DNA of 52,949 nt from a virus. The notes under the pieces are model-generated. The model did no database searches, was not told the DNA's origin, and saw only the letters and a program-made list of their open reading frames with translations. The stretch is from positions 1 to 52,949 of the IMG/VR virus record IMGVR_UViG_3300031841_001392; one strand, written 5' to 3'. This document shows, in pieces, positions 1 through 52,949 of the stretch (position 1 is its first letter; the number at the start of each line of letters is the position of its first letter). The position numbers and the translations under genes were made by a program.

Positions 1-2212
1 CAAAACCAATAATTACATTATTGTTCCCTGTTTCTAGCGCATCACCTGCTGTTGCGCCCAAAAGCGTGTTGACCGTTCCCGTGGTGACTGCTTTACCTGC
101 TTGATCTCCTACTGCTGTATTGTAAGTATCCGTGGCAGTAGTAAAGTTTTGAGTACTAAGAGCCTCATTACCTACCGCAACCGAGGCGCTTCCTTTTGTA
201 TCTGTTGTTAATGACGCGTAGCCCAATGCCACATTATGAATTCCTGTGGTTAGGCTATCTGCCGCAAGGCCTCCAACAATGGTATTCTGAGTTCCCGTGG
301 TGACTGCTTTACCTGCTTCATAGCCCATCGCTACGTTATAAGTGTCGGTAGTGGTCGTAAAATTTTGGTTGAGTAAAGTTGAATAACCAACCGCTACACT
401 TCTGTCTCCTAACGTATCAGAGCTTAGCGCGTTAACTCCCATCGCCACATTTGAGTTTCCGCTAGTCAACGCATCACCTGCTAGACCACCGAGGAGGGTG
501 TTTCCGGCTCCCGTGGTGACTGAAGCGCCTGCATAGTAACCCAAAGCCGTGTTGTAGGAAATTGTTGCTGTAGTGAAGTTTTGTGAAGATAAAGTGGCAG
601 TGCCTACGGCAGTAGTTCCACTACCCAAGGTATCTCCACTTAAAGCCTGTATTCCTATAGCTACATTAAAATCAGCATCAGTAAGAGCATCACCAGCAAG
701 ACCGCCGACGAGGGTATTCTGGATTCCCGTGGTGACTGACAACCCTGCATGGTAGCCAACCGCGACGTTGTAGTTTGTTGTTCCGTCAGTAAAATTTTGA
801 GCTTCTAAAGCAGCCCTGCCGATTGCGACAGAAGCAATACCCGTTGTGTCTGCGGTTAAAGCACTATACCCCAAGACGGTATTTTGCTGCCCTGTGGTAA
901 GTGCATCCCCCGCGAGACCGCCCACCAAACTGTTCTGGACTCCCGTGGTGACTGAAGCGCCTGCGTTTGCACCTACGGCAGTATTGTAGACATCAGTAGC
1001 TGTCGTGAAGTTTTGAGCTGTTAAAGCAGATACACCTATTGCTACATTAGCTGATCCCTTCGTATCCGTACTTAGAGTATTATATCCTACCGCCACATTA
1101 TTAGCGGGAGTAGTCAGTGCATCACCCGCAAGACCTCCGATAAGGGTGTTCTGGGTTCCCGTGGTGATCAGATTACCTGCTAAAGTACCAACCGCAACAT
1201 TGTAAGCATCAGTAGACGTAGTAAAATTCTGCAAGCTAAGAGCACCTTGTCCTACTGCTGTAGATCTACTCCCTAACGTATCTGCGCCAAGCGCGTTTTG
1301 GCCTATTCCGACATTGCGACTGCCGGTAGTAAGTGCGTCTCCAGCGGCATATCCAACCGCTACATTGAAATCACCCGTAGTGATTGCCGTACCCGCTTCA
1401 TCTCCTATGACTACGTTTTGGTTGCCGCCAGACTCGATGCTGTTGCCTGCGTTGACACCTATACGGACGTTGGATGTGCCAGCGGATGCGGTGATTAGAT
1501 CCGCGCCATCTTCTATCGTTGTATCACCAGAAATAGCAACAGTGCCGTTGAAGTCGAGCGCGGTCGCCGTGAGATCAATCTCATCCGTCGCACCCAATGA
1601 CAGAACCGTCGCAGACGAGCCTTGAATGAACTGGCTCGCATCGTTAAACATGATTTTGTTCGTAGAGTTAAGCGTCAGGCCAGAGCCGTCTGTGTGCGTG
1701 AGCGTAGTGTCGCCATCTGCACCAAAGGTGATGACTGCGCTGTCAGAGGTGAACGTCAGGTCATCGTCAATAAACAAGTCTGGGATCGACAGGTCTTGGA
1801 AAGCATCAACCATCGCAGCGCCTGATCCAGCACCGTCGCTGTAAATCGCCTTTGTCTGACCATTGGCTATCGTGACGTTTGCGCCAGAACCTTGGCTGAT
1901 AATGATGTCTTGCGATCCGCTGGTTGCGTTCTCAATGAACCACAGCTTGCTGACCGTATTCGGCCCTATAGTGATGGTGCAAGTTGAATCAAGAGTGCCA
2001 GTATATTTGAGGAAGAGAGACCGGCCCGGATCAGAAGCCCCGTCAGCAATAGTAGTAGTATGAGTATCAGCATTAGTCGTAATAGCTTCTGTGCCAAAAC
2101 TAAATGCCTCACCTATCAACTCAAGGTTGGTATTTGTACTGGTTCCCCAAGTGCCTGCCTCATCACCAGTGGCAATCTCTTTGAGCCGTAAATCGTTAAC
2201 GTAAGTTGCCAT
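1..2212 (-). CDS. Tail fibre protein with YadA-head-like repeats (3' end beyond window)
   Basis: An open frame runs leftward from an ATG at 2212 to the window edge, giving at least 737 residues without a stop. The N-terminus (MATYVNDLRLKEIATGDEAG) is of a type common in marine phage fibres and probably attaches to the tail. From about residue 245 the protein consists of repeats of the kind NTAVG-AG-TTG-QNTLIGGLAGDALTTG, typical of the trimeric beta-roll head of YadA/Hep_Hag adhesins. The repeat period is 72 residues (216 nt). The start follows GGAGAAGATAA and directly abuts the stop of the preceding gene. Likely role: host receptor binding. A receptor-binding tip or intramolecular chaperone domain would lie beyond the edge. 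The fibre class is confident; the ligand is unknown. Confidence 0.85.
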   Translation of the reverse strand, partial: MATYVNDLRLKEIATGDEAGTWGTSTNTNLELIGEAFSFGTEAITTNADTHTTTIADGASDPGRSLFLKYTGTLDSTCTITIGPNTVSKLWFIENATSGSQDIIISQGSGANVTIANGQTKAIYSDGAGSGAAMVDAFQDLSIPDLFIDDDLTFTSDSAVITFGADGDTTLTHTDGSGLTLNSTNKIMFNDASQFIQGSSATVLSLGATDEIDLTATALDFNGTVAISGDTTIEDGADLITASAGTSNVRIGVNAGNSIESGGNQNVVIGDEAGTAITTGDFNVAVGYAAGDALTTGSRNVGIGQNALGADTLGSRSTAVGQGALSLQNFTTSTDAYNVAVGTLAGNLITTGTQNTLIGGLAGDALTTPANNVAVGYNTLSTDTKGSANVAIGVSALTAQNFTTATDVYNTAVGANAGASVTTGVQNSLVGGLAGDALTTGQQNTVLGYSALTADTTGIASVAIGRAALEAQNFTDGTTNYNVAVGYHAGLSVTTGIQNTLVGGLAGDALTDADFNVAIGIQALSGDTLGSGTTAVGTATLSSQNFTTATISYNTALGYYAGASVTTGAGNTLLGGLAGDALTSGNSNVAMGVNALSSDTLGDRSVAVGYSTLLNQNFTTTTDTYNVAMGYEAGKAVTTGTQNTIVGGLAADSLTTGIHNVALGYASLTTDTKGSASVAVGNEALSTQNFTTATDTYNTAVGDQAGKAVTTGTVNTLLGATAGDALETGNNNVIIGF
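80..1300 (-). repeat. 216-nt tandem coding repeats in the tail fibre gene
   Basis: The conserved block CCCGTGGTGA recurs near 80, 296, 512, 728, 944 and 1160, a spacing of 216 nt, which keeps the frame and encodes a 72-residue unit. Between these anchors the copies differ at many positions, so the repeat is selected at protein level rather than freshly duplicated. Confidence 0.85.
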
Positions 2213-2350
2213 TTATCTTCTCCGACTTTTCGTCTTAGGCTTTGGCTTGCTCATAGAGGCGACATGCTTCTTGAGCGTCTCAGCTTGCTTCTTGTGCGTC
2301 TTAGATGCCTTCTCTAAACCCTTAATAACCTTCTTTACTTTGCGTACCAT
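2213..2350 (-). CDS. Small lysine-rich protein (45 aa)
   Basis: Starts MVRKVKKVIKGLEKASKTHK and is very basic (Lys/Arg about one third of residues), with a predicted helical core and a KPKPKTKSRRR-type tail. The ATG at 2350 overlaps the TAA of the upstream repeat protein (TAATG), and its own stop abuts the fibre start, so it is held in a translationally coupled chain. A longer in-frame start at 2401 is possible but would overlap the upstream gene. No family was recognised. Basic tiny proteins in this cluster may bind DNA or acidic virion surfaces, but that is inference. Confidence 0.6.
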   Translation of the reverse strand: MVRKVKKVIKGLEKASKTHKKQAETLKKHVASMSKPKPKTKSRRR

Positions 2351-3117
2351 TAGGCTACCTCTTCCCAGTTGGGTGTTTGAGACGTTGATACAGTTGACCA
2401 ACTAGGTGTTTGACTTGTTGAAATAGTTGCCCAGCTAGGCGTTTGATTGTCATCAACAAGCCCCCATACATTTGATGTGCCAGTGGCCCCAGTTCCTTCA
2501 ACACCCGTAACAGATACATTTGCATCAGCTGTAACAGTGACGTTGCTGACCGCTCCAATGCCTTCAACGCCTGTTGGAACAATCGTTTGGCCCAAGCCGA
2601 TAGTGACTGTACCAATTTGACCAGTGCCGGATACACCTGTTGGAGAAACGACTGCGGTACCAATAACCGTAACTGTTCCGACTGCACCCGTTGCTTCAAC
2701 ACCTGTAACGGAGACATTCGCATCGCCAGTGATCGTAACCGTGCCAACAGCGCCCGTACCCGCAACGCCAGTGACCGAGGCGTTTGCATCAGCACTGATC
2801 GTAACCGTACCAACCGCTCCAGTACCAGAAACACCAGTAACACTAACATTCGCATCAGCGGATACAGTAACCGTTCCCGCAGATCCAGTGCCTTCAACAC
2901 CCGTGACAGAGACGGTAACACCCGTTCCTTCGATGATCGTGACGGAGCCGATTGACCCTGTTGCAGAAACGCCTGTGACAGTGACATTTGCGTCTGCGCT
3001 GACTGTGACAGTCGTGACCGCACCAGTGCCTTCAACACCAGTAACGACGACAGGGTTAGCCTCGCCCCACGGGCCATCACCCCAAGCGCCTCTGCCCCAC
3101 CCATTAAGATCTGCCAC
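2350..3117 (-). CDS. Virion protein of 22-residue beta repeats
   Basis: A 255-residue protein with a Trp/Gly-rich N-terminus (MADLNGWGRGAWGDGPWGE) followed by about eight and a half copies of a 22-residue unit of the form TGVxGTGAVGTVTVSADANVSV. It ends with three 10-residue TPSWxTxSTSQ units. The regular Thr/Val/Gly pattern suggests a beta-solenoid or repetitive beta structure, as in fibre shafts or surface decorations. It lies just upstream of the fibre gene in the late leftward operon and overlaps the next start by TAATG. Probable structural or fibre-associated protein; no named family assigned. The other-frame reading of the same DNA also stays open because of the 66-nt repeat and is not a gene. 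Confidence 0.75.
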   Translation of the reverse strand: MADLNGWGRGAWGDGPWGEANPVVVTGVEGTGAVTTVTVSADANVTVTGVSATGSIGSVTIIEGTGVTVSVTGVEGTGSAGTVTVSADANVSVTGVSGTGAVGTVTISADANASVTGVAGTGAVGTVTITGDANVSVTGVEATGAVGTVTVIGTAVVSPTGVSGTGQIGTVTIGLGQTIVPTGVEGIGAVSNVTVTADANVSVTGVEGTGATGTSNVWGLVDDNQTPSWATISTSQTPSWSTVSTSQTPNWEEVA

Positions 3118-3120
3118 ACG

Positions 3121-3375
3121 CTACTTCCTGTATCCAGCCGTCTTCTTGGCTATTTTTTTGGGCTGCTTGGAGTGTTGCTTGCCTTTTTTTGTGTCTGCCC
3201 TCTTCTTTCTGGAAGTGGCAGCGTACTCCTTGTCCGATAAAGCCTGTCTAGCCTTCTTCGGGAGATACCTTTCACCTGTCGCCTTCTTTCCTTGTGTAGA
3301 CGGTTTACCTGACTTGGTGCCCCAGTCTTGCTTCGTCCACTTCTTAAGGCTCTTTTGAGGCTTCTTCAATGGCAT
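3121..3375 (-). CDS. Small basic protein, phage-conserved type (84 aa)
   Basis: Lys-rich protein with the segments LKKWTKQDWGTKSGKPS, GERYLPKKARQALSDKEYAA and KKGKQHSKQPKKIAKKTAGYR. From memory this pattern belongs to a family of unknown function seen in marine phages and giant viruses (I think DUF5872, unverified). Its stop is 3 nt before the next start, and its ATG shares a base with the preceding stop (overlap at 3375). The position inside the head-tail operon suggests a virion or DNA-packaging accessory role; function unknown. Confidence 0.7.
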   Translation of the reverse strand: MPLKKPQKSLKKWTKQDWGTKSGKPSTQGKKATGERYLPKKARQALSDKEYAATSRKKRADTKKGKQHSKQPKKIAKKTAGYRK

Positions 3376-3587
3376 TACTTGTAACCACCGCCTGCATCTT
3401 TATAAGCCTTGGCTAACATTTGAGCTTTACGCGCCGACCACTGCCCCGGCTTGCCGCCTTTGCTTCCAGCCTTAATCCTATTGAATTGACGCTTACGCAT
3501 CTCAGGCTTGGTGTAGTTTCCAGCCTCGTTAACTCTAGACTTTGACTTCTTTTTTGCAGGCTTCTTTGCCGCTGGCATCTTAGGCAA
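3375..3587 (-). CDS. Small basic protein (70 aa)
   Basis: Lys/Ala-rich N-terminus (MPKMPAAKKPAKKKSKSR) and a conserved-looking C-terminal segment GGKPGQWSARKAQMLAKAYKDAGGGYK, a pattern I recall from many marine phage genomes. It overlaps the preceding gene by 8 nt and the following gene by one base, so it is part of the coupled late operon. With the neighbouring 84-residue protein it forms a pair of basic proteins. Function unknown; DNA or capsid binding is only a guess. Confidence 0.7.
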   Translation of the reverse strand: MPKMPAAKKPAKKKSKSRVNEAGNYTKPEMRKRQFNRIKAGSKGGKPGQWSARKAQMLAKAYKDAGGGYK

Positions 3588-4011
3588 TCCTTATAATCGC
3601 GTTACTTGCATCAGCGGTAGGGAACTGAATAGTAAAATCACCAGCGGTTGATGTCTTGTCTCCACCAAACGCAAGGCTACATACCGCAGGGTCTCCAGAA
3701 GCTGAGTCATTAAATATCAGCGCCCCGTTTGCCGTAATTGTGCTGCTAGAGAATGTCAGGTCAGCAAAGTCTGTAAACGCTGTTGTGCTCGAGGTTGTTG
3801 GGTCAACACGGGTCAGTGCGGCACCTTTAGCTGTATAGCCCGTACCGGATACCTCATTGGATGTCGTATACGCAGTTGTGCTTGCATTTAAAGTTGCAGA
3901 GCTTGTGTACAGGGCCAGATTAAAGGTGCTTCCACCAGTGTTTTTGAAGTTGTGTACCGCCTCCATAAGCTCTTTCTTGAAACTTGTACACATTGCACTC
4001 GTAATAGACAT
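3580..4011 (-). CDS. Putative virion structural protein (143 aa)
   Basis: Starts MSITSAMCTSFKKELMEAVH, then is rich in Ser/Thr/Ala with alternating beta-like stretches (FNLALYTSSATLNASTTAYTT, GALIFNDSASGD). Composition and length fit a small beta-sandwich virion protein. The start overlaps the stop of the upstream 92-residue gene by one base, and the end overlaps the next gene by 8 nt. No definite family recognised; assignment rests on composition and on location between adaptor-like proteins and the fibre. Confidence 0.65.
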   Translation of the reverse strand: MSITSAMCTSFKKELMEAVHNFKNTGGSTFNLALYTSSATLNASTTAYTTSNEVSGTGYTAKGAALTRVDPTTSSTTAFTDFADLTFSSSTITANGALIFNDSASGDPAVCSLAFGGDKTSTAGDFTIQFPTADASNAIIRIA

Positions 4012-4289
4012 TATAGTCTCCTAATTATATCAGCCATGTCTTTATGACCTTGACGATCTAGTTCGGCAATCAGCGTTGTTCTGTCGCTATTTATCGCCTC
4101 TTTAATGTATCTCAAGACTGTAACTTTAACAGCCTCTTGGAATTCTTGTGCCTGCTCTGCTATGACGGGATGACAATTGCCCCCTACACTAACAATACTG
4201 TCTGCGGCTGACTTGGCCCAAAACTCAGGGCTATGACCGCCATTCTCGGTCGCTGTAACAATAACGCTGCCAACTTCCATAGAAAGCAT
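4011..4289 (-). CDS. Hypothetical protein in head-tail cluster (92 aa)
   Basis: A 92-residue protein beginning MLSMEVGSVIVTATENGGHS, with a predicted long helix in its second half (AEQAQEFQEAVKVTVLRYIKEAI). An alternative start is the Met at residue 4. Both ends overlap neighbours by one base, supporting a real gene. The segment GGHSPEFWAKSAADSIVSVG is reminiscent of short proteins found next to phage adaptor genes, but I cannot assign a function. Confidence 0.6.
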   Translation of the reverse strand: MLSMEVGSVIVTATENGGHSPEFWAKSAADSIVSVGGNCHPVIAEQAQEFQEAVKVTVLRYIKEAINSDRTTLIAELDRQGHKDMADIIRRL

Positions 4290-4927
4290 TATCTGTTGGC
4301 CCTTACGGCTCCAGCCCTATAGCTATCAGTAGTGTTGTAACCCTCACCAAGAGCTTTTAACTCTTCTAATGCCTCGTTATACCTTGTCGCATAAAGCTGC
4401 ATTAAGTCTGGATCTCCCTTCAAGAAGGTATAGGCCTCCACTAAGCAGCCATAAAGCAGAGCATTTTCTGCGTTTGTGCCTAGCCAGCTTGTACCGTCAC
4501 TAGCAACGGTAATTGACTCAGGCTTGTAGAAATAATGTATTTCAGCAGAGTAGTTCGCGTTTGGTGTTGGGCCTAGAATAAAAGCTTGCTCGTTAAACAA
4601 AGCGTAATGCTTTGGCACCCCTGTCGTAGAAGCCACAGGGTAAGCCTCCCTAATAAAGTTAACGTCCTTACGAATCAGAAACTCATAACCGCTGTTATCT
4701 ATTGACAGAGAATACGTTGCCAAAAAGTCAGATGGCACCGCTAAGTACTGGTTGGACTGAGTTGTTGTTCCTGTAGCGTTCTTCCTAAAGTCAGGTAGCT
4801 GAACCGATTTGAGTATTCTTTCTTCTGCCTGCGTAATAATGGTTGGCAGGTCAGCAACAAATGTAGATTCGTTTGACTCAACGTAGTCCTGTATTGCTGT
4901 TTTTAGCGTCGTGAATGTAAATGCCAT
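4289..4927 (-). CDS. Head-tail adaptor-like protein (212 aa)
   Basis: Starts MAFTFTTLKTAIQDYVESNE; a helical N-terminus (LPTIITQAEERILKSVQLPDF) is followed by a beta-rich middle and a C-terminal helix pair (NALLYGCLVEAYTFLKGDPDLMQLYATRYNEALEELKAL). This layout matches phage connector/adaptor proteins of the SU10-adaptor type that form the ring between portal and tail in podoviruses. It is part of the leftward morphogenesis operon, with one-base stop/start overlaps on both sides. A second, more distant adaptor-like protein lies two genes upstream. The general role is moderately sure; ring stoichiometry and exact position are unknown. Confidence 0.7.
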   Translation of the reverse strand: MAFTFTTLKTAIQDYVESNESTFVADLPTIITQAEERILKSVQLPDFRKNATGTTTQSNQYLAVPSDFLATYSLSIDNSGYEFLIRKDVNFIREAYPVASTTGVPKHYALFNEQAFILGPTPNANYSAEIHYFYKPESITVASDGTSWLGTNAENALLYGCLVEAYTFLKGDPDLMQLYATRYNEALEELKALGEGYNTTDSYRAGAVRANR

Positions 4928-5244
4928 CAGCTTGTACTCACGGTTACTATTCCAACGCTACCAAACATATCCAAGCCAACCTGCCCGACTGGGTTAAAGG
5001 AGGCTAACAACCTGCTTTGATCCAAACCTTGATCTGGTCTTGGGTTTCTCAACGCCTGCGGATCGTCCATGCGAATCCTACCAAGCTTAAGCTGTGGTTG
5101 ATCTGGGCTGTTAACGTCACGACCAACCAAAAAACCAGTGGGCCTGCCGTTTACGATTTGAGGCACAAGGTCTTTTAGCGGGTATCGAAAGCCCGTTAAG
5201 TCGCAGTAACCGAATGCATGTTTACCACTAGCGTAAGCGCCCAT
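4927..5244 (-). CDS. Hypothetical protein between two adaptor-like genes (105 aa)
   Basis: Starts MGAYASGKHAFGYCDLTGFRYPLKDLVPQ and contains a run of short polar motifs (RNPRPDQGLDQSR). Small proteins with the YCDLTGFRYP signature recur next to connector genes in marine phages as far as I recall, suggesting a conserved head-tail joining accessory. It is 3 nt from the upstream gene and shares a base with the next. No enzymatic motif is visible; function unknown. Confidence 0.65.
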   Translation of the reverse strand: MGAYASGKHAFGYCDLTGFRYPLKDLVPQIVNGRPTGFLVGRDVNSPDQPQLKLGRIRMDDPQALRNPRPDQGLDQSRLLASFNPVGQVGLDMFGSVGIVTVSTS

Positions 5245-5247
5245 ACG

Positions 5248-5928
5248 TTAAAACCCCGGTGCTATGTAAATAGATGCTTTCTCTCTGTCGGCATCAGCAG
5301 CTAAGTTCCACTGCTCCTCGTAATCAGCCTTCAACACTGATGACCTAGACGCTGCATTTGGAAACTTAAGGCTTAATTGATAAGACAGCCCTGCAACCAA
5401 GCAAGGCAAGAACCTAGCTGGTACGTCCATATTGTTTGAAGCCGCAGAGCCTGCATCATCGATGCGTTCTAAATAGTAATAAACAAACGTATAGGACGCG
5501 CTGTCTGGCACAGGCCAAAGGTTAACCGTGATCTGTGCTGGTGCTTTGTCTATCTGATACTGCAAAGGCTTACTTTGTGTAAGCTTGTTTGACAAATGAG
5601 CGTACTGACTTACAGATATCCTGCTCAATGTTTGATCTTGTTGGCTAGAACTGTCACCCGCATTGGTGCGAACAAATGCTTCTATGATGTCGAATATCTT
5701 TGCATCTAGTGCGTAAGCAGACGTTCCTTCAGTAAGGGCTTGCGTACCCTCTTTGACCGTCCACAGGTTTAGGCCTCTGTTCTGCCATTCCAGCATAAGC
5801 AGGTTAATGCTTCGTCTAGCCGTGCGATAATCATAGCCACTACGAAGCTCTAAACCGGCACGCTCAAACGCCTCCTCCATAGCATCAGAGAGGTCTAGGT
5901 TGAATGCATATGTGCCGCTAACAGCCAT
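5248..5928 (-). CDS. Head-tail connector / tail tubular-like protein (226 aa)
   Basis: A 226-residue protein with an N-terminal helical bundle (LSDAMEEAFERAGLELRSGYDYRTARRSINLLMLEWQNRG), a beta domain (PLQYQIDKAPAQITVNLWPVPDSASYTFVYYYLERID) and a C-terminal helical part that includes LKADYEEQWNLAADADRE. The order resembles podoviral gatekeeper or tail tubular A proteins (T7 gp11-like) and the P22 gp4-type connector class. Its location between capsid and tail genes supports a head-completion or adaptor role. Stop and start neighbours abut directly. Family call is inference from architecture. Confidence 0.68.
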   Translation of the reverse strand: MAVSGTYAFNLDLSDAMEEAFERAGLELRSGYDYRTARRSINLLMLEWQNRGLNLWTVKEGTQALTEGTSAYALDAKIFDIIEAFVRTNAGDSSSQQDQTLSRISVSQYAHLSNKLTQSKPLQYQIDKAPAQITVNLWPVPDSASYTFVYYYLERIDDAGSAASNNMDVPARFLPCLVAGLSYQLSLKFPNAASRSSVLKADYEEQWNLAADADREKASIYIAPGF

Positions 5929-6219
5929 CTAGATTATCCGACCTTTGGTCTTGCCCCTAATAGCCATGCCATCAATAGACTTTACCTTGCCGCCAGCTTT
6001 CATCCCGTCCATGCCGCCAGTACCGCCTGTGGCAGACATGATCTTTTGCATGCGCTGTTCTTCAGCAGCATCGGCGGCTTCTCTTTCTAACCGTCGATCT
6101 TTCTTCTTATCTCGTCTGTTTTTTAGATATCCAGCAAGAGGGCTTATTGCAGCTAGAGGCTCTTCTGCAATGAGTCCGACCAATCCACCGCCGAGTATCC
6201 CAAGATCTTTCTTTCCCAT
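5929..6219 (-). CDS. Small protein with conserved GGKVKSIDGMAIRGKTKGR tail (96 aa)
   Basis: Hydrophobic Gly-rich N-terminus (LGILGGGLVGLIAEEPLAAISPLAGYL), a charged helix (KNRRDKKKDRRLEREAADAAEEQRMQ) and the C-terminal tail KAGGKVKSIDGMAIRGKTKGRII. Tails of this type close many short proteins in marine phage head clusters and may be a docking peptide. The ATG at 6219 shares a base with the TAA of the preceding peptide gene. The hydrophobic start could touch a membrane or another virion protein. Function unknown. Confidence 0.62.
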   Translation of the reverse strand: MGKKDLGILGGGLVGLIAEEPLAAISPLAGYLKNRRDKKKDRRLEREAADAAEEQRMQKIMSATGGTGGMDGMKAGGKVKSIDGMAIRGKTKGRII

Positions 6220-6317
6220 TACGGCCTCCTAGCCTTCTGCTTCTTTTTAGAAACACGCTTCTTTTTAGATGGCGCGTTCTTAATTTGTTTGCCCATTTGC
6301 GCTCGACTAATCGCCAT
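6219..6317 (-). CDS. 32-residue basic peptide sharing the capsid protein's N-terminus
   Basis: ATG at 6317 to TAA ending at 6219; the protein starts MAISRAQMGKQIKNAPSKKK and ends in an almost entirely Lys/Arg tail. The start uses the A of the upstream TGA (TGATG) and its TAA overlaps the next ATG (TAATG), so both edges are coupled as in the rest of the operon. Its first eight residues, MAISRAQM, are identical to those of the major capsid protein, although five of the eight codons can be compared and several differ synonymously. That points to protein-level selection. Too short for most gene callers; the role is unknown, possibly capsid- or DNA-associated. Confidence 0.6.
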   Translation of the reverse strand: MAISRAQMGKQIKNAPSKKKRVSKKKQKARRP

Positions 6318-6649
6318 CAGCCTCTACCAAACTTTTGTTTTTGAGATTTAGGGGGAGACTTCTTGCTGCCTCCCTTGCCACTCCAAAAAACCTTGTTTGC
6401 CCAGTATGCGGCACTAGTCTTGCCCTTAGCTATGTTCTTGCCATGCCGAGCCTTGAAGCTCTTACGGGCCTCTGCACTGTAATTGTGACCCATCTTCTGG
6501 TCGCCAAAGCGGATGATCTTCATCTTGCCGCCATCGCGCACAGCAACTACAGCCTTCTTGGTTTTATGACTAGGGGTGCGTTTAGGTTTGTTTAGGCCGG
6601 TAAGCCCGACCTTTTTTAGCCTGTTCTTTTCAGCGTCAGTTAAGCTCAT
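6317..6649 (-). CDS. Small basic protein (110 aa)
   Basis: Starts MSLTDAEKNRLKKVGLTGLNKPKRTPSHKT, has a short beta stretch (KKAVVAVRDGGKMKIIRFGDQ) and then SAEARKSFKARHGKNIAKGKTSAAYWANKVFW before a Lys/Ser tail. This central pattern is one I recall from many marine phage small proteins of unknown function. It overlaps the HNH-like gene by 4 nt at its start. The KARHxKNI...AAYWANKVFW segment could form a compact nucleic-acid-binding fold, but no activity can be assigned. Confidence 0.68.
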   Translation of the reverse strand: MSLTDAEKNRLKKVGLTGLNKPKRTPSHKTKKAVVAVRDGGKMKIIRFGDQKMGHNYSAEARKSFKARHGKNIAKGKTSAAYWANKVFWSGKGGSKKSPPKSQKQKFGRG

Positions 6650-6870
6650 TTCTTGCGTGACCTGTTTTTTGACTTGGACTCTACGCGAAGGTTCTTTCGT
6701 TTGTTGTTTAGGGCATTGCCGTCCTTGTGATGAACGTCCTTGCCGTCACCCTTCTTAACCTTGCCAGAAGCAGCCATTTTACGCCGTGCTGCATTGCGAC
6801 CCGCACGGCGCTTCTTCTGGTCTGGTTTAGAGTGAAACTCTTTGTACTCTTCTTTGTAGTTTCTAGCCAC
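6646..6870 (-). CDS. Small HNH-like protein (74 aa)
   Basis: Basic protein with the segment GDGKDVHHKDGNALNNKRKNLRVESKSKNRSRKK, which matches the beta-beta-alpha HNH pattern (HH near residue 47, then N and N in GN-NN-NLR). HNH proteins beside terminase or head genes can assist DNA packaging in some phages, and others are homing-type nickases. At 74 residues this is essentially the motif with a basic N-terminal helix, so catalytic competence is uncertain. It overlaps the downstream gene by 4 nt. Confidence 0.65.
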   Translation of the reverse strand: MARNYKEEYKEFHSKPDQKKRRAGRNAARRKMAASGKVKKGDGKDVHHKDGNALNNKRKNLRVESKSKNRSRKK

Positions 6871-6878
6871 AGCTTGAT

Positions 6879-7283
6879 CTAGAAGTGCTTCCGCACCTGC
6901 ATAACGATGTTGTAAACATCGCCGCTAGAATGCCCAACAGTCGTGAACAAAACGTCACCGTTTACGCCAGAACCCGCATTATTGGGTATTCCTGTAAAAT
7001 CAGAAAAATCCAGCGTATCTGACCAATCAGCGTTAAGCTGCCAAGCAAGCACGTTAGTAGATGCATTAAAGAAGATCTTCACACCCATACCAATGGTCGA
7101 GTAATAGATCTTCTGAATGGACACCTTCGTGCAAGCCGCTCCAGTTACAGGGTCAACGGCAAGCGCAGAGACATCTATCTTAGCAACGGCGCTTTCACCA
7201 GTACCATCGCTAACATTTGTAAACCTAAAAATGGCAGTGTTGCCGCCATCCTGAATGGTTTGGGTTGCTACTGCATCGGCCAT
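6879..7283 (-). CDS. Putative virion structural protein (134 aa)
   Basis: Beta-rich protein (TIQDGGNTAIFRFTNVSDGTGESAVAKIDVSAL) with central KVSIQKIYYSTIGMGVKIFFNA and C-terminal GDVYNIVMQVRKHF. Length and alternating pattern resemble small capsid- or tail-associated beta-sandwich proteins found downstream of capsid genes in marine phages. It follows the 168-residue protein by 12 nt and has an AGGAGG-type ribosome site just upstream of ATG. Function inferred from position only. Confidence 0.65.
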   Translation of the reverse strand: MADAVATQTIQDGGNTAIFRFTNVSDGTGESAVAKIDVSALAVDPVTGAACTKVSIQKIYYSTIGMGVKIFFNASTNVLAWQLNADWSDTLDFSDFTGIPNNAGSGVNGDVLFTTVGHSSGDVYNIVMQVRKHF

Positions 7284-7295
7284 GCTAACCTCCTA

Positions 7296-7802
7296 TTACT
7301 GATCAGCAAATGCAGGTGCAGTTGCGCCCGTAACAGTGCCGAAGATCTGATAATTGGTTGTGTTCAAACCAATAATCGTTACATCAAAGCCAGCAGGTAC
7401 GTTTAACTGAATGCTGCTATTTGAGTTGCCATCAGAAAAAACCGCACTAACTTCGTTGTCAGTATCAAGGAAAGTAACACCACCAATGTAAAAATTAGTG
7501 TTTCCGGGGGTAACGATAAGCGCATCAGTTGCGTCAGCGGCACCGCCTGCGTAAACAAACCTAAACACAGATCCAGCGATAGGCGCTGGCAAGGTGTAGG
7601 TGTTGTCTTGTCCGCCATCTGGAACCAGCAGTATTCGTCCGCTGTGAGTGGCGTTGGTTAGAGTTACATTGCTATCGGCAAGGCTAACGGGGCCATCACC
7701 GATAGTTGCAACTTCAGTAACAGCACCAGAGGTGCTGTCTTTGCTTACAGTTTTGAAGGTGCTTTCAGAACGAACTGCACCCGTGAAAGTCGTAGTACCC
7801 AT
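7296..7802 (-). CDS. Putative virion structural protein (168 aa)
   Basis: A Gly/Thr/Asn-rich, probably all-beta protein starting MGTTTFTGAVRSESTFKTVS, with central repeats of short strands (GRILLVPDGGQDNTYTLPAP, SVFRFVYAGGAADATDALIV). Such sequences are typical of phage decoration or fibre-adjacent proteins. An AGGAGACTACA ribosome site precedes the ATG. The gene sits after the capsid terminator and the parS-like palindrome, so it may be transcribed at a lower level than the capsid gene. Exact role unknown. Confidence 0.68.
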   Translation of the reverse strand: MGTTTFTGAVRSESTFKTVSKDSTSGAVTEVATIGDGPVSLADSNVTLTNATHSGRILLVPDGGQDNTYTLPAPIAGSVFRFVYAGGAADATDALIVTPGNTNFYIGGVTFLDTDNEVSAVFSDGNSNSSIQLNVPAGFDVTIIGLNTTNYQIFGTVTGATAPAFADQ

Positions 7803-7831
7803 TGTAGTCTCCTGTCTGGGTTAGTCCAAAA

Positions 7832-7847
7832 TGTTCCACATGGAACA
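7832..7847. promoter_or_regulatory. parS-like palindrome TGTTCCACATGGAACA
   Basis: A 16-bp element with 7-bp perfect arms around CA. It differs by one central base from TGTTCCACGTGGAACA, a form of the bacterial centromere site parS bound by ParB. It lies in the 103-bp gap between the capsid gene and the next late gene. It could be a mimic of a host parS site or an unrelated operator. Confidence 0.45.
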
Positions 7848-7854
7848 ATCGGTC

Positions 7855-7892
7855 AGGAAAAGAACAAGGGCCACCAATTGGCAGCCCTGTTC
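7855..7892 (-). terminator. Rho-independent terminator after the major capsid gene
   Basis: Read leftward, GAACAGGGCTGCC pairs with GGTGGCCCTTGTTC around an AATT loop (about 13 pairs including G-T pairs and one bulge) and is followed by CTTTTCC. It sits 14 nt after the capsid stop, a common place for a terminator that lifts capsid mRNA above downstream genes. Confidence 0.65.
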
Positions 7893-7905
7893 GATTGCCT
7901 AGCTA

Positions 7906-8814
7906 TTAGCTAGATCCGGGCGATCCGTAAATTCCCAACGGATCTGATACGCCGAATGAGTATCGTTCACGCGCTTTATAGCGCACGTTACCCGTATCGA
8001 AGTCACCATCCATAGACGTTTCTAGCGCAGTACGCTCAAACATCTTCATACCGTTAGGTATGTCAGTGATGATGAAGAACGCATTGCTGTCAGTCAAATA
8101 GTGATTAACAGCGTAACCGCCGGGGATTGCACCCATATTGCGGATAGCGTTCAGGTCGTTATCAGCCGTGCCGACACGCTGAGTGGTCTCCAGAAGACGA
8201 TCTGCCGTAAACATCAGTGCAGGCGGTACAACCAAGCTACGAGGACGGGCTGCGATTAACAGTCCACGCTCATCTGTGAAGGCTGCAATCTCAATGATTG
8301 CTTGCTCCAGTGAGGTCTCGTTAAGGTCAGCACCAGTAGATGGACGGTTGGAATTGGTTCCACCGTTTACTAATGGGTGCGAAGCGTTGAACAACGTAAC
8401 ACCGTCTCCAGATTGGAAGCTGGTGAAGCCATTGTTAAGCGGATTCGCTGCTTTAACCTGCTTGGTGTAGGCCATAGCCCGTGCCAAAGCTTTCGTGTAG
8501 CGAGCCGAAAGAGAATCGTAGAGATTATCTTCCATCGCTTCCTCGGTGATGGCGAAGCCCATCGCTATCGTCTCGTGATTATAGCGAGCCGTGTAGCTTT
8601 CTTGAGCCGAATCATAAGAGATTGCAGCGCCTTCAGCCTTAACGGGAGCAGCACCAAAGCCGCTCAGTTTCACTTCTTCCTCAAAAGAACGATCAGAACT
8701 CTCAGTCTCATAAATGAGAGTGTGTTCATCTTCGTATTTTTCGTACTCCAAACCAAACAGAGCATTAAGCCCCGGCAGGAGTTCTTTAAGCATTTGCGCT
8801 CTTGAAATTGCCAT
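7906..8814 (-). CDS. Major capsid protein, Mu gpT-like
   Basis: A 302-residue protein with features of the Mu gpT/HK97-fold capsid family: an early helix (MLKELLPGLNALFGLEYEKY), an E-loop-like segment (EEEVKLSGFGAAPVKAEG), then TARYNHETIAMGFAITEEAMEDNLYDSLSARYTKALARAMAY and the late block RPRSLVVPPALMFTADRLLETT. It forms the icosahedral shell. A strong AAGGAGAATTAGGCA ribosome site precedes the ATG and a terminator follows the stop, both consistent with high expression. Scaffold, decoration-like protein and GroES-like protein are encoded just upstream. No separate protease gene was recognised. The first eight residues recur in the peptide at 6219-6317. Confidence 0.9.
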   Translation of the reverse strand: MAISRAQMLKELLPGLNALFGLEYEKYEDEHTLIYETESSDRSFEEEVKLSGFGAAPVKAEGAAISYDSAQESYTARYNHETIAMGFAITEEAMEDNLYDSLSARYTKALARAMAYTKQVKAANPLNNGFTSFQSGDGVTLFNASHPLVNGGTNSNRPSTGADLNETSLEQAIIEIAAFTDERGLLIAARPRSLVVPPALMFTADRLLETTQRVGTADNDLNAIRNMGAIPGGYAVNHYLTDSNAFFIITDIPNGMKMFERTALETSMDGDFDTGNVRYKARERYSFGVSDPLGIYGSPGSS

Positions 8815-8827
8815 TGCCTAATTCTCC

Positions 8828-9415
8828 TTAAACGCCGAGCTTGGTTTCGTAAGCGTGGCTCAAAGGCAGATAGGTAACGATGCAGTCTGTGAATGCATCA
8901 CCTACGGTGCTTGATGGGCCATCTACGAAATCAACGACACGCAGTGGTAGTGTATTAGTCGTAGCGATAGAACCGCCGTCTAGGGCGTTCTTGCTTCGAC
9001 CGATTGAGGTTGATCCAGCAGTGTTAACCGCCGAGACGTTGTTTCCAAGGCCGGTTTGGGCAATAGCCTCATCAGCCTGCATACGGAACAACAACTTAGG
9101 ATCATCGACAACGTAAGCAACGATATCGTCAGCAGCCGTAGATGCTGGGAATTGTTGATTAAACGTCTTTTGGTTTGTTGATGGGTCTGTGTAAGCGCAG
9201 CCTACAAAGATCCCAACAGTGCCAGCAACAACAGACGTTGTTACAGCGGCTTTTTCAACGGTGCCAGCAGCAACCAATTTTACGAAATCGCCATAAAAAA
9301 TAGCAGTTCCGTAAGCGTTGGCGATCTTAATGTGACGAACCTTGCCCGTAAACGAGCCGCTCGCACTTAAGGTATCAACTGGTTCAGCACCCATAGGGGT
9401 TGCAACGGTAGCCAT
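8828..9415 (-). CDS. Putative capsid decoration protein (195 aa)
   Basis: Immediately upstream of the capsid gene (13-nt gap, AAGGAG site). It starts MATVATPMGAEPVDTLSASG and is beta-rich, with several Ala/Gly/Thr strands (GTAIFYGDFVKLVAAGTVEK, VVAGTVGIFVGCAYTDPSTN). Position and composition match the decoration or head-stabilising proteins found beside gpT-like capsid genes. Related proteins in marine phages are generally annotated only as structural. Moderately sure it is a virion protein; decoration is inferred. Confidence 0.68.
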   Translation of the reverse strand: MATVATPMGAEPVDTLSASGSFTGKVRHIKIANAYGTAIFYGDFVKLVAAGTVEKAAVTTSVVAGTVGIFVGCAYTDPSTNQKTFNQQFPASTAADDIVAYVVDDPKLLFRMQADEAIAQTGLGNNVSAVNTAGSTSIGRSKNALDGGSIATTNTLPLRVVDFVDGPSSTVGDAFTDCIVTYLPLSHAYETKLGV

Positions 9416-9456
9416 AATGGCCTCCTCAAGTTAATCAACCAACCCCTTGCCAGAGG

Positions 9457-9912
9457 TTAGTCCTTACCAAATGAAGACACCCGTGTGCTTCGCTCAGGAT
9501 TAAGCAGCGGCATACGAGGGTCATTTTCGCGCAAGAAATTATTGTCCACGGACTGCATTTGATTATCAGCAACCTGCTCAAAGTGCTTGGTGCGAGCATC
9601 CATTCTGGCTTTATCAGCCTTACACAGAAGCAAACCACCAACCTCAATATTGCCCTCAAACTGAGATCCAACATCAGAAGCCAACATAAGCTCAGGATGA
9701 TCTTCGGCCTTTACAGGCTGCCAGCCTTCTCTGAACATTCTGGACACATGAACATTGTCTGATTCACCAAGAGTCTTGGTTCTTATCCAGCGAAACACCC
9801 ACCCATCTTGTGGCTTAGGGTCTGGAAGGATAGAAGCCGGAATCCATGAATCACTAGGTCTTGCAGACGCATCTCGCGTCTCGTTTTCTCTAGGTGTGCG
9901 CTCTTCAGTCAC
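9457..9912 (-). CDS. Conserved phage protein between scaffold and capsid genes (151 aa)
   Basis: Polar N-terminus, then WVFRWIRTKTLGESDNVHVSRMFREGWQPVKAEDHPEL, a segment with GNIEVGGLLLCKADKARMDAR, and a C-terminal QMQSVDNNFLRENDPRMPL. I recall this pattern next to scaffold genes in many marine phages but know of no assigned function. The start overlaps the scaffold stop by 4 nt (ATGA), so the two are co-translated. Likely an assembly factor or minor head protein; inference from context. Confidence 0.68.
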   Translation of the reverse strand: MTEERTPRENETRDASARPSDSWIPASILPDPKPQDGWVFRWIRTKTLGESDNVHVSRMFREGWQPVKAEDHPELMLASDVGSQFEGNIEVGGLLLCKADKARMDARTKHFEQVADNQMQSVDNNFLRENDPRMPLLNPERSTRVSSFGKD

Positions 9913-10964
9913 TGTTTGCCCTCCTTAATGAGTTGCATCGCGTACTGTTCATTGGTAAGCCCGATTCGCTTGGCGAGAGCAATCTGGCTGGACGTTAGCC
10001 GTACTTTGCGCGGTTTGGCACCATTGCTCCTTGAGGAGGGTGCCACCACCGACGAGGGCTGATTAGCAGTCACGGGCGCGTTACGTCCATATGTATCGCT
10101 AGAGTCCTGCCAATCATAATCTGGGAATGCACTACGCATTCTTGAATCTATTCGTTGAAAATATTCAGGAGAGTTTGGTGCGACACCCTCCTGAACAGCT
10201 TTAGCATGAGCGCCGTAAGCAAGGCTTGTCATTTCTTCAAACCCCGGCTTCATAAACCACTCATTGCGAGAAGCCCAGTCTTGGGCCTCTGGCTCAACAG
10301 AGGGTTGTTGCGCCTGCTGCTGCGCTACAGCTTGTTCTCTTGCAAGCTGCTGCTGATAAACCTGTTGTTGATAAGCGTCATCCGCTACCGTGACAGGCTT
10401 GTTTGCGAGGCTTTGCTCATACTTACTGGCCTCTTGAAGCTCAGACTGCGCTCTCATTAAGCTTTCCTGAGCGGCAACTACGTTATCCGTATCACCCTCT
10501 TCGTAAGCTTTCTTGTACTCCTGCCTAGCAGATTCCAATGATAACTGAGCTTTGTCTTTAATCTGGCTGATCAAGGCCGCTTCACCGCGATTGATCAAAG
10601 ATTCATACTCTTTGTTCTTTGCGGTAACCGCTTGAGCGTAACTCACAGCCTCTTCACGAAGGCGCTCTGCCGCTTCTCGCTGTCGGCGCTCCTCGTTTTG
10701 TTCGTACCTAAGCTTGTTTATTCGCTTCTGTACACGCTCACTGTACCCAGAGAGTTCATCGTCATCGATATCGCTATCTGACGAACTAGCCTTTGGTGCG
10801 CGACGATCCTCTTCTGGGCGATCATCAACAATCTCTAACTCTAAGTCAGGATCAGTGATCGCCTCTTCGTTATCTGATGAGCGACCAATAGTTGTCTTTA
10901 CGCCGAAAAACTTATCCTCGGCTGAAGACTCTTGGAATCCCATCTCTTCTTGCATTTCGCTCAT
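9909..10964 (-). CDS. Putative scaffolding protein (351 aa)
   Basis: Acidic N-terminal third (residues about 1-75, many Asp/Glu), then a long predicted coiled coil rich in Glu/Gln/Arg/Ala (about 80-215), then a basic C-terminal region (SRSNGAKPRKVRLTSSQIALAKRIG) that could bind the inner shell. This order is typical of phage scaffolds that direct capsid assembly and are then lost. It lies two genes before the capsid gene, after the GroES-like gene, and overlaps both neighbours by 4 nt. No protease domain is visible. Confidence 0.75.
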   Translation of the reverse strand: MSEMQEEMGFQESSAEDKFFGVKTTIGRSSDNEEAITDPDLELEIVDDRPEEDRRAPKASSSDSDIDDDELSGYSERVQKRINKLRYEQNEERRQREAAERLREEAVSYAQAVTAKNKEYESLINRGEAALISQIKDKAQLSLESARQEYKKAYEEGDTDNVVAAQESLMRAQSELQEASKYEQSLANKPVTVADDAYQQQVYQQQLAREQAVAQQQAQQPSVEPEAQDWASRNEWFMKPGFEEMTSLAYGAHAKAVQEGVAPNSPEYFQRIDSRMRSAFPDYDWQDSSDTYGRNAPVTANQPSSVVAPSSRSNGAKPRKVRLTSSQIALAKRIGLTNEQYAMQLIKEGKQ

Positions 10965-11356
10965 ACCTTAACAATCCCCCTTGGATCTTCTACAACGGCT
11001 TCAACGCTATCGTCATTAATCAAACGGAACTCTTTGTCGTGAACCTTGAATCGTGTGCCAGAATAAGACCGCATTAAAATGAAGTCGCCTTCTTTGCAAG
11101 ACGGGCCGGATGGAAACCGCTGTGAGTCGCTGTATGCGTCTGGGCCTAATGCTAAGACCAGACCGACAATAGAGCCTACCTCTTCGTTGTGCAGGGTTTC
11201 AGTGGCTTTCAGTATGCCACCAGCCGTCTTTTCTTCAGGTTCAGGTAAAGCAATAAGTATTTTGTAACCTCTGGGTTGAGGCAACTGTTTTGCTTTGCGT
11301 GACTGCTCATCCCCTTCGGGGGCTGCGTCATCGTTAATTGCTAATGATTCGCTCAT
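10961..11356 (-). CDS. groES: GroES-like co-chaperonin (Cpn10)
   Basis: From an ATG at 11356 the protein has about 131 residues. The Cpn10 core begins at RGYKILIALPEPEEKTAGGIL, continues with a mobile-loop-like stretch (LKATETLHNEEVGSIVGLVLALGP) and ends with the beta-barrel strands KEGDFILMRSYSGTRFKVHDKEFRLINDDSVEAVV. Phage GroES homologues (T4 gp31, CocO) cap host GroEL so that it can fold the phage capsid protein. No GroEL gene is seen here, so host GroEL would be the partner. A start at 11401 is also possible but lacks as good a ribosome site as TAGGACTACTA before 11356. Co-located with scaffold, capsid and portal genes. Confidence 0.85.
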   Translation of the reverse strand: MSESLAINDDAAPEGDEQSRKAKQLPQPRGYKILIALPEPEEKTAGGILKATETLHNEEVGSIVGLVLALGPDAYSDSQRFPSGPSCKEGDFILMRSYSGTRFKVHDKEFRLINDDSVEAVVEDPRGIVKV

Positions 11357-11404
11357 TAGTAGTCCTATGCACTGGAAAAAAGCGTCCAGAGTCGCTTGCA
11401 CCGC

Positions 11405-11614
11405 TTATGCGGAGAAATCTTCCTCTACCTTGGCCTGCATATCCAAAAGCTCTCGCTCTGCGATAGCCAAGCCTTCAATAATTCCAACACATTTTGAGTA
11501 TTCACTATAATCTTTACACGCGCCACCACTTATATGATCGGCGTACTCATTCATCTGATTACGCAGTGTTTGCCTGTAATACTCAAAACTGTTTACAGAG
11601 GATACACTACTCAC
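11405..11614 (-). CDS. Hypothetical protein after portal gene (69 aa)
   Basis: Starts MSSVSSVNSFEYYRQTLRNQ; mostly helical, with a central GGACKDYSEYSKCVGIIEGLAIAERELLDMQ that I recall from proteins encoded just downstream of portal genes in marine phages. The start overlaps the portal stop by 8 nt. Two Cys near residues 33 and 42 do not form a clear metal motif. Function unknown; its fixed position suggests a portal-associated or head-completion role. Confidence 0.68.
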   Translation of the reverse strand: MSSVSSVNSFEYYRQTLRNQMNEYADHISGGACKDYSEYSKCVGIIEGLAIAERELLDMQAKVEEDFSA

Positions 11615-14081
11615 CCTCTAAGTCCTTAGCTATTTCTCTGCCAATCTTAAATCCTTCCAACTGCTCCTTGGATACAATCTTGCGCTCTTCAAGCTCTTCT
11701 TTGGAGTTGTTTTCGGCAATGCTTGCTGCCAGTTTGGCTTGAGCCAAACGAGCATCCTGCTCCAGCCTATCCCTTTGTAGCTGAGAGTTGCTGGCAGCTT
11801 TTTGCATATCAAGCTGTATCTTAGCCATCTCGGTTTGAGCTTTGGTCTGAGCCTGCATCTCTTTGATTTGTAACTCTTTTTGCTGCATCTGAACAATAGG
11901 ATCTTGAGCTTGTTGTTGAGCCTGCTTAGCTTGAGCCTCTTGCTGATTCTTGCCGGTAAGCTGTTCGGCAGCAGGAGCAACAAGCCTAGAGATTCTAAAC
12001 TCAATATCTTCTGGCAACGCTGTATCAGGCGGCGGTAGCTCGACACCAAGCTGCTTTTCGATCTCCATTCGGTACTGAAACGCCAAGTGTTCTTGAATAT
12101 GTGCCGCCAACGCTGCACCAGCCTTCTGTGCGTTTGGACTCTTTGACATGATCTCCATGATCTTGGGGTCTTCGATCATCGCCTTGTGAGCAGTGATGTG
12201 CGCCTCATGGTCTTGGTAGATAAACGCCTTAACAGGTTCGCTGTTAATGATGTTCATGTTTTCAGACACCGGATCTGTAGGCTGCATATCGCCCTCTAGA
12301 GGCACGATCTTATCTGCATCCCTTATGTTCAGTATTTCCAGCATCTGACGGTGCAGCAATGGCAGGTCATACATGTCGGGCGACTGCTGCGCTAGTTGCA
12401 GGGCCGCTTGATACTGCATGATCCTTTGCGCCATCGTTCCAGCATTAGGATCACTGACGGGGATAATATCGACACGGTCATCAAAGTCTTCACGGGTAAG
12501 CGCGGGGCCGTCTTCATCGTATGGATACTCTTGAGGCCCAAAGTCCTTTACGACATTGGACAGCAAGCGCAGTTCTATACGCATAGAGGCGTGTAGACGC
12601 GCTTGAACCGCGCTCATCACCTTCATAGAGCGTTCTAGGATGGCTAATGTGGTGCCAACTGGCGCTTCTGCATTCATATCGGCTGCTTTTACGTCGGCAG
12701 CGGAGGCAAAACGCCGTCCCTCCTCTACAATATCGCCCATAAGCTGGTACAAGACTGTGCTTGGCTCTTTGTAGGGCAAAAATCTGATGTTATCTTGGAT
12801 TGTGCCGCCCGGAACGTCCACATCGCGGAATTCTCCCGGCATAATCGGCGTATCATCGCCTTTAATTCTCAATCCTCTCGACTTTAGGCCGCCCGGAAGG
12901 TTGGCTAACGTGCCAGCGTCCACTAATTGACGCAAAAGCGAGGTTGCTGACTTGGCTAGGCCGCCAATCATGTGGATTAAGCCGAATCCGTAGAATCCCA
13001 GCCCCGGCATGTACTGATAATGCACAAAATGTTGCCGTTTAAGCTTGCGTTGATCCTCTTCGTACCAGTTTCTGCGGATGGATAGCACTGTTCTAGAGCT
13101 AAGATCGATGCTGACAACGTATGGAAGGGCTATTCCAGTAGGTTCGCCGTTATCTGTGTCTTCAAAACCTTCCAAATCAAGGTCAACCATCATCTCTAGG
13201 ATGGTATGCCTGCTGTCACCGTCGTAACTAGGCTCATCGCCGGTCAGTTCGTTGTATTTATCCTTGATTCTGTCGTAGCTGTCTGCGGCTGGTGACGCAT
13301 CTCCTAGCTCAACGTCAGCATAAAAGCCTGAAATCTGTAATTTTCGCACCTCATTACTGGTGCGCTTCATGATATGAGTGGCTCGTTCACACGTTTCGAG
13401 GTCTGAAGCCCCGTAACTCACGACAAAATCTTCAGCAGGGACAAACATGCTGCAAGGTCGTCCCATTGATGGGTCGTAATACACCTTTCTAAAGGCGCTA
13501 CCCGCCAATGGAAGAGAAAAAAGCATCCGTTCCGTCTCTGCGCGGTACTCGGTCATCTTCTCAGTGAGCAAGTAGTTCAGATAATCTTGAACTCTGTGCG
13601 CTTGCTTCTCTCTTTCGTCATCTACTTTGCCAACAATCGATGTTTTTACCGGCCCACTGGCTGGAAATATCTCTTGTATGGCTTGTGACTGGAAGCGAAT
13701 TACCGATTCTGTAAGCAATGGGTGGAATACGCCACAAGCACCGTCCCAAGGGGTGGTGCGCTCTTCATGCTTTAAGCCTAAAAGATCAAGGCCTTCGATA
13801 TAAGACCGCTCCCAGTCGGCTCGACTTTCCTTATCTGCACGAAAAGAGCCGATAAGGTCGTTTGCCATTGAGTAGAGATCAGCCTCATCAATCAGTTCGG
13901 CTAGATTGGAGTCATGCGGAACGCCTGCGTTCTGCAAATCGTCCTCATCGAACTCAAAAATTGTTTCACCACCCGCTGCAATAGAGACGGATTCTGGATC
14001 TACAATCTCTATCTCTAACGCTTCTTCCTCCATCCCTGCCATAACAGGGGTGGGGGTTGCCAACGGGCGGTCAATAGCCAT
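11607..14081 (-). CDS. Portal protein (824 aa)
   Basis: A large podoviral-type portal. An acidic leader (1-60) precedes a conserved wing/stem region: ADWERSYIEGLDLLGLKHEERTTPWDGACGVFHPLL, then RFQSQAIQEIFPASGPVKT and later LPYKEPSTVLYQLMGDIVEEGRRFASAADVKA, which fits the stem helix region. The last 150 residues form a Gln/Lys/Glu coiled coil (MQQKELQIKEMQAQTKAQTEMAKIQ), as expected for a barrel facing the capsid interior. It forms the ring through which DNA enters and leaves. Encoded after large terminase and before the GroES-like protein and scaffold, the standard order. At 824 residues it is longer than typical siphoviral portals. Confidence 0.85.
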   Translation of the reverse strand: MAIDRPLATPTPVMAGMEEEALEIEIVDPESVSIAAGGETIFEFDEDDLQNAGVPHDSNLAELIDEADLYSMANDLIGSFRADKESRADWERSYIEGLDLLGLKHEERTTPWDGACGVFHPLLTESVIRFQSQAIQEIFPASGPVKTSIVGKVDDEREKQAHRVQDYLNYLLTEKMTEYRAETERMLFSLPLAGSAFRKVYYDPSMGRPCSMFVPAEDFVVSYGASDLETCERATHIMKRTSNEVRKLQISGFYADVELGDASPAADSYDRIKDKYNELTGDEPSYDGDSRHTILEMMVDLDLEGFEDTDNGEPTGIALPYVVSIDLSSRTVLSIRRNWYEEDQRKLKRQHFVHYQYMPGLGFYGFGLIHMIGGLAKSATSLLRQLVDAGTLANLPGGLKSRGLRIKGDDTPIMPGEFRDVDVPGGTIQDNIRFLPYKEPSTVLYQLMGDIVEEGRRFASAADVKAADMNAEAPVGTTLAILERSMKVMSAVQARLHASMRIELRLLSNVVKDFGPQEYPYDEDGPALTREDFDDRVDIIPVSDPNAGTMAQRIMQYQAALQLAQQSPDMYDLPLLHRQMLEILNIRDADKIVPLEGDMQPTDPVSENMNIINSEPVKAFIYQDHEAHITAHKAMIEDPKIMEIMSKSPNAQKAGAALAAHIQEHLAFQYRMEIEKQLGVELPPPDTALPEDIEFRISRLVAPAAEQLTGKNQQEAQAKQAQQQAQDPIVQMQQKELQIKEMQAQTKAQTEMAKIQLDMQKAASNSQLQRDRLEQDARLAQAKLAASIAENNSKEELEERKIVSKEQLEGFKIGREIAKDLEGE

Positions 14082-14393
14082 CTATCCATTCTTCCCAAAC
14101 TTTTGAGAACGAGCAGCACCAGAGCCTCTGGCAACACCGCCGCCTTCCATCTTCTTGATTTTGGTGACACCGCCTGCTGCGTACATCTTTGAACTCATAC
14201 GCATCTTATTTGGCATGTTGTTTGGCATCTTTCCGCCAGCTTGGGCAAGAAACGCAGGAACCATTTCGCCGTCTTTTTCTGCCATCGGCATTTTGCCGCC
14301 ACCAGCATAGCCCTTAGACTTCATTTTGCCGCCACCGGCATAGCCTTTGGACTTCATCTTACCGCCAGCCATCATTCCTTTAGACTTCTTCAT
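14082..14393 (-). CDS. Gly/Lys-rich repeat protein (103 aa)
   Basis: From the ATG at 14393 (ribosome site GCGGAGGATTCCG) it starts MKKSKGMMAGGKMKSKGYAG, with two exact MKSKGYAGGGK units, and ends GGGVARGSGAARSQKFGKNG. The C-terminal pattern (RGxGAAxxxKFxxNG) is one I recall from many marine phage small proteins, similar in style to the tail of the 96-residue protein at 5929-6219. The start lies inside the end of the 229-residue gene (14-nt overlap). Low complexity suggests a flexible linker or a virion glue; no function is known. Confidence 0.65.
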   Translation of the reverse strand: MKKSKGMMAGGKMKSKGYAGGGKMKSKGYAGGGKMPMAEKDGEMVPAFLAQAGGKMPNNMPNKMRMSSKMYAAGGVTKIKKMEGGGVARGSGAARSQKFGKNG

Positions 14394-15069
14394 CGGAATC
14401 CTCCGCATATAAATTATCAAAAACCCTGTTCACATCCAGCGTGTAATCCAAATCCGACTTGCTGTAATGAATATGTTGAGACGGGCGAAAATCTGGTGCG
14501 CCCTCTCCTGTTTCAAACCAAGCTGGGTGAGTCACCCTAACTCGATTATTCGGTAACGCTACTATGTTCCCTGTATACGGGCCTGCCTCTAGTAGCTCCA
14601 TCACATGACTCTGCTTGTGTTGTGCGGGGTCATCTGCAATTTCGTTGTCTGTGTAGTCTACAGTAAACATGTACTTAGCAGGGTAGAACTCTCCGTCCAC
14701 CTTTGCCAGCCACGGACAGGGTGATGCCCTCTCCAACACATATACCGAATGATCCCGTGATGAGCAATCCCAAGGTTGCGCTGCATATACAGGCATCGGC
14801 TCAGGCCATTCCTCAAAAGGTGTGTCGCCTACCAGTGCGGTGATTGGCATTCTTGCCCACATCGCCCCGCCATGAACATTGGGTTCGTCGGTGTCGTATG
14901 TCTCTGCACCAGTAAATATCAACTGAAAACTCAGGCATCGCTTTGGCATTGTCGTGACAGCAATTGCCATCGCGTGAACAAATTCACCGTGATACTTAGT
15001 GTGATTGTGCGTGTATTCTTTTCTCACCCAGCACTTAAAGTACGGGATGTTGCTTTGAAGATATGGCAT
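14380..15069 (-). CDS. Conserved hypothetical protein between terminase and portal (229 aa)
   Basis: A mixed alpha/beta protein with many aromatic residues (IPYFKCWVRKEYTHNHTKYH, GAMWARMPITALVGDTPFEEWPEPMPVYAAQPWDC, YPAKYMFTVDYTDNE). I recall the same protein type in this position in uncultured marine phages, without a known role. It starts directly after the 63-residue gene stop and overlaps the next gene by 14 nt. No catalytic motif was seen. Being tied to terminase and portal, it may assist packaging or portal assembly; this is inference. Confidence 0.68.
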   Translation of the reverse strand: MPYLQSNIPYFKCWVRKEYTHNHTKYHGEFVHAMAIAVTTMPKRCLSFQLIFTGAETYDTDEPNVHGGAMWARMPITALVGDTPFEEWPEPMPVYAAQPWDCSSRDHSVYVLERASPCPWLAKVDGEFYPAKYMFTVDYTDNEIADDPAQHKQSHVMELLEAGPYTGNIVALPNNRVRVTHPAWFETGEGAPDFRPSQHIHYSKSDLDYTLDVNRVFDNLYAEDSDEEV

Positions 15070-15261
15070 CTATCTAGGCTTTGCCGTCCCATCCATTCTG
15101 ACCCTGCCGCCCTTCTTCATGTCTTTAACTTCTTGATTTTTTGGAGGATCTAGCGGAGCAATATTTTTCTTCTTTGTTACTGGAGACTCTAGCGGAGCGA
15201 TATTTTTTTTCTTTGTTATTGAAGGCTCCAGAGGAGCAATCTTTTTCTTCTTACTGGTCAT
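15070..15261 (-). CDS. Lys-rich tandem-repeat protein (63 aa)
   Basis: Three 14- to 15-residue repeats of the form KKKNIAPLEpxxT (MTSKKKKIAPLEPSITKKKN and two further copies) followed by KKGGRVRMDGTAKPR. The repeats are also visible in the DNA (ATATTTTTCTTCTTTGTTA-type blocks on the plus strand). The ATG overlaps the terminase stop by one base. Basic and low complexity; function unknown, possibly DNA- or virion-binding. Confidence 0.6.
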   Translation of the reverse strand: MTSKKKKIAPLEPSITKKKNIAPLESPVTKKKNIAPLDPPKNQEVKDMKKGGRVRMDGTAKPR

Positions 15262-16772
15262 TAGTAATAACTCGCTTTCCTTGGATAAAAAGGTTCGTCC
15301 TCTTCATCACTAAGTAGTCGTAAGAACCCGCCCTGCCTAAATCGTAGCAATGCCTGTGTAGAGGAGTCTACAAGGTCATCATGCTCACCGGCAGGAAAGG
15401 CAGCAAACTCTTCTACAACCTCTTCGGCAAACCGTGTGTTAGGCCGCCATACATTGCCAGAGGCAAACAAGTCAGATACTGCGTTTACACGGCTGATCTT
15501 ATCGTTGCCCCTAGACGGGGTGTATTCCGCAACTGGTATGCCCATCGCTCGTAGCTCAAAGATCAGCGGCGTACCCGCTGCTTTAGCTTCTACAATACAA
15601 GCATCTGGCTCCCAGTAGCCGTAAAACTCATAGGCTTTCTTTTTAAGCTCAGGAAACTCTAACCGCTCTTTATGGGCATCAAGCAGGATTATGTTCGCCT
15701 GCATAGTGCCGTTGTCATCTGGGTGGTAAAACACGCCCCATGTCGTACAGGCAGAGAAATCTGATCGCTGAGTCTTAAGGAATGCCGTATCCCAAGACTG
15801 GATAATAAACTCGCATTCAGGCGGCACATCACTGTCCCACTCGCGCCACCACTCCCTTTTCACCAGAGCGCCCTCTTCTGAGGTTGGGTTCTGCTGATAC
15901 TGGGCATTCCACTTGGGGGCGGGTAATTCGTTGCGTAGCGACTCAAGCTCTTCTAGAGGCCAGAACTGAGGCCATAGCGACTTGCCTGACGGCATGATTG
16001 CCGGGAACTCAATCACTTCCCATTCATCTGTACCAGCCCGTTGCACTGAGGACTTGATAATCTGCCCTGTCAGGTCACGTTTGTGCCATCGGGTCATAAC
16101 AACGATGATCGCGCCTCCCGGCTGTAAACGCTGTCTAGGCCCGGAGGTATACCACTCGTAAACCTTGTCGAACACACCGGGGTCGGCACTTTGCCCTTCT
16201 TGCTCTGAATGCGGGTCATCAATGATCAACAGATCCGCACCCTTACCAGTCACAGCACCGCCAACACCAATAGCGAAGTATTCGCCGCCTTGTGTGGTAC
16301 TCCACCGGCCTGCGGCCTTGGAATCTGCCCGTAAACCCAAAGTGGGGAAAACCTGCTTGTAGTCATCACTGTCTACTAGGTTACGAACCTTGCGACCAAA
16401 ACCAACCGACAACTCTGCGGTGTGGGCAGTCTGAATGATCTTCTTCTCAGGAAAATTACCTAGAAACCAAGCAGGGAGTAAGTACGAAGCAAACTCTGAC
16501 TTAGTGTGCCGTGGTGGCATATTGATTATCAGACGCTTCAACTCGCCACGGGCAACACGCTCAAAAGCATCCCCCATGATCTTGTGATGTCTGCCCTCAA
16601 TAAACGCAGGCCATACACGCTTTATAAACGGCATGAACCCATCACGGGCCAATTCCTTAGCTTCAGCGGCCTCTAACTCTTCAATAAGAGCCAGCATCTC
16701 GCGCTGCTCATGCTCAGGTAAATTAGGGATCTTCTTGAGAAGTTCTGGGTCTACTCTGTCAAGAATCGGCAT
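15261..16772 (-). CDS. terL: Terminase large subunit
   Basis: A 503-residue packaging motor and nuclease. The ATPase has the Walker A-like PPRHTKSEF (about residues 85-93) and a Walker B stretch DLLIIDDPHS. The nuclease domain begins at IQSWDTAFLKTQRSDFSACTTWG and includes EAKAAGTPLIFELR and a late HDDLVDS, as in the Terminase_6/TIGR01630 group with its RNase H-like nuclease. It acts at the portal to pump DNA and cut concatemers. It is encoded next to the small subunit, from which it is separated by a repeat-rich 479-bp gap. Several packaging strategies use this family, so cos versus headful cannot be told from the protein alone. Confidence 0.92.
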   Translation of the reverse strand: MPILDRVDPELLKKIPNLPEHEQREMLALIEELEAAEAKELARDGFMPFIKRVWPAFIEGRHHKIMGDAFERVARGELKRLIINMPPRHTKSEFASYLLPAWFLGNFPEKKIIQTAHTAELSVGFGRKVRNLVDSDDYKQVFPTLGLRADSKAAGRWSTTQGGEYFAIGVGGAVTGKGADLLIIDDPHSEQEGQSADPGVFDKVYEWYTSGPRQRLQPGGAIIVVMTRWHKRDLTGQIIKSSVQRAGTDEWEVIEFPAIMPSGKSLWPQFWPLEELESLRNELPAPKWNAQYQQNPTSEEGALVKREWWREWDSDVPPECEFIIQSWDTAFLKTQRSDFSACTTWGVFYHPDDNGTMQANIILLDAHKERLEFPELKKKAYEFYGYWEPDACIVEAKAAGTPLIFELRAMGIPVAEYTPSRGNDKISRVNAVSDLFASGNVWRPNTRFAEEVVEEFAAFPAGEHDDLVDSSTQALLRFRQGGFLRLLSDEEDEPFYPRKASYY

Positions 16773-16782
16773 AAACCCCTCT

Positions 16783-16923
16783 AGGAATATTCCCGTCTAG
16801 GAAGATTCCTCTCTCATGTATATACCTAAAATAATCATGTATCTGCCGTGGGGGGCACCTTCCTAGTAGGAATCTTCCTAGTAGGAATCTTCCTTACTCG
16901 GCATATTCCTAGAGAGAGGAATA
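16783..16923. repeat. Array of AGGAATATTCCT-like palindromes (site cluster 1)
   Basis: Imperfect copies occur at 16783-16794 (AGGAATATTCCC-like), 16799-16810 (AGGAAGATTCCT) and, as two identical AGGAATCTTCCT copies 15 nt apart, at 16868-16879 and 16883-16894. Half sites lie at 16903-16910 and 16917-16923. A second cluster of the same motif is at 26637-26701. This looks like binding sites for one protein. Confidence 0.6.
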
Positions 16924-16998
16924 ACTGATTATACAGAAGCTACACACTTGACAAGAATGAGGCAACACCATTTGTGATTTTTTTTGCAAAAATTTTTG

Positions 16999-17018
16999 GG
17001 GGCTAGGATTCCTACCCC
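16999..17018. other. Inverted repeat GGGGCTAGGATTCCTACCCC
   Basis: Nearly perfect arms (GGGG-TAGGA against TCCTA-CCCC with one extra C). It contains a shortened AGGATTCCT version of the array motif in the same gap. Possible hairpin or operator. Confidence 0.4.
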
Positions 17019-17251
17019 GTTTCCCTGCAAAAAAAGGGGTCAGTACTGCTTACTGTTTACGGCATATATATTTTTTGGGTAATTGTTTGAGCGTTTCACT
17101 ATGTATATAGACGGTGGGTGTGTATATGCGTAGGGGGGGGTGGGGTGGTCGCAGGATGATAGACAGATTTGCTGAGAGGCGGGGGTGTGCTAACCGTTAG
17201 CATATGCTGTACTGCGTACACAAACCGTTGGGCTATGGTGTACTGTCTAAG

Positions 17252-17725
17252 CTAATGCAAACTGTCAGGCTTGGCCTCGTCATCAGCCTTGGCTTGGAGT
17301 GCTGCTAATCGGCGCTCTATCTCTGCCGCGACACTCGTGCTATCCCTGTCGCCACTGTTTGTCTCGACTACATCTTTGAACATGCCCACAGTCTGGCCCA
17401 GTAGCTGCGCTGCCTTGAGCTTGTTGGTATCGGTAGGCTCGGCACTGTCCATCCACTGGCGCAGCCGCTCCAGAACTTTCTCCCTGTCGCTGACCAGCGA
17501 GGCCGATACTGCACGTTCATTCTTCTCCCTTATCTGCTCCAGCAATAGGGTAATGGCAGGGTTGGCGGCGAGTCTGCTGGCTTCTGTCCTGATGGCTGCC
17601 GCGCTCATGTTCTCGCACTGGTACGCTTCCCTGTACGCATCACTTAAGCTCATGCCTGCACCACTACCCAGTGCCAGCGCAAAATGCCGCTGTTTGCTGG
17701 TGAGTCCTGACTTCGGTCTGCCCAT
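17252..17725 (-). CDS. terS: Terminase small subunit
   Basis: From the ATG at 17725 it has 157 residues (an in-frame TTG at 17740 would add five). The N-terminal GRPKSGLTSKQRHFALALGSGAGMSLSDAYREAYQCENMSAAAIRTEASRLAANPAITLLLEQI is the standard small-terminase helix-turn-helix arrangement; the rest is helical, with DKVLERLRQ-like segments and an acidic C-terminus. It recognises the packaging site on concatemers and feeds them to the large subunit encoded next. The separating gap with palindromes and G-runs is a reasonable place for its target. The first gene of the leftward late block. Confidence 0.85.
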   Translation of the reverse strand: MGRPKSGLTSKQRHFALALGSGAGMSLSDAYREAYQCENMSAAAIRTEASRLAANPAITLLLEQIREKNERAVSASLVSDREKVLERLRQWMDSAEPTDTNKLKAAQLLGQTVGMFKDVVETNSGDRDSTSVAAEIERRLAALQAKADDEAKPDSLH

Positions 17726-17740
17726 GCTTGCCTGTTCCAA

Positions 17741-18199
17741 TGCCTGTATTGGTGCCGATCATACTGCCGACGCACTGACCGTCCATCACCAGTACCCAGT
17801 AAACTATATGCACAAAAAGCTTGACATATCGTACTTGCCGCTAGGAGGCCCAGAATTGCGTTCTAAGCGACGTTTGGCCTAACCCATACCATCGCATTGC
17901 CTACCCCTCGAACTACGCTTAGACGGAAATTCGTATGTAACTTGTTGATTACAAAGCACTTTATACTGCATACCAACTATTTACTGCTTATTTGCTTGTC
18001 AATACTTGTATTGCACACTGTTACCTGCTATTCGCGTGCGCGTTCCTCTTATCCCGAATTCATCCCCCTGCTTACCGTGTGGCGAGCCAATATCAAAAGG
18101 GCTAGTAATAAATCCCCGCACCACTCGTTGTATCTGCAAGCTTAATTATTTATTGCTTACAGGGTATTGCGTACTGTTTTTATATGTGTGTAAAATCCA
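17741..18199. other. Non-coding divergent region upstream of terS and the rightward genes
   Basis: No credible coding frame. The segment is AT-rich from 17930 to 18010 and separates the leftward late block from the rightward block, so both promoters probably lie here. A weak leftward -10-like TATAGT occurs near 17797, but no good -35 box was found with it. Confidence 0.4.
18167..18196 (+). promoter_or_regulatory. Possible sigma70-like promoter for rightward genes
   Basis: TTGCGT (18167-18172), an 18-nt spacer and TAAAAT (18191-18196). It faces the first rightward gene at 18542 and would produce a leader of about 340 nt. Weak match; not confirmed. Confidence 0.28.
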
Positions 18200-18541
18200 C
18201 TCAAGCCCACGGGGGAGGCTTTCCCAATCCCCGCCAAGCCCCTCACGGGGTGCCTTGAGAGACAGGCTTAAATGTGAACCAAGTCTGGTAGGCCTACCGC
18301 CTACGCGACAGGGGTGCGTTATGAAACGCGCTGCGGGTCATAGAGGCCCAGCCCCTCCGGTAAGAGTCCGGCGCACCTACGGCGTTAAGCGATACACAAG
18401 TTCCCCGACAGGCATACAAATGCCGCTTGCGGTTCGGGCTATTGGCTGAGGTTTACCCCCTCAGCTACCGCAGAGCTTCGGCTCACCAATGACCACTCAC
18501 CGAGTGCTTATTGTTGATTCGATCAATTTGGAGAAAGTGTG
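18200..18541 (+). other. Hairpin-rich leader before the first rightward gene
   Basis: This stretch holds several perfect short stems: the palindrome GGTAGGCCTACC (18287-18298), GCGTT-ATGA-AACGC (about 18316), GCTGAGG-CCTCAGC (about 18445-18466), GAGC-TTCG-GCTC, CACT-AGTG and TTGAT-TCG-ATCAA just before the GGAG ribosome site of the 18542 gene. The density suggests a structured RNA leader or a small RNA. A 42-codon frame inside (18321-18449) has no good ribosome site. Confidence 0.4.
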
Positions 18542-18688
18542 ATGACTACTTCAGAACGTAAGGCAGTGCTGCGGTTCAACCGCCGCCGTCTTTTCCTTAA
18601 CCGAATGATCATGCGAAAGCGTGCATTCATTTCATCAATCCGCAGGGCTTTGCAATCGCAGGGCAGTGCATCAATCGGGAGTCTGTAA
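18542..18688 (+). CDS. Small basic protein, first gene of rightward block (48 aa)
   Basis: ATG at 18542, ribosome site TTTGGAGAAAGTGTG, stop TAA overlapping the next ATG (TAATG). The protein starts MTTSERKAVLRFNRRRLFLN and is strongly Arg-rich with an amphipathic look. Very short early phage proteins of this kind often inhibit host functions, but there is no specific evidence. The coupling to the next gene and the ribosome site are the main support. Confidence 0.5.
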   Translation: MTTSERKAVLRFNRRRLFLNRMIMRKRAFISSIRRALQSQGSASIGSL

Positions 18689-18888
18689 TGACAACAACCT
18701 TTACCATTTCGAGAATGCCTGTCGGCAGCGGGTTCCAAGTGACCCAACAAATTGGTGATCGCAGACCAGTGATCATCGCCCACTCACGCAGTGCTGATGA
18801 CGCTCAGAGCTTTGCTTGGCAAAGATTGTCTGACGCGACTGACCGTGGGCGTGAGGCTTTCATAACCATCGACATGCGAGGGTCTTAA
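18688..18888 (+). CDS. Hypothetical early protein (66 aa)
   Basis: Starts MTTTFTISRMPVGSGFQVTQ and looks like a small alpha/beta fold: two strands, then helix DDAQSFAWQRLSDATDRG, then strand EAFITIDMRG. The start is translated by TAATG coupling, and the leader CAATCGGGAGTCTGTAATG is repeated before the 38-residue gene at 19131. No family recognised. Confidence 0.6.
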   Translation: MTTTFTISRMPVGSGFQVTQQIGDRRPVIIAHSRSADDAQSFAWQRLSDATDRGREAFITIDMRGS

Positions 18889-18890
18889 AC

Positions 18891-19058
18891 ATGGAAGAAC
18901 GTGTTGATCTTGAGCGGGGGCGCGTGTCGTTCCTAGACCTTGCCACTGGGCAGGTTGAATACACTGGCAACGTGCATGCTGTTTCAGTATGCGTCGTTCC
19001 TAACTTTGACCGCTTCGAGGATTTCGAGGCTTGGGTTGACGATCTACTTTCCAACTGA
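18891..19058 (+). CDS. Hypothetical early protein (55 aa)
   Basis: ATG at 18891, two nt after the previous stop; the protein begins MEERVDLERGRVSFLDLATG and ends with an acidic helix (FDRFEDFEAWVDDLLSN). It is acidic, in contrast to the Arg-rich first protein. Its last codons fall in the first copy of the 69-nt leader repeat. No family recognised; length and spacing are in keeping with the neighbouring small genes. Confidence 0.5.
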   Translation: MEERVDLERGRVSFLDLATGQVEYTGNVHAVSVCVVPNFDRFEDFEAWVDDLLSN

Positions 19059-19117
19059 TGAGTGCTGGATGGTAACCAGCCGAAACCGCGCAGGAGGCGC
19101 GGTCTTGGAAAACCAAT
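19049..19117 (+). repeat. Leader repeat, copy A, with a ribosome-site hairpin
   Basis: About 69 nt from TTCCAACTGA to AAAACCAAT, repeated at 19301-19367. It contains the hairpin ACCGCG-CAGGAGG-CGCGGT (19085-19103), which shows AGGAGG in the loop. Confidence 0.6.
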
Positions 19118-19130
19118 CGGGAGTTTGTAA

Positions 19131-19247
19131 ATGACAGACCAACAAATCATCAGCCTGTTTGATTCTTCAAACATCACGCTGCGGGAGCTGGCAGCAATTA
19201 GTGGGCGCTCAATCGCTCAACTAAAAACCTTGCTGATGGGGGCTTAA
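19131..19247 (+). CDS. Small helix-turn-helix-like peptide (38 aa)
   Basis: ATG at 19131 after CGGGAGTTTGTAA; the peptide is TDQQIISLFDSSNITLREL followed by AAISGRSIAQLKTLLMGA. The pattern (helix, T-LRELAAISGRSIAQLKTLL) looks like a minimal helix-turn-helix as in resolvase or Xre DNA-binding segments. It might bind DNA as a dimer, but at 38 residues this is tentative. A further 15-codon frame (19251-19298) follows and is probably not a gene. Confidence 0.45.
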   Translation: MTDQQIISLFDSSNITLRELAAISGRSIAQLKTLLMGA

Positions 19248-19300
19248 ACAATGCTTAAGTTTCAAAGCTGGGGCGCTGGTGAGCGCATACGCTTCTAACA

Positions 19301-19367
19301 TTCCAACTGACGAGGCTGGGTGGTTCTCAGCCGAAACCGCGCAGGAGGGCGGTCTTGGAAAACCAAT
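19301..19367 (+). repeat. Leader repeat, copy B
   Basis: About 67 nt, same order as copy A; one base lost in the stem still leaves ACCGC-GCAGGAGG-GCGGT. It lies directly upstream of the MoxR-type gene, 24 nt before its ATG. Confidence 0.6.
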
Positions 19368-19390
19368 ACAACAACTTGGAGTGACATACT

Positions 19391-20563
19391 ATGTCCATTA
19401 ACGCATCAAAGGTCAGCCCTTCGCAGGCCTCAGAAATGCTGCTGGCACACGCCATCAGTCAACTATCTGGCGGCAAGCGCCACAAGCCCGTGTATCTCTG
19501 GGGCACCTACGGCGTTGGCAAATCATCCATCGTCAAACAATTGATCACCAAGCTTAGCGCCCACTTTGATAAGCCTGTCGGCTTGCTAGATGTTCGCCTG
19601 TCACAGTTTGACGCAGTCGATACTCGCGGCATCCCGTACATTCGTGACCAGCGCGATGCGCTCGATACGGTGGGTAATGACGAGATTGCTGGCATGAGTG
19701 ACGAGGTAAGACGCGCTGCCTATCAGCTATTGTCGGCTGGGCCATCGAAGACTACCGAGTGGTCTACGCCATCATGGCTGCCCAATGTGGCGCGTGACGG
19801 CGAGTTCGGCATCCTGTTCTTGGATGAGATACAGCTTGCATGCCAGTCGGTCAAAAATGCTGGCTACCAGTTGCTTAATGAGTTCCGCTTGGGCGACTAC
19901 ATCTTGCCTGCTGGCTGGTTTGTCATTGCCGCATCCAACCGTCCCAATGACGGCGCTGGTGTGTCTGGGCGTATGGATGCTGCTGTGAGCACCCGCTTTA
20001 AGTATCACTTAGATGTTATGCCATCCGCTGCTGAGACCACCGATTACTTCCAAGATATTGGGGTTCGCCCAGAGGTAATCGCGTTCCTGAAGTTTCGCGG
20101 TGAGGCTGTCGGTGATCAGGCCGGACTCATTCATGAGTTCCCTAATGGCGGCACCGCAAAGGACAAGGTTGCCATCGCTACCCCGCGAACATGGGAATCT
20201 GTCAGCGACATCCTTGACGATGGTATGGCGGCTGATCTGGAGCACATCGCCATTGAGGGCGCTATCGGCGCTGGCGCTGCTGGCGAGTTTGTCGCCTTTC
20301 TCCGCACCATGCGTAACCTGCCAGACATCAACTTGTTTCTGTCAGATCCGCACAACGTGCCACTGCCCAATGAGATCACCACTCAGTATGCAGTGACCGC
20401 TGCGCTGGCTGCGCGGGTGACCGCCGACAACCTTGGCAATGGCGTGACCGTTGTGTCCCGCATCAACAACGAACTGCTGGAGGTGTTCTGGATACTGGCA
20501 ACGCGCCGTGACCCAGACCTTAAGGCTTCACCTGAGTATGTCGCCCACAAGGCAACGTACTAA
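19391..20563 (+). CDS. MoxR-type AAA ATPase
   Basis: A 390-residue protein with a single AAA domain: Walker A GTYGVGKSS at about 38-46, Walker B GILFLDEIQLA at about 141-151 and a sensor 1 VIAASNRPND at about 178-187. MoxR proteins act with VWA-domain partners as chaperones that remodel or activate protein complexes. Here the VWA partner is two genes downstream, in the same operon. Ribosome site TTGGAGTGACATACT precedes the ATG. A UUCG hairpin follows the stop. Phage versions are known from genomes, but their target is not. Its position after small early genes suggests a host-takeover or anti-defence role; this is inference. Confidence 0.85.
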   Translation: MSINASKVSPSQASEMLLAHAISQLSGGKRHKPVYLWGTYGVGKSSIVKQLITKLSAHFDKPVGLLDVRLSQFDAVDTRGIPYIRDQRDALDTVGNDEIAGMSDEVRRAAYQLLSAGPSKTTEWSTPSWLPNVARDGEFGILFLDEIQLACQSVKNAGYQLLNEFRLGDYILPAGWFVIAASNRPNDGAGVSGRMDAAVSTRFKYHLDVMPSAAETTDYFQDIGVRPEVIAFLKFRGEAVGDQAGLIHEFPNGGTAKDKVAIATPRTWESVSDILDDGMAADLEHIAIEGAIGAGAAGEFVAFLRTMRNLPDINLFLSDPHNVPLPNEITTQYAVTAALAARVTADNLGNGVTVVSRINNELLEVFWILATRRDPDLKASPEYVAHKATY

Positions 20564-20570
20564 ACCCAAC

Positions 20571-20586
20571 AGGGGCTTCGGCCCCT
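20571..20586 (+). terminator. UUCG hairpin between MoxR gene and next gene
   Basis: GGGGC-TTCG-GCCCC is a perfect 5-bp stem with a stable tetraloop, flanked by an extra A-T pair, and followed by TCCACCTTATTTATTTT. Weak T-tract, so partial terminator or mRNA stability element. Confidence 0.5.
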
Positions 20587-20615
20587 CCACCTTATTTATT
20601 TTGGAGTAAATACCT

Positions 20616-21491
20616 ATGGACAAGATCCAGAACAACGCAATGCTGATCGCCGCGACGATCAAGAAATTCTCAAACAGCCGCAAAGACACCAGCATATCTG
20701 CTGAGGTTGCCGCGACTAAGAACGCCAACCCCAAGGTCATTACCGTGACCAAGAAACTGCTCGACGCACCCGCCGTTAAGGCACTCAACCGTATCGCTGG
20801 GCAGCTTCGCAACTCAGTGCTCAACCCCCTGACCATGCCTTGGGAAGACGGTGTGCGCCTGATCACCGTTGACCAGATCGAAACATTCGAGGCTGAGTGG
20901 GACAAGAAAGTAGACCGCGCTGAAGAGCTAAAGCGCGAGGTCATTACCGAGTGGCCCAACATACTCAAACGTGCCAAGAAAGACCTTGGTGATTCTTTCG
21001 ATATCTCAGAGCTACCCAGTGCTGAGTTTGTCGCTGGCAGTTACCAATTCAGCTACATACTACGCGCCATGCCCGACTCCGGTGATATCAGGGTCAACCT
21101 GCCTGCCGACAAGATCGCCAAGATCAAGGCTCAGGCCGAGTCCGATATCAACAAGCGCGTCGAGTCTGCTGCTGAGTCTGTGCATGAGCGCGTGATCGAC
21201 ACCTTGCAGTCTCTGGTTGACGGCCTAGAGCGGCACGGTAGCAAGCCTGCTGGTGCCAAACGTGCAAGCAAGTTTGCAGATACTACTGTCGAGAATATCG
21301 AGAAGCTTGCTCAGGTTTTGCCTTCACTCAACATTACCGGCGACCCCAAGCTTACGCAGGCAAGCAACGCTATTCTGTCTCAGCTTAACGGCCTAGATCC
21401 TCAGCGGCTGCGCGACTCTTCGAGTGAGCGTCAGGCTGTTGCCAACAAGGCCAAGTCGATTGTCGATAACCTCACTGGCCTTTGGGATTAA
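20616..21491 (+). CDS. Unknown helical protein between MoxR and VWA genes (291 aa)
   Basis: A 291-residue, mainly helical protein starting MDKIQNNAMLIAATIKKFSN. It has charged coiled-coil-like stretches (IETFEAEWDKKVDRAEELKREVITEWPNILKRAKKDLG, AKIKAQAESDINKRVESAAESVHERVIDTLQSLVDGLE). It sits between the ATPase and VWA genes with similar TTTGGAG ribosome sites, suggesting it belongs to one complex, for example as an adaptor. No family was recognised. Confidence 0.68.
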   Translation: MDKIQNNAMLIAATIKKFSNSRKDTSISAEVAATKNANPKVITVTKKLLDAPAVKALNRIAGQLRNSVLNPLTMPWEDGVRLITVDQIETFEAEWDKKVDRAEELKREVITEWPNILKRAKKDLGDSFDISELPSAEFVAGSYQFSYILRAMPDSGDIRVNLPADKIAKIKAQAESDINKRVESAAESVHERVIDTLQSLVDGLERHGSKPAGAKRASKFADTTVENIEKLAQVLPSLNITGDPKLTQASNAILSQLNGLDPQRLRDSSSERQAVANKAKSIVDNLTGLWD

Positions 21492-21504
21492 CGGAGAAAT
21501 ACTT

Positions 21505-22836
21505 ATGTCAGCGTTAAACATTATGTTGAAAGCTCGACGGCGCATGCTGCGCGAGTTTCCATACTTTGGCTTCCGACTGCATCAGCTACTGCTGGTGCCG
21601 TCAACCAAGACCTCTACGATGGCAACCGATGGAAAGGCTATCTACTTCAACGAGAAGTGGGTGCCTGAGCAGTACGCCATCCACGGTTACAAGTTCATCA
21701 TGACCGTACTGGCTCATGAGATCATGCACGTTGATGGGTTCCATCACCTGCGTAAGGGCAGCCGTGACCACAAGCTTTGGAATGAGGCCGCCGACTACGC
21801 CATCAACTACGCGCTAGTGCGTGAGGGCTTTGAGGTTCACGATGGCCTGTACAGCACCGACTACATTGGCAAGTCTGCCGAACAGGTGTACACCATCCTC
21901 GAAAGCCAGCGCAGCACTGAGGCCGACAAGCCCAGCACTGGCAACGGTGGCGCTGACGATGATGACTCAGGCGATGGCGCTGCCGATGGGGATGCCCCTG
22001 ATCAAGGCGACAACGGCTCTGAGGGCGGCCCTGACGGCGATACTGGCGATGCTGGCGACACTGGCACCTCTGGTGACGGCGACGGCCCTGCTGACCCTGA
22101 CGCGCCTTGGGGCGAAGTCTGGGAAGGCACCAACAATGACGGCACCCCGATGTCTGCTGACCAGAAAGCTTCTGTGCAGCGCGAGATCACCAGCCAGATA
22201 TTCGAAGCTGCCAAGGCTCAGGATAAAATCAAGGGCAAAGGCGAGGGCCGAGGCGCTGCTGTTGACCAGATCATCAGTGGCGTATCCGGTGACCCAGTCC
22301 CTTGGTTCGAGCATCTCAAGGATGCGTTCTCCGACTATGTTCTGACTGAGCACACCTTTGCTCGACCAGAGCGCCGACTGCTCTCGCAGGGCATGATCTT
22401 GCCGACGCAGGAGCGTGAGCCTAACGGCGAGCTTGTTGTGTCGGTAGACACCAGCGGATCAATAGGCCAAGACGAGCTAGACGCTATTGCAGGCCATGTG
22501 CAGGACATCATTGATGAGATCAACCCGATCAAGACTGTGGTGATCTACTGCCACCATGTCCTCTGCGGCGTTGAGGAGTTTGATCGGCATGAGGATCTAA
22601 CGCTCAGGATTCCTGAGACTGGCGGCACGGCATTCAACCCACCGTTCAACTATGTTGCGCGTGAGGGCTTGGAGCCATGCGCGATGATCTACTTCACCGA
22701 TGGCTGGGGTGACGTTGGGCCAGACGGCTGGCACGACTTCAGTGAGCCTGACTATCCGGTGATCTGGGCAACGACAGACCGTGAGCCTTTCTTCGCTGGG
22801 TGCGAACCCTTCGGTGAGGTGATACGGGTTACATAA
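21505..22836 (+). CDS. Zincin-like metallopeptidase fused to a VWA domain
   Basis: From the ATG at 21505 (site CGGAGAAATACTT) the protein has 443 residues. N-terminal domain: LAHEIMHVDGFHHLRKG with the HExxH motif at residues 71-75 and a following conserved HKLWNEAADYAINYA, as in the DUF2201-type putative metallopeptidases. An acidic Gly/Asp linker spans about 149-205. The C-terminal VWA domain has a MIDAS motif DTSGS at 315-319 and a later YFTDGWG. Such zincin-VWA proteins pair with MoxR ATPases. It probably binds metal in both domains; whether it is a peptidase is unproven. A longer frame start at 21424 overlaps the previous gene and is less likely. Confidence 0.82.
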   Translation: MSALNIMLKARRRMLREFPYFGFRLHQLLLVPSTKTSTMATDGKAIYFNEKWVPEQYAIHGYKFIMTVLAHEIMHVDGFHHLRKGSRDHKLWNEAADYAINYALVREGFEVHDGLYSTDYIGKSAEQVYTILESQRSTEADKPSTGNGGADDDDSGDGAADGDAPDQGDNGSEGGPDGDTGDAGDTGTSGDGDGPADPDAPWGEVWEGTNNDGTPMSADQKASVQREITSQIFEAAKAQDKIKGKGEGRGAAVDQIISGVSGDPVPWFEHLKDAFSDYVLTEHTFARPERRLLSQGMILPTQEREPNGELVVSVDTSGSIGQDELDAIAGHVQDIIDEINPIKTVVIYCHHVLCGVEEFDRHEDLTLRIPETGGTAFNPPFNYVAREGLEPCAMIYFTDGWGDVGPDGWHDFSEPDYPVIWATTDREPFFAGCEPFGEVIRVT

Positions 22837-23006
22837 CAGCGGCAATAGCCGCGACCCATCCTAGCCACGATGTAAAACTTGCACGATGCGTCCTGAGTAT
22901 GACGAGAAAAACTGCTCACGCTGATTTCAGTGTAGTGCCTACCTTGGTGGTCACTACGGTGCAATCCGCACCGCAACCCATTACTTATTTTTTGGAGAAT
23001 AGTGAT
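22837..23006 (+). promoter_or_regulatory. Intergenic hairpins before the membrane-protein gene
   Basis: GTAGTG (22932-22937) pairs with CACTAC (22952-22957), and CGGTGC-AATCC-GCACCG (22957-22973) forms a second 6-bp hairpin. They lie 33 nt upstream of the next ATG. Possible RNA control element or attenuator; no T-tract. Confidence 0.35.
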
Positions 23007-23351
23007 ATGAGATTCGAGATTACGTTAACGCTGGCAGTGGTATGCGCTGCTTTGTCTGCGCTTATGGCGCTGCTGGGATACGAGTACTCTTTCGGCAGCG
23101 GGTTCGGGTTAACGCCCGTGATCGCATTCCCCGCGATGATCGCGTTGTGGTTTGTTCCGGTTTGGTTTGTTTACAGCAACCGCACACCTTCGGTTGAGCA
23201 AGAGCTTTTGGAAAATTACCTCAATGACCTGCGTTACTGGGCAGGCACTGGTTCGGTGAATTACTTCACCAATGGCACCCCTTACTTTGAGACTAGTGAG
23301 GAGCTTATGGATTACATCAAACTCGTAGAAACCGCCGTGGAGGGCAAATAG
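23007..23351 (+). CDS. Small membrane protein (114 aa)
   Basis: ATG at 23007 with TTTTTTGGAGAATAGTGAT. Two predicted transmembrane helices (LTLAVVCAALSALMALLGYEY and LTPVIAFPAMIALWFVPVWFVY) are followed by a polar C-terminal part of about 60 residues with NPTPSVEQELLENYLNDLRYW-like helices. It is located in the early block rather than beside the lysozyme, so a holin role is not supported. It may be an inner-membrane accessory protein. Confidence 0.6.
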   Translation: MRFEITLTLAVVCAALSALMALLGYEYSFGSGFGLTPVIAFPAMIALWFVPVWFVYSNRTPSVEQELLENYLNDLRYWAGTGSVNYFTNGTPYFETSEELMDYIKLVETAVEGK

Positions 23352-23352
23352 T

Positions 23353-23586
23353 ATGGATAATCAAGAGAAGTTTGAGAAGGTGAGCATGGCGCTTCACGAA
23401 GCCCTGCCCGATGATTTAGAGGGTGGGTGGGAGATCGCCAGAATCATTGGCATGGTCTTGCTCACCTACAAGGTCAGCTCTCCAGCAGAGGCTGCACTGA
23501 TCTGCGTAGAGGCTGCCAGCGAATACAGCGACTGGCTAGTCGAGCAGTTAGAAGAATGCACCTGCTCACCAGAGGAGATGCATTGA
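23353..23586 (+). CDS. Hypothetical acidic protein (77 aa)
   Basis: Starts MDNQEKFEKVSMALHEALPD and is helical and acidic, with VSSPAEAALICVEAASEYSDWLVEQLEE. It starts one nt after the membrane protein and its stop overlaps the next ATG (TGATG). No family recognised. Coupling and codon use match neighbours. Confidence 0.6.
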   Translation: MDNQEKFEKVSMALHEALPDDLEGGWEIARIIGMVLLTYKVSSPAEAALICVEAASEYSDWLVEQLEECTCSPEEMH

Positions 23587-23723
23587 TGTGTGATCGACCC
23601 GACAGTTCGTTTCACAACCCATACGAGTATGACGCAGAATACTGCGATGCGTGTGGCGCTGAGATGTACGAAGATGAGGACGAAGAGGGCCGAATGTTAC
23701 CGTTCTGCCCAGACTGTCCATAG
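23586..23723 (+). CDS. Small zinc-ribbon-like protein (45 aa)
   Basis: TGATG-coupled start at 23586. The sequence contains two Cys pairs, CDAC and CPDC, separated by an acidic stretch (EMYEDEDEEGRMLPF), plausible zinc ribbon knuckles. Early phage proteins of this size often bind RNA polymerase or nucleases, but there is no evidence for a particular partner. Last gene of the rightward block; hairpins follow. Confidence 0.6.
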   Translation: MCDRPDSSFHNPYEYDAEYCDACGAEMYEDEDEEGRMLPFCPDCP

Positions 23724-23781
23724 TTGACCGCTGGAGTGTATTAGGTTCTAATCACCGGACTCCTGCTCTCCCCACCCCCTG

Positions 23782-23818
23782 CCAAGCCTCTCCAGCTTGG
23801 TTAGGGGGAACCCCCCCT
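23782..23818 (+). terminator. Tandem hairpins after the rightward block
   Basis: CCAAGC-CTCTCCA-GCTTGG (23782-23800), then TAGGGGG-AA-CCCCC followed by TAGTTTATT. The two stems lie 59 nt after the last stop. GC-rich stems fit transcription termination, though the T-tract is poor. Confidence 0.45.
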
Positions 23819-23821
23819 AGT

Positions 23822-23839
23822 TTATTGACCAGTCAATAA
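23822..23839. promoter_or_regulatory. Palindrome TTATTGACCAGTCAATAA
   Basis: Perfect 8-bp arms (TTATTGAC / GTCAATAA) with a two-base centre. It resembles operators of TetR-type regulators. No regulator gene is adjacent; a host repressor could bind it. It may also act as a second hairpin of the terminator. Confidence 0.45.
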
Positions 23840-23975
23840 GTAAAAAAGTTTGCGTCCTGCATGCTTTACAACTCCCATATGAAAACAACATTTAGATAGC
23901 TCGACACCAAACAGGTACATCTTGCGCCCAAAATCTGGGATGAGTCCCAGTATCGTGTTAGTCATCCTGCCCCAC

Positions 23976-24360
23976 GGTTTTTGATAGCCCACCTACAACT
24001 GTGTTTTGCATCACCACTGGCACACATAACACCGCTATTGGTAACGGCGCTGGTAACGTAGCGACGGGTACTTACAACACGGCTATAGGTGACCAGCGGT
24101 ATCAGTTCCTACAGGCTGTTTTTGATAGCCACCCCCAAGCCGGACAGAAAATACACCAAGGGTCACAAAAACATTTCTGTCGGTGATAAAAATATTTATG
24201 TCGGTAGTACCGGACAGACAGACACCCCTATGGGGTGGTGTCTGTCTGTCCGTCCTGACTGGTTTATATATTCCTGCTCAGTCGGCAAGACCACAGGTAT
24301 CTACAACACACCTATAGGTGCTATGTGGAATAAGGCTTTGCGGGGTTTTTTGATAGCCAG
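23976..24360 (+). repeat. Imperfect repeats with fibre-like coding remnants
   Basis: TTTTTGATAGCC occurs three times (about 23978, 24119 and 24346). TACAACAC-CTATAGGTG occurs near 24072 and 24301, about 229 nt apart. One frame at 24016-24095 reads TTGTHNTAIGNGAGNVATGT then YNTAIGD, the Hep_Hag/YadA head signature, and another near 24290 reads KTTGIYNTPIG. No long frame survives, so this looks like decayed or recombined fibre repeats, on the opposite strand to the fibre gene. Confidence 0.55.
24211..24252. terminator. Large hairpin with 16-bp perfect stem
   Basis: CGGACAGACAGACACC (24211-24226) pairs perfectly with GGTGTCTGTCTGTCCG (24237-24252) across a 10-nt loop (CCTATGGGGT), which itself can pair in part. 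It lies between two converging transcription units. It lacks a T-tract on either side, so a bidirectional terminator is plausible but not certain. Confidence 0.5.
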
Positions 24361-24418
24361 TTATTCGCTACCAACTTTCCAACTTTTTACGCGAATGTGC
24401 GTAAGTTGCTTGTGGTTG

Positions 24419-24850
24419 CTAAACCGAATCTAGGACGGTTGTCAGAGTCTCTATGTCAGACAGCGAGTCGGTTGGCTTGTCCTCTACTATCATCAGGTAG
24501 GTCAGGGAGGCTGCATGCTCCCCAAATTCTTTTGCAATTCTTTTGAACGTGCGACTGAGCATCAGGATTTGTTCGTTGCGATTTCCCCGATGCCCACCAC
24601 TGTGCGTAGCGGTCATGTCTGGACTCTTGAGGTAAACGCCAGCCTGAACAGCTTGCGAAAGTATTCTCTCGGCAGCTTGGTGGTGCCTAATCGTTATGTA
24701 TTTCTTGAGCAGTAAATGATCAATGAATGTCTGGTCAGCAACACGGGCGCGGCCTATACCGCTATCGGATTCCTCCAAGGCGATGACATGGCGGCGGTGG
24801 AGTGCCGCCGTGCCAATGTCGTTAACCTTAGATTTCAACGTCCCACTCAT
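24419..24850 (-). CDS. Hypothetical protein after primase-helicase (143 aa)
   Basis: Starts MSGTLKSKVNDIGTAALHRR and is largely helical: FIDHLLLKKYITIRHHQAAERILSQAVQAGVY, then GNRNEQILMLSRTFKRIAKEFGEHAASLTYLMIVEDKP. The start overlaps the primase-helicase stop by 23 nt. The pattern HHQAAERIL..A...AG resembles small regulator or replication-linked proteins in alphaproteobacteria and their phages (DUF6456-like), but this is only a recollection. It is the last gene of the leftward replication group. Confidence 0.6.
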   Translation of the reverse strand: MSGTLKSKVNDIGTAALHRRHVIALEESDSGIGRARVADQTFIDHLLLKKYITIRHHQAAERILSQAVQAGVYLKSPDMTATHSGGHRGNRNEQILMLSRTFKRIAKEFGEHAASLTYLMIVEDKPTDSLSDIETLTTVLDSV

Positions 24851-26594
24851 CGTCGGTCTCGTTAAAGTCTTTCACCCTTGGCGGCGAGAACGGGTCTGGC
24901 AGATCGTCATAGCTGATTTCACTGTACCTGCCCGTAGGTATGTCATAGTCCAAGACGGTGCCGCCCGTAGTGCCTATCCATTTGAACCTGACCTTCCAGA
25001 CATGTATCTCAGTGGCCTTCTCTGGGCTGAGGTGTACGGTGATCCCAAGGTCTGCCTTGGCAAAGAAGCTGGCGCTACCAGAGATGTTCATCCCCTTTGG
25101 CACCGCTGTTGTGCCGTCTGGGTTGGTTGGCATCTTGGCTGGGTGAGCGATAAACCAGATGTGAATCTGATTGGCTCTAGCAAACGCAACAAGCCTAGTC
25201 AGCATCTCATTGATGCCCTGATGCTCATTGTCCAATGACCTACTCTGCGAAATGTAATTGTACGGATCGATGACCAAGCCTCGTATGCCCAGCCTCATAA
25301 CAGCTTGCCTAGCGCGGTCTAGGATACTGTCGATTGTGGTTGCCTCGCCTCCACGCTGCTCCAAGAACAGGAAGTGATCGTTGACCCAGTTCATAGCACT
25401 GACAGACTCAACCCTGCTCATGCGGTTTGGCATCCCGTCAAAGAACGGCTTGCCGACAAACTTTTCTGATAGCTTGGCGATGTGCAGGGGAGGTGGGTTC
25501 TCAAAGCTTGCAATGGCAAACCTCCAGCCCTCGTTTTGTGCCAGATTAACCATTATCTGGTCAATAAACTCAGACTTGCCAGATCCCGGCAGTCCGGTAA
25601 CCACAGACAACTGCCCCGGCACCACTGTGAATAACCTATCGACAGACGGTATCCCCGTAGACATCCCGCCCACCAAGCCGTTGTCGTACAGGTGAGCAAT
25701 GTCCAAAGCATAGTCATCCGCTGAGTACACACCCTCCAACGGCATAGCTGCCGCCCTGTCAATTGCCAGTGCCAATGCCTCTGGCCCAAGCTTTACCAGA
25801 ACATCGTTTGCGTCCTTGCATCCATCAGGCCATTCGACAGACCAGCACTTGGCCCTACCGATACGCCTAGCCAACTCCTCAGCCAATGCGAACCCAGCAT
25901 CGTCACCGTCAGCAGCTAGGACAATCCTGTCTACCCGCTCAATCAAATCCTTTGCCGCCCAGATGTAGGCGAACTTGTTATCGTCTTCTGGGTTTAGTTC
26001 TTTTGTGCTTACTTTCTGTGGCGCACCGTTGGGTACGCTGACGCAGGAATCTATGCCAGCCGTAGCGCATGCCAGCAAATCCATTTCACCCTCGACAATG
26101 ACCAGTGTGGTTGCGTCATCTGGCACCTGCTCTGCACCCCACAGGGTTCGGGCAGCACCGTCTTGTGTAAACGCCTTGCCCTCGACGCTACGCCACTTCA
26201 CTGCTTCTTTGTTGCCGTAGACAAAACCGATAGACGGCTGCTCACCGCTGTTGTGGTAGAACTTTGTGCCACTAACGACCGGATACCTGTCAACGACAGA
26301 CGGGTCTATACCTCTATCTGACAAGCATTTACTGATCAACTCTTTATCGGTGGTCTTCGGTACGGATATTGCCCTGACTTTGGGTGCCTGTGGGCGGTAG
26401 TCTGGATGGTCTGTTTTGCCAGCTAAACCGCAATGATGGCAGTGATACAGGGTTGTGTTCCCGTCCATCGTTACAGTCATTGATTTCATGCCCTTCTTCT
26501 TTCTTGTTTCACTGCATACTGGGCAAGGTATACGAGCGTTCTCGGTGTATTGGACTAGGATCGAATCCAAGTCTTCTTTATTTAGCATTTGCAC
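24828..26594 (-). CDS. DNA primase-helicase, T7 gp4 / Twinkle type
   Basis: A 588-residue protein with three parts. The zinc-binding domain has C24, C27, C52 and C55 in CPVC...CHHCG. The TOPRIM primase core has VIVEGEMDLLACA (about 163-175) and IVLAADGDDAGFALAEELARR (about 223-243). The DnaB-like helicase has Walker A GLPGSGKS (about 333-340), Walker B GLVIDPYNY (about 432-440) and a HPAKMP motif. It makes RNA primers and unwinds the fork. With no polymerase gene in view it would work with a host enzyme. A palindrome array lies between this gene and the upstream RHH-like gene. A start at residue 3 (26588) is also possible. Confidence 0.92.
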   Translation of the reverse strand: MQMLNKEDLDSILVQYTENARIPCPVCSETRKKKGMKSMTVTMDGNTTLYHCHHCGLAGKTDHPDYRPQAPKVRAISVPKTTDKELISKCLSDRGIDPSVVDRYPVVSGTKFYHNSGEQPSIGFVYGNKEAVKWRSVEGKAFTQDGAARTLWGAEQVPDDATTLVIVEGEMDLLACATAGIDSCVSVPNGAPQKVSTKELNPEDDNKFAYIWAAKDLIERVDRIVLAADGDDAGFALAEELARRIGRAKCWSVEWPDGCKDANDVLVKLGPEALALAIDRAAAMPLEGVYSADDYALDIAHLYDNGLVGGMSTGIPSVDRLFTVVPGQLSVVTGLPGSGKSEFIDQIMVNLAQNEGWRFAIASFENPPPLHIAKLSEKFVGKPFFDGMPNRMSRVESVSAMNWVNDHFLFLEQRGGEATTIDSILDRARQAVMRLGIRGLVIDPYNYISQSRSLDNEHQGINEMLTRLVAFARANQIHIWFIAHPAKMPTNPDGTTAVPKGMNISGSASFFAKADLGITVHLSPEKATEIHVWKVRFKWIGTTGGTVLDYDIPTGRYSEISYDDLPDPFSPPRVKDFNETDDEWDVEI

Positions 26595-26636
26595 TCCTGC
26601 TTTTGCTGTGGTTAAAATCCACCGTCAGGTGGTCTT

Positions 26637-26701
26637 AGGAATATGCCCAGCTTGGAACATTCCTTAAATAATTAGGAATCTTCCTGAACAGGAATATTCC
26701 T
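26637..26701. repeat. Array of AGGAATATTCCT-like palindromes (site cluster 2)
   Basis: Copies: an AGGAATATGCC-like site at 26637, GGAACATTCC (26654-26663), AGGAATCTTCCT (26674-26685) and a perfect AGGAATATTCCT (26690-26701). They overlap the end of the RHH-like gene and lie upstream of the primase-helicase gene. Same motif as in the gap between terminase genes. Confidence 0.6.
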
Positions 26702-26902
26702 AGCCGGTTTTATCACCTCCTCCAGCAGATCCATCACCGCCCTCTTCCTTTCAACACCCCGCAACTGAGCAGCAGCCAAAGCTTGTTGCCTAAAGTCAGC
26801 ACTTACATTGAACGGCATAGTGATTGTCTCATCTGCAAAATATTGGATGGCACTGATTCTATCTCTTGAGGAATCTGAGTCGATATCTTTTACAGTTTGC
26901 AT
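26672..26902 (-). CDS. Ribbon-helix-helix-like small protein (76 aa)
   Basis: From an ATG at 26902 it starts MQTVKDIDSDSSRDRISAIQ; a GTG at 26968 would add a very basic extension. The second half reads ITMPFNVSADFRQQALAAAQLRGVERKRAVMDLLEEVI: a strand followed by two helices with the spacing of ribbon-helix-helix DNA-binding proteins. These dimers bind short palindromes. Copies of AGGAATATTCCT lie inside and just beyond the 3' end of this gene and again near 16783-16923, so it is a good candidate for the protein that binds them, controlling itself, primase and perhaps terminase. Fold call is moderately sure; target is inference. Confidence 0.6.
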   Translation of the reverse strand: MQTVKDIDSDSSRDRISAIQYFADETITMPFNVSADFRQQALAAAQLRGVERKRAVMDLLEEVIKPARNIPVQEDS

Positions 26903-26915
26903 AAAAATTCTTTTC

Positions 26916-27290
26916 TTAAGTTTTCTCCTGCGCTTTTTCCACGCAGATTTCTGCTCTCGGCTGATCACGGTCTAACCCCCAAAAAATGTGTTTTTGTTTC
27001 ACCTGCCTGTCGTTCTCATAAATCTTGTCCTGCATGCAGTCTAGGATTACCGATTCATCCAGATCAGGTCTTCTCGTTGCATAGAAAATATTCATGGTCA
27101 CCGACAGATCCCCCTCCAGAAGCTTTGGTAGTACAGGGCATTGCTTGGCAAACGTGTCTACATAATCCCTAGCCTTCTTGCTTTTGATGAACGCAGTCTT
27201 CCCCCGAATCGTCACAAGCTTTCGGCTATTTGCTTTCGATGCAGGTTCACCATAAATTGTGAACTGTACTGTTGTCAATGTATACTCCAT
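26916..27290 (-). CDS. rusA: RusA-like Holliday junction resolvase
   Basis: 124 residues, near the usual RusA length. N-terminal strand FTIYGEPASKANSRK, then RPDLDES with D76 and D78, a following helix ILDCMQDKIYENDRQVKQKH with D94, and FWGLDRDQPRAEI. The three Asp residues match the metal-binding set of RusA. It resolves Holliday junctions and branched replication intermediates before packaging. First gene of the leftward replication group; the rightward recombination genes start on the other side of the shared regulatory gap. Confidence 0.88.
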   Translation of the reverse strand: MEYTLTTVQFTIYGEPASKANSRKLVTIRGKTAFIKSKKARDYVDTFAKQCPVLPKLLEGDLSVTMNIFYATRRPDLDESVILDCMQDKIYENDRQVKQKHIFWGLDRDQPRAEICVEKAQEKT

Positions 27291-27300
27291 ATGCTAGATT
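27272..27300 (+). promoter_or_regulatory. Putative promoter for the recombination operon
   Basis: TTGTCA (27272-27277), 17-nt spacer and TAGATT (27295-27300). It overlaps the left arm of the 9-bp inverted repeat, so a bound protein would block it. The -35 box lies in the RusA coding start. Confidence 0.42.
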
Positions 27301-27319
27301 CGGTACTCACTCTAGCATA
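27290..27319. promoter_or_regulatory. Operator-like inverted repeat TATGCTAGA-N12-TCTAGCATA
   Basis: Perfect 9-bp arms (27290-27298 and 27311-27319) separated by 12 nt, 21 nt from arm to arm, or two helical turns. It lies in the 41-bp divergent gap between the RusA gene and the rightward operon, and so could control both. Confidence 0.6.
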
Positions 27320-27331
27320 CACACTGGACAC

Positions 27332-27514
27332 ATGGCTAAAATCAAATCATTTTTAACCGCATTGGAAGACGAAGGGTTCATCACTTATGACGAGCAACAA
27401 CGAAGATTTATTGGTCTTGGAGGACAATGTCCCACTACCCAAGGACAACCGCATGGGCGCGGGAGAAAGCCTGCCAGCAAACTTCAAAAAGATTGTGGAA
27501 CAGATGAGGGTTGA
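27332..27514 (+). CDS. Possible small early protein (60 aa), overlapping the next gene
   Basis: ATG at 27332; the first half, MAKIKSFLTALEDEGFITYD, looks like a real phage N-terminus and is the first ATG after the promoter. Its second half lies in another frame of the 27387 gene and is rich in Gly/Arg/Gln, like a shadow. Either the two genes truly overlap by 128 nt or the 27387 gene starts later (27453). No Shine-Dalgarno sequence is clear. Confidence 0.35.
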   Translation: MAKIKSFLTALEDEGFITYDEQQRRFIGLGGQCPTTQGQPHGRGRKPASKLQKDCGTDEG

Positions 27515-27710
27515 CCAATCCTTTTTTGTCCCGACTGAGAGCGAGGCGCATCGCAAAGCGAAAACCAACGCCATTAGGTCAGCAATACGGAGAATGCAGA
27601 ACGATGTTAAAAGCAGTGTGGAACCGGATTCGACATTTTCTGTCAGAAAATACCCTGATCCAAAACGTGGGGCAGGACAATACGGTTTACGAGTTTATCG
27701 AGTCACCTAA
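27387..27710 (+). CDS. Winged-helix-like small protein, paralogue 1 (107 aa)
   Basis: Starts MTSNNEDLLVLEDNVPLPKD; a later start at 27453 (MGAGESLPAN) would remove most of the overlap with the 27332 frame. The conserved half is VDQSFFVPTESEAHRKAKTNAIRSAIRRMQN then FSVRKYPDPKRGAGQYGLRVYRV: strand, two helices and a hairpin, as in small winged-helix-like phage proteins. The next gene has the same layout (SFFVP versus HFDVP; GQYGLRVYRV versus GGYSRVSMHKW), so they look like tandem paralogues. Possible DNA-binding regulators of the operon; inference. Confidence 0.65.
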   Translation: MTSNNEDLLVLEDNVPLPKDNRMGAGESLPANFKKIVEQMRVDQSFFVPTESEAHRKAKTNAIRSAIRRMQNDVKSSVEPDSTFSVRKYPDPKRGAGQYGLRVYRVT

Positions 27711-27732
27711 AGAGCAAACGCAGGAGTGCAAT

Positions 27733-28038
27733 ATGTTCAAGATCGAAGACAGTCCTAAGCCACCCTCGAAAGAATCTCTATTGAGGATTGAGGTTATGGA
27801 GACCATAGCAGCGTTGAAGGCCGGTCAGCACTTTGATGTGCCTTATGACTACGAAGGCCTTGGCAAGGTTCGGGTTGTGAGCTGTGTCAACAACTACGTC
27901 AGCCAGTTCAGAATTGGGCAGGGTAAAGACTGTCCGTTCATTTACAAGGTCACTAACTGTAAAAAGGAAAAAGGCGGGTACTCTCGCGTTTCCATGCACA
28001 AGTGGCACAAAGTTCTACCACAACACGAAATACGATGA
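27733..28038 (+). CDS. Winged-helix-like small protein, paralogue 2 (101 aa)
   Basis: Start chosen at the ATG 27733 because it follows CAGGAGTGCAAT, nearly identical to the site before the annealing-protein gene at 29397; the frame is open upstream to 27511, but that part is a shadow of the preceding gene. Core: IAALKAGQHFDVPYDYEGLG, VSCVNNYVSQFRIGQGKDCPF then KVTNCKKEKGGYSRVSMHKW, parallel to paralogue 1. The stop overlaps the nuclease ATG (ATGA). Function unknown, possibly nucleic-acid binding. Confidence 0.65.
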   Translation: MFKIEDSPKPPSKESLLRIEVMETIAALKAGQHFDVPYDYEGLGKVRVVSCVNNYVSQFRIGQGKDCPFIYKVTNCKKEKGGYSRVSMHKWHKVLPQHEIR

Positions 28039-28916
28039 AGATTACTAACCAGTTCAACCTCCCTGATGTCGTTGTGGATGCATTGCTGCAAGATGATTAC
28101 ACCAAGGGCAGGTCAAACAGGTCTGTTACAAGCCTTATCGACAGCCCCCGTGTAGCGATATTGCAGCGCAATAACGAACACCGGATAGAGCAGGATGTCG
28201 TGGATTTCCTGTGGTCTCGGTTCGGCACATCTGTTCACGGCATGTTTGAGAAGGCGGTAGCCAACAATGAGCATGCCAACGTGATATCAGAGGAACGCAT
28301 GTACGCCGAGGTCAGGGGTTGGACGATTAGCGGTGCTGTTGATTTGCAGGAAGTGTATGACGATGGCGTACTGATCAGCGACTACAAAGTCACATCAGTG
28401 TGGTCTGTCATTCATGACAAGACTGAGTGGCACAATCAACTGAACGCATATGCTTGGCTTGTTCGCTGGTCTAAAGATTTACCAGTCAAGGGGCTAAGGA
28501 TCATTGCAATCCTGCGTGATTGGCAGAGGCGTAAAGCCCAGATGGAGGCAGACTACCCTAAGTCGCCAATCCATATTGTCGAGATACCCTTGTGGTCAGA
28601 GGACGATGCCGACAAGTACATACGAGGACGGGTGAGGCTTCATCAGGAGGCTGAGTACGACTATCTGGTCAGTGGCAGCGATCTACCGGCCTGTACAGCC
28701 GCTGAGAGATGGGAGAAGCCAACTACCTATGCTGTACTCAAAAAAGGCCGTAAACGGGCTGTGCGCGTTCTGACAACGAGAGAAGAAGCTGAGGCCTACA
28801 TCGAACCACTTGGCACAGGCCATGCGATAGAGGAGAGGCTTGGTGAGTCAACCCGATGTTCGCAAGACTGGTGCCGTGTAGCGAGGTGGTGTGATCAATT
28901 TCAAATGGAGTCTTGA
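28035..28916 (+). CDS. RecB/Cas4-like PD-(D/E)XK nuclease
   Basis: From the ATGA-coupled start at 28035 it has 293 residues. RecB-family motifs: GTSVHGMFE (H68, E72), SGAVDL (D103), ISDYKVT (D116, K118) and NQLNAYAWL (Q near 135). A C-terminal region has Cys residues (C-x-AAERW; CSQDWCRVARWC), suggestive of a Cas4/AddB-like metal cluster, although not all four Cys positions are certain. It probably resects DNA ends to provide single strands for the annealing protein encoded two genes later, a Red-alpha-like role. Moderately sure of exonuclease versus endonuclease activity. Confidence 0.82.
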   Translation: MKITNQFNLPDVVVDALLQDDYTKGRSNRSVTSLIDSPRVAILQRNNEHRIEQDVVDFLWSRFGTSVHGMFEKAVANNEHANVISEERMYAEVRGWTISGAVDLQEVYDDGVLISDYKVTSVWSVIHDKTEWHNQLNAYAWLVRWSKDLPVKGLRIIAILRDWQRRKAQMEADYPKSPIHIVEIPLWSEDDADKYIRGRVRLHQEAEYDYLVSGSDLPACTAAERWEKPTTYAVLKKGRKRAVRVLTTREEAEAYIEPLGTGHAIEERLGESTRCSQDWCRVARWCDQFQMES

Positions 28917-29103
28917 GTTGGAAACAGAAAAAGGAAAAGTGAAGTTGGAGGCGACTTACAATAGTGATAACCGCCAGCTAACAGTGGTAGTAAACCCGAT
29001 AGATCCAGACACAGTGTCTGAAGCGGTCTATGAGTTGTTGAATTGGTGCGAGGGTTTCCTGCACGAAAAGATCACCAAGATTGAGGGCTTGGGTGATGAT
29101 TGA
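28891..29103 (+). CDS. Hypothetical protein (70 aa), GTG start
   Basis: GTG at 28891 inside the end of the nuclease gene (26-nt overlap). The protein starts MINFKWSLELETEKGKVKLE, with two strand pairs and a C-terminal helix (VSEAVYELLNWCEGFLHEKI). It overlaps the next start by 8 nt. Small beta-beta-alpha protein of unknown function within the recombination operon. Confidence 0.58.
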   Translation: MINFKWSLELETEKGKVKLEATYNSDNRQLTVVVNPIDPDTVSEAVYELLNWCEGFLHEKITKIEGLGDD

Positions 29104-29377
29104 GTCCGACAAGCCAACCTACGAAAAGATGGTTGCCGTGTTTCAAATTACGCAGATCCCTGCGCTACAGATGGCGATAAGGGGTGATCAGGCTTCGTTC
29201 AATTGGGCTAAGGGTTTTCTCTTTGGGTTTCCAATGAGTCAGTTCTACCAGCTTGAGCCGATTGAGATCTCTAACATACTAGAAGCTGCGCTTGAGGAGC
29301 ATTACGGGGTGCCAAAGCGGCACTACAGAAATAAATTAACGGGGTTCAGTAAAGACCCATTCAGTTCACAAAACTAA
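29096..29377 (+). CDS. Hypothetical protein in recombination operon (93 aa)
   Basis: The start at 29096 (ATGATTGAG, overlapping the previous stop) is preferred over an in-frame upstream start at 29081. It begins MIESDKPTYEKMVAVFQITQ and contains SFNWAKGFLFGFPMSQFYQLEP, helical with several aromatic residues. No family recognised. Context: between the nuclease and annealing-protein genes. Confidence 0.58.
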   Translation: MIESDKPTYEKMVAVFQITQIPALQMAIRGDQASFNWAKGFLFGFPMSQFYQLEPIEISNILEAALEEHYGVPKRHYRNKLTGFSKDPFSSQN

Positions 29378-29396
29378 TCCATAGCAGGAGTGCAAC

Positions 29397-30119
29397 ATGG
29401 AAAATGACGTATCGCTAGGCGATATCTGGGCCACCCTTTACCCAGTGAAATGCAACGAGTTTGCAAAGAAGAAAAACGGGTTGACCTATTTGGCTTGGAA
29501 CGAGGCTTGGCGGCTGCTCATGAGCCACTACCCTACCGCTCATTACGAGTTCGGGGAGAACGAGGTTCATGCTGATGGCTCGCAAACAGTTCACTGCACA
29601 GTAGCTATCGCAGGCCATGCACGGCACATGTGGTTGCCGGTCATGGACTACAAGAACAAGGCTATACCTAACCCCAACGCCCGTGATGTCAGCGACACAA
29701 AGATGCGCTGCTTGGTTAAGACCATTGCAATGTTCGGGCTAGGGTTCCATATATTTCAAGGGCAGGTTCAGCCTGAAGACACATGGGACGATTCCACAGA
29801 AGAGGCGAAAGAAGACAAGCCCGTCGCTGAAAAGCCGGTTGCCAAGAAGCCTGCTGCAAAGAAGCCAGAGCCAGAGTTTGACGATGATGACTTCTTTTTC
29901 ACCGATACTCAGGAGGGTGCAGACCACTGGGTAGATCGGTTAATCGAAACGGTGAACGGGCTGGTGGAGACCAAGAAGGGTCTACGCAGTATCTGGGATG
30001 GAAATAAGAAGGCGGTGGACAAGCTACAGGCTGAGTACCCCGAATCTTACAAACGATTGGCTGACGTTATGAAAGCCAAGCAAGACGAACTAAAGAAGAA
30101 GGAGTCCGAAAATGGATAG
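29397..30119 (+). CDS. Sak3-like single-strand annealing protein (DUF1071-like)
   Basis: 240 residues. The N-terminal 125 residues match the DUF1071/Sak3 annealing proteins: EFAKKKNGLTYLAWNEAWRLLMSHYPTAHYEF, later MDYKNKAIPNPNARDVSDTKMRCLVKTIAMFGLGFHIF. A Lys/Ala/Pro linker (about 135-160, EKPVAKKPAAKKPEPE) leads to a helical C-terminus. It anneals complementary single strands produced by the upstream nuclease, driving recombination and concatemer formation. Start follows AGCAGGAGTGCAAC; the stop overlaps the SSB-like gene by 8 nt. Confidence 0.8.
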   Translation: MENDVSLGDIWATLYPVKCNEFAKKKNGLTYLAWNEAWRLLMSHYPTAHYEFGENEVHADGSQTVHCTVAIAGHARHMWLPVMDYKNKAIPNPNARDVSDTKMRCLVKTIAMFGLGFHIFQGQVQPEDTWDDSTEEAKEDKPVAEKPVAKKPAAKKPEPEFDDDDFFFTDTQEGADHWVDRLIETVNGLVETKKGLRSIWDGNKKAVDKLQAEYPESYKRLADVMKAKQDELKKKESENG

Positions 30120-30438
30120 TCAATATCCCAAGGGTGAAGGTGGGTTGTGGATGCACGACAAGAAGAACGAAAAGCATCCGGATATGCGAGGTCATATCTA
30201 TGTGTCGAGAGACCAGCTTAAGTTGTTGTTGGAGATGGCAAAGGACAACCAAGCGAACCCAGACCCAGAGTTTAAGCTCAAGGTTGATATCGCTATGTGG
30301 AACCGTGTCGCCAAGGATACTGGGCGAGAGTACAAGTACCTCAGCACGGAGGTCTACAAACCAAAGCCAAAGCAGGTTGAGCCACAATCTGACTTCGGCG
30401 GCATGGACGATGGGCTAGACGAAGATATACCGTTTTAG
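30112..30438 (+). CDS. SSB-like protein with acidic C-terminal tip (108 aa)
   Basis: Starts MDSQYPKGEGGLWMHDKKNE; a compact beta core (GHIYVSRDQLKLLLEMAKDN, FKLKVDIAMWNRVAKDTGREYKYLSTEVYKP) precedes a linker and the end GGMDDGLDEDIPF. The DEDIPF tail copies the acidic tip that bacterial SSB uses to recruit repair proteins. The core has the length and strand pattern of a small OB fold, but this is not certain. It follows the annealing protein by overlap (8 nt), as annealing proteins and SSBs often work together. Could be an SSB or an SSB-tip mimic of the host. Confidence 0.68.
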   Translation: MDSQYPKGEGGLWMHDKKNEKHPDMRGHIYVSRDQLKLLLEMAKDNQANPDPEFKLKVDIAMWNRVAKDTGREYKYLSTEVYKPKPKQVEPQSDFGGMDDGLDEDIPF

Positions 30439-30446
30439 GGGGTCGC

Positions 30447-30728
30447 ATGGGTTTGATAATAGAGATTGACGAGAAAACTCGTATTACCACAGATCGGTTC
30501 AACTGGATTGTGCAAAAGCATGTTGGTAGTAACTGGGCAAGCAAAAGCTACCATCGCAGTTACAAAGACGCTTTGAGGCAGATGACTGAAGACCAGATCT
30601 TGAACAGCAATGCCGGTGACCTGCAAGAGTCCATTGAGCGAGTCGAGGACATCATTGATCAGCTAGTCGATATGCACAAAGACCTGTTGGTGCATCCCAG
30701 TGATCAGAAGCTTGCTGATGCGTCTTGA
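30447..30728 (+). CDS. Hypothetical protein (93 aa)
   Basis: Starts MGLIIEIDEKTRITTDRFNW and has two parts: beta-rich TTDRFNWIVQKHVGSNWASKSYHRSYKDALRQM and a helical ESIERVEDIIDQLVDMHKDLL. I recall similar TDRxNWxxQ proteins in marine phage recombination modules, without a function. It has a GGGGTCGC site 9 nt before ATG and an 11-nt overlap with the next gene. Confidence 0.62.
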   Translation: MGLIIEIDEKTRITTDRFNWIVQKHVGSNWASKSYHRSYKDALRQMTEDQILNSNAGDLQESIERVEDIIDQLVDMHKDLLVHPSDQKLADAS

Positions 30729-31119
30729 TATCAAGGGTTCTGGTGTCGGTGAAGCACTGGGGCCGATATGCGCCCTAGTGCCTAACCGTAGCGCCGAGAT
30801 TATGGATTTGTTTATGCGCTGCAAGAAGGGCTTGGTCATTGAACTAAAGCCCTTGCAGAAGGGCAGGAGTCGCAACCAAGAGGGGTATTACCGTAAGTGG
30901 TGTGCGGCGTTTGCAGATCACTGCGGAATGACACCTGATGAGATGCATGAGGAGATGCTTTGCATGACCTTCGGCAGCGTTGAGGTTGAGACCAAGTTTG
31001 GTATGCGCCGTAGGCCAGTGACTCGCAGCGGAGAGACCAACACAGCAACATACTCACGGTTAATAGATAACCTGATCAACACCGCTGCTGATATGGACTT
31101 TAGGGTGCCACCGTCATGA
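30718..31119 (+). CDS. NinB-like recombination protein (133 aa)
   Basis: ATG at 30718 (a GTG at 30700 would add six residues). The core LVIELKPLQKGRSRNQEGYYRKWCAAFADHCGMTPDEMHEEMLCMTFG followed by VETKFGMRRRPVTRSGETNTATYSRLIDNLINTAADMDF is like the NinB family (lambda ORF), which replaces RecFOR functions and binds single-stranded DNA in recombination. It sits between SSB-like and nuclease genes, a fitting context. Ends overlap both neighbours. Assigned by pattern; moderately sure. Confidence 0.68.
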   Translation: MRLDIKGSGVGEALGPICALVPNRSAEIMDLFMRCKKGLVIELKPLQKGRSRNQEGYYRKWCAAFADHCGMTPDEMHEEMLCMTFGSVEVETKFGMRRRPVTRSGETNTATYSRLIDNLINTAADMDFRVPPS

Positions 31120-31532
31120 GGCCTACATATGAGACAGACCAAGACGTTGAGTACGAGAAGCATGTTGCGGATGTGTTTGCAGAAAAGCACGGTATGACTT
31201 GGGTCAGAAACCCTGTGAAGTACCCGATAGACATTAGCTTTATGCGGGGCAATGAAATTGTCTTGTTTGCCGAGATAAAGTGTCGAAAGGTAAACAAAGA
31301 CACCTACCCGACATACATGATATCTGTGTCGAAGGTTATGGCTGCTAGGGCATTAACAGACGCAACGGGTGTAGAGTGCCTACTGATTGTGAAATGGAAA
31401 GATAATGCTGGTTGGATAAACCTGAACAAAGATCCTGACAGTGTAGGGTTTGGTGGTCGGGTAGATCGTAACGACAGTCAGGATATGGAGCCTGTTGTCT
31501 ATTACAACATCATCCGGTTTAAGGATTTTTGA
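31116..31532 (+). CDS. Small PD-(D/E)XK nuclease (138 aa)
   Basis: Starts MRPTYETDQDVEYEKHVADV. Catalytic pattern: E13 in the first helix, D39 (YPIDISF), E53 and K55 (FAEIKCRK), followed by a helix with the late SKVMAARALTDATGVECLLIV strand. This is the core of VRR-NUC, Hjc-type and very-short restriction-like nucleases. Start is ATGA-coupled to the NinB-like gene. It could process branched DNA or host DNA; the second nuclease of the module besides the RecB-like one and RusA. Confidence 0.75.
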   Translation: MRPTYETDQDVEYEKHVADVFAEKHGMTWVRNPVKYPIDISFMRGNEIVLFAEIKCRKVNKDTYPTYMISVSKVMAARALTDATGVECLLIVKWKDNAGWINLNKDPDSVGFGGRVDRNDSQDMEPVVYYNIIRFKDF

Positions 31533-31728
31533 ACTGTGAGGTAAAAAGGCAGGCGAGTGACAGCGTCAGTCTTCTCTATTAAGGAAGCATGTGTCCTTAA
31601 CCAGTGAAATAGGCGTGGTGAAGCGTAGGTTCACAGGCTTTTGACAAGAGAGCAGTCATGACTACCAACTGCGCCAACTGTCACGCTAGAATTAGGATTG
31701 ACCAAAGGGATCATCACACCCTTCCAAC

Positions 31729-31765
31729 ACCGCCCCGTCCGGTGGGTCAGACGGCGGGACTTTTT
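31729..31765 (+). terminator. Rho-independent terminator of the recombination operon
   Basis: CCGCC-CCGTC pairs with GACGGCGG (bulged stem) and is followed by GACTTTTT at 31758-31765. A second hairpin follows. Confidence 0.5.
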
Positions 31766-31817
31766 AGGCCACGGCTCGGGGGTTCATCCTTTGCCTCCGC
31801 TCTCTCCTCATCACGTT

Positions 31818-31847
31818 CCCGTCCGTGAGGCCGCAGGCGGGGCTTTA
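31818..31847 (+). terminator. Second terminator-like hairpin
   Basis: CCCGTCCGTG pairs with CGCAGGCGGG (one mismatch, loop AGGC) and is followed by GCTTTATAATT. It lies just upstream of the next small gene, so it might also be an attenuator. Confidence 0.4.
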
Positions 31848-31867
31848 TAATTACTGGTGAATAATTA

Positions 31868-32080
31868 ATGCCCAAGTTCCACATAGTGACACACGAAATA
31901 CTGTGCAAGTACGCAGAGGTAGAGGCCGAAACCAGAGAAGAGGCCGAGAAGGTAGCAGAAGCTAACGGTGGCACATGGCTCCGACTACCCATGATATTGG
32001 AAAGACGGGTGATCAGGACTCATGACCAGAATGAGCCTCACGAAACGGCACAACAACTAGAGGAGATGTCTGGTGTCTAA
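31868..32080 (+). CDS. Hypothetical protein (70 aa)
   Basis: Starts MPKFHIVTHEILCKYAEVEA and continues with a helix (TREEAEKVAEANGGTW): a small alpha/beta pattern common in phage accessory proteins. Weak ribosome site GGTGAATAATTA. The stop overlaps the next start by 8 nt. No family recognised. Confidence 0.58.
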   Translation: MPKFHIVTHEILCKYAEVEAETREEAEKVAEANGGTWLRLPMILERRVIRTHDQNEPHETAQQLEEMSGV

Positions 32081-32300
32081 GGAAAGTGTTGAAGAGTTCC
32101 TTGCCCGTGGTGGCAAGATACAGGAAGTGCCTTTTGGCGAAATTACCATCAAAGATCCAAAGCTCGGCAACCATGGCCCAAGCAAAGTAACTGCTCAGGC
32201 GCACATAAGAGCTAGTCAAAAGCGTGAGCAGAAGAAAGACAAAGCCAAATCCAAGGTTAAGGTGTTTGGGTTCAACAGGCCCAGCCCTAAAAAAGATTAG
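32073..32300 (+). CDS. Hypothetical basic protein (75 aa), GTG start
   Basis: GTG at 32073 after AGGAGATGTCTG. The protein contains SVEEFLARGGKIQEVPFGE, a motif I recall in small phage proteins, then a long Lys-rich region (KREQKKDKAKSKVKVFGFNR). Its 3' end overlaps that of the converging giant gene by 14 nt. Function unknown; basic tail suggests nucleic-acid binding. Confidence 0.62.
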   Translation: MSKESVEEFLARGGKIQEVPFGEITIKDPKLGNHGPSKVTAQAHIRASQKREQKKDKAKSKVKVFGFNRPSPKKD

Positions 32301-35300
32301 ATATCCTGTTAGCTATAGTCTCTGTTGCCGTGGGCAGTTCTATATATCTTTCTAGCTGCGGGACGATGCTCAGATAGTACTGCTCTTGAGTATTGATAAA
32401 TCTCATCTGCTCCTGCTTCTGATCTGCCGTCAGGTCAGACTTCAACAACGTTCTACGCTGCTTCCTGAGATCTGCAAGCGCACTGGCTGTAGGCTGTAGC
32501 TGCTTCCTCAGACCTATGAATTGCTTTTTATTTACCAAGAAACTCTCAAGCTCATCAAACCTACCTTGGTCTTGCAGAAGCTTGGCTGCGTTCTCGGTAC
32601 GCTTAATGTAGTCCCACATCTCGTAGAAGTCTTCTTTGTTACCGCCACCAAACTCACTGGCAAAGAATCTTCGTATGATCGGATACTGAGAGACATCGGT
32701 TCCAGCAAGCACCGCTCTGTTGTCTCCTTGAAGAAAGCTGTCTCTCAATCCGTAATCAGCCATGCCCAAGATATAAGATCCAATCGTGCCGCCATAACCT
32801 TTCATCAAATGATCTAGTTTGATCGGGCTGATGCCCAAGACCTTCGCCATATTCTTGGCAACCTCCGTTGTAGAGGCAAGCTCTTGAAGCTCTGGTGGCA
32901 ATGATGAATCTATAAATACGGGAGTTACAGGCCTGCCTGTATAGAGGTCGTAGTTCATGTACGCCTCCATAATTGGAGTTACTGCCTGTGGAGGCTGAAC
33001 ACCAAGCGTTCCAAACACTGCTCGGCCTATTGATTGCTGCGCCTCTCTGGCGGTGGTGCCTTCGTTGTAAGAGTCAATGATCCGCTCAGGCAGCGTCTTG
33101 AAAATAAGGCCAACCTCAAACGGGATTGGAATTCTAACCGGCACACCAGACGGTGTTGGTATAAGCCAGTAGTTGTCTTTTATTTCTTCGGTCTGCTCTT
33201 TGTACTGCTCATCATCACTAACCATTGTGTAGTAAATGGCTGTGCTCGCAGCTATCAAAGATCCTCTGGCGATAAAGCTCATGGCTGCCTGAGAGCGTGA
33301 CAAGTCTCTGTTGGCAGAGCTTTTGCCTGTACCGGCCCGTGCAAGGACATCTAAGCCTTGTATCCTAGCGTTCAAGAAAGGAATCGTTGCTGTAACCAAA
33401 CGCATAACAGGGCTGCTGCCACGGCGACCAAAGTTCAACACTTCCATCGCTTGATAGCTGGCTTCTGCCTCATTACCTGTACGGGCTAATACATCGTTGT
33501 AAACAGCGTTTCTAGTAGCAGCGTCTGAGCGAGTTGTCGCTTGACCAAGAAGATCCCAACCGCCGATAAAGAATTTACTAAGAAGCCCTCTTTGATCTAC
33601 ATTCTTGTTTCTTTTTTGAAGTATCTTTCCTGCGTACTCGCCAATGTTTTCTGGGTCATTCTTGTAGTCATAACCGCCTACAACACCTGTCCTCTCAAGC
33701 TTCTCCATTCCTTCAGCGTAACCAGCAATGGTATCGGCTATTGGCACAAAGCTAGACCCAGAAGTGACGAATGCAGACAGCGAGTCACGCAGCATGTTTG
33801 CAATAACAAACCCCGGCTCCCGTGTAACCATCTCTCGCAAAAAACGGGATGGGAAACCCAGTATCTTAGAAACTTCACGCTCTACACCACCAGCAGGCTC
33901 AACAGTCAACGACTCATATATTAACGGGTCATCAACAATGAACTTACGTCTATTGCCGTTGACTTTGAAGGTGACAACAGCCTCGCCTGTAGTGTTCTGT
34001 CCCGGCTTGACCTCTCTTGCTAGGCCAATGTTTCTCATATCCCTGACAATGCGTTGCTGGGCAACATTCTTCATGCCCATGCTAATCGCTGCGTTCAGGT
34101 TCATGGATATTGCTTCCAAGAGCGGCACGTTAACTTCTTTTTCGCTGCCTTTGATTGCCTTTAGGTCTGCGCTTGCAGTCAGGCCGCCAAAGATGTTCGG
34201 CGCGTTTGGAGTGTCGGCACCTTCTACTTGACGATAGAAAGGCACATAGTCTGACTGGTCTTGCCACATCTCTGCGGTCTCTGCATCAACAACACCCGTA
34301 TCTTTGAGAAACTGAACGGTGTAGCCGTTGTAGTCTTGCCAAGCGTCATACCAGTCCTTGATTATTGAATTGCCATTCTCATCCAAGAAAGACTCTGCGG
34401 TTGCAATGTTAGCTGCATGATCCGCCGGGGTTCCCGGTACAGCTATGCCTTTTGCTCGCAAACGCTCGGATCTCTTAGCTATTGAGTAGGCCTGAGCCAT
34501 TTGCTCAAGAGACCCATGCTCCTTGGTGTACAGCATGGACATCAAATCTATGAGGCCTCTAATTTTTTTGGTTTCGCCCCGACTGTTGGTGTGGTTGAAA
34601 TCCGCTATCTTGGTCATACCGCCTGTGTACACAGGGACACCGTACTGAAGAGCGGCTGCGGTTATCGCATTAGATCTGTCAGCCATCAGAGCGGCAGCCA
34701 AAGACGATGAGTCAGCAAGCAAGTTGCCAAGCATGCCTTGGTAGTTTTCTAGCTGGGCATACCTATTGACCGCTGCCTGTTTAGCCTTGGTCAACCACTT
34801 GGCTATCGGCCCTTGATCTAAGACGTTGAGATAGGTCTGTCCGGGGGTATTCGTGGGTAGGTCTGCAACAACATTGTCTATTGCAGCCTGAGCAGCGGGG
34901 TTTATCTCTGGCGCGTTAGACCTAGAGAATGCAGGCATTTCACTATCTGAAAGCTCTTGGCCTTTGTCTGGGTCGGCTGCTACAGCTTGTGCATATCGGT
35001 CTGCGCCGGGATTAAACCGTGGCACCGTGCCTGCGGGACGATTCTCTGCTATTTGTAGATTGTCAGCTACAACACGGTCAACTTCGCTTTGACCTATGAC
35101 CTCTCTGCGCTTGTATTTATCAAGCAGGTTGAATGGAAGCCCTACGTCTTCAGTCTGTACCTCTCTGGCAGCATCGCCTCTTCCTCTGCGCCTAGAGGCT
35201 GAGTCGGGTCTCGGTCTGGGTACGCCGCCATCAGATAGTTTTCTCTCGTAAGTGGCTGCTTGGTCGCCTTCAGGTATCCCTCCGTCAGATCGTTCCCAGT

Positions 35301-38300
35301 CGGGCGGCTTGATTTGTCCTGCATGTTCATAGATGGCCTCTCTAGCCTGATCCAGCGTTATTTGCTTCTTATTATACTGCTTCCATATATTGTCTACAAC
35401 TTCCACATTACTGTTTTGAGACTTGTACTCTGGTCGGAAAAGGCCTCTGACCGCTTCCCATGTAATGGACTGCATCTCTCTAGGTAAAACACCGCGCTCC
35501 TTAGCAGCACGGCGGTAGGCCTCCTCGTAGATTGAGTACACGCCGTTTAGGCCCGTAATACTTGACGATGAACCCTTCGTTCCAAAATTGTGAGAAACCT
35601 CAAATGCACTGCCGCCAAGAGGCTTAAGAAGTCCTGCCGCAACAGCATGGGTGTCTATGGTTACATAGCCAAGATCCGAGTCTGGATCGAATATGTTGTT
35701 GTAAAAGTTTCTGACTTTGTTTGCCGAACCAAGCGATGCAGATATGGTGTCAATGTCAGTTTCTCTTAGGGCTTTAATTGACTTGGCTATCTCAGTTAGA
35801 GACCCCCAAGCCACCTTAGAGTTGCTACCGTCAGAATTCTTTGCGTAGTCGAGAAGTCTGCCGTCAGGGGATACAATCCTGTAGCTAGGGTCGTTATAGG
35901 TCTGGTCAAAAGTCCTGATCCACATAGCGCCTAGCTGCTCACCTTGCCCCGGCTCATTGAATTTATCCAGTACTTGATCAAGGGAGCTAGAGCCTATCAG
36001 ATTAAGCATCTCACGATTTCTGGCTTGACCCTTGGCGCTTATGCCATCATGAAAGAATATTTCTTCGGCGCGAGCTTTCATCTCAGGAGTAAAAGGCTGC
36101 CCTGCGTGATCAAAGAACGTATCAATAGTTCTCTCTGCGAGCGAGGCGTTTTGATACCAGTCCTTTTGCGGAGACAGGTTGGCTGCAACAGCAGCAGCTT
36201 GTTGCATGGTTAAGTTGTGACGTTCTGCAAATCTACGGACTAAAGCGTTTGCGCCTTTGTACCAAACCTTCGAGTTATTACGGGTATCAGCCGGAACCCT
36301 GTCATATATATTGAGCAGATTATTCTTAACAAGCTCAACAAATGCCTCTGCTTTTTGTTTATCTGATCTTAGGTCTTTTGATTTCTGCAGTATCGGATAG
36401 AGGTTAGCGTCTTTGATAAGCTCCATGTTCTTGCCAAAGACCTTGCCGTCAGCAAGAAAGGTTTCGTAGTCATTGACTAGTAAGTCTTCAAGAGGGTCTT
36501 CTTTTGATCTGGCGGCTGTGGGGTATCGGGTACTTACATTACCCTCTATACCGCCCTGTTCAGCGGCTCGCCTAGAGAACATGGGTGATTCTTCAAAGCC
36601 GTCCCTGCCTTCACGGGATGTCCACTCAGGCATCAAGCCCATCTTCTGGTCAGCAAAGACGGTGTCTAGTACACCAGCTCCTTGGTTTTGCTCGCCATAT
36701 GGGCCGTAGTTCAGCCAGCTATTTTGCCCCCTAGTCTCAGACGTAAGTGCCTGTAACGCTGGGCCAGTGAATAGTTTGGCGTGTGCCTGCCATGCATTTT
36801 CCTCACCGCGAGCGCGGAATCCAGCACCTTCTATGCCGTGACCAAATGCGTCATGTACAGCCCTGAATAAGTCGTTGTTGGTGACTATTTGCTCTCGACC
36901 TAGCTGATCTTTCCATCGCAACCCTGTGTCACGCAACATAACCCTGTTTGGATCGCCTATATCGTTATAGAAGTCATCTAAGGTGCCGTAACCGTCATAA
37001 GTGCCATAGACGGACATGCGCTTGTTGCTGCGCAAGTCCCGCATTGCGTTGTACGGGTTGCCGTCATAAGGGTCTGTGTCTGAATCATAGAAATCAAACT
37101 CAAAACCTTCGTCAATCAAGGCATCGTATTGGTTGCGTGTTTGCCTAGCCAGATCCTCATAAGCATCCCTAACATTAGGATCAGTGGGATCATCAGCCAT
37201 CTCCTCATAAGCCTGCGCTATCCGAGTGGCTCTCTCTGGGTCTACCCTTACATACTCCGATTGTCTGGCAAGCGGGATGCCATAGGTCTCTGCATATCGC
37301 TCTGCTGCGGCATTGATTGCTGGGTCTGGCCCCGTGGCCCCTGCCCTGATCGGCGCTCCTTCGAGCGGCGTTCTGCTTGCACCCTGATCTTCTGTCGGCG
37401 CAACGCTTCGTGCCTGATCGCGTCCTCTTCCGTCTCTTCCGCGTTGGGGTCGTACATTATCACCTCCAAGGTTTGATATGTTTCTGGCAACGATGCCTTT
37501 AGTGCCTGACGCATCAATAGGTTGTGCTAACTGCTCAGGATCAATCATTTCGTAAAGAAACTTTGATTGCCCCGACTTGATATCAAACTTGCTGCCTTCA
37601 GGTACAAGATGTTGGTCTCTTGAGTCGGCAAACTCTACTTCGCCAACCTCAATAGGCTCTCCTACAGTGGCGTAACCAACAAGTTTTGCAGGCCCAGAAC
37701 CTGTCTCCACTATGCCAATACGCTTACCCACATAGGGGCGCAGCGAGTCTTTGTCGCGTGTCTCGTATTTTTTCTGACCGCTGACAATTAACTCAGCATA
37801 GTTAGTATCTCCATCAGTTCTGACGTTGATACCCATCTCAGCTTCTGTTGGCGCTCTGCGAGAAAACAGCGTTTCAAACTGCTCGCCACTTGGCAGAACA
37901 TTTTTTGTTGCGTTCTTGGCTAATACTAACGGGCCAACCTGTATTACTTCTTCAGCAAAGGTTACTGGCTCGCCGGTCTTTCTGTCGTAGAAGTATGAGT
38001 GTCTTCTTGGATCAAAACCAACCTGAACCCAGTCTGGAGAGTTAATGAATTCCTCTGCAAGTGATGCTGTTTGCTCCGGGTCTCTGTTTACAAAGTCTCC
38101 CATGATTTGGGCAAACGGAAACTTGTTTTTTCCCTCCATAACGGAACGAGCGTCTTCTTGAAGGTTTTTAGGGTCTCTTCCCGCTCTTTCTCTAAGCATG
38201 GTGAAATCAGCATTTTTGATTGATGCTGTAGCCATGTGAGATATCGATTTGCCTTTCTGGTCGTGAATCGTTGGCACCCAAGTGCCAAAGTTTTTGTATG

Positions 38301-41300
38301 CGTTGATATCTAATCTAAGACCAACGCGAGACCCATCAGGAACCTCTGCGTTTATTTTGTCTTTCTGGCTTTGAACAGCTAAAGCCTCAAACATCTCTTC
38401 TGTAGTGGCAGGCTCTGGAACAAAGTCATAAGGCTCAATTGTTCCCAGAACAACAGAATCATATTGCTGTCTGGTAAATTCCCCTGACTGCAATTTTGAG
38501 TAAGCATCGGCAACTTCAGGCCTAACCTCTGTTTGGGGAGCGCCTACAGCCCTTCTGCTAAAATCGGGAACAGACTGACCCTGCATCGCTGCGTCACGTT
38601 CTGCCTCTTCGCCGGTGGTGATGACTGTGCCGGGGGGTGGTTTGGCTAGGGTTCTAGATGCGGCCTTCTCTGTTTGAGCAAAGGTTCTTATCTCACCTCT
38701 CTGTCTACCACCTATGGTGCCTGAGCCTATGCCGCCGATAACCTCGCTGAAGGTATTGAACTGCTCGCCTCTAAGGGCTGAGACCATGTTCCTAAAGAAC
38801 CTAGCTATGCGCTCTACAAGGGATCTTGGCTTGCCCTGTAAAAGTTTACTGTCTTCTCTTGCTCGTCTGACTAGCTCGGCAACAGATTCTTCTACCTGAT
38901 CTACTGGGCTTAAGTCATTGTAGTTGTTTTGCGCCCACTTGAGGAATGTCTGTGGGTTGCCATCCCTGTCTTTGGTGGGGTGTATCTTTTTGCTTGCCGC
39001 CCTTGAGAGAAGATTCCATTCTTTGTTGGTGAACAGATCCAGCTTACGCATGGCATGGATCATTTCGTGATCTAGAAGAGCCAGCAATTCTGCCTCTACC
39101 TGAGCATCTGTCAGGGTTTTACCCTGCATAGCTTTGTCTATTGACAAGAAAATAGTATTTATTCTCGGGTCGTAGTAAGCCTCTGCTCTGTCCTCTGGGT
39201 CTGCCTGATCAGACCGAACAAGCTGGTACTTGGCCTCTCTAGCTAAAGCGGCCTCACCACCAATCACATCTGCATCTATATCGCCGCCCTGTCTAGGCCT
39301 TATGCCGTAAACAAGATTGCCCAGAGGATCTTTGACCGCTGTCCTGAGCGCATAATCTAGGCTTAGGCCAACGTCCTTCAAACCAAACCCTGTCATCACC
39401 TTCTTGATTGCAGAGCGTAATCGGTCAACGTCTACCGATGGCGCAGGCAGAGCGAGTGTTTCTTGTTGCTGCTCCACCACAGTCTCAACCGGAGCAACCG
39501 GCTTCACACCCTGCTTGGCAATGTCCTTACGCAACTCCTGCATAGACTCAGCGCCACTCTTGGTCGCTATATTTATACCTGTAGCGTCAGCTAGGGCTAA
39601 CTCGCCTGCATTCGGATTTTCTTGCAGGGTTTGGACAGCAGCACGGAACTGCGCCCCTGTGTACTTGGGCAGCTTGAATGTGGGCAGCTTGGTAGGCTTG
39701 TCAAATCGTGGCAGTGATCTAAGACGTTGATATAGCAGCCTAGCCTCAGCAACAGACAGATCGTTTATCGACTTGATAGTCTTCTTGCCAAGAATCCTAG
39801 ACGCAAGGTACTTGACCTCTGGAGACCCCACCTTGGAGGTTATGTTCTTTGCTTCCAACAGCGACTGCATCTCTTGGAAGTTGCCATCGACGTTACGCAT
39901 AACACCTTTTTCGACGGCAGCCTTGCCAGTGGCGTTGTTTAGTTGGTTGGCATAGACCCTAGCATCAGCCTCGGTCTTGAACTTGACCAGCTTAGGCGGC
40001 TTCTTCTTGGGGTTTGCCTTGATCTCAGCGTCTTTCTCTAGGACGGTCAGAGGCCTGCCCTGAAGCACCTCGCCTGCGCTGCTCCTGATAATAGGGTTGC
40101 CAGCTTTACTAAGATCAGCGTTGTACGTTTCTGTCTCTGGAAGACCATTTACCCGTGTATCGGTAAGGTTATATAGCTGGTCTTCTTTCAGTACGCTTCT
40201 GACTTCTTCAATGGTGAAGTTGTTTGTTACTGGCAGACCCTTACGCAGACGCTTCGCGTTGATGCGCTGAGAGGCAGTCATCTTGGACGGCCCTACACGG
40301 TTTTCTACCAGTGTTTTGACATCAGCAACCTCATCAAAACCACGGTCTTGTGTGGTCTCTGCTGCGCTATCTACGGCAACAGATGTGTAGGTGTTGGAGT
40401 CTGGGTGATTTACAGCGAAGTTGTAGGCTTGAAGTGTAGAAGCTTGATCTGTGTCATACGCTTCTGGAGATGTGGAGATAACAGCGTCACCGGCAGAAAA
40501 GACGTTGTCGTTGATGATTTCGTCATTAAGAAACCCAGCAAGAGCGAAGGCATCTTCTGAGTTGTTGAGTGGTATGCCGAACTGCTGACCAGAACTGTCT
40601 TGTACAGTAAAGACGGGAACGCCAGTCTCATCTAGCTGCGTGGTGTCTCCTAAAGCACCGCCAAACTCTTGTGGCAGGTTAACGGTAAATGAGTTGTCTG
40701 CTGACGGGAAACTATCACCCATTGTCTGGCGTATCTGTTGGGCATAGGCAAGCATCGGCTGTTTCGGGTATCGCCTTTGAATGCCTGCGGTAGGCTCTGC
40801 GACAGTGGTGATCTGCAAACCTGTCTGCTGAGGCACACCATTTACAGAGGTAATCACCTCGCCGCCACCGGGAACCTCAACAAAGGTTGTGACCTGCTCT
40901 GTAGGCTTACCCTTGTTTCTTATTCTGGTCTTTTCTTCTGCTTGAAAGGTCTGTCCTGATGCATCAGATATGTTAACTATTCTTGCGGGAGTCTTTAACT
41001 TGGTTGTGAGCGCCCTGCCTGTAGGTGGAGCTATCTGAGCGGGATCTACCTCTGCTCCAGCAGCCTGCCTACGGGCCTCAGCGGCAGCCTTTACGTCTAG
41101 ATTAGACTGAGCGTCTATACGAGCTTGTTCTGCAAGGTCTTTGGGTAGGTTTGCCTGTCTTTGATTCTGGGCATCTTCTAGGTCTTCTCTTTTCTTTCTC
41201 TCTGCTTCTTCTGAGGACTTGAAGGCATCTTTGTTGCGCCTTCCAGCTACAGCGTTCAAGACTAAGTCAGCGCCTGCGCCGATAGCACCGCCTACGGTGA

Positions 41301-42138
41301 AGTCATCCATCAGGTTGCCACCACCAATCTCCAGCGCCTCGTTGTATACGCCCTTTTCAACAGCGTCTTGCAACAGACTTGCGGTTACTTCCTGAACGCC
41401 CTCAACCGTGCCTGACATCAGGGCTGACCTAAGACGTTGACTGATGCCAGAAGGTAGCTGATCACCCGCTTCTAGGCCTCTAAGCCTACGCAAAAGCCTT
41501 ACAGGCGTAGCAAGCTCTGACAAGCCCACCATAGTGCCGCCGACAATGGCAGCGTCTTCTTGCCCCTCAGAGACATCAAGGCCTGCGTCACGGGCAGCTT
41601 GTATTCTTTGTGCTTGGTCACCAGCACCTGTGCCTGCCGCCAGTGTGCCAGCGGCTCCTAGCTCGGCAGCCTGAACTGCTCTGCTTGCTTGTATGCCCTT
41701 GCCAGCTAGACCAGCAAGCCGCACCGCTGCCGTGGGAGTAAAGAATGATGCAAACGAGCCAACGCCCTCGCCAAACTTGGTAAGCCATTGGTCTCTATAG
41801 GCGGCATCGGCTCCCATAGACTCTTCTATTGCAGCACGGCCTTCTCTTGCAGCGCGAACCAAGTCGTTCTCTTCGCCGCTATCTATTAAGTCCTCAAGGC
41901 CTATTGCGTTGGTGCCTGCATCCGCAAGCTCTGCAAGACCTTCGCCAGCAGACAAGAACGCATTGGCAAAGCCTCGGCCTACACCCTTAGCAGTTTCTAG
42001 CGCCTGACCGGCTGCGGTTCTTTCTCTTTCGTAATAAGCCTGAAAAAGCTCCTCAGCATCTTGAGGCGTTGGAGGGGAGTCGCCAGTTACACTAATAGTT
42101 TCGCCGGTAACAGTGTCTGTCAGGGTGTAATCTGGCAT
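32287..42138 (-). CDS. Giant polyvalent virion protein (3283 aa), LPD38 C-terminus
   Basis: Probably ejected with the DNA. It is a chain of modules. (1) 1-1190: Gly/Ala-rich and coiled-coil regions and a zincin-like region with LLDHEMIHAMRK, the HExxH motif at 1024-1028. (2) About 1191-1424: a large polyvalent-protein domain containing VGFDPRRHSYFYDRKTGEPV. (3) About 1425-1853: an ASCH-like domain (NYAELIVSGQKKYETR, from about 1437) and a domain with HDAFGHGIEGAGFRARGEEN (about 1760). (4) About 1854-2400: a DUF7178-like domain (NLTMQQAAAVAANLSPQKDW; VTIDTHAVAAGLLKP). (5) About 2401-3283: a helical C-terminus of LPD38 type with FLNARIQGLDVLAR. FSRR or FSRS marks each boundary, at about 1191, 1424, 1853 and 2400. 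Such proteins deliver effectors or anti-defence enzymes early in infection. Domain names are from memory; the HExxH and FSRR motifs are directly visible. Confidence 0.85.
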   Translation of the reverse strand: MPDYTLTDTVTGETISVTGDSPPTPQDAEELFQAYYERERTAAGQALETAKGVGRGFANAFLSAGEGLAELADAGTNAIGLEDLIDSGEENDLVRAAREGRAAIEESMGADAAYRDQWLTKFGEGVGSFASFFTPTAAVRLAGLAGKGIQASRAVQAAELGAAGTLAAGTGAGDQAQRIQAARDAGLDVSEGQEDAAIVGGTMVGLSELATPVRLLRRLRGLEAGDQLPSGISQRLRSALMSGTVEGVQEVTASLLQDAVEKGVYNEALEIGGGNLMDDFTVGGAIGAGADLVLNAVAGRRNKDAFKSSEEAERKKREDLEDAQNQRQANLPKDLAEQARIDAQSNLDVKAAAEARRQAAGAEVDPAQIAPPTGRALTTKLKTPARIVNISDASGQTFQAEEKTRIRNKGKPTEQVTTFVEVPGGGEVITSVNGVPQQTGLQITTVAEPTAGIQRRYPKQPMLAYAQQIRQTMGDSFPSADNSFTVNLPQEFGGALGDTTQLDETGVPVFTVQDSSGQQFGIPLNNSEDAFALAGFLNDEIINDNVFSAGDAVISTSPEAYDTDQASTLQAYNFAVNHPDSNTYTSVAVDSAAETTQDRGFDEVADVKTLVENRVGPSKMTASQRINAKRLRKGLPVTNNFTIEEVRSVLKEDQLYNLTDTRVNGLPETETYNADLSKAGNPIIRSSAGEVLQGRPLTVLEKDAEIKANPKKKPPKLVKFKTEADARVYANQLNNATGKAAVEKGVMRNVDGNFQEMQSLLEAKNITSKVGSPEVKYLASRILGKKTIKSINDLSVAEARLLYQRLRSLPRFDKPTKLPTFKLPKYTGAQFRAAVQTLQENPNAGELALADATGINIATKSGAESMQELRKDIAKQGVKPVAPVETVVEQQQETLALPAPSVDVDRLRSAIKKVMTGFGLKDVGLSLDYALRTAVKDPLGNLVYGIRPRQGGDIDADVIGGEAALAREAKYQLVRSDQADPEDRAEAYYDPRINTIFLSIDKAMQGKTLTDAQVEAELLALLDHEMIHAMRKLDLFTNKEWNLLSRAASKKIHPTKDRDGNPQTFLKWAQNNYNDLSPVDQVEESVAELVRRAREDSKLLQGKPRSLVERIARFFRNMVSALRGEQFNTFSEVIGGIGSGTIGGRQRGEIRTFAQTEKAASRTLAKPPPGTVITTGEEAERDAAMQGQSVPDFSRRAVGAPQTEVRPEVADAYSKLQSGEFTRQQYDSVVLGTIEPYDFVPEPATTEEMFEALAVQSQKDKINAEVPDGSRVGLRLDINAYKNFGTWVPTIHDQKGKSISHMATASIKNADFTMLRERAGRDPKNLQEDARSVMEGKNKFPFAQIMGDFVNRDPEQTASLAEEFINSPDWVQVGFDPRRHSYFYDRKTGEPVTFAEEVIQVGPLVLAKNATKNVLPSGEQFETLFSRRAPTEAEMGINVRTDGDTNYAELIVSGQKKYETRDKDSLRPYVGKRIGIVETGSGPAKLVGYATVGEPIEVGEVEFADSRDQHLVPEGSKFDIKSGQSKFLYEMIDPEQLAQPIDASGTKGIVARNISNLGGDNVRPQRGRDGRGRDQARSVAPTEDQGASRTPLEGAPIRAGATGPDPAINAAAERYAETYGIPLARQSEYVRVDPERATRIAQAYEEMADDPTDPNVRDAYEDLARQTRNQYDALIDEGFEFDFYDSDTDPYDGNPYNAMRDLRSNKRMSVYGTYDGYGTLDDFYNDIGDPNRVMLRDTGLRWKDQLGREQIVTNNDLFRAVHDAFGHGIEGAGFRARGEENAWQAHAKLFTGPALQALTSETRGQNSWLNYGPYGEQNQGAGVLDTVFADQKMGLMPEWTSREGRDGFEESPMFSRRAAEQGGIEGNVSTRYPTAARSKEDPLEDLLVNDYETFLADGKVFGKNMELIKDANLYPILQKSKDLRSDKQKAEAFVELVKNNLLNIYDRVPADTRNNSKVWYKGANALVRRFAERHNLTMQQAAAVAANLSPQKDWYQNASLAERTIDTFFDHAGQPFTPEMKARAEEIFFHDGISAKGQARNREMLNLIGSSSLDQVLDKFNEPGQGEQLGAMWIRTFDQTYNDPSYRIVSPDGRLLDYAKNSDGSNSKVAWGSLTEIAKSIKALRETDIDTISASLGSANKVRNFYNNIFDPDSDLGYVTIDTHAVAAGLLKPLGGSAFEVSHNFGTKGSSSSITGLNGVYSIYEEAYRRAAKERGVLPREMQSITWEAVRGLFRPEYKSQNSNVEVVDNIWKQYNKKQITLDQAREAIYEHAGQIKPPDWERSDGGIPEGDQAATYERKLSDGGVPRPRPDSASRRRGRGDAAREVQTEDVGLPFNLLDKYKRREVIGQSEVDRVVADNLQIAENRPAGTVPRFNPGADRYAQAVAADPDKGQELSDSEMPAFSRSNAPEINPAAQAAIDNVVADLPTNTPGQTYLNVLDQGPIAKWLTKAKQAAVNRYAQLENYQGMLGNLLADSSSLAAALMADRSNAITAAALQYGVPVYTGGMTKIADFNHTNSRGETKKIRGLIDLMSMLYTKEHGSLEQMAQAYSIAKRSERLRAKGIAVPGTPADHAANIATAESFLDENGNSIIKDWYDAWQDYNGYTVQFLKDTGVVDAETAEMWQDQSDYVPFYRQVEGADTPNAPNIFGGLTASADLKAIKGSEKEVNVPLLEAISMNLNAAISMGMKNVAQQRIVRDMRNIGLAREVKPGQNTTGEAVVTFKVNGNRRKFIVDDPLIYESLTVEPAGGVEREVSKILGFPSRFLREMVTREPGFVIANMLRDSLSAFVTSGSSFVPIADTIAGYAEGMEKLERTGVVGGYDYKNDPENIGEYAGKILQKRNKNVDQRGLLSKFFIGGWDLLGQATTRSDAATRNAVYNDVLARTGNEAEASYQAMEVLNFGRRGSSPVMRLVTATIPFLNARIQGLDVLARAGTGKSSANRDLSRSQAAMSFIARGSLIAASTAIYYTMVSDDEQYKEQTEEIKDNYWLIPTPSGVPVRIPIPFEVGLIFKTLPERIIDSYNEGTTAREAQQSIGRAVFGTLGVQPPQAVTPIMEAYMNYDLYTGRPVTPVFIDSSLPPELQELASTTEVAKNMAKVLGISPIKLDHLMKGYGGTIGSYILGMADYGLRDSFLQGDNRAVLAGTDVSQYPIIRRFFASEFGGGNKEDFYEMWDYIKRTENAAKLLQDQGRFDELESFLVNKKQFIGLRKQLQPTASALADLRKQRRTLLKSDLTADQKQEQMRFINTQEQYYLSIVPQLERYIELPTATETIANRISNLF

Positions 42139-42140
42139 TA

Positions 42141-44426
42141 CTAGTTGATCACATAACGAGAGGTTGCTGAACTTGGTGTAGCAGCCTCCGCTGCGCTGAC
42201 AGTAGGATCTTCGGAGGTAGCAAGGGCGGCAGTCATGTCGATGCCAGCCTCCTCAGCTAGTCTTTGTATGATTTGATTCTTCCTTGCTGTGTATTCTGGG
42301 CTGCCAACAAAAAGAGGCTTGCCATCTGGCCCTGTAGCGCCCTCTAGAAGTGATTCGGCGGTCTCGACAATTCTCTTTTGCTCAAGACTCATACTTGTCT
42401 TGCTGGATCTGTCTGCAAGAGAATCGTAGTACTTAGCCCGTAAAGCCCTGTCACGGGCCTTCTCACGCACATCCTGTGCAGCAACGCCTGCTTTAGACAG
42501 ACCCTCTGCTAGGTCACCCTTAGCAATACCAGCGCCAAGCTGTATCAGGGCAGCACCAAGAGCTTCTTTCTTGGCAAGCTCTTCCTTGCTCATAAGGCCA
42601 GCCTCACGGGCAGCCCTAGCCTCTTGTATGTAACGATCCGCTGCTTGCTGCGCTGCTTCTTGATCAGGGGCGGATGTCTCCGCTACTGCTGCCTCTGCGG
42701 CTTTAGTTGTTGCGTCATCAGTTCCTGCTACGGCAGCGCCGTCTTTTGCCTCTTTTGCCTCTTTGGCTAATCTTTCAGCTTCTAATCTTTCCTCACGAAG
42801 CTGTGCCGCCTTTAAGTTACGTCCTCTTGGATCTCCTGCTGGCCCCGTGTCAAAGAAACTAGGATCTGCCTTTTTTCTTCTTCTTGTAGATCCTCGTCTG
42901 CGGTCAGGCTTTGGTTGAGCAGCCAGCCTTTCTTGTGCCATACGCTCTGCTGTAGCAGGATCAACCTGAAAGTCCTTAACCATTTCAGCAACTTGGCGGT
43001 TATATTCTCTTGTGCCGTACTCTGGCAGACCCAACCCAGATATCTCATCAGTTCTAGACTCAAGATTCTTTGCACCACCCATCAAGTAGTTAAGACGATC
43101 AGTAACAGCCGATCCGGGGTCTCCAGCAGCCCCTCTAGACTGTCTTAAGATGTCTAGTGAGCCGCTTATGTCGGTGGTAGGTGGTATCTCACCCTTGGCA
43201 GCGTCTTCTATGATCGCAGAAACAGGGTTGTTATCTGTAGTGATCAGGCCTTTTGGGTCTACCTTGGTGTTTTCTGCCATGCGAATGACATCACCTGTTT
43301 CAGCCTGCTTTCTTGTGGGCTGTCGTGCCACAAGCGGCAATGCATTCTCTAACTCTGGAAGCGTTGATACACGGGTTTGCCTAATAATATCGCCAACCTC
43401 TGGTGTCTCTCTTCCACCAAAGATGCCGGTCATTAGTTCTGATGGTGTCTGCGGGGGTATTGGCAAGAACTCAGTGGTTGTCTTAGTCGCTCTTTCTCTA
43501 GGAGCATCCATGTCCGGGCCTGCTGGCATCGGCATCTGTATGTTTGGTGTTGGTGTTGGGAACTGTGTCGCCCCACTTTCACCTTGACGCAGATTTGCCT
43601 GCTCAATCATCGCTGTGATTTGATCGGGGGTGTATTCGGTTCTAGACTCAATTTTAGCCATTGGGGCAAGTATTCTTGACCGCATAGCAGGGTCAGACAA
43701 ATCAATCTCCGCGTCGGCATCTATTCCTAGCTGTCCTGAGATGTAATCAATATAGCTTTGTGTCTCATTCTCTGATGGAGGGGCAAACCTACTCACCAAG
43801 CCGCGAATAGAGTCGATATCCCGATCCCTGCCATACGTTGTGAGAACCTTGTCAGCAGCGCGAACCCCGTACATGGGGTCTTCAAAGCTTATAAATCCAT
43901 CTTCAGCGCCGGTTTCTCCAACAAAACCTTGATTATACTGCCTGATGTTGAACGGGTTATTTATTCTTTGACCAATAATAGATGACTGTTCAGGAGCTTG
44001 ATTAATTGGGAACGTAGCCATTCTACCTTCAGCCATACGAATAACCCCGCCTGCCGCCATGCCTTGTGGGGGCATAGGCTGCTGCATAGGCTGCTGCGTA
44101 GGCGCTTGAGGCATCGGCTGACCCATAGGGGGTTGTGGCATAGGGCCGCCCTGCGGCATAGGCATAGGGCCGCCCTGCGGCATACCCTGCTGGGGCATCA
44201 TTGATGCTATGCCCTGCGGCTGAGGATTAACTATTTGCTGGGCAACTGTACCTTGAGGTTGTTGCTGCTGCCTAGCTTCAAACCGCTTACGCATGTCGCT
44301 ACGGCGCTGTATCTCGCTGATGACAAGGAACTGAGGCACCTGTGGATTAGGTGTCTGGGCTAACTGCTGTAGCGCCTGATCAGGCAACCCTTTTACGTCA
44401 TCCTCTAGCTGGATTAGGTTCTGCAT
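42141..44426 (-). CDS. Internal virion protein with peptidoglycan-hydrolase-like domain (761 aa)
   Basis: N-terminal helix pair (MQNLIQLEDDVKGLPDQALQ) and a Gln/Pro/Met-rich linker (about 60-125), then a domain at about 150-290 with INNPFNIRQYNQGFVGE, SFEDPMYGVRAADKVLTTYG and SRFAPPSENETQSYIDYISG. That NNPxNIR...GxRA...APPxENxT pattern recalls phage virion proteins of the structural P5 type that resemble lysozyme or transglycosylase folds, so it may open the cell wall during ejection. The rest is a long helical, Lys/Glu/Ala-rich part. It is encoded just before the giant protein (2-nt gap) and after another ejection-like protein. Confidence 0.72.
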   Translation of the reverse strand: MQNLIQLEDDVKGLPDQALQQLAQTPNPQVPQFLVISEIQRRSDMRKRFEARQQQQPQGTVAQQIVNPQPQGIASMMPQQGMPQGGPMPMPQGGPMPQPPMGQPMPQAPTQQPMQQPMPPQGMAAGGVIRMAEGRMATFPINQAPEQSSIIGQRINNPFNIRQYNQGFVGETGAEDGFISFEDPMYGVRAADKVLTTYGRDRDIDSIRGLVSRFAPPSENETQSYIDYISGQLGIDADAEIDLSDPAMRSRILAPMAKIESRTEYTPDQITAMIEQANLRQGESGATQFPTPTPNIQMPMPAGPDMDAPRERATKTTTEFLPIPPQTPSELMTGIFGGRETPEVGDIIRQTRVSTLPELENALPLVARQPTRKQAETGDVIRMAENTKVDPKGLITTDNNPVSAIIEDAAKGEIPPTTDISGSLDILRQSRGAAGDPGSAVTDRLNYLMGGAKNLESRTDEISGLGLPEYGTREYNRQVAEMVKDFQVDPATAERMAQERLAAQPKPDRRRGSTRRRKKADPSFFDTGPAGDPRGRNLKAAQLREERLEAERLAKEAKEAKDGAAVAGTDDATTKAAEAAVAETSAPDQEAAQQAADRYIQEARAAREAGLMSKEELAKKEALGAALIQLGAGIAKGDLAEGLSKAGVAAQDVREKARDRALRAKYYDSLADRSSKTSMSLEQKRIVETAESLLEGATGPDGKPLFVGSPEYTARKNQIIQRLAEEAGIDMTAALATSEDPTVSAAEAATPSSATSRYVIN

Positions 44427-44429
44427 CGA

Positions 44430-46316
44430 TTATCCTCTGCCTAGAGCATTGTAGAGACCTACACCACCAATGCCTGCGCCGAGAAGCTGCTGACCAGTGG
44501 ACGGTTGAACGCCATAGCTCGCCATAGTGCTACCGGGAGTGACGGGCAGACCTTGAAGCATGTTGCTGAAGAATCCAATCTGCTCTCTTGGGAACGCTTG
44601 CTGACGCAAGAAGTCTTGATAGCCCATGTCCAGACTACGCTGACCCATGCCTCGCTGTATCTCACCAGCAGCCTGCAAGTTTTGTAGCCTGTCAAAGGCC
44701 ATTGCCTGCTCCTGTCCACCGAGCGAGCTAAGTAGTCGCGCTGCGTCAAGTGCTTGACCTCTGCCAGCTTGATCAGCCTGTAGCCCTGCAAGCCCAAGCT
44801 GCGCTCTATCTTGCGCTGAACGGACGTTAAACTCTCTAGCAGCCATTGCCGCTTGGTTTTGAGCCTGATCCATACGCTCTTGAGTTTCTTGTGCAGAAAG
44901 ACCCAAGCGAGCAGCTTCTTGTTTTGCTTGCTCACGGGCTTGGAATACCGCTCTGGCTTCCTGCTGTTGAGCCAAAGCCATCTGCTGGTTTTGTCCAAAC
45001 GCATCAGAACGGAAACGCTGCGCTGCTTGATTGGCAGCCTCTTGCTGCTGTTGCGCTGACAAACCAAGTTGAGCAGCTTGTTGCCGAGCCTTTTCTCCAG
45101 CTTCAAATGAACGCTGGGCAAACTGCTCTGCTTGAGCGGCCCCCTCCATTGTTTGACCAAACGCTCCTTGACGAAACTTTTCTTGAGCTTGTCGAGCTGC
45201 ATCTGCTTGTTGTTGAGCCGTCATACCAAGCTGAGCAGCCTGTTGTCTTGCTTGCTCACCAGCTTGGAAAGAGTCAATTGCCATCTTTTGTTGCGCTTGC
45301 CGCGCCTGCTCAGTAGTGCCAAATGCAGCCTGCCTAAGCTGCTCTGCTTGTTGCAGCGCTTGTTGTGCTTGAGTACCAGTTTGCAAACCAAGCTGTGCTT
45401 CTTGAAGCCTTGCTGCTCTATCGGCCTCAAAAGCTTGTTGCGCTTGATCAAAAGCTGCGCGACCACCTGTCGCTTGAATGTCTTGAAGCTGCTGACCAAG
45501 GTTTCTTTCTCGCTCAGACTGCATAACAGCTTCACGATAACCGCCGAGACCGCCAGCCTGTGCTGCTTGTTGGGAGATATTTGCCGCTTGCGTATCAGAA
45601 GCTCTTCTTGCCTCTCTTTTCTCTATATCGGTCACAAGCTGCTGATAAGGATTCATGTAATCCTGAATTGTAGCCGTGTCTGCAACAGTCCCTGCTTGGA
45701 AGCCGGGGCCAAAGTCACCTTGGCCCGTATATTGAGATTGCAGGTCTCTTGCAGAGTAATCTTGCCCTAACTCACGGGCCATGTATCCGGGGTCAAAAGA
45801 CCCAGCCTGATAGCCAACCGTAGAGGTTTGGGGATCAAAGCCGGAATCTCTAGTGCCTGCTGTGTAGCCAGATGCTATGGTTCCGGGAGTGTACGTTGGA
45901 TCAAGGGTTCCTGCTGTGAATCCTTGGGTCAGGCTTGCGTCTGTAGGCGCTTGGTAGCCAGAAGTTATGGTGCCAGCTTGATAATTAGAGAATTGCTGTT
46001 GAGGATTAAATCCAGAAGCAATGTTCATCCCCATGTTGGTTGGTTGAAAACCTATCTGAGTGGCAATGTCGCTTGCTGATCTGATTTGCTGAGGAGTGCC
46101 AGCGCCAGCAATTTCTGCCATGCCCTGCATTGCAGTCGTTTCAAACGGATTGAAGTCCTGTATCCGCTGACCCTGATACGTCTCGTATGGTCGAGTACTT
46201 TCGTACACTGTTCGACCAAGCATCTCCTCGTAGAAAGGCTTTGCATACTCAGGGAGATTTGTTTGTGTTACTACGCTCTCGGTTTGTTGAGGGCCGCCGC
46301 CACCACCTTTACTCAT
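44430..46316 (-). CDS. Gln/Ala-rich repetitive internal virion protein (628 aa)
   Basis: Starts MSKGGGGGPQQTESVVTQTN then LPEYAKPFYEEMLGRTVYES, a start I recall in many marine phage ejection-like proteins. A beta/Gly-Thr region (about 95-205) contains ASGYxAGTxD-type repeats. From about 225 the chain is an extended Gln/Ala/Arg helix with repeats such as ARQAQEKFRQGAFGQ and EKARQQAAQLGLSAQQQ. This makes a long coiled coil, as in trans-envelope tube proteins. It overlaps the preceding gene by 8 nt. Confidence 0.72.
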   Translation of the reverse strand: MSKGGGGGPQQTESVVTQTNLPEYAKPFYEEMLGRTVYESTRPYETYQGQRIQDFNPFETTAMQGMAEIAGAGTPQQIRSASDIATQIGFQPTNMGMNIASGFNPQQQFSNYQAGTITSGYQAPTDASLTQGFTAGTLDPTYTPGTIASGYTAGTRDSGFDPQTSTVGYQAGSFDPGYMARELGQDYSARDLQSQYTGQGDFGPGFQAGTVADTATIQDYMNPYQQLVTDIEKREARRASDTQAANISQQAAQAGGLGGYREAVMQSERERNLGQQLQDIQATGGRAAFDQAQQAFEADRAARLQEAQLGLQTGTQAQQALQQAEQLRQAAFGTTEQARQAQQKMAIDSFQAGEQARQQAAQLGMTAQQQADAARQAQEKFRQGAFGQTMEGAAQAEQFAQRSFEAGEKARQQAAQLGLSAQQQQEAANQAAQRFRSDAFGQNQQMALAQQQEARAVFQAREQAKQEAARLGLSAQETQERMDQAQNQAAMAAREFNVRSAQDRAQLGLAGLQADQAGRGQALDAARLLSSLGGQEQAMAFDRLQNLQAAGEIQRGMGQRSLDMGYQDFLRQQAFPREQIGFFSNMLQGLPVTPGSTMASYGVQPSTGQQLLGAGIGGVGLYNALGRG

Positions 46317-46824
46317 CTCTTAAACTCCTCTCGTAAACGACATATGATCGCTCAAATCCGTCTTGCTGAAGCCATTTCCAGAACCCCATCCTAGCAGTAG
46401 CTTCTATGCCGTCACAGTTATTATCTATTGCCCAGTCAGTAAATCGCTCAAGCATGTCCCAAACCCAGTCGTTGAATTTGGCACCACCCAAAAACTGTAT
46501 CGTAAGCATCCTTTTTGCCGGATAAGACACCAGTTCTGTAGTGCCTACCCCGTCTATCTTGTGATCTTCGTCAAAAGCTAGCCATAGGTGCTGATGACCT
46601 AGCTTTATGGACTGAAGAAGTGAATCCTCATTCCACCTGCCCTTTGATCTTGCTACCGCTTTGAGTAGCTGTCCTCTGACTTCAGGCCACAACGTCTCTG
46701 CATAATTAGGCGGCACCATTGTGATTGTGTGAGTAACTTCTCTTGGCGCTGTCTTGCTACGCACCTTTGGCTCACGGGATATATCCCTAACCCTTGTTTC
46801 GTCAAAGCTTAACAATTGGCTCAT
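46309..46824 (-). CDS. GNAT-like virion protein, T7 gp13-like (171 aa)
   Basis: Alpha/beta protein with HLWLAFDEDHKIDGVGTTEL, TIQFLGGAKFNDWVWDMLER then ATARMGFWKWLQQDGFERSYVVYERSL. The strand-helix-strand order and the final GFWKWLQxDGF pattern are as in GNAT acetyltransferases; similar proteins sit beside ejection proteins in T7-like phages (gp13 class). The acetyl-CoA loop is not clearly conserved, so it may be only structural. ATGA-coupled to the gene upstream. Confidence 0.68.
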   Translation of the reverse strand: MSQLLSFDETRVRDISREPKVRSKTAPREVTHTITMVPPNYAETLWPEVRGQLLKAVARSKGRWNEDSLLQSIKLGHQHLWLAFDEDHKIDGVGTTELVSYPAKRMLTIQFLGGAKFNDWVWDMLERFTDWAIDNNCDGIEATARMGFWKWLQQDGFERSYVVYERSLRDE

Positions 46825-48791
46825 GCGGGTATTAGGCCTCCATCTCTAGCTACCAGTGGATCTGGTTGCTCTGTTGTGCCGGTTTTCTGCATCCTTATCT
46901 CATCAAGCATCGCGTCAAAACGCTTTGCACCAGCGCCTGTGTCGCCATCACCAGCCGCTGAGACTACGTCTGCTGGGATAATAAACTCGCCGGGAGACAC
47001 TGCTACAGGCTGCTGACCGCCGATAGTGCCGGGGATCATGTCATCCATACCACGGCCTTCACCTTGAATTAGACCTTCTGTCTGAGCGTTTGGCTGAACA
47101 CTCTGAAGCACTTGCTCTCTAAGCATCTGAAAAGCCTCTGTTCCGTACTCATCCAAGAACCGATCAATAACAACGGATGCCTCTTCTTCTGAAAGCTGAC
47201 CCATAACAGCCATCATGGTCTGCTCTATGAGAGGGTCTGCGCTTGGCACCGTGCCGCCTTCTTGCATGCCCGTATAAGCGTTGGTGTAGTCAAAAGACAG
47301 GTTCTGCATATTTGGAGCAAACCTCATGAAGTCTTCTTCTTTGTTGCCGGTCAGACCTAAATCCGCAAATTCTTTTTTAGCTGCCTGATACTTTTTGCTT
47401 CCTACGCTCCTTCCTCTTCTGGGCGTTGTCGCAAGAGCAACTAGTGCGTCATAGTCTTTTTCAGACATAAACGGAGCAATACCTTGGCCTGTAACCATGT
47501 CTGAGAAATCAAAGTCTGGAGTTGTGGTTGTGTCGGTAGTGGTGCCTGTATCCGTGTCAGGCTTGGGATCATCTATCTCAGGAATGCGCTCTCTGAAATA
47601 CTCAATCTCAGGGCCGAATCCGGGCCTGTATTCAACCTCTTCTAGCTCTGCTGCGGTCTTAGCCACTGGGCCTCTTAGCTGTGCCTGTCTGGATGCGGCA
47701 GAGCCGTAACCAAACCGAGCGCCTCCACCCATGCCTTGATTAAAACCGCCTGTTGGGCCGCCCATGTCCATGCGTATTGGCGCTCTGCCGAGGTTTTGAA
47801 GGTCGCTTAACTGGCGCTGATACTCCTGTGGGTTCAGAGAAACAATGCCACCAGCCCGTGCGTAGTTTGTAGGGTCATATGCAGCGTACTGTCGGCCCAT
47901 ACCAGAAGTATCAATACCAAAGTCTGTACCAGCCAGATCCAACGATGTGCCTAGCAGATCATAGGCGCGATCCTCTTCTGCCTGCCGGTCAGCTTCAGTC
48001 TGCCGAGCCATCTGCTCGTAGCCTTCTTCCATCTCTATTTGGCCTTGAAGACCTGAGCCGATAGCAAGAGGTAGTGCCGCAGACTTAGTTAGCAGCCCTT
48101 TTCCTGTAGCAGCCAACCCGTCACTAGAAAAGGGTTGAGCAACTCTATCTGCAAAACTCAAGCCAGCCTGTCTTGCATTGATGTCGGCAATGCTTTTACC
48201 CGCAGATCCAACTCTATCAGTTAAAGCCCCCAAGGCCTGATTTGTTCCCGCTGTTGGTATTGCTGTCCCAGCCTTTATGGCTTCTGTCGTTGCATCCGCA
48301 GTTCCTGTAAGCAGGGCATCTGATGCATCGGCAAGATTTGCTGTGGCTTCAGTCATGCCGCTTGCTGCATCCTTGCCTGCACCTAAAGCAGAACCAAGGC
48401 CATAACCCATGAGGCCAGAGGCGAGGCCTTTCTTGAGATCTCCGGTAATGGCAGTTGTTGCTAAACCAGAACCAATAGCTCCCGCTAGGGCGCTGTTAGC
48501 GCCAATTGTGGTTGCAAGCCCAGCGAGACCAGCAGTAGCCCCACCTCCTATTGCCGTAAACGCCGCAGGGGCTAATGCACTTGCCAACATAGGTATAAGG
48601 AATGCAAACGCCTCTGGCTGACCTGTAACAGGGTTTTTGGTCAACCCTCCGGGGGTCAAAGACGCTATACCCTGAACCTCTGCTGGGTTCATGTGTACGA
48701 GCATGCTGTCGCCGTATCGCCCGTACTGCGCCATTTGCTCTGCTTGTGGCTGTAATGGCGCTTGTTGCATCTGTCCTCTTACATATTCCAT
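46821..48791 (-). CDS. Ejection-like virion protein with hydrophobic Gly/Ala segment (656 aa)
   Basis: After an N-terminal YVRGQMQQAPLQPQAEQMAQ-type region, residues about 65-150 are Gly/Ala-rich and hydrophobic (LIPMLASALAPAAFTAIGGG, GLAGLATTIGANSALAGAIG), able to insert in a membrane. The middle has acidic helices and a Tyr/Gly-rich stretch, then a Thr/Asp-rich linker (DPKPDTDTGTTTDTTTTPDF). The C-terminal domain has MAVMGQLSEEEASVVIDRFL and GTIGGQQPVAVSPGEFIIPAD. Likely a membrane-contacting ejection component. Its start overlaps the preceding stop (TAATG-type). Confidence 0.7.
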   Translation of the reverse strand: MEYVRGQMQQAPLQPQAEQMAQYGRYGDSMLVHMNPAEVQGIASLTPGGLTKNPVTGQPEAFAFLIPMLASALAPAAFTAIGGGATAGLAGLATTIGANSALAGAIGSGLATTAITGDLKKGLASGLMGYGLGSALGAGKDAASGMTEATANLADASDALLTGTADATTEAIKAGTAIPTAGTNQALGALTDRVGSAGKSIADINARQAGLSFADRVAQPFSSDGLAATGKGLLTKSAALPLAIGSGLQGQIEMEEGYEQMARQTEADRQAEEDRAYDLLGTSLDLAGTDFGIDTSGMGRQYAAYDPTNYARAGGIVSLNPQEYQRQLSDLQNLGRAPIRMDMGGPTGGFNQGMGGGARFGYGSAASRQAQLRGPVAKTAAELEEVEYRPGFGPEIEYFRERIPEIDDPKPDTDTGTTTDTTTTPDFDFSDMVTGQGIAPFMSEKDYDALVALATTPRRGRSVGSKKYQAAKKEFADLGLTGNKEEDFMRFAPNMQNLSFDYTNAYTGMQEGGTVPSADPLIEQTMMAVMGQLSEEEASVVIDRFLDEYGTEAFQMLREQVLQSVQPNAQTEGLIQGEGRGMDDMIPGTIGGQQPVAVSPGEFIIPADVVSAAGDGDTGAGAKRFDAMLDEIRMQKTGTTEQPDPLVARDGGLIPA

Positions 48792-49120
48792 TAACTTGTC
48801 TCCACACCGAATAGGTTAAAGCTTACATTAGCGGCACTGGCGTAAACCTTGACCACATCCGCTTGACCAAGACACATGCCAATGACCACAGTTCTAGTGG
48901 TGGTGGCAGCAAGGTCTTCGTCAAAAAATATAAATTGTTTGTCATCTGCTGAAGCGCCAGCTACATGGACGCTAACCCTGAACGTGATGGCAGAGCCGCC
49001 TCGGTTGCATATGACTAGTGAGCTAACAGTCGTTTGCGTCAGGTCTGGGACTGTATACAGCGTAGTCGTTGTCGTTGCCGAAACATCAGCCTGACCCAGA
49101 ACTTTGATCGCATCTGTCAT
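48791..49120 (-). CDS. Small beta-sandwich virion protein (109 aa)
   Basis: Starts MTDAIKVLGQADVSATTTTT and is beta-rich: TLYTVPDLTQTTVSSLVICNRGGSAITFRVSVHVAG, then KQFIFFDEDLAATTTRTVVIGM. This resembles small tail or capsid-associated proteins found in many phages. It overlaps the next small protein by 4 nt and shares a base with the ejection protein downstream. Structural role inferred. Confidence 0.68.
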   Translation of the reverse strand: MTDAIKVLGQADVSATTTTTLYTVPDLTQTTVSSLVICNRGGSAITFRVSVHVAGASADDKQFIFFDEDLAATTTRTVVIGMCLGQADVVKVYASAANVSFNLFGVETS

Positions 49121-49314
49121 GAGGCACCCATCAGCAAAAACTGAAAGCGGCGCATGGCAAGAGAGCCTTCTTTGTCGCCTTGGGTCTTAGCAAGAACCAC
49201 ATCGTTCTCAATCTGATCCATCGCAAGCTCTAGGGTGCGTCTTGTTAGCCCCTGCTCTTGCTGATCATACTCAGGCGTTGGTATGGGTAGAGGGGTTGTT
49301 CTTGTACCAGCCAT
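49117..49314 (-). CDS. Hypothetical helical protein (65 aa)
   Basis: Starts MAGTRTTPLPIPTPEYDQQE; mostly one long helix (RRTLELAMDQIENDVVLAKTQGDKEGSLAMRRFQFLLMG). It is coupled to the nozzle gene by TAATG and to the next gene by 4 nt. No family recognised; it may be a chaperone or a small tail component. Confidence 0.62.
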   Translation of the reverse strand: MAGTRTTPLPIPTPEYDQQEQGLTRRTLELAMDQIENDVVLAKTQGDKEGSLAMRRFQFLLMGAS

Positions 49315-51167
49315 TAGCGCCTCCCGTCTGAGCGTATATCAAAACGCAGATCACCAAGCCGCCAGCCGTAACCAGAGCCTGAGCTTTCTAGCCTGACAAT
49401 AGGATGCCTAGCTCTAGCCCTGACATGATTTTGATCTGTAGATGATGTGACCGTTGCTGTTGCAAGGGTGCTGGTGCTGCCCAGCGGGAAGTCTTTGCCC
49501 TTGATCGTCATATCTATTGACGCATCAGAGGTTGTTCCGCTGAAAGCAAAGTCAGGTATGACCCGACTAATCATCATGAACCGCTGACCCTCTTCTATCT
49601 CTAGGTCGCCGCTTTCTACATAAGCGGTCATTGGGCTTCCATCATCATCAAAGCCGACTTCATGAGAGTACAGGTAGTTGTTATCTGTATCTGTAATGAC
49701 TGACGTAGCTAAAGGCTTATTCCTTGTGCCAGCGCCACGCCATGCTCCACGAGCTAACGTGCCAACACTCCACAAGTTTTCTGCGTAGTTATAGCTGACA
49801 TAGTTGGTTATCTCCGTGTCACCAGAACCTATTGGGTAATACCAGATAACCTCAGAAAATGCGTTGTTTTCTGCTGCAAAGACCTTGAACAATTGATCCT
49901 CATTAAGGTTGGAAAACACATAGTCTTTTACAGAGCACGGAAGAGGCTGCACAGAACCGTTGTAGACATAAAAGCCGCCTTTATCCATAAAGTAGACGGA
50001 ACCCCTAGCGTTGACGGCTGCGTTGGGGCTAATCATAGATATGTCAGTGCTTACGGTCTGAAACTGGAACGTGAACGGTGCGCCAACAAACCGCATGGAG
50101 TGCAGGCTGACATCCGTAAACACCAGTATCTCTTGTCTGCCCTGAACCGCACCAATAATTTGAGACCCTGAGTTAATTCTTACACCACCAGCGGTGTTAG
50201 TTGCTGTAGGAGTCCAGTCTGCTGCGTTCTCCTGATCAGAGAACCGAATAAAAAGCGGGTCAATCTGGCTAGAGCCAATAGGATTAGACCCGAAAGCAAT
50301 AACGTGTTGATCTATGTCACTAACCATGACTTGCAGGGCAATGGTTGGCACGTTAGAAGCACCGGCTAAACTGGATATGTTTACCCCTCTTGCGCCGGTG
50401 CCTGAAGACTCATCCCAGTAGTAAATGCCGCCACCACGAGGGTTGAATACTAAGTCTTCTCCAAAGTTGTCTTGGCTGAAAAGTCTTAGCTGACCTGCTG
50501 AAGAAATGCTACTTACGCTACCAAAAGCAGTTACACCCCACCCTGACGTACCCCAGCCAGTGCCTGTAGCAAAGGCGTTGGTGCCGGTATTGATTTGATA
50601 AGCCGCTACCGTTGAACTGCCGCCATTGCCAGTGTCGCTTGCGTTAGCGGTTACAGTCGCGCCGCTAGTATCTTTTGCCACGATGGTGAAGGTGTTTGTC
50701 GTGGGCACAGACGCGATCTGATATTCCTGATTGAGAACAGTCGCAGTAATATTGCCGCCAAGTGTTGCTGCATCAGAGAAAGTAACGAAATCATTGACTA
50801 CCGCCCCGTGTGCAGTCTCTGTGATGGTGATGGTTGAGGAGCCATCGGTGGCTGCAAAGGTCGCGTCACCCGCGCTAGTGGTCAGCCTAATTGGCGTAAC
50901 ATCGTTGAACAGATCGCCAGACACTACATAGAACTTAAGGTGCGTACCAAGGCCTATGTAACGTATAGACTCCAAAGAAGACCAGTCATGTATTGACCGG
51001 CAAACTCCTAAGAACGAAGTCTCAGAAAACTTTTCCCATCCACCAATCTTTTCAGGCCTACCCTGCCTAAATCGAATCTTGTCAGCATCAAACCATCCAG
51101 CATCAGCAGAATACTCTGTGCCTTCTTTGTTAACGCCGGGAGCAAACTTTATCTTACTAAGAGCCAT
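49314..51167 (-). CDS. Tail nozzle / tail tubular B-like protein (617 aa)
   Basis: Starts MALSKIKFAPGVNKEGTEYS then DAGWFDADKIRFRQGRPEKIGGWEKF, a start typical of a family of large marine-phage tail proteins. The body is beta-rich with repeated blade-like segments (GSVYFMDKGGFYVYNGSVQPL, EITNYVSYNYAENLWSVGTL), in line with the beta-propeller nozzle proteins T7 gp12 or P22 gp10. It would form the tail tip between connector and fibre. Flanked by a coiled-coil protein gene and small genes; 3-nt gap upstream. Confidence 0.75.
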   Translation of the reverse strand: MALSKIKFAPGVNKEGTEYSADAGWFDADKIRFRQGRPEKIGGWEKFSETSFLGVCRSIHDWSSLESIRYIGLGTHLKFYVVSGDLFNDVTPIRLTTSAGDATFAATDGSSTITITETAHGAVVNDFVTFSDAATLGGNITATVLNQEYQIASVPTTNTFTIVAKDTSGATVTANASDTGNGGSSTVAAYQINTGTNAFATGTGWGTSGWGVTAFGSVSSISSAGQLRLFSQDNFGEDLVFNPRGGGIYYWDESSGTGARGVNISSLAGASNVPTIALQVMVSDIDQHVIAFGSNPIGSSQIDPLFIRFSDQENAADWTPTATNTAGGVRINSGSQIIGAVQGRQEILVFTDVSLHSMRFVGAPFTFQFQTVSTDISMISPNAAVNARGSVYFMDKGGFYVYNGSVQPLPCSVKDYVFSNLNEDQLFKVFAAENNAFSEVIWYYPIGSGDTEITNYVSYNYAENLWSVGTLARGAWRGAGTRNKPLATSVITDTDNNYLYSHEVGFDDDGSPMTAYVESGDLEIEEGQRFMMISRVIPDFAFSGTTSDASIDMTIKGKDFPLGSTSTLATATVTSSTDQNHVRARARHPIVRLESSGSGYGWRLGDLRFDIRSDGRR

Positions 51168-51169
51168 GT

Positions 51170-52531
51170 CTAGCGGGTACGCCTACGTCTGCCGCGAGAC
51201 TTAGTGGTGGGTGCTTTGCTTCGCCCCCCATATCTTGATGATTTGGGTTTTTTCTTTACAGTCTCGGTGTTTGGCTTTGGAGGCACGGGCTTTCGTCTCC
51301 CTTTGCTCCTACCTACACTCTTTGCAGGCTTAGGTGTAGAAACTGGTGGAGGAGGCTGTACAGCAGCAACTCGCTGCCTGACTTGCTCCATGACCGCAGG
51401 ATCAGTCATGCCGCCAATGCCGCCCATCATTCCGCCAACCCCACCCATGCTGCCTATATCAGCTATTGGGTTTGTTTTAGTTCCGCCAAGTTTACCCAAG
51501 AATCCGCTTTGACCAGAAGCCCGTCTTTGCTCTTGAGCTTGCTTGATGTTTTCTATTTGCTCTGGCGTAAGACCGGGAATAGCTCCGCTAAATAAACCAC
51601 CAGATCCCGGCCCAGCTTCTGCCAATGCAGCCTCATAACCCGGATCACCGGGAGCTATAGCATTAGAAAACATGCCGCCCATACCCCGCAACCTGTCACC
51701 TAAAGACTGATCCATTACTGGTCTTGGTGTGGGTGTGGGCGCTGGCATAGACTCAGGCATCTGGGGGGGCACAAAAGGGATGTAGTCTCCTGTCGGATTT
51801 GGGGTTGGCTGACCCATCATTATTTGACCTATACCACCGCCTTTTTCTCCACCCATACCTGTTGAGCGGCGAACATTGCCAGAAGCGCGCTCACGAGCAG
51901 CCTCTTGTCTAGCAGCCTCCTCGGCAGCAAGACGGTCTGCTTCCGCTTTTGCCTCTGCTTCAGCCGCCGCCTCTGCCGCTATACGGTCTCTTTCTGCTTG
52001 AGCAGCGGCTTCAGCAGCAGCACGTTCAGTTGCTATGCGGTCTTGTTCTGCCTGTGCCGCAGCAGCTTGTTCTGCTGCAATCCTATCTCTTTCTGCTTGA
52101 GCGGCTGTTTCTGTAGCTGTTTGCTCTGCCGCAGCGCGTTCTTGGGCTGCTATAAGCATGTCTCGCTGACGCTGCTCTTCAGCCTGCCTGCCCTGCGTTA
52201 TGGCATCAGTCGTTGCGCCAGCATCAAACGTCTGAAAAGGCTGGCCTGTGAGAGGATTAATACCCTCCATAGGGTTTGGGGCTGCCTGCTGAGGCGTTAG
52301 CAAAGCCCCGGTCTGTGGAGCGCCCATAGGATTTTGACCGCCAAGTAGAGCCGCTATGCCTGTAGGAACCCCGTAGTTAGGGTTTCTTGAAAGAAGAGGT
52401 TGACCTTGCATTTGACCGTAGCCAACGGGCAGTCCGGGCGGAGTAAAAGAGTTTGCTGGGGCTGTGGGAGGTGCAAAGCCTAGTTGTTGAGCATTAGGGC
52501 CGGTCTGTATATTTTGGTCGAATAAACCCAT
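51170..52531 (-). CDS. Coiled-coil, Pro-rich virion protein (453 aa)
   Basis: Starts MGLFDQNIQTGPNAQQLGFA and Pro/Gly-rich to residue 110, then a heptad region (about 115-215) of AERDRIAAEQAAAAQAEQDR-type, then Gly/Pro/Met-rich segments and a Lys/Arg C-terminus of about 40 residues (SRYGGRSKAPTTKSRGRRRR). The order suggests an extended virion protein with a DNA- or envelope-binding tail, perhaps an ejection protein or needle. It shares a base with the lysozyme stop. No family recognised. Confidence 0.65.
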   Translation of the reverse strand: MGLFDQNIQTGPNAQQLGFAPPTAPANSFTPPGLPVGYGQMQGQPLLSRNPNYGVPTGIAALLGGQNPMGAPQTGALLTPQQAAPNPMEGINPLTGQPFQTFDAGATTDAITQGRQAEEQRQRDMLIAAQERAAAEQTATETAAQAERDRIAAEQAAAAQAEQDRIATERAAAEAAAQAERDRIAAEAAAEAEAKAEADRLAAEEAARQEAARERASGNVRRSTGMGGEKGGGIGQIMMGQPTPNPTGDYIPFVPPQMPESMPAPTPTPRPVMDQSLGDRLRGMGGMFSNAIAPGDPGYEAALAEAGPGSGGLFSGAIPGLTPEQIENIKQAQEQRRASGQSGFLGKLGGTKTNPIADIGSMGGVGGMMGGIGGMTDPAVMEQVRQRVAAVQPPPPVSTPKPAKSVGRSKGRRKPVPPKPNTETVKKKPKSSRYGGRSKAPTTKSRGRRRRTR

Positions 52532-52949
52532 TACTTATACTCTCCGGTTCTAATCATTTCAGTAACCCTAACTGCACGATTTCCCACTTGTTGCGCCCAC
52601 TTGCTATCCATAAACTCATCAGCAGCTATATCAAACTGTTCACGCGACATAGCCTCAAGAGCCTTTACAAAACCTCTCAATCTGGTCAGACCAAGGTTAA
52701 AGCAGATGTCGATCATGGCATCCTGTCTGGCCTCATTCATAGCGACGAACCAGAAATATGTCTCAGATAGCTCTCCCTTTACTCTCTCTATGTCATTTGC
52801 CAGTAAATAATTAATCTCGTCATCAGACAGCCCAAGGCCAGACTCTGAGATGTTCCTACCCACACCTATCGTTTCGTAGCCTGCACTACACACATATACC
52901 TTAGATCGTACACCTTCGTGTAGCTTTAGCATCTCGACTAGTTTAGTCA
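52531..52949 (-). CDS. T4-type lysozyme / endolysin (GH24), 5' end beyond window
   Basis: The frame is open to the right edge; residues before the Met at 52932 read TKLVE, so the true start probably lies outside the window. The visible part shows the GH24 pattern: LKLHEG (catalytic Glu), RSKVYVCSAGYETIGVG with the conserved Thr, and the helices FNLGLTRLRGFVKALEAMSR. In T4 lysozyme the second residue of the triad is Asp20; here the aligned residue is Cys (VCSAGYET in place of KDTEGYYT). Natural Cys versions exist. It cuts peptidoglycan for lysis. The next gene downstream is the coiled-coil virion protein. No holin is visible nearby. Confidence 0.85.
   Translation of the reverse strand, partial: TKLVEMLKLHEGVRSKVYVCSAGYETIGVGRNISESGLGLSDDEINYLLANDIERVKGELSETYFWFVAMNEARQDAMIDICFNLGLTRLRGFVKALEAMSREQFDIAADEFMDSKWAQQVGNRAVRVTEMIRTGEYK

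Follow-up and report, generated by a model that had tools for sequence, protein, structure and literature searches.

A pair of adjacent genes for an AAA+ ATPase and a zincin-VWA protein belongs to the core genes of N4-like phages (PMC7650795, PMC4193335). In N4 these are gp24 and gp25, both middle genes (PMC4193335). A similar architecture, an ATPase with a metallopeptidase-vWA fusion, is known from group 2.2 jumbo phages, where a role in virion assembly was proposed and no third subunit was described (PMC7824862). Three-gene arrangements also occur. Synechococcus phage MinM2 and Planktothrix phage Pag-Yong1 carry MoxR-DUF3150-VWA genes, annotated as such in MinM2, although no description of them as a system was found in the literature searched. 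MoxR-vWA ternary conflict systems combine a MoxR ATPase and a vWA protein with a conserved third protein, namely VMAP, iSTAND, FtsH or a beta-propeller (PMC7159879), and pCAR1, IncC and related plasmids and ICEs encode a motor, a DUF3150-type protein and a VWA protein together (PMC2642839).

Here we analysed a stretch of 52,949 nucleotides from a marine phage (hereafter the window), in which genes for an ATPase (P1), a third protein (P2) and a zincin-VWA protein (P3) follow each other as an intact set; all three open frames lie at the place and on the strand given in the initial annotation (Table 1). That annotation regarded the role of such genes in a phage as unknown, which was too broad, as the ATPase/zincin-VWA pair was already recognized in the N4-like core and linked to virion assembly in jumbo phages (PMC7650795, PMC4193335, PMC7824862). 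N4-like gp24/gp25 (Schitoviridae core) are homologous to P1 and P3, adjacent and in middle-gene position, but they share only 24% and 25% identity with them and lack P2. The MinM2 and Pag-Yong1 genes stand in the same order as those of the window, but small genes are inserted between the three and P2 identity is 25% over the full length.

Table 1. Features of the P1-P2-P3 locus and its leader in the window.
Feature	Position	Strand	Evidence
Predicted type I hammerhead ribozyme, upstream copy	19049..19119	+	covariance model 94.7 bits; DNA repeat D2/D4
Small candidate ORF between the two ribozymes, 38 aa	19131..19247	+	read from sequence
Predicted type I hammerhead ribozyme, P1 leader	19301..19369	+	covariance model 85 bits, covariation, core
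P1, putative MoxR-type AAA+ ATPase, 390 aa	19391..20563	+	Pfam, PHROG, solved-structure profiles, conserved motifs
P2, putative third subunit, remote relative of plasmid DUF3150 proteins, 291 aa	20616..21491	+	linkage, profile comparison
P3, predicted DUF2201_N zincin-type metallopeptidase and DUF2201 VWA domain with complete MIDAS, 443 aa	21505..22836	+	Pfam, conservation, fold match

Domains and conserved residues of the three proteins

P1 matched the Pfam AAA family (E 5.6e-05) and PHROG 1297 ATPase (E 2.3e-59). Its best solved-structure profile match was the Midasin AAA (2.6e-32), with NorQ, CbbQ and RavA also matching; this MoxR/Midasin placement is by profile matches, and general AAA proteins match too. 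Walker A (GTYGVGKSS) and Walker B (LFLDE) were read in the alignment, where Lys44, Asp145, the sensor-1 Asn183, Arg202 and Arg266 do not vary across 13 sequences. The initial annotation of an AAA ATPase with Walker A, Walker B and sensor 1 thus holds, and judged from these motifs together with an arginine finger, P1 is a predicted MoxR-clade AAA+ ATPase.

The open frame of P3 spans 21424-22836 with a GTG start that overlaps P2, and homologues align from the ATG used in Table 1. Both Pfam domains scored well above their cut-offs: DUF2201_N (PF13203) with E 1e-28 and 101.2 bits against 23.2, and DUF2201 VWA (PF09967) with E 1.7e-15 and 57.6 bits against 26.4. An acidic low-complexity linker (residues ~145-200) joins them. 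The HEIMH and MIDAS (DTSGS) motifs previously noted in this protein are both present and conserved: of 109 divergent, non-redundant homologues, 108 retain HExxH and all 109 have the five MIDAS residues (DxSxS...T...D), and His80 (107/109) and Asp97 (108/109) are further candidate ligands. One plasmid homologue has lost HExxH and retained the MIDAS, indicating that proteolysis may be dispensable. The VWA fold was matched with Z about 10-12 and an rmsd near 3 A across 129-157 residues, and Foldseek hits include MDN1-MIDAS and the VWA of NorD. P3 is consequently assigned, by domain and motif content, as a DUF2201 protein with a predicted zincin metallopeptidase domain and a predicted MIDAS-bearing VWA domain. 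The name 'HNH endonuclease' that PHROG 1314 and several RefSeq records give to this family was rejected, with no HNH match and strong DUF2201 matches in Pfam.

By domain identity, the earlier reading of P1 and P3 as a MoxR-VWA chaperone pair was right. Bacterial MoxR-VWA pairs carry out metal-centre maturation, and NorD, one of the fold matches of P3, acts in NorQD complexes. A cofactor or metal-insertion role, with metal being delivered to an enzyme of the phage or its host as by CobS/CobT, Mg-chelatase or NorQ/NorD, is nevertheless very improbable for the present genes, because P3 is a DUF2201 protein whose zincin domain is unlike the CobT/NorD architecture and because no recurrent oxidoreductase or cofactor gene was recognized in the neighbour survey.

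No Pfam or PHROG family matched P2. Its AlphaFold2 model (pLDDT 95.5, pTM 0.87) is dominated by helices with a few short strands, in agreement with the helical protein initially annotated. Foldseek returned nothing from the PDB below E 0.1, and the fold relatives considered there were set aside as generic helical bundles, with Z up to 9, the range expected for helical models. Profile comparison by hhalign aligned P2 with DUF3150 proteins (probability 94.8, E 5e-8; control probability 0.2). The Pfam DUF3150 model (PF11348), however, matched none of 12 P2 members up to E 0.1 and had no match in the trio-bearing records searched. Filing P2 as DUF3150 was therefore rejected despite that name in the MinM2 record, and P2 is termed only a remote DUF3150 relative, since the Pfam model fails and the profile comparison supports kinship. 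Tested by Pfam only, P2 matched none of the third components of the ternary conflict systems (VMAP, iSTAND, FtsH, beta-propeller), and the bpMoxR model reached 14.8 bits, under the cut-off of 27.

Linkage of the three genes in phages and on plasmids

When the three-gene set was sought across phages, as the initial annotation had suggested, it proved to be a conserved module. All three genes occur on one strand in 43 of 45 P2 lineages (virus contigs), in three kinds of gene order that always keep to a single strand, with a median span of 3.7 kb, and they are linked far more often than by chance. Independent occurrence in relatives, which the initial annotation held to speak against a module, is not what is seen for P2, as the three-gene set is itself the conserved unit; P1 and P3, however, often occur as a pair lacking P2 (21 of 67 P3 lineages). 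Such P2-less pairs, exemplified by N4 gp24/gp25, are a frequent reduced version of the module, and a search with a better model found no hidden P2 in 26 of 27 P2-less loci. The trio is widely conserved, and P2 depends on P1 and P3. P2 itself is dispensable in some cases, since P1-P3 pairs lacking it occur within the same phage lineage.

The window phage itself is not supported as N4-like. Its giant protein of 3,283 aa matches LPD38 and DUF7178, with no virion RNA polymerase match, and its terminase is nearest to that of Pelagibacter phage HTVC027P. The trio and the late genes are on opposite strands, and a primase/helicase adjoins the trio. TerL is on the opposite strand in 22 related contigs, mostly 5-6 kb upstream of the trio, and the primase/helicase likewise in 37 of 38, mostly 3-6 kb downstream. 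Operator-like palindromes precede both of these minus-strand units (8 matches versus 0.12 expected) and not the trio. The early position of the trio is plausible from its strand, the adjacent primase/helicase and the middle-gene status of the N4 homologues; sigma-70 promoters near the trio are no more frequent than in shuffles, so early expression has no support from promoters.

Trios of the same P1-P2-P3 kind were identified on Burkholderiales and Acetobacteraceae plasmids, where two adjoin type IV secretion genes and no virion genes were seen nearby. These copies speak against a role confined to the virion. Virion assembly, in which the MoxR-VWA proteins would fold or process structural proteins of the tail or virion interior during morphogenesis, was proposed for the jumbo-phage homologues, and a MoxR-vWA pair has been linked, as shown in part, to tail development of the archaeal virus ATV (PMC7824862). 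In N4-like roseophages, genes for four virion proteins lie close to the gp24/gp25 homologues (PMC4193335), which favours such a role, and the giant protein of the window phage might need assistance of this kind. Given the plasmid copies and a module strand opposite to the late genes, we consider this explanation possible but rather unlikely.

On other plasmids, a parallel MoxR-DUF3150-VWA trio is often found close to ssb/RecT/exonuclease genes. The pCAR1/IncC-type trios belong here, but the annotation of their VWA protein points to a different type (NorD-like or VWA), and the P1-P3 models of the phage trio had no match in pCAR1. Phages and conjugative plasmids both meet host defence on entry, and a machine common to them might dismantle or cleave a host defence or repair complex; the ssb/RecT/exonuclease neighbours would fit this, as would the PD-(D/E)XK exonuclease and Sak annealing protein encoded on the trio strand in the window. 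However, just 2 of the 42 related records contain a YqaJ exonuclease; the idea that the trio is generally tied to these recombination exonucleases was accordingly rejected, and its association with recombination does not extend to phages at large. No defence system was directly linked to the trio, and SXT deletions that by position should include the locus lower transfer at most tenfold (PMC2791158); counter-defence or host take-over appears improbable.

Tandem hammerhead ribozymes in the leader

Two tandem type I hammerhead ribozymes, previously unnoticed and absent from the initial annotation, are predicted in the leader, a prediction strongly supported by covariation. The core elements CUGANGA and GAAA are present in 39 of 39 matches, and a NUH cleavage triplet in 37 of the 38 with a located site (GUC in 30); the copy next to P1 reads CUGANGA..GAAA..GUC. 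In the model-fitted alignment 97.7% of cells are paired, with double-sided changes in 13 of 16 pairs and 139 double-sided-change cells versus 33 in shuffles; an alignment not fitted to the model is 100% paired, with four double-changed pairs. Rfam at gathering thresholds gave no match. Below them, the downstream ribozyme overlaps a RAGATH-1-hammerhead match (E 0.0039; 30.3 versus a gathering score of 56.3) and the upstream copy a Hammerhead_1 match (E 0.061; 19.3 versus 34), the gathering score being a curation threshold without structural meaning.

Cleavage is predicted after C19104 in the upstream copy, 26 nt before the 38-aa ORF, and after C19354 in the downstream one, so that the hammerheads in the mRNA leader should cut the transcript 36 nt 5′ of the P1 AUG. 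A hairpin (UUGG-AAAA-CCAA) follows the downstream ribozyme, and after such cleavage the 3′ strand of stem I, once released, could refold into a 5′-end hairpin. Near-identical ribozymes lie upstream of many other marine phage genes. Phage-associated hammerheads are likewise intergenic, repeated and flanking phage genes, as in HF1/HF2, where 13 nt separate the ribozyme from an early helicase gene downstream (PMC3088659); the present ones differ in falling below Rfam gathering scores and in that many are followed by a hairpin competing with stem I.

A possible remodelling machine of mobile elements

The closest solved relatives, Midasin, NorQ/CbbQ and RavA, are all AAA+ partners of VWA proteins, which suggests that the trio encodes a machine. 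We propose, with about even confidence, a three-component, non-virion remodelling machine with a ribozyme-processed leader, which would probably act inside the infected cell in the early or middle phase. P1 would assemble into a MoxR-type AAA+ ring, and P3 would be the substrate adaptor, docked by way of its VWA domain with the MIDAS, its zincin domain probably cutting or gripping the substrate. P2 would be a dedicated extra subunit that can be lost, most likely serving in target recognition or docking. The target may be a host or element-encoded complex, either nucleoprotein or membrane, that poses a common problem to phages and conjugative plasmids; the modification of a host complex suggested in the initial annotation would fit the plasmid copies of the trio.

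More tentatively, P2-type proteins may be a general third subunit, with the DUF2201 phage trios and the DUF3150 plasmid/ICE trios both branching from a single ternary remodelling system of mobile elements. Such a system might act on incoming or replicating DNA-protein complexes, its phage mRNA being trimmed by tandem hammerheads with stem I refolding into a protective 5′ hairpin.

The ATPase/zincin-VWA genes are one of the few N4-like core gene pairs without known function. With the trio and its plasmid copies, what had been a vague 'phage chaperone' becomes a testable machine of mobile elements, for which phage and plasmid offer two independent genetic systems. From the hammerhead leader, mRNA processing is predicted to the exact nucleotide, and a large group of phage ribozymes missed by Rfam thresholds is now added.

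Conserved residues and domain structure of the trio

The initial annotation had described an intact three-gene set in this region, and all three open frames were found there on the plus strand. P1, a MoxR-type AAA+ ATPase of 390 amino acids, shares its Walker A, Walker B and sensor 1 motifs and two arginines with phage and plasmid homologues in the alignment; in a few copies the Walker motifs are degenerate. Among solved structures it is closest to the AAA modules of Midasin, and NorQ, CbbQ and RavA were also matched. P2, the third protein (291 amino acids), matched no family in Pfam or PHROG. Its structure was predicted with high confidence from 55 aligned sequences (pLDDT 95.5, pTM 0.87); the PDB yielded no convincing fold relative, and the viral models that resemble it in structure are those of other phage proteins without assigned function, one of them named DUF3150.

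In P3, both DUF2201 domains scored well above cut-offs in the Pfam scan. Its frame is listed from a GTG at 21424, and homologues start at the ATG at 21505. An acidic linker connects an N-terminal zincin-type domain to the VWA domain at the C-terminus; the predicted structure is good for the two domains, and its confidence is low for the linker. Structure comparison of the VWA part with VWA/I domains gave Z 10-12, and its Foldseek matches include MDN1-MIDAS and NorD. Of 109 non-redundant homologues, all retain the five MIDAS residues, 108 the HExxH motif, 107 His80 and 108 Asp97. Because HExxH and MIDAS are so strongly conserved, metal chemistry and metal-dependent binding both appear to matter. 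The sole HExxH exception, a Paraburkholderia plasmid copy that retains the MIDAS, is by its sequence a putative natural pseudo-protease. The name "HNH endonuclease" (PHROG 1314), repeated for the P3 family in many records, found no support in the Pfam scan. Many phage records, including that of the phage N4 P3 homologue gp25 (NC_008720.1), call the DUF2201 family "HNH endonuclease" or "homing endonuclease", which is apparently a propagated misannotation.

Linkage of the three genes in phages and plasmids

IMG/VR was scanned with P2 and with P3, and matches were collapsed into non-redundant lineages; the counts hold among the matches listed, are biased by the search seeds and are not frequencies in nature. 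The set proposed initially held from the side of P2: 43 of 45 P2 lineages also have P1 and P3 in the stretch, and the genes invariably share a strand. From the side of P3 it held in part, as all three genes occur in 43 of 67 lineages and P1 and P3 alone in 21. Gene order among the P2 lineages with all three was P1-P2-P3 (29), P2-P1-P3 (12) or P1-P3-P2 (2), and this retention of linkage while order changes is evidence that the trio is a functional set. A more sensitive P2 model revealed no hidden P2 gene in P2-less loci, except for a fragment in one. On a P1+P3 tree of 99 loci, built by a quick method and containing long branches, P2 presence switches at least four times on well-supported branches and eight times by parsimony. 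Lineage counts, sensitive search and tree together indicate that P2 depends on P1 and P3, and not vice versa.

The same trio was identified on plasmids of Burkholderiales and of Rhodovastum atsumiense (Acetobacteraceae), in two cases directly ahead of type IV secretion genes. In the tree, Burkholderiales plasmid copies fall among phage copies and the Rhodovastum copy lies beside phage MinM2; these placements, themselves open to doubt, suggest that the trio may have been exchanged between element types. On pCAR1, IncC and other plasmids there is a parallel set, made up of MoxR, DUF3150 and a different VWA protein. When P2 was compared by profile with five DUF3150 proteins of this kind, the probability was 94.8 (E 5e-8; 146 N-terminal columns) vs 0.2 for a control; the Pfam DUF3150 model did not match P2. 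The DUF3150 protein alone has matches in 1,139 plasmid records, and in four of five regions inspected an exonuclease and/or RecT/Bet gene lies within a few genes; on pCAR1 such genes are ~10-19 kb from the set. The exonuclease and annealing genes of the window echo these neighbours. In SXT, transfer reportedly fell by no more than tenfold upon deletions of bet, exo, s067, s068 and s070 (PMC2791158); by IncC gene order, s067 and s068 would be the DUF3150 and VWA genes. The corresponding genes of Rts1 (presence per PMC2642839) do not figure among the 32 reported as required for conjugation (PMC10838148).

Predicted hammerhead ribozymes in phage leaders

Alignment of relatives identified a 54-nt DNA repeat ahead of P1 as a hammerhead core (CUGANGA, stem II, GAAA, stem III, GUC), with stem I formed by the flanks. 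Rfam gave no match in the leader at gathering level; at a relaxed threshold the best two of 4,227 families were hammerheads, one per copy. When nine leaders were aligned on sequence alone, every stem cell paired, stems II and III showed compensatory changes, and shifting the partner abolished the pattern. A search of both strands of 1.15 Mb of loci, oriented by the trio, with a covariance model gave 43 matches, every one of them on the trio's strand. In the alignment of these matches, fitted to the model, 97.7% of cells are paired and 13 of 16 pairs, including stem I, show double-sided changes. Both core blocks occur in 39 of 39 examined elements and a NUH cleavage triplet in 37 of the 38 whose site was located. 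In 29 elements, against ~4 expected from shuffles, the 3' strand of stem I released by the cut could pair again with the bases that follow, as a hairpin of at least four pairs; this count is not a probability because the elements are related. In one homologous locus (L075), hammerheads lie both in the leader of P3 and downstream of that gene, and a second locus (L098) has a weak match in the P2 leader.

An exact-pattern scan of IMG/VR returned 102 stretches. For 91 elements in 80 loci, a start codon lies 18-45 nt past the cut in 80% (13% at random positions), and 2% fall inside long same-strand frames (47% at random positions). Since trio genes are visible in only 18 of the 80 loci, the hammerhead appears to be a general element of leaders in many phages; the gene that follows it most often is P1 (18/90), in part because P1 leaders were the source of the pattern. 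In trio-less IMG/VR stretches of phage contigs (L207-L284), many small genes have near-identical hammerheads ~27 nt ahead of their start codons; these may form a large group of phage leader ribozymes. Transcript processing by gene-flanking hammerheads was proposed and partly shown earlier in phages, and a halovirus ribozyme lies 13 nt before an early helicase gene, with a mapped 5' end that fits the cut (PMC3088659).

Genome position and proposed role of the trio

Features of the window and of one plasmid homologue (L052)
Feature	Position	Strand	Remark
GroES-like co-chaperonin; PHROG "ferredoxin" protein	10961-11401; 14380-15069	-	within head/packaging genes
AGGAAYNTTCC palindromes	16783-16893; 26654-26701		just upstream of terminase and primase/helicase units
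Predicted hammerhead, first	19049-19119	+	P1 leader
Predicted hammerhead, second	19301-19369	+	predicted cut after C19354, 36 nt before P1 AUG
P1	19391-20563	+	MoxR-type AAA+ ATPase
P2	20616-21491	+	third protein
P3	21505-22836	+	DUF2201 zincin and VWA
NTAIG-type head-repeat fragments	24001-24433	+	trimeric adhesin or tail-fibre like; short frames between trio and primase, out of context
PD-(D/E)XK exonuclease, Sak annealing protein, PDDEXK_14 endonuclease	28002-31532	+	trio's strand
3,283-aa protein	32287-42138	-	LPD38 and DUF7178 matches, no virion RNA polymerase match; probably giant internal virion or polyvalent protein
P3 homologue without HExxH	L052:8911-10188		ALKVMQ in place of HExxH, full MIDAS kept

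The window's terminase shares 57% identity with its counterpart in Pelagibacter phage HTVC027P, in which P2 was not found in the whole record and P1-P3 were not found in the first 50 kb. Late genes (terminase, portal, head, tail) and primase/helicase lie on the minus strand, and the trio heads a plus-strand unit between terminase and primase, a placement that recurs in related loci. A homologous terminase is on the minus strand in 22 loci, mostly 5-6 kb before P3, and primase/helicase in 37 of 38, mostly 3-6 kb after the P3 start. Eight palindromes (0.12 expected) occur only upstream of the two minus-strand units, where they probably serve a single regulator as operators or promoters. Given this restriction and the opposite-strand location, the trio is probably under control other than that of late genes. 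The N4 homologues of P1 and P3 (gp24 and gp25) are middle genes (PMC4193335), and the trio may be expressed early or middle in the window phage.

MoxR-VWA pairs, hammerheads in phages, and an ATPase with a metallopeptidase-VWA protein in N4-like and jumbo phages were already known. As far as the literature was searched, what is new is a dependent third subunit that recurs in many phages and plasmids, the putative remote kinship of P2 to DUF3150, the parallel between the trios of phages and those of plasmids, and the predicted tandem ribozymes in the P1 leader.

The predicted hammerhead cut would part the P1 message from upstream RNA; 36 nt of leader would remain, with a hairpin at the 5' end that could stabilise the message or set translation. 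Involvement of the trio or pair in virion assembly is kept alive by the near-virion context in N4-like phages, but a role common to phages and conjugative plasmids fits better than a virion-only one. Most likely, P1 would act as motor, P3 would serve as adaptor and perhaps as protease, and P2 would be a subunit that faces the target.

Follow-up and report, generated by a model that had tools for sequence, protein, structure and literature searches.

FSR-type peptides at cassette borders of LPD38 polyvalent phage proteins as candidate processing sites

In viral polyproteins, for example those cut by picornavirus 3C, the cognate protease cleaves repeated sites. The giant phage protein described here is similar in that a short site recurs at domain borders, a protease motif is present in the chain and the sites within one protein are often alike. 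It differs in that cleavage is predicted from sequence, the cargo is probably ejected instead of being made in the infected cell, and a link between the local variants (dialects) of the sites and the zincin was not established. The closest described proteins are the polyvalent proteins of phages and conjugative elements, for which injection and autoprocessing by their own zincins were predicted (Iyer et al. 2017, PMC5512222); as in the present case these are giant multidomain chains with a HExxH or HExxxH zincin-like metallopeptidase and LPD38. We saw no cleavage site named there for polyvalent proteins, and the main text has no words starting with FSR, YSR, YSL, 'linker' or 'boundar'. A literature search for FSRR as a motif returned nothing related and a search for IRYSLK returned no hits. 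The P1 proteins DarA and DdrB (PMC12810830, PMC5512222) are comparable as processed virion antirestriction proteins, processing being a prediction in our case; DarA differs in that, according to PMC12810830, it is cut near its own N-terminus by the head protease. In phage JC1 the DarB-like protein gp69 was found in virions (PMC9144972). Polymorphic toxins, with their autoprocessing and exchangeable C-terminal domains (as described in PMC3482391), likewise exchange effector cassettes while the delivery part stays constant, but here several consecutive cassettes occupy the middle of the chain and a phage block follows at the C-terminus.

The protein (P0001) is encoded by a single ORF on the minus strand (32287..42138) of the window, the whole 52,949-nt stretch of viral DNA that was analyzed. 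Its size of 3283 residues and its span had been given by a sequence-only reading of the same DNA and were borne out; the strand is added here. The chain combines unrelated domains: DUF7178 and LPD38 score above their Pfam cut-offs, PHROG_3170 and PHROG_3842 are matched, a zincin motif is present and an ASCH-like segment falls below the cut-off. The LPD38 domain (residues 2976-3131) scored 118.4 bits against a Pfam cut-off of 27. A neighboring gene matches endolysin and tail-injection transglycosylase profiles, which is a virion-gene setting, and portal, terminase and head genes also lie within the window. The 3283-residue protein is probably a virion protein that is ejected into the bacterial host.

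The N-terminal and middle blocks (residues 1-872, 39523..42138, minus strand as for all following features) are without FSR and precede a zincin-like block (residues 873-1190, 38569..39522) with the putative zinc site HEMIH (residues 1024-1028, 39055..39069). Site 1, FSRR in VPDFSRRA (residues 1193-1196, 38551..38562), separates the zincin block from cassette 1 (residues 1197-1424, 37867..38550), which has a weak PHROG_586 match and gave no match among the plasmids searched. Site 2, FSRR in TLFSRRA (residues 1425-1428, 37855..37866), is followed by the ASCH-like cassette 2 (residues 1429-1550, 37489..37854; Pfam 17.2 bits, below the cut-off of 21.2). After a border without FSR (residues 1551-1616, 37291..37488) comes the PHROG_3170-like cassette 3 (residues 1617-1853, 36580..37290), and site 3, FSRR in SPMFSRRA (residues 1854-1857, 36568..36579), leads to cassette 4 with DUF7178 and PHROG_3842 (residues 1858-2240, 35419..36567). 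Site 4, FSRS in MPAFSRSN (residues 2404-2407, 34918..34929), stands immediately before the conserved C-terminal block (residues 2410-3283, 32290..34911) that includes the Pfam LPD38 domain. The four motifs are those quoted in the sequence-only reading, with positions that were at most 4 residues off.

The tripeptide FSR occurs in this protein exactly four times, starting at residues 1193, 1425, 1854 and 2404, and nowhere else. From composition 0.45 FSR and 0.03 FSRR would be expected, and four or more FSR were obtained in 2 of 2000 shuffles. The claim that the motif marks every module boundary holds for four of the five borders between zincin and LPD38. It fails at the ASCH/PHROG_3170 border (1550-1616), which reads VARNISNL here and AFSRNISSL in the relative L090, and at the N-terminal/middle (about residue 380) and middle/zincin (about 872) borders, both of which are the analyst's own cuts. 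All four sites have a pLDDT below 50 in two AlphaFold2 models, which agrees weakly with a placement in linkers, because confidence is low in much of both models (mean pLDDT 56.2 and 45.8, with values under 50 for 157 of 368 residues in one and 652 of 1001 in the other).

A scan for LPD38 gave at least 80 loci. A set of 233 LPD38 ORFs was reduced to 163, and the 159 with at least 200 aa upstream of LPD38 were used. Only this upstream part was counted, which excludes NFSRRG within LPD38 (about +490). We observed 199 [FY]SR against 64.2 expected, a 3.1-fold excess, and 26 proteins had three or more where 1.6 were expected. In 52 of the 105 site-bearing proteins no more than 90 aa lay between the last [FY]SR and the LPD38 block, and 54 of the 159 proteins had no [FY]SR. 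The flanks of the sites had a higher disorder propensity than those of permuted tripeptides (174 of 199 sites used, p=4.5e-13). Large ORFs that do not belong to the LPD38 set showed no enrichment (52 ORFs, 34 [FY]SR versus 32.3 expected); some of them, L151 for instance, are truncated by the contig end ahead of any LPD38.

FSR coincides with points where cassettes are exchanged. The breakpoint test covered 20 proteins, 19 hand-picked from 33 plus L021, with the site-free L027 outside the count. Of 233 homology breakpoints 55 lay within 12 aa of an [FY]SR, while 2000 shifted controls gave a mean of 7.1 and a maximum of 21; the proteins are related, so these breakpoints are not independent. Conversely, 24 of 49 FSR were near a breakpoint, though such stretches make up 8.4% of residues. 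A comparison with Pfam edges used the nine of 12 scanned proteins that have Pfam domains before LPD38 (L171, L314 and L275 have only LPD38): 16 of 27 sites lay no more than 60 aa from a domain edge or from the LPD38 block versus 6.5 expected (p=0.0002), and a single one of the 27 was inside a Pfam domain, domains occupying 10% of the length. The number of sites rose with cargo length (Spearman 0.60, p=0.003) in 22 proteins for which a zincin motif is given and whose LPD38 score is high; L087 among them is truncated at its 5' end. In L092 and L028 the cassettes are present with one FSR each, and FARR or MSK stands at the other borders. The sequence-only reading had set enrichment of FSR at domain borders of homologues as a check on its claim; the claim survived this check in the breakpoint, LPD38-set and Pfam-edge counts.

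The sites of one protein often share a dialect of their own. Similarity of the flanking residues (-5 to -1) within a protein was 0.007, compared with -0.578 after permutation (sd 0.114, maximum -0.182), and a dialect of neighboring residues was present in 33 of the 55 proteins with at least two sites and absent in 22. A second class, [FY]SL[RK], largely stands in for FSR in some proteins (42 observed versus 8.8 expected in LPD38 proteins), and 44 of the 159 proteins carried neither class. Proteins tend to keep to one class: the mean majority share was 0.944, against 0.805 in 2000 permutations with a maximum of 0.870. Both the dialects and the [FY]SL[RK] class are additions to the sequence-only reading.

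The motif is conserved at the protein level, as the dialects and the mixed codons show. Over 203 sites serine is encoded by 133 TCN and 70 AGY codons and arginine by 140 CGN and 63 AGR codons, and the four sites of the window protein differ in their codons and have no DNA word in common. This mixture argues against a DNA scar, and the recombination scar that had been offered as an alternative is thus unsupported. A DNA pattern matches at sites 2 and 3 of the window protein too. A DNA pattern applied to 274 genomes was uninformative, since control columns were also rich in matches (not tallied). A twin-arginine (Tat) signal, suggested by the letters SRR, was set aside by reasoning because the sites are internal and a second Arg is present at just 21% of the 203 sites; a dibasic host-protease site was dropped for the same reasons.

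In the zincin-like block HExxH and a downstream EE are invariant in all 19 aligned sequences. The block gave no Pfam peptidase match, and fold searches with the two weak models as queries returned 0 matches at E<=0.001. HExxH or HExxxH was found in 127 of 131 N-complete proteins, divided into 56 of 56 with at least two sites and 71 of 75 others (p=0.135). With the motif this common it shows no significant association with the sites, and its occurrence in the others means that these counts do not single out the factor that reads the sites. When HExxH is the only motif counted, 15 of the 51 proteins that lack it had two or more FSR, which could be taken to make the zincin dispensable. That conclusion is wrong: of the 15 proteins that lack HExxH and have at least two sites when both classes are pooled, HExxxH is present in 14, and the remaining one (L251) is truncated at its 5' end. 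The partial correlation between dialect and zincin was 0.176 over all pairs (38 proteins) and -0.015 for distant pairs, and dialect tracks the LPD38 backbone and the zincin to a similar degree.

Among 13 LPD38 loci from phage records (L033-L036, L045-L052 and L054), L033 alone has two [FY]SR in the part preceding LPD38. When ORFs were taken regardless of LPD38, Pseudomonas phages F116 and vB_PaeM_USP_25 each had an ORF with three [FY]SR, where 0.5 and 1.0, respectively, were expected. Family searches in 321 genomes found ART-PolyVal in five and PBECR1 in three; among the pieces from these searches L334 has four FSR, and L326, L327, L330, L333 and L336 have no FSR in ORFs of at least 700 aa. 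ART-PolyVal also matches 12 plasmid records, and the giant ORF of four such plasmids has three [FY]SR (L338, L340) or one (L337, L339).

A border peptide present in the giant protein and in many relatives fits a cutting or recognition site. We consider it about an even call that FSR is a protein-level recognition motif of cassette borders, most likely one at which the zincin of the protein itself would cut; the zincin motif within the chain makes cleavage the leading reading. Exchangeable cassettes would lie between two fixed parts, the N-terminal region with the zincin and the C-terminal region with LPD38, and the zincin metallopeptidase would recognize and cut FSR during virion maturation or after ejection, giving the LPD38 part and separate effectors. 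The candidate scissile bonds are before the aromatic residue or after Arg, each of which would suit both the FSR and SLR classes; zincins often take a hydrophobic P1' residue. Since the sequence tests suit being cut and being bound alike, docking stays beside cleavage as a less probable possibility, in which FSR is bound uncut by a common partner (the LPD38 block, a non-cutting zincin, the portal or a chaperone) that arranges the cassettes for packaging or threads each during ejection. Border position, protein-level conservation and dialects are as expected for binding as for cutting, and within the sets examined it is the LPD38 proteins that show the enrichment, but docking by itself explains neither why the motif stands between cassettes nor why the zincin motif is kept throughout the alignment.

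It is rather unlikely that the FSR linkers are merely tolerated splice points for cassette exchange, a peptide without a partner. Exchange does occur at the motif, but the mixed Ser and Arg codon families speak against such a joint, and a joint without a partner predicts that dialects are absent. At the LPD38 border (37 of 45 rows used) the F/Y, S and R columns carry 2.3-2.6 bits compared with 0.4-1.6 in the eight preceding columns, which also disfavors it, though columns -24, -21, -20 and -2 are equal or nearly equal to them in information. Cutting by another enzyme appears improbable, whether by the head protease of the phage as the capsid matures or by a protease of the host. P1 DarA is reportedly cut by the P1 head protease Pro (PMC12810830), and a window protein (7909-8814) matches head/protease profiles; this match covers the later part only and the protein is probably the major head protein. 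A separate head protease was not found among 20 window proteins scanned with PHROGs, and the dialect differences between phages would argue against a single host enzyme. It is very improbable that translation begins internally, at the motif or ahead of it, and so yields the effectors as separate products: ATG immediately precedes 25 of the 203 sites, but a Shine-Dalgarno-like word is upstream in 1 of these 25 versus 12 of the other 178 sites. Chance recurrence of a tripeptide in so long a protein can hardly be the explanation. Some 5-mer occurred three times, as FSRRA does here, in 21 of 2000 shuffles of the window protein; both the breakpoint test and the family-wide enrichment contradict chance, with permuted tripeptide orders mostly near 1 (RFS at 1.9 and RYS at 2.5 were raised too).

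Under the cleavage reading, cutting before the aromatic residue would leave effectors that begin with Phe or Tyr and hence would be short-lived, such N-termini being destabilizing in proteobacteria. With its dialects, the border motif pinpoints candidate sites in a large number of proteins not yet studied, opens the processing question to a peptide assay and is a practical guide for splitting giant phage proteins for annotation. It also suggests a natural plug-in delivery system. As a tentative extension, which we hold to be possible but doubtful, LPD38 phages may use a private processing code, with one [FY]S(R or LR) dialect per chain at the cassette borders that is recognized by a factor belonging to the chain or accompanying it. 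Cassettes framed by the dialect would plug in and be released on delivery, and the dialects would keep the polyproteins of different phages apart.

P0001, the window's polyvalent protein of 3283 aa, is encoded by an open reading frame at 32287-42138 on the minus strand. Pfam profiles matched DUF7178 (residues 1929-2027), LPD38 (2976-3131) and, below threshold, ASCH (1446-1516), and PHROGs profiles matched PHROG_3170 (1753-1820) and PHROG_3842 (2108-2233). The putative zincin motif HEMIH is found at residues 1024-1028; HExxH and a downstream EE were invariant in all 19 aligned sequences. Profiles of endolysins and of tail-injection transglycosylases match the adjoining gene, and portal, terminase and head genes also lie in the window. 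These neighbors therefore identify a tailed-phage virion region, and following passages in Iyer et al. 2017 (PMC5512222) P0001 would be ejected into the host.

The tripeptide FSR occurs four times in P0001 (residues 1193, 1425, 1854 and 2404) against 0.45 expected, a count reached in 2 of 2000 shuffles, and its codons differ among the four sites. The sequence-only reading had placed such motifs at every module boundary. FSR does mark four of the five borders from the zincin to LPD38, but the ASCH/PHROG_3170 border, where the relative L090 has FSR, and the more N-terminal borders are without it, so "every boundary" is too strong. In two structure models pLDDT was below 50 at all four sites, which suggests a linker position only weakly, since 157 of 368 and 652 of 1001 model residues were likewise below 50.

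Using an LPD38-block profile, viral and bacterial loci were gathered in two scans, each matching at least 80. The matches listed and earlier loci gave 233 ORFs, of which 163 were non-redundant and 159 had enough sequence upstream of LPD38. In these 159 proteins [FY]SR occurred upstream of LPD38 199 times compared to 64.2 expected. Eight of ten permuted orders fell between 0.7 and 1.3; RFS (1.9) and RYS (2.5) were raised, perhaps because Arg is common before the aromatic residue (position −1 in 12% of sites). At least three sites were present in 26 proteins, against 1.6 expected, and [FY]SR was absent from 54 of the 159; among the 105 proteins having any, 52 had their last site no more than 90 aa away from the LPD38 block. 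Outside the LPD38 set, [FY]SR was not enriched in 52 large ORFs (34 vs. 32.3 expected), some of which end before any LPD38 could appear, and was slightly low in 734 other ORFs (79 vs. 95.7). RYS and [IV]R[FY]S were raised in the 52 large ORFs, which may carry a related motif. Within the LPD38 block, at about +490, L029, L087, L281 and other proteins have an NFSRRG that resembles the linker motif (NFGRRG in P0001). Some contigs carrying LPD38 phage proteins (L169, L170, L210) bear the titles of Chloroflexi and Euryarchaeota MAGs; these may be viral contigs that were binned with the MAGs.

Permuted tripeptides had flanks less prone to disorder than the sites did (p=4.5e-13). Nine proteins that carry Pfam domains ahead of LPD38 have 27 sites in all: one fell inside a domain, domains making up 10% of the upstream length, and 16 were no more than 60 aa from the LPD38 block or the edge of a domain, compared to 6.5 at random placement (p=0.0002). 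In prophage proteins sites occur near ART-PolyVal, MuF_C, LPD3, PBECR1 and LPD1 domains, for instance within the 63-residue gap from LPD3 to ART-PolyVal in L247 and nine residues past LPD1 in L230. Across the 37 anchored rows (45 in all) at the LPD38 border, F/Y reached 2.4, S 2.6 and R 2.3 bits, and the preceding eight columns 0.4-1.6; columns −24, −21, −20 and −2 were as high or nearly so, and FSR is thus one of several conservation peaks. Proteins with longer cargo had more sites (22 proteins; Spearman 0.60, p=0.003).

Scanning viral contigs with the C-terminal part of P0001 yielded 30 loci. The longer relatives keep the N-terminal, zincin and LPD38 parts while the intervening part varies, and the cassette switches at FSR. 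In P0001, L016 and L251 GEQFETL is followed by [FY]SRR, behind which the cassette differs in each; the DUF7178 cassette is preceded by FSRR or YSRR, with different parts further upstream. Homology breakpoints lay within 12 aa of [FY]SR in 55 of 233 cases (mean 7.1, maximum 21 in 2000 circular shifts), the breakpoints being non-independent because the 20 proteins compared are related. FSR was the top-ranked tripeptide near breakpoints in these proteins; such stretches, 8.4% of the residues, contain 24 of its 49 occurrences.

Among L042, L043 and 200 phage records, a PHROG_3170-like cassette is also found in much shorter proteins, a 446-aa mycobacteriophage frame and a 191-aa Streptomyces phage frame, both without [FY]SR. 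The phage records OQ594354.1, OL906435.1 and PP438419.1, from different cyanobacterial hosts, differ neither in length (65,014) nor in their match values and may be one phage. In L328 and L331 FSR stands at residue 5 of an ART-PolyVal open frame (827 aa between stop codons), which looks like a cassette turned into a free gene.

A second class of site, [FY]SL[RK], occurred 42 times in the LPD38 set against 8.8 expected. Four permuted controls gave 0.3-0.8; the fifth, L[FY]S[RK], equaled 4.8 because it contains LFSR. L301 has six such sites and L306 five, as does L375, which was picked by DNA pattern rather than LPD38 in a viral contig scan matching three stretches. The class is mostly kept within a protein (mean majority share 0.944 vs. 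0.805 permuted, 36 proteins with at least three sites). Among 60 rows listed, [FM]SQ stood near the LPD38 block in all 12 from Aeromonas; its overall enrichment was only 1.5-fold.

Residues −5 to −1 are often alike among the sites of one protein, forming a dialect: DLPTFSR at three of six sites in L171 (two more are two letters off), EKFSR at all four in L314, IAYSR at two of three in L291. Mean within-protein similarity was 0.007 compared to −0.578 after permutation (sd 0.114, maximum −0.182, 2000 permutations); likeness within exceeded that between proteins in 33 of 55, and not in 22. The L314 sites differ in Ser and Arg codons and so are not fresh copies, while near-identical DNA at several L171 sites makes copying possible there.

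The earlier reading had proposed cleavage, with a docking motif or recombination scar as alternatives. Sites use mixed codons (Ser 133 TCN, 70 AGY; Arg 140 CGN, 63 AGR), which points to selection on the peptide rather than the DNA. Internal translation starts are disfavored, a Shine-Dalgarno-like word preceding 1 of 25 ATG sites. The most economical putative reader of the motif is the zincin of the same chain, which would cut that chain at the border sites; in passages of Iyer et al. (PMC5512222) a zincin is already proposed to process such proteins. HExxH or HExxxH was present in all 56 N-complete proteins with at least two sites, but also in 71 of 75 others (p=0.135, not significant). The dialect tracks similarity in LPD38 no less well than similarity in the zincin; distant protein pairs gave no zincin signal in the dialect comparison. 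Of 20 SLR-class assignments, 11 belong to the HExxHALK/ALR zincin subtype, which is found with FSR as well (13), proteins with several zincin motifs being counted repeatedly. Cutting by the zincin is therefore our leading reading, with about an even chance of being right, and the main rival, a motif bound without cutting, is possible but rather improbable. Processing of virion antirestriction proteins has a precedent in P1 DarA, which is reported to be cut by the head protease (PMC12810830).

The border motif is real and widespread; some LPD38 proteins lack it, and those that have it often show a dialect of their own. Its function we infer. No prior description was found in the open papers searched, and the motif is a new feature of an already known kind of protein. 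It makes the standing prediction of processing directly testable.
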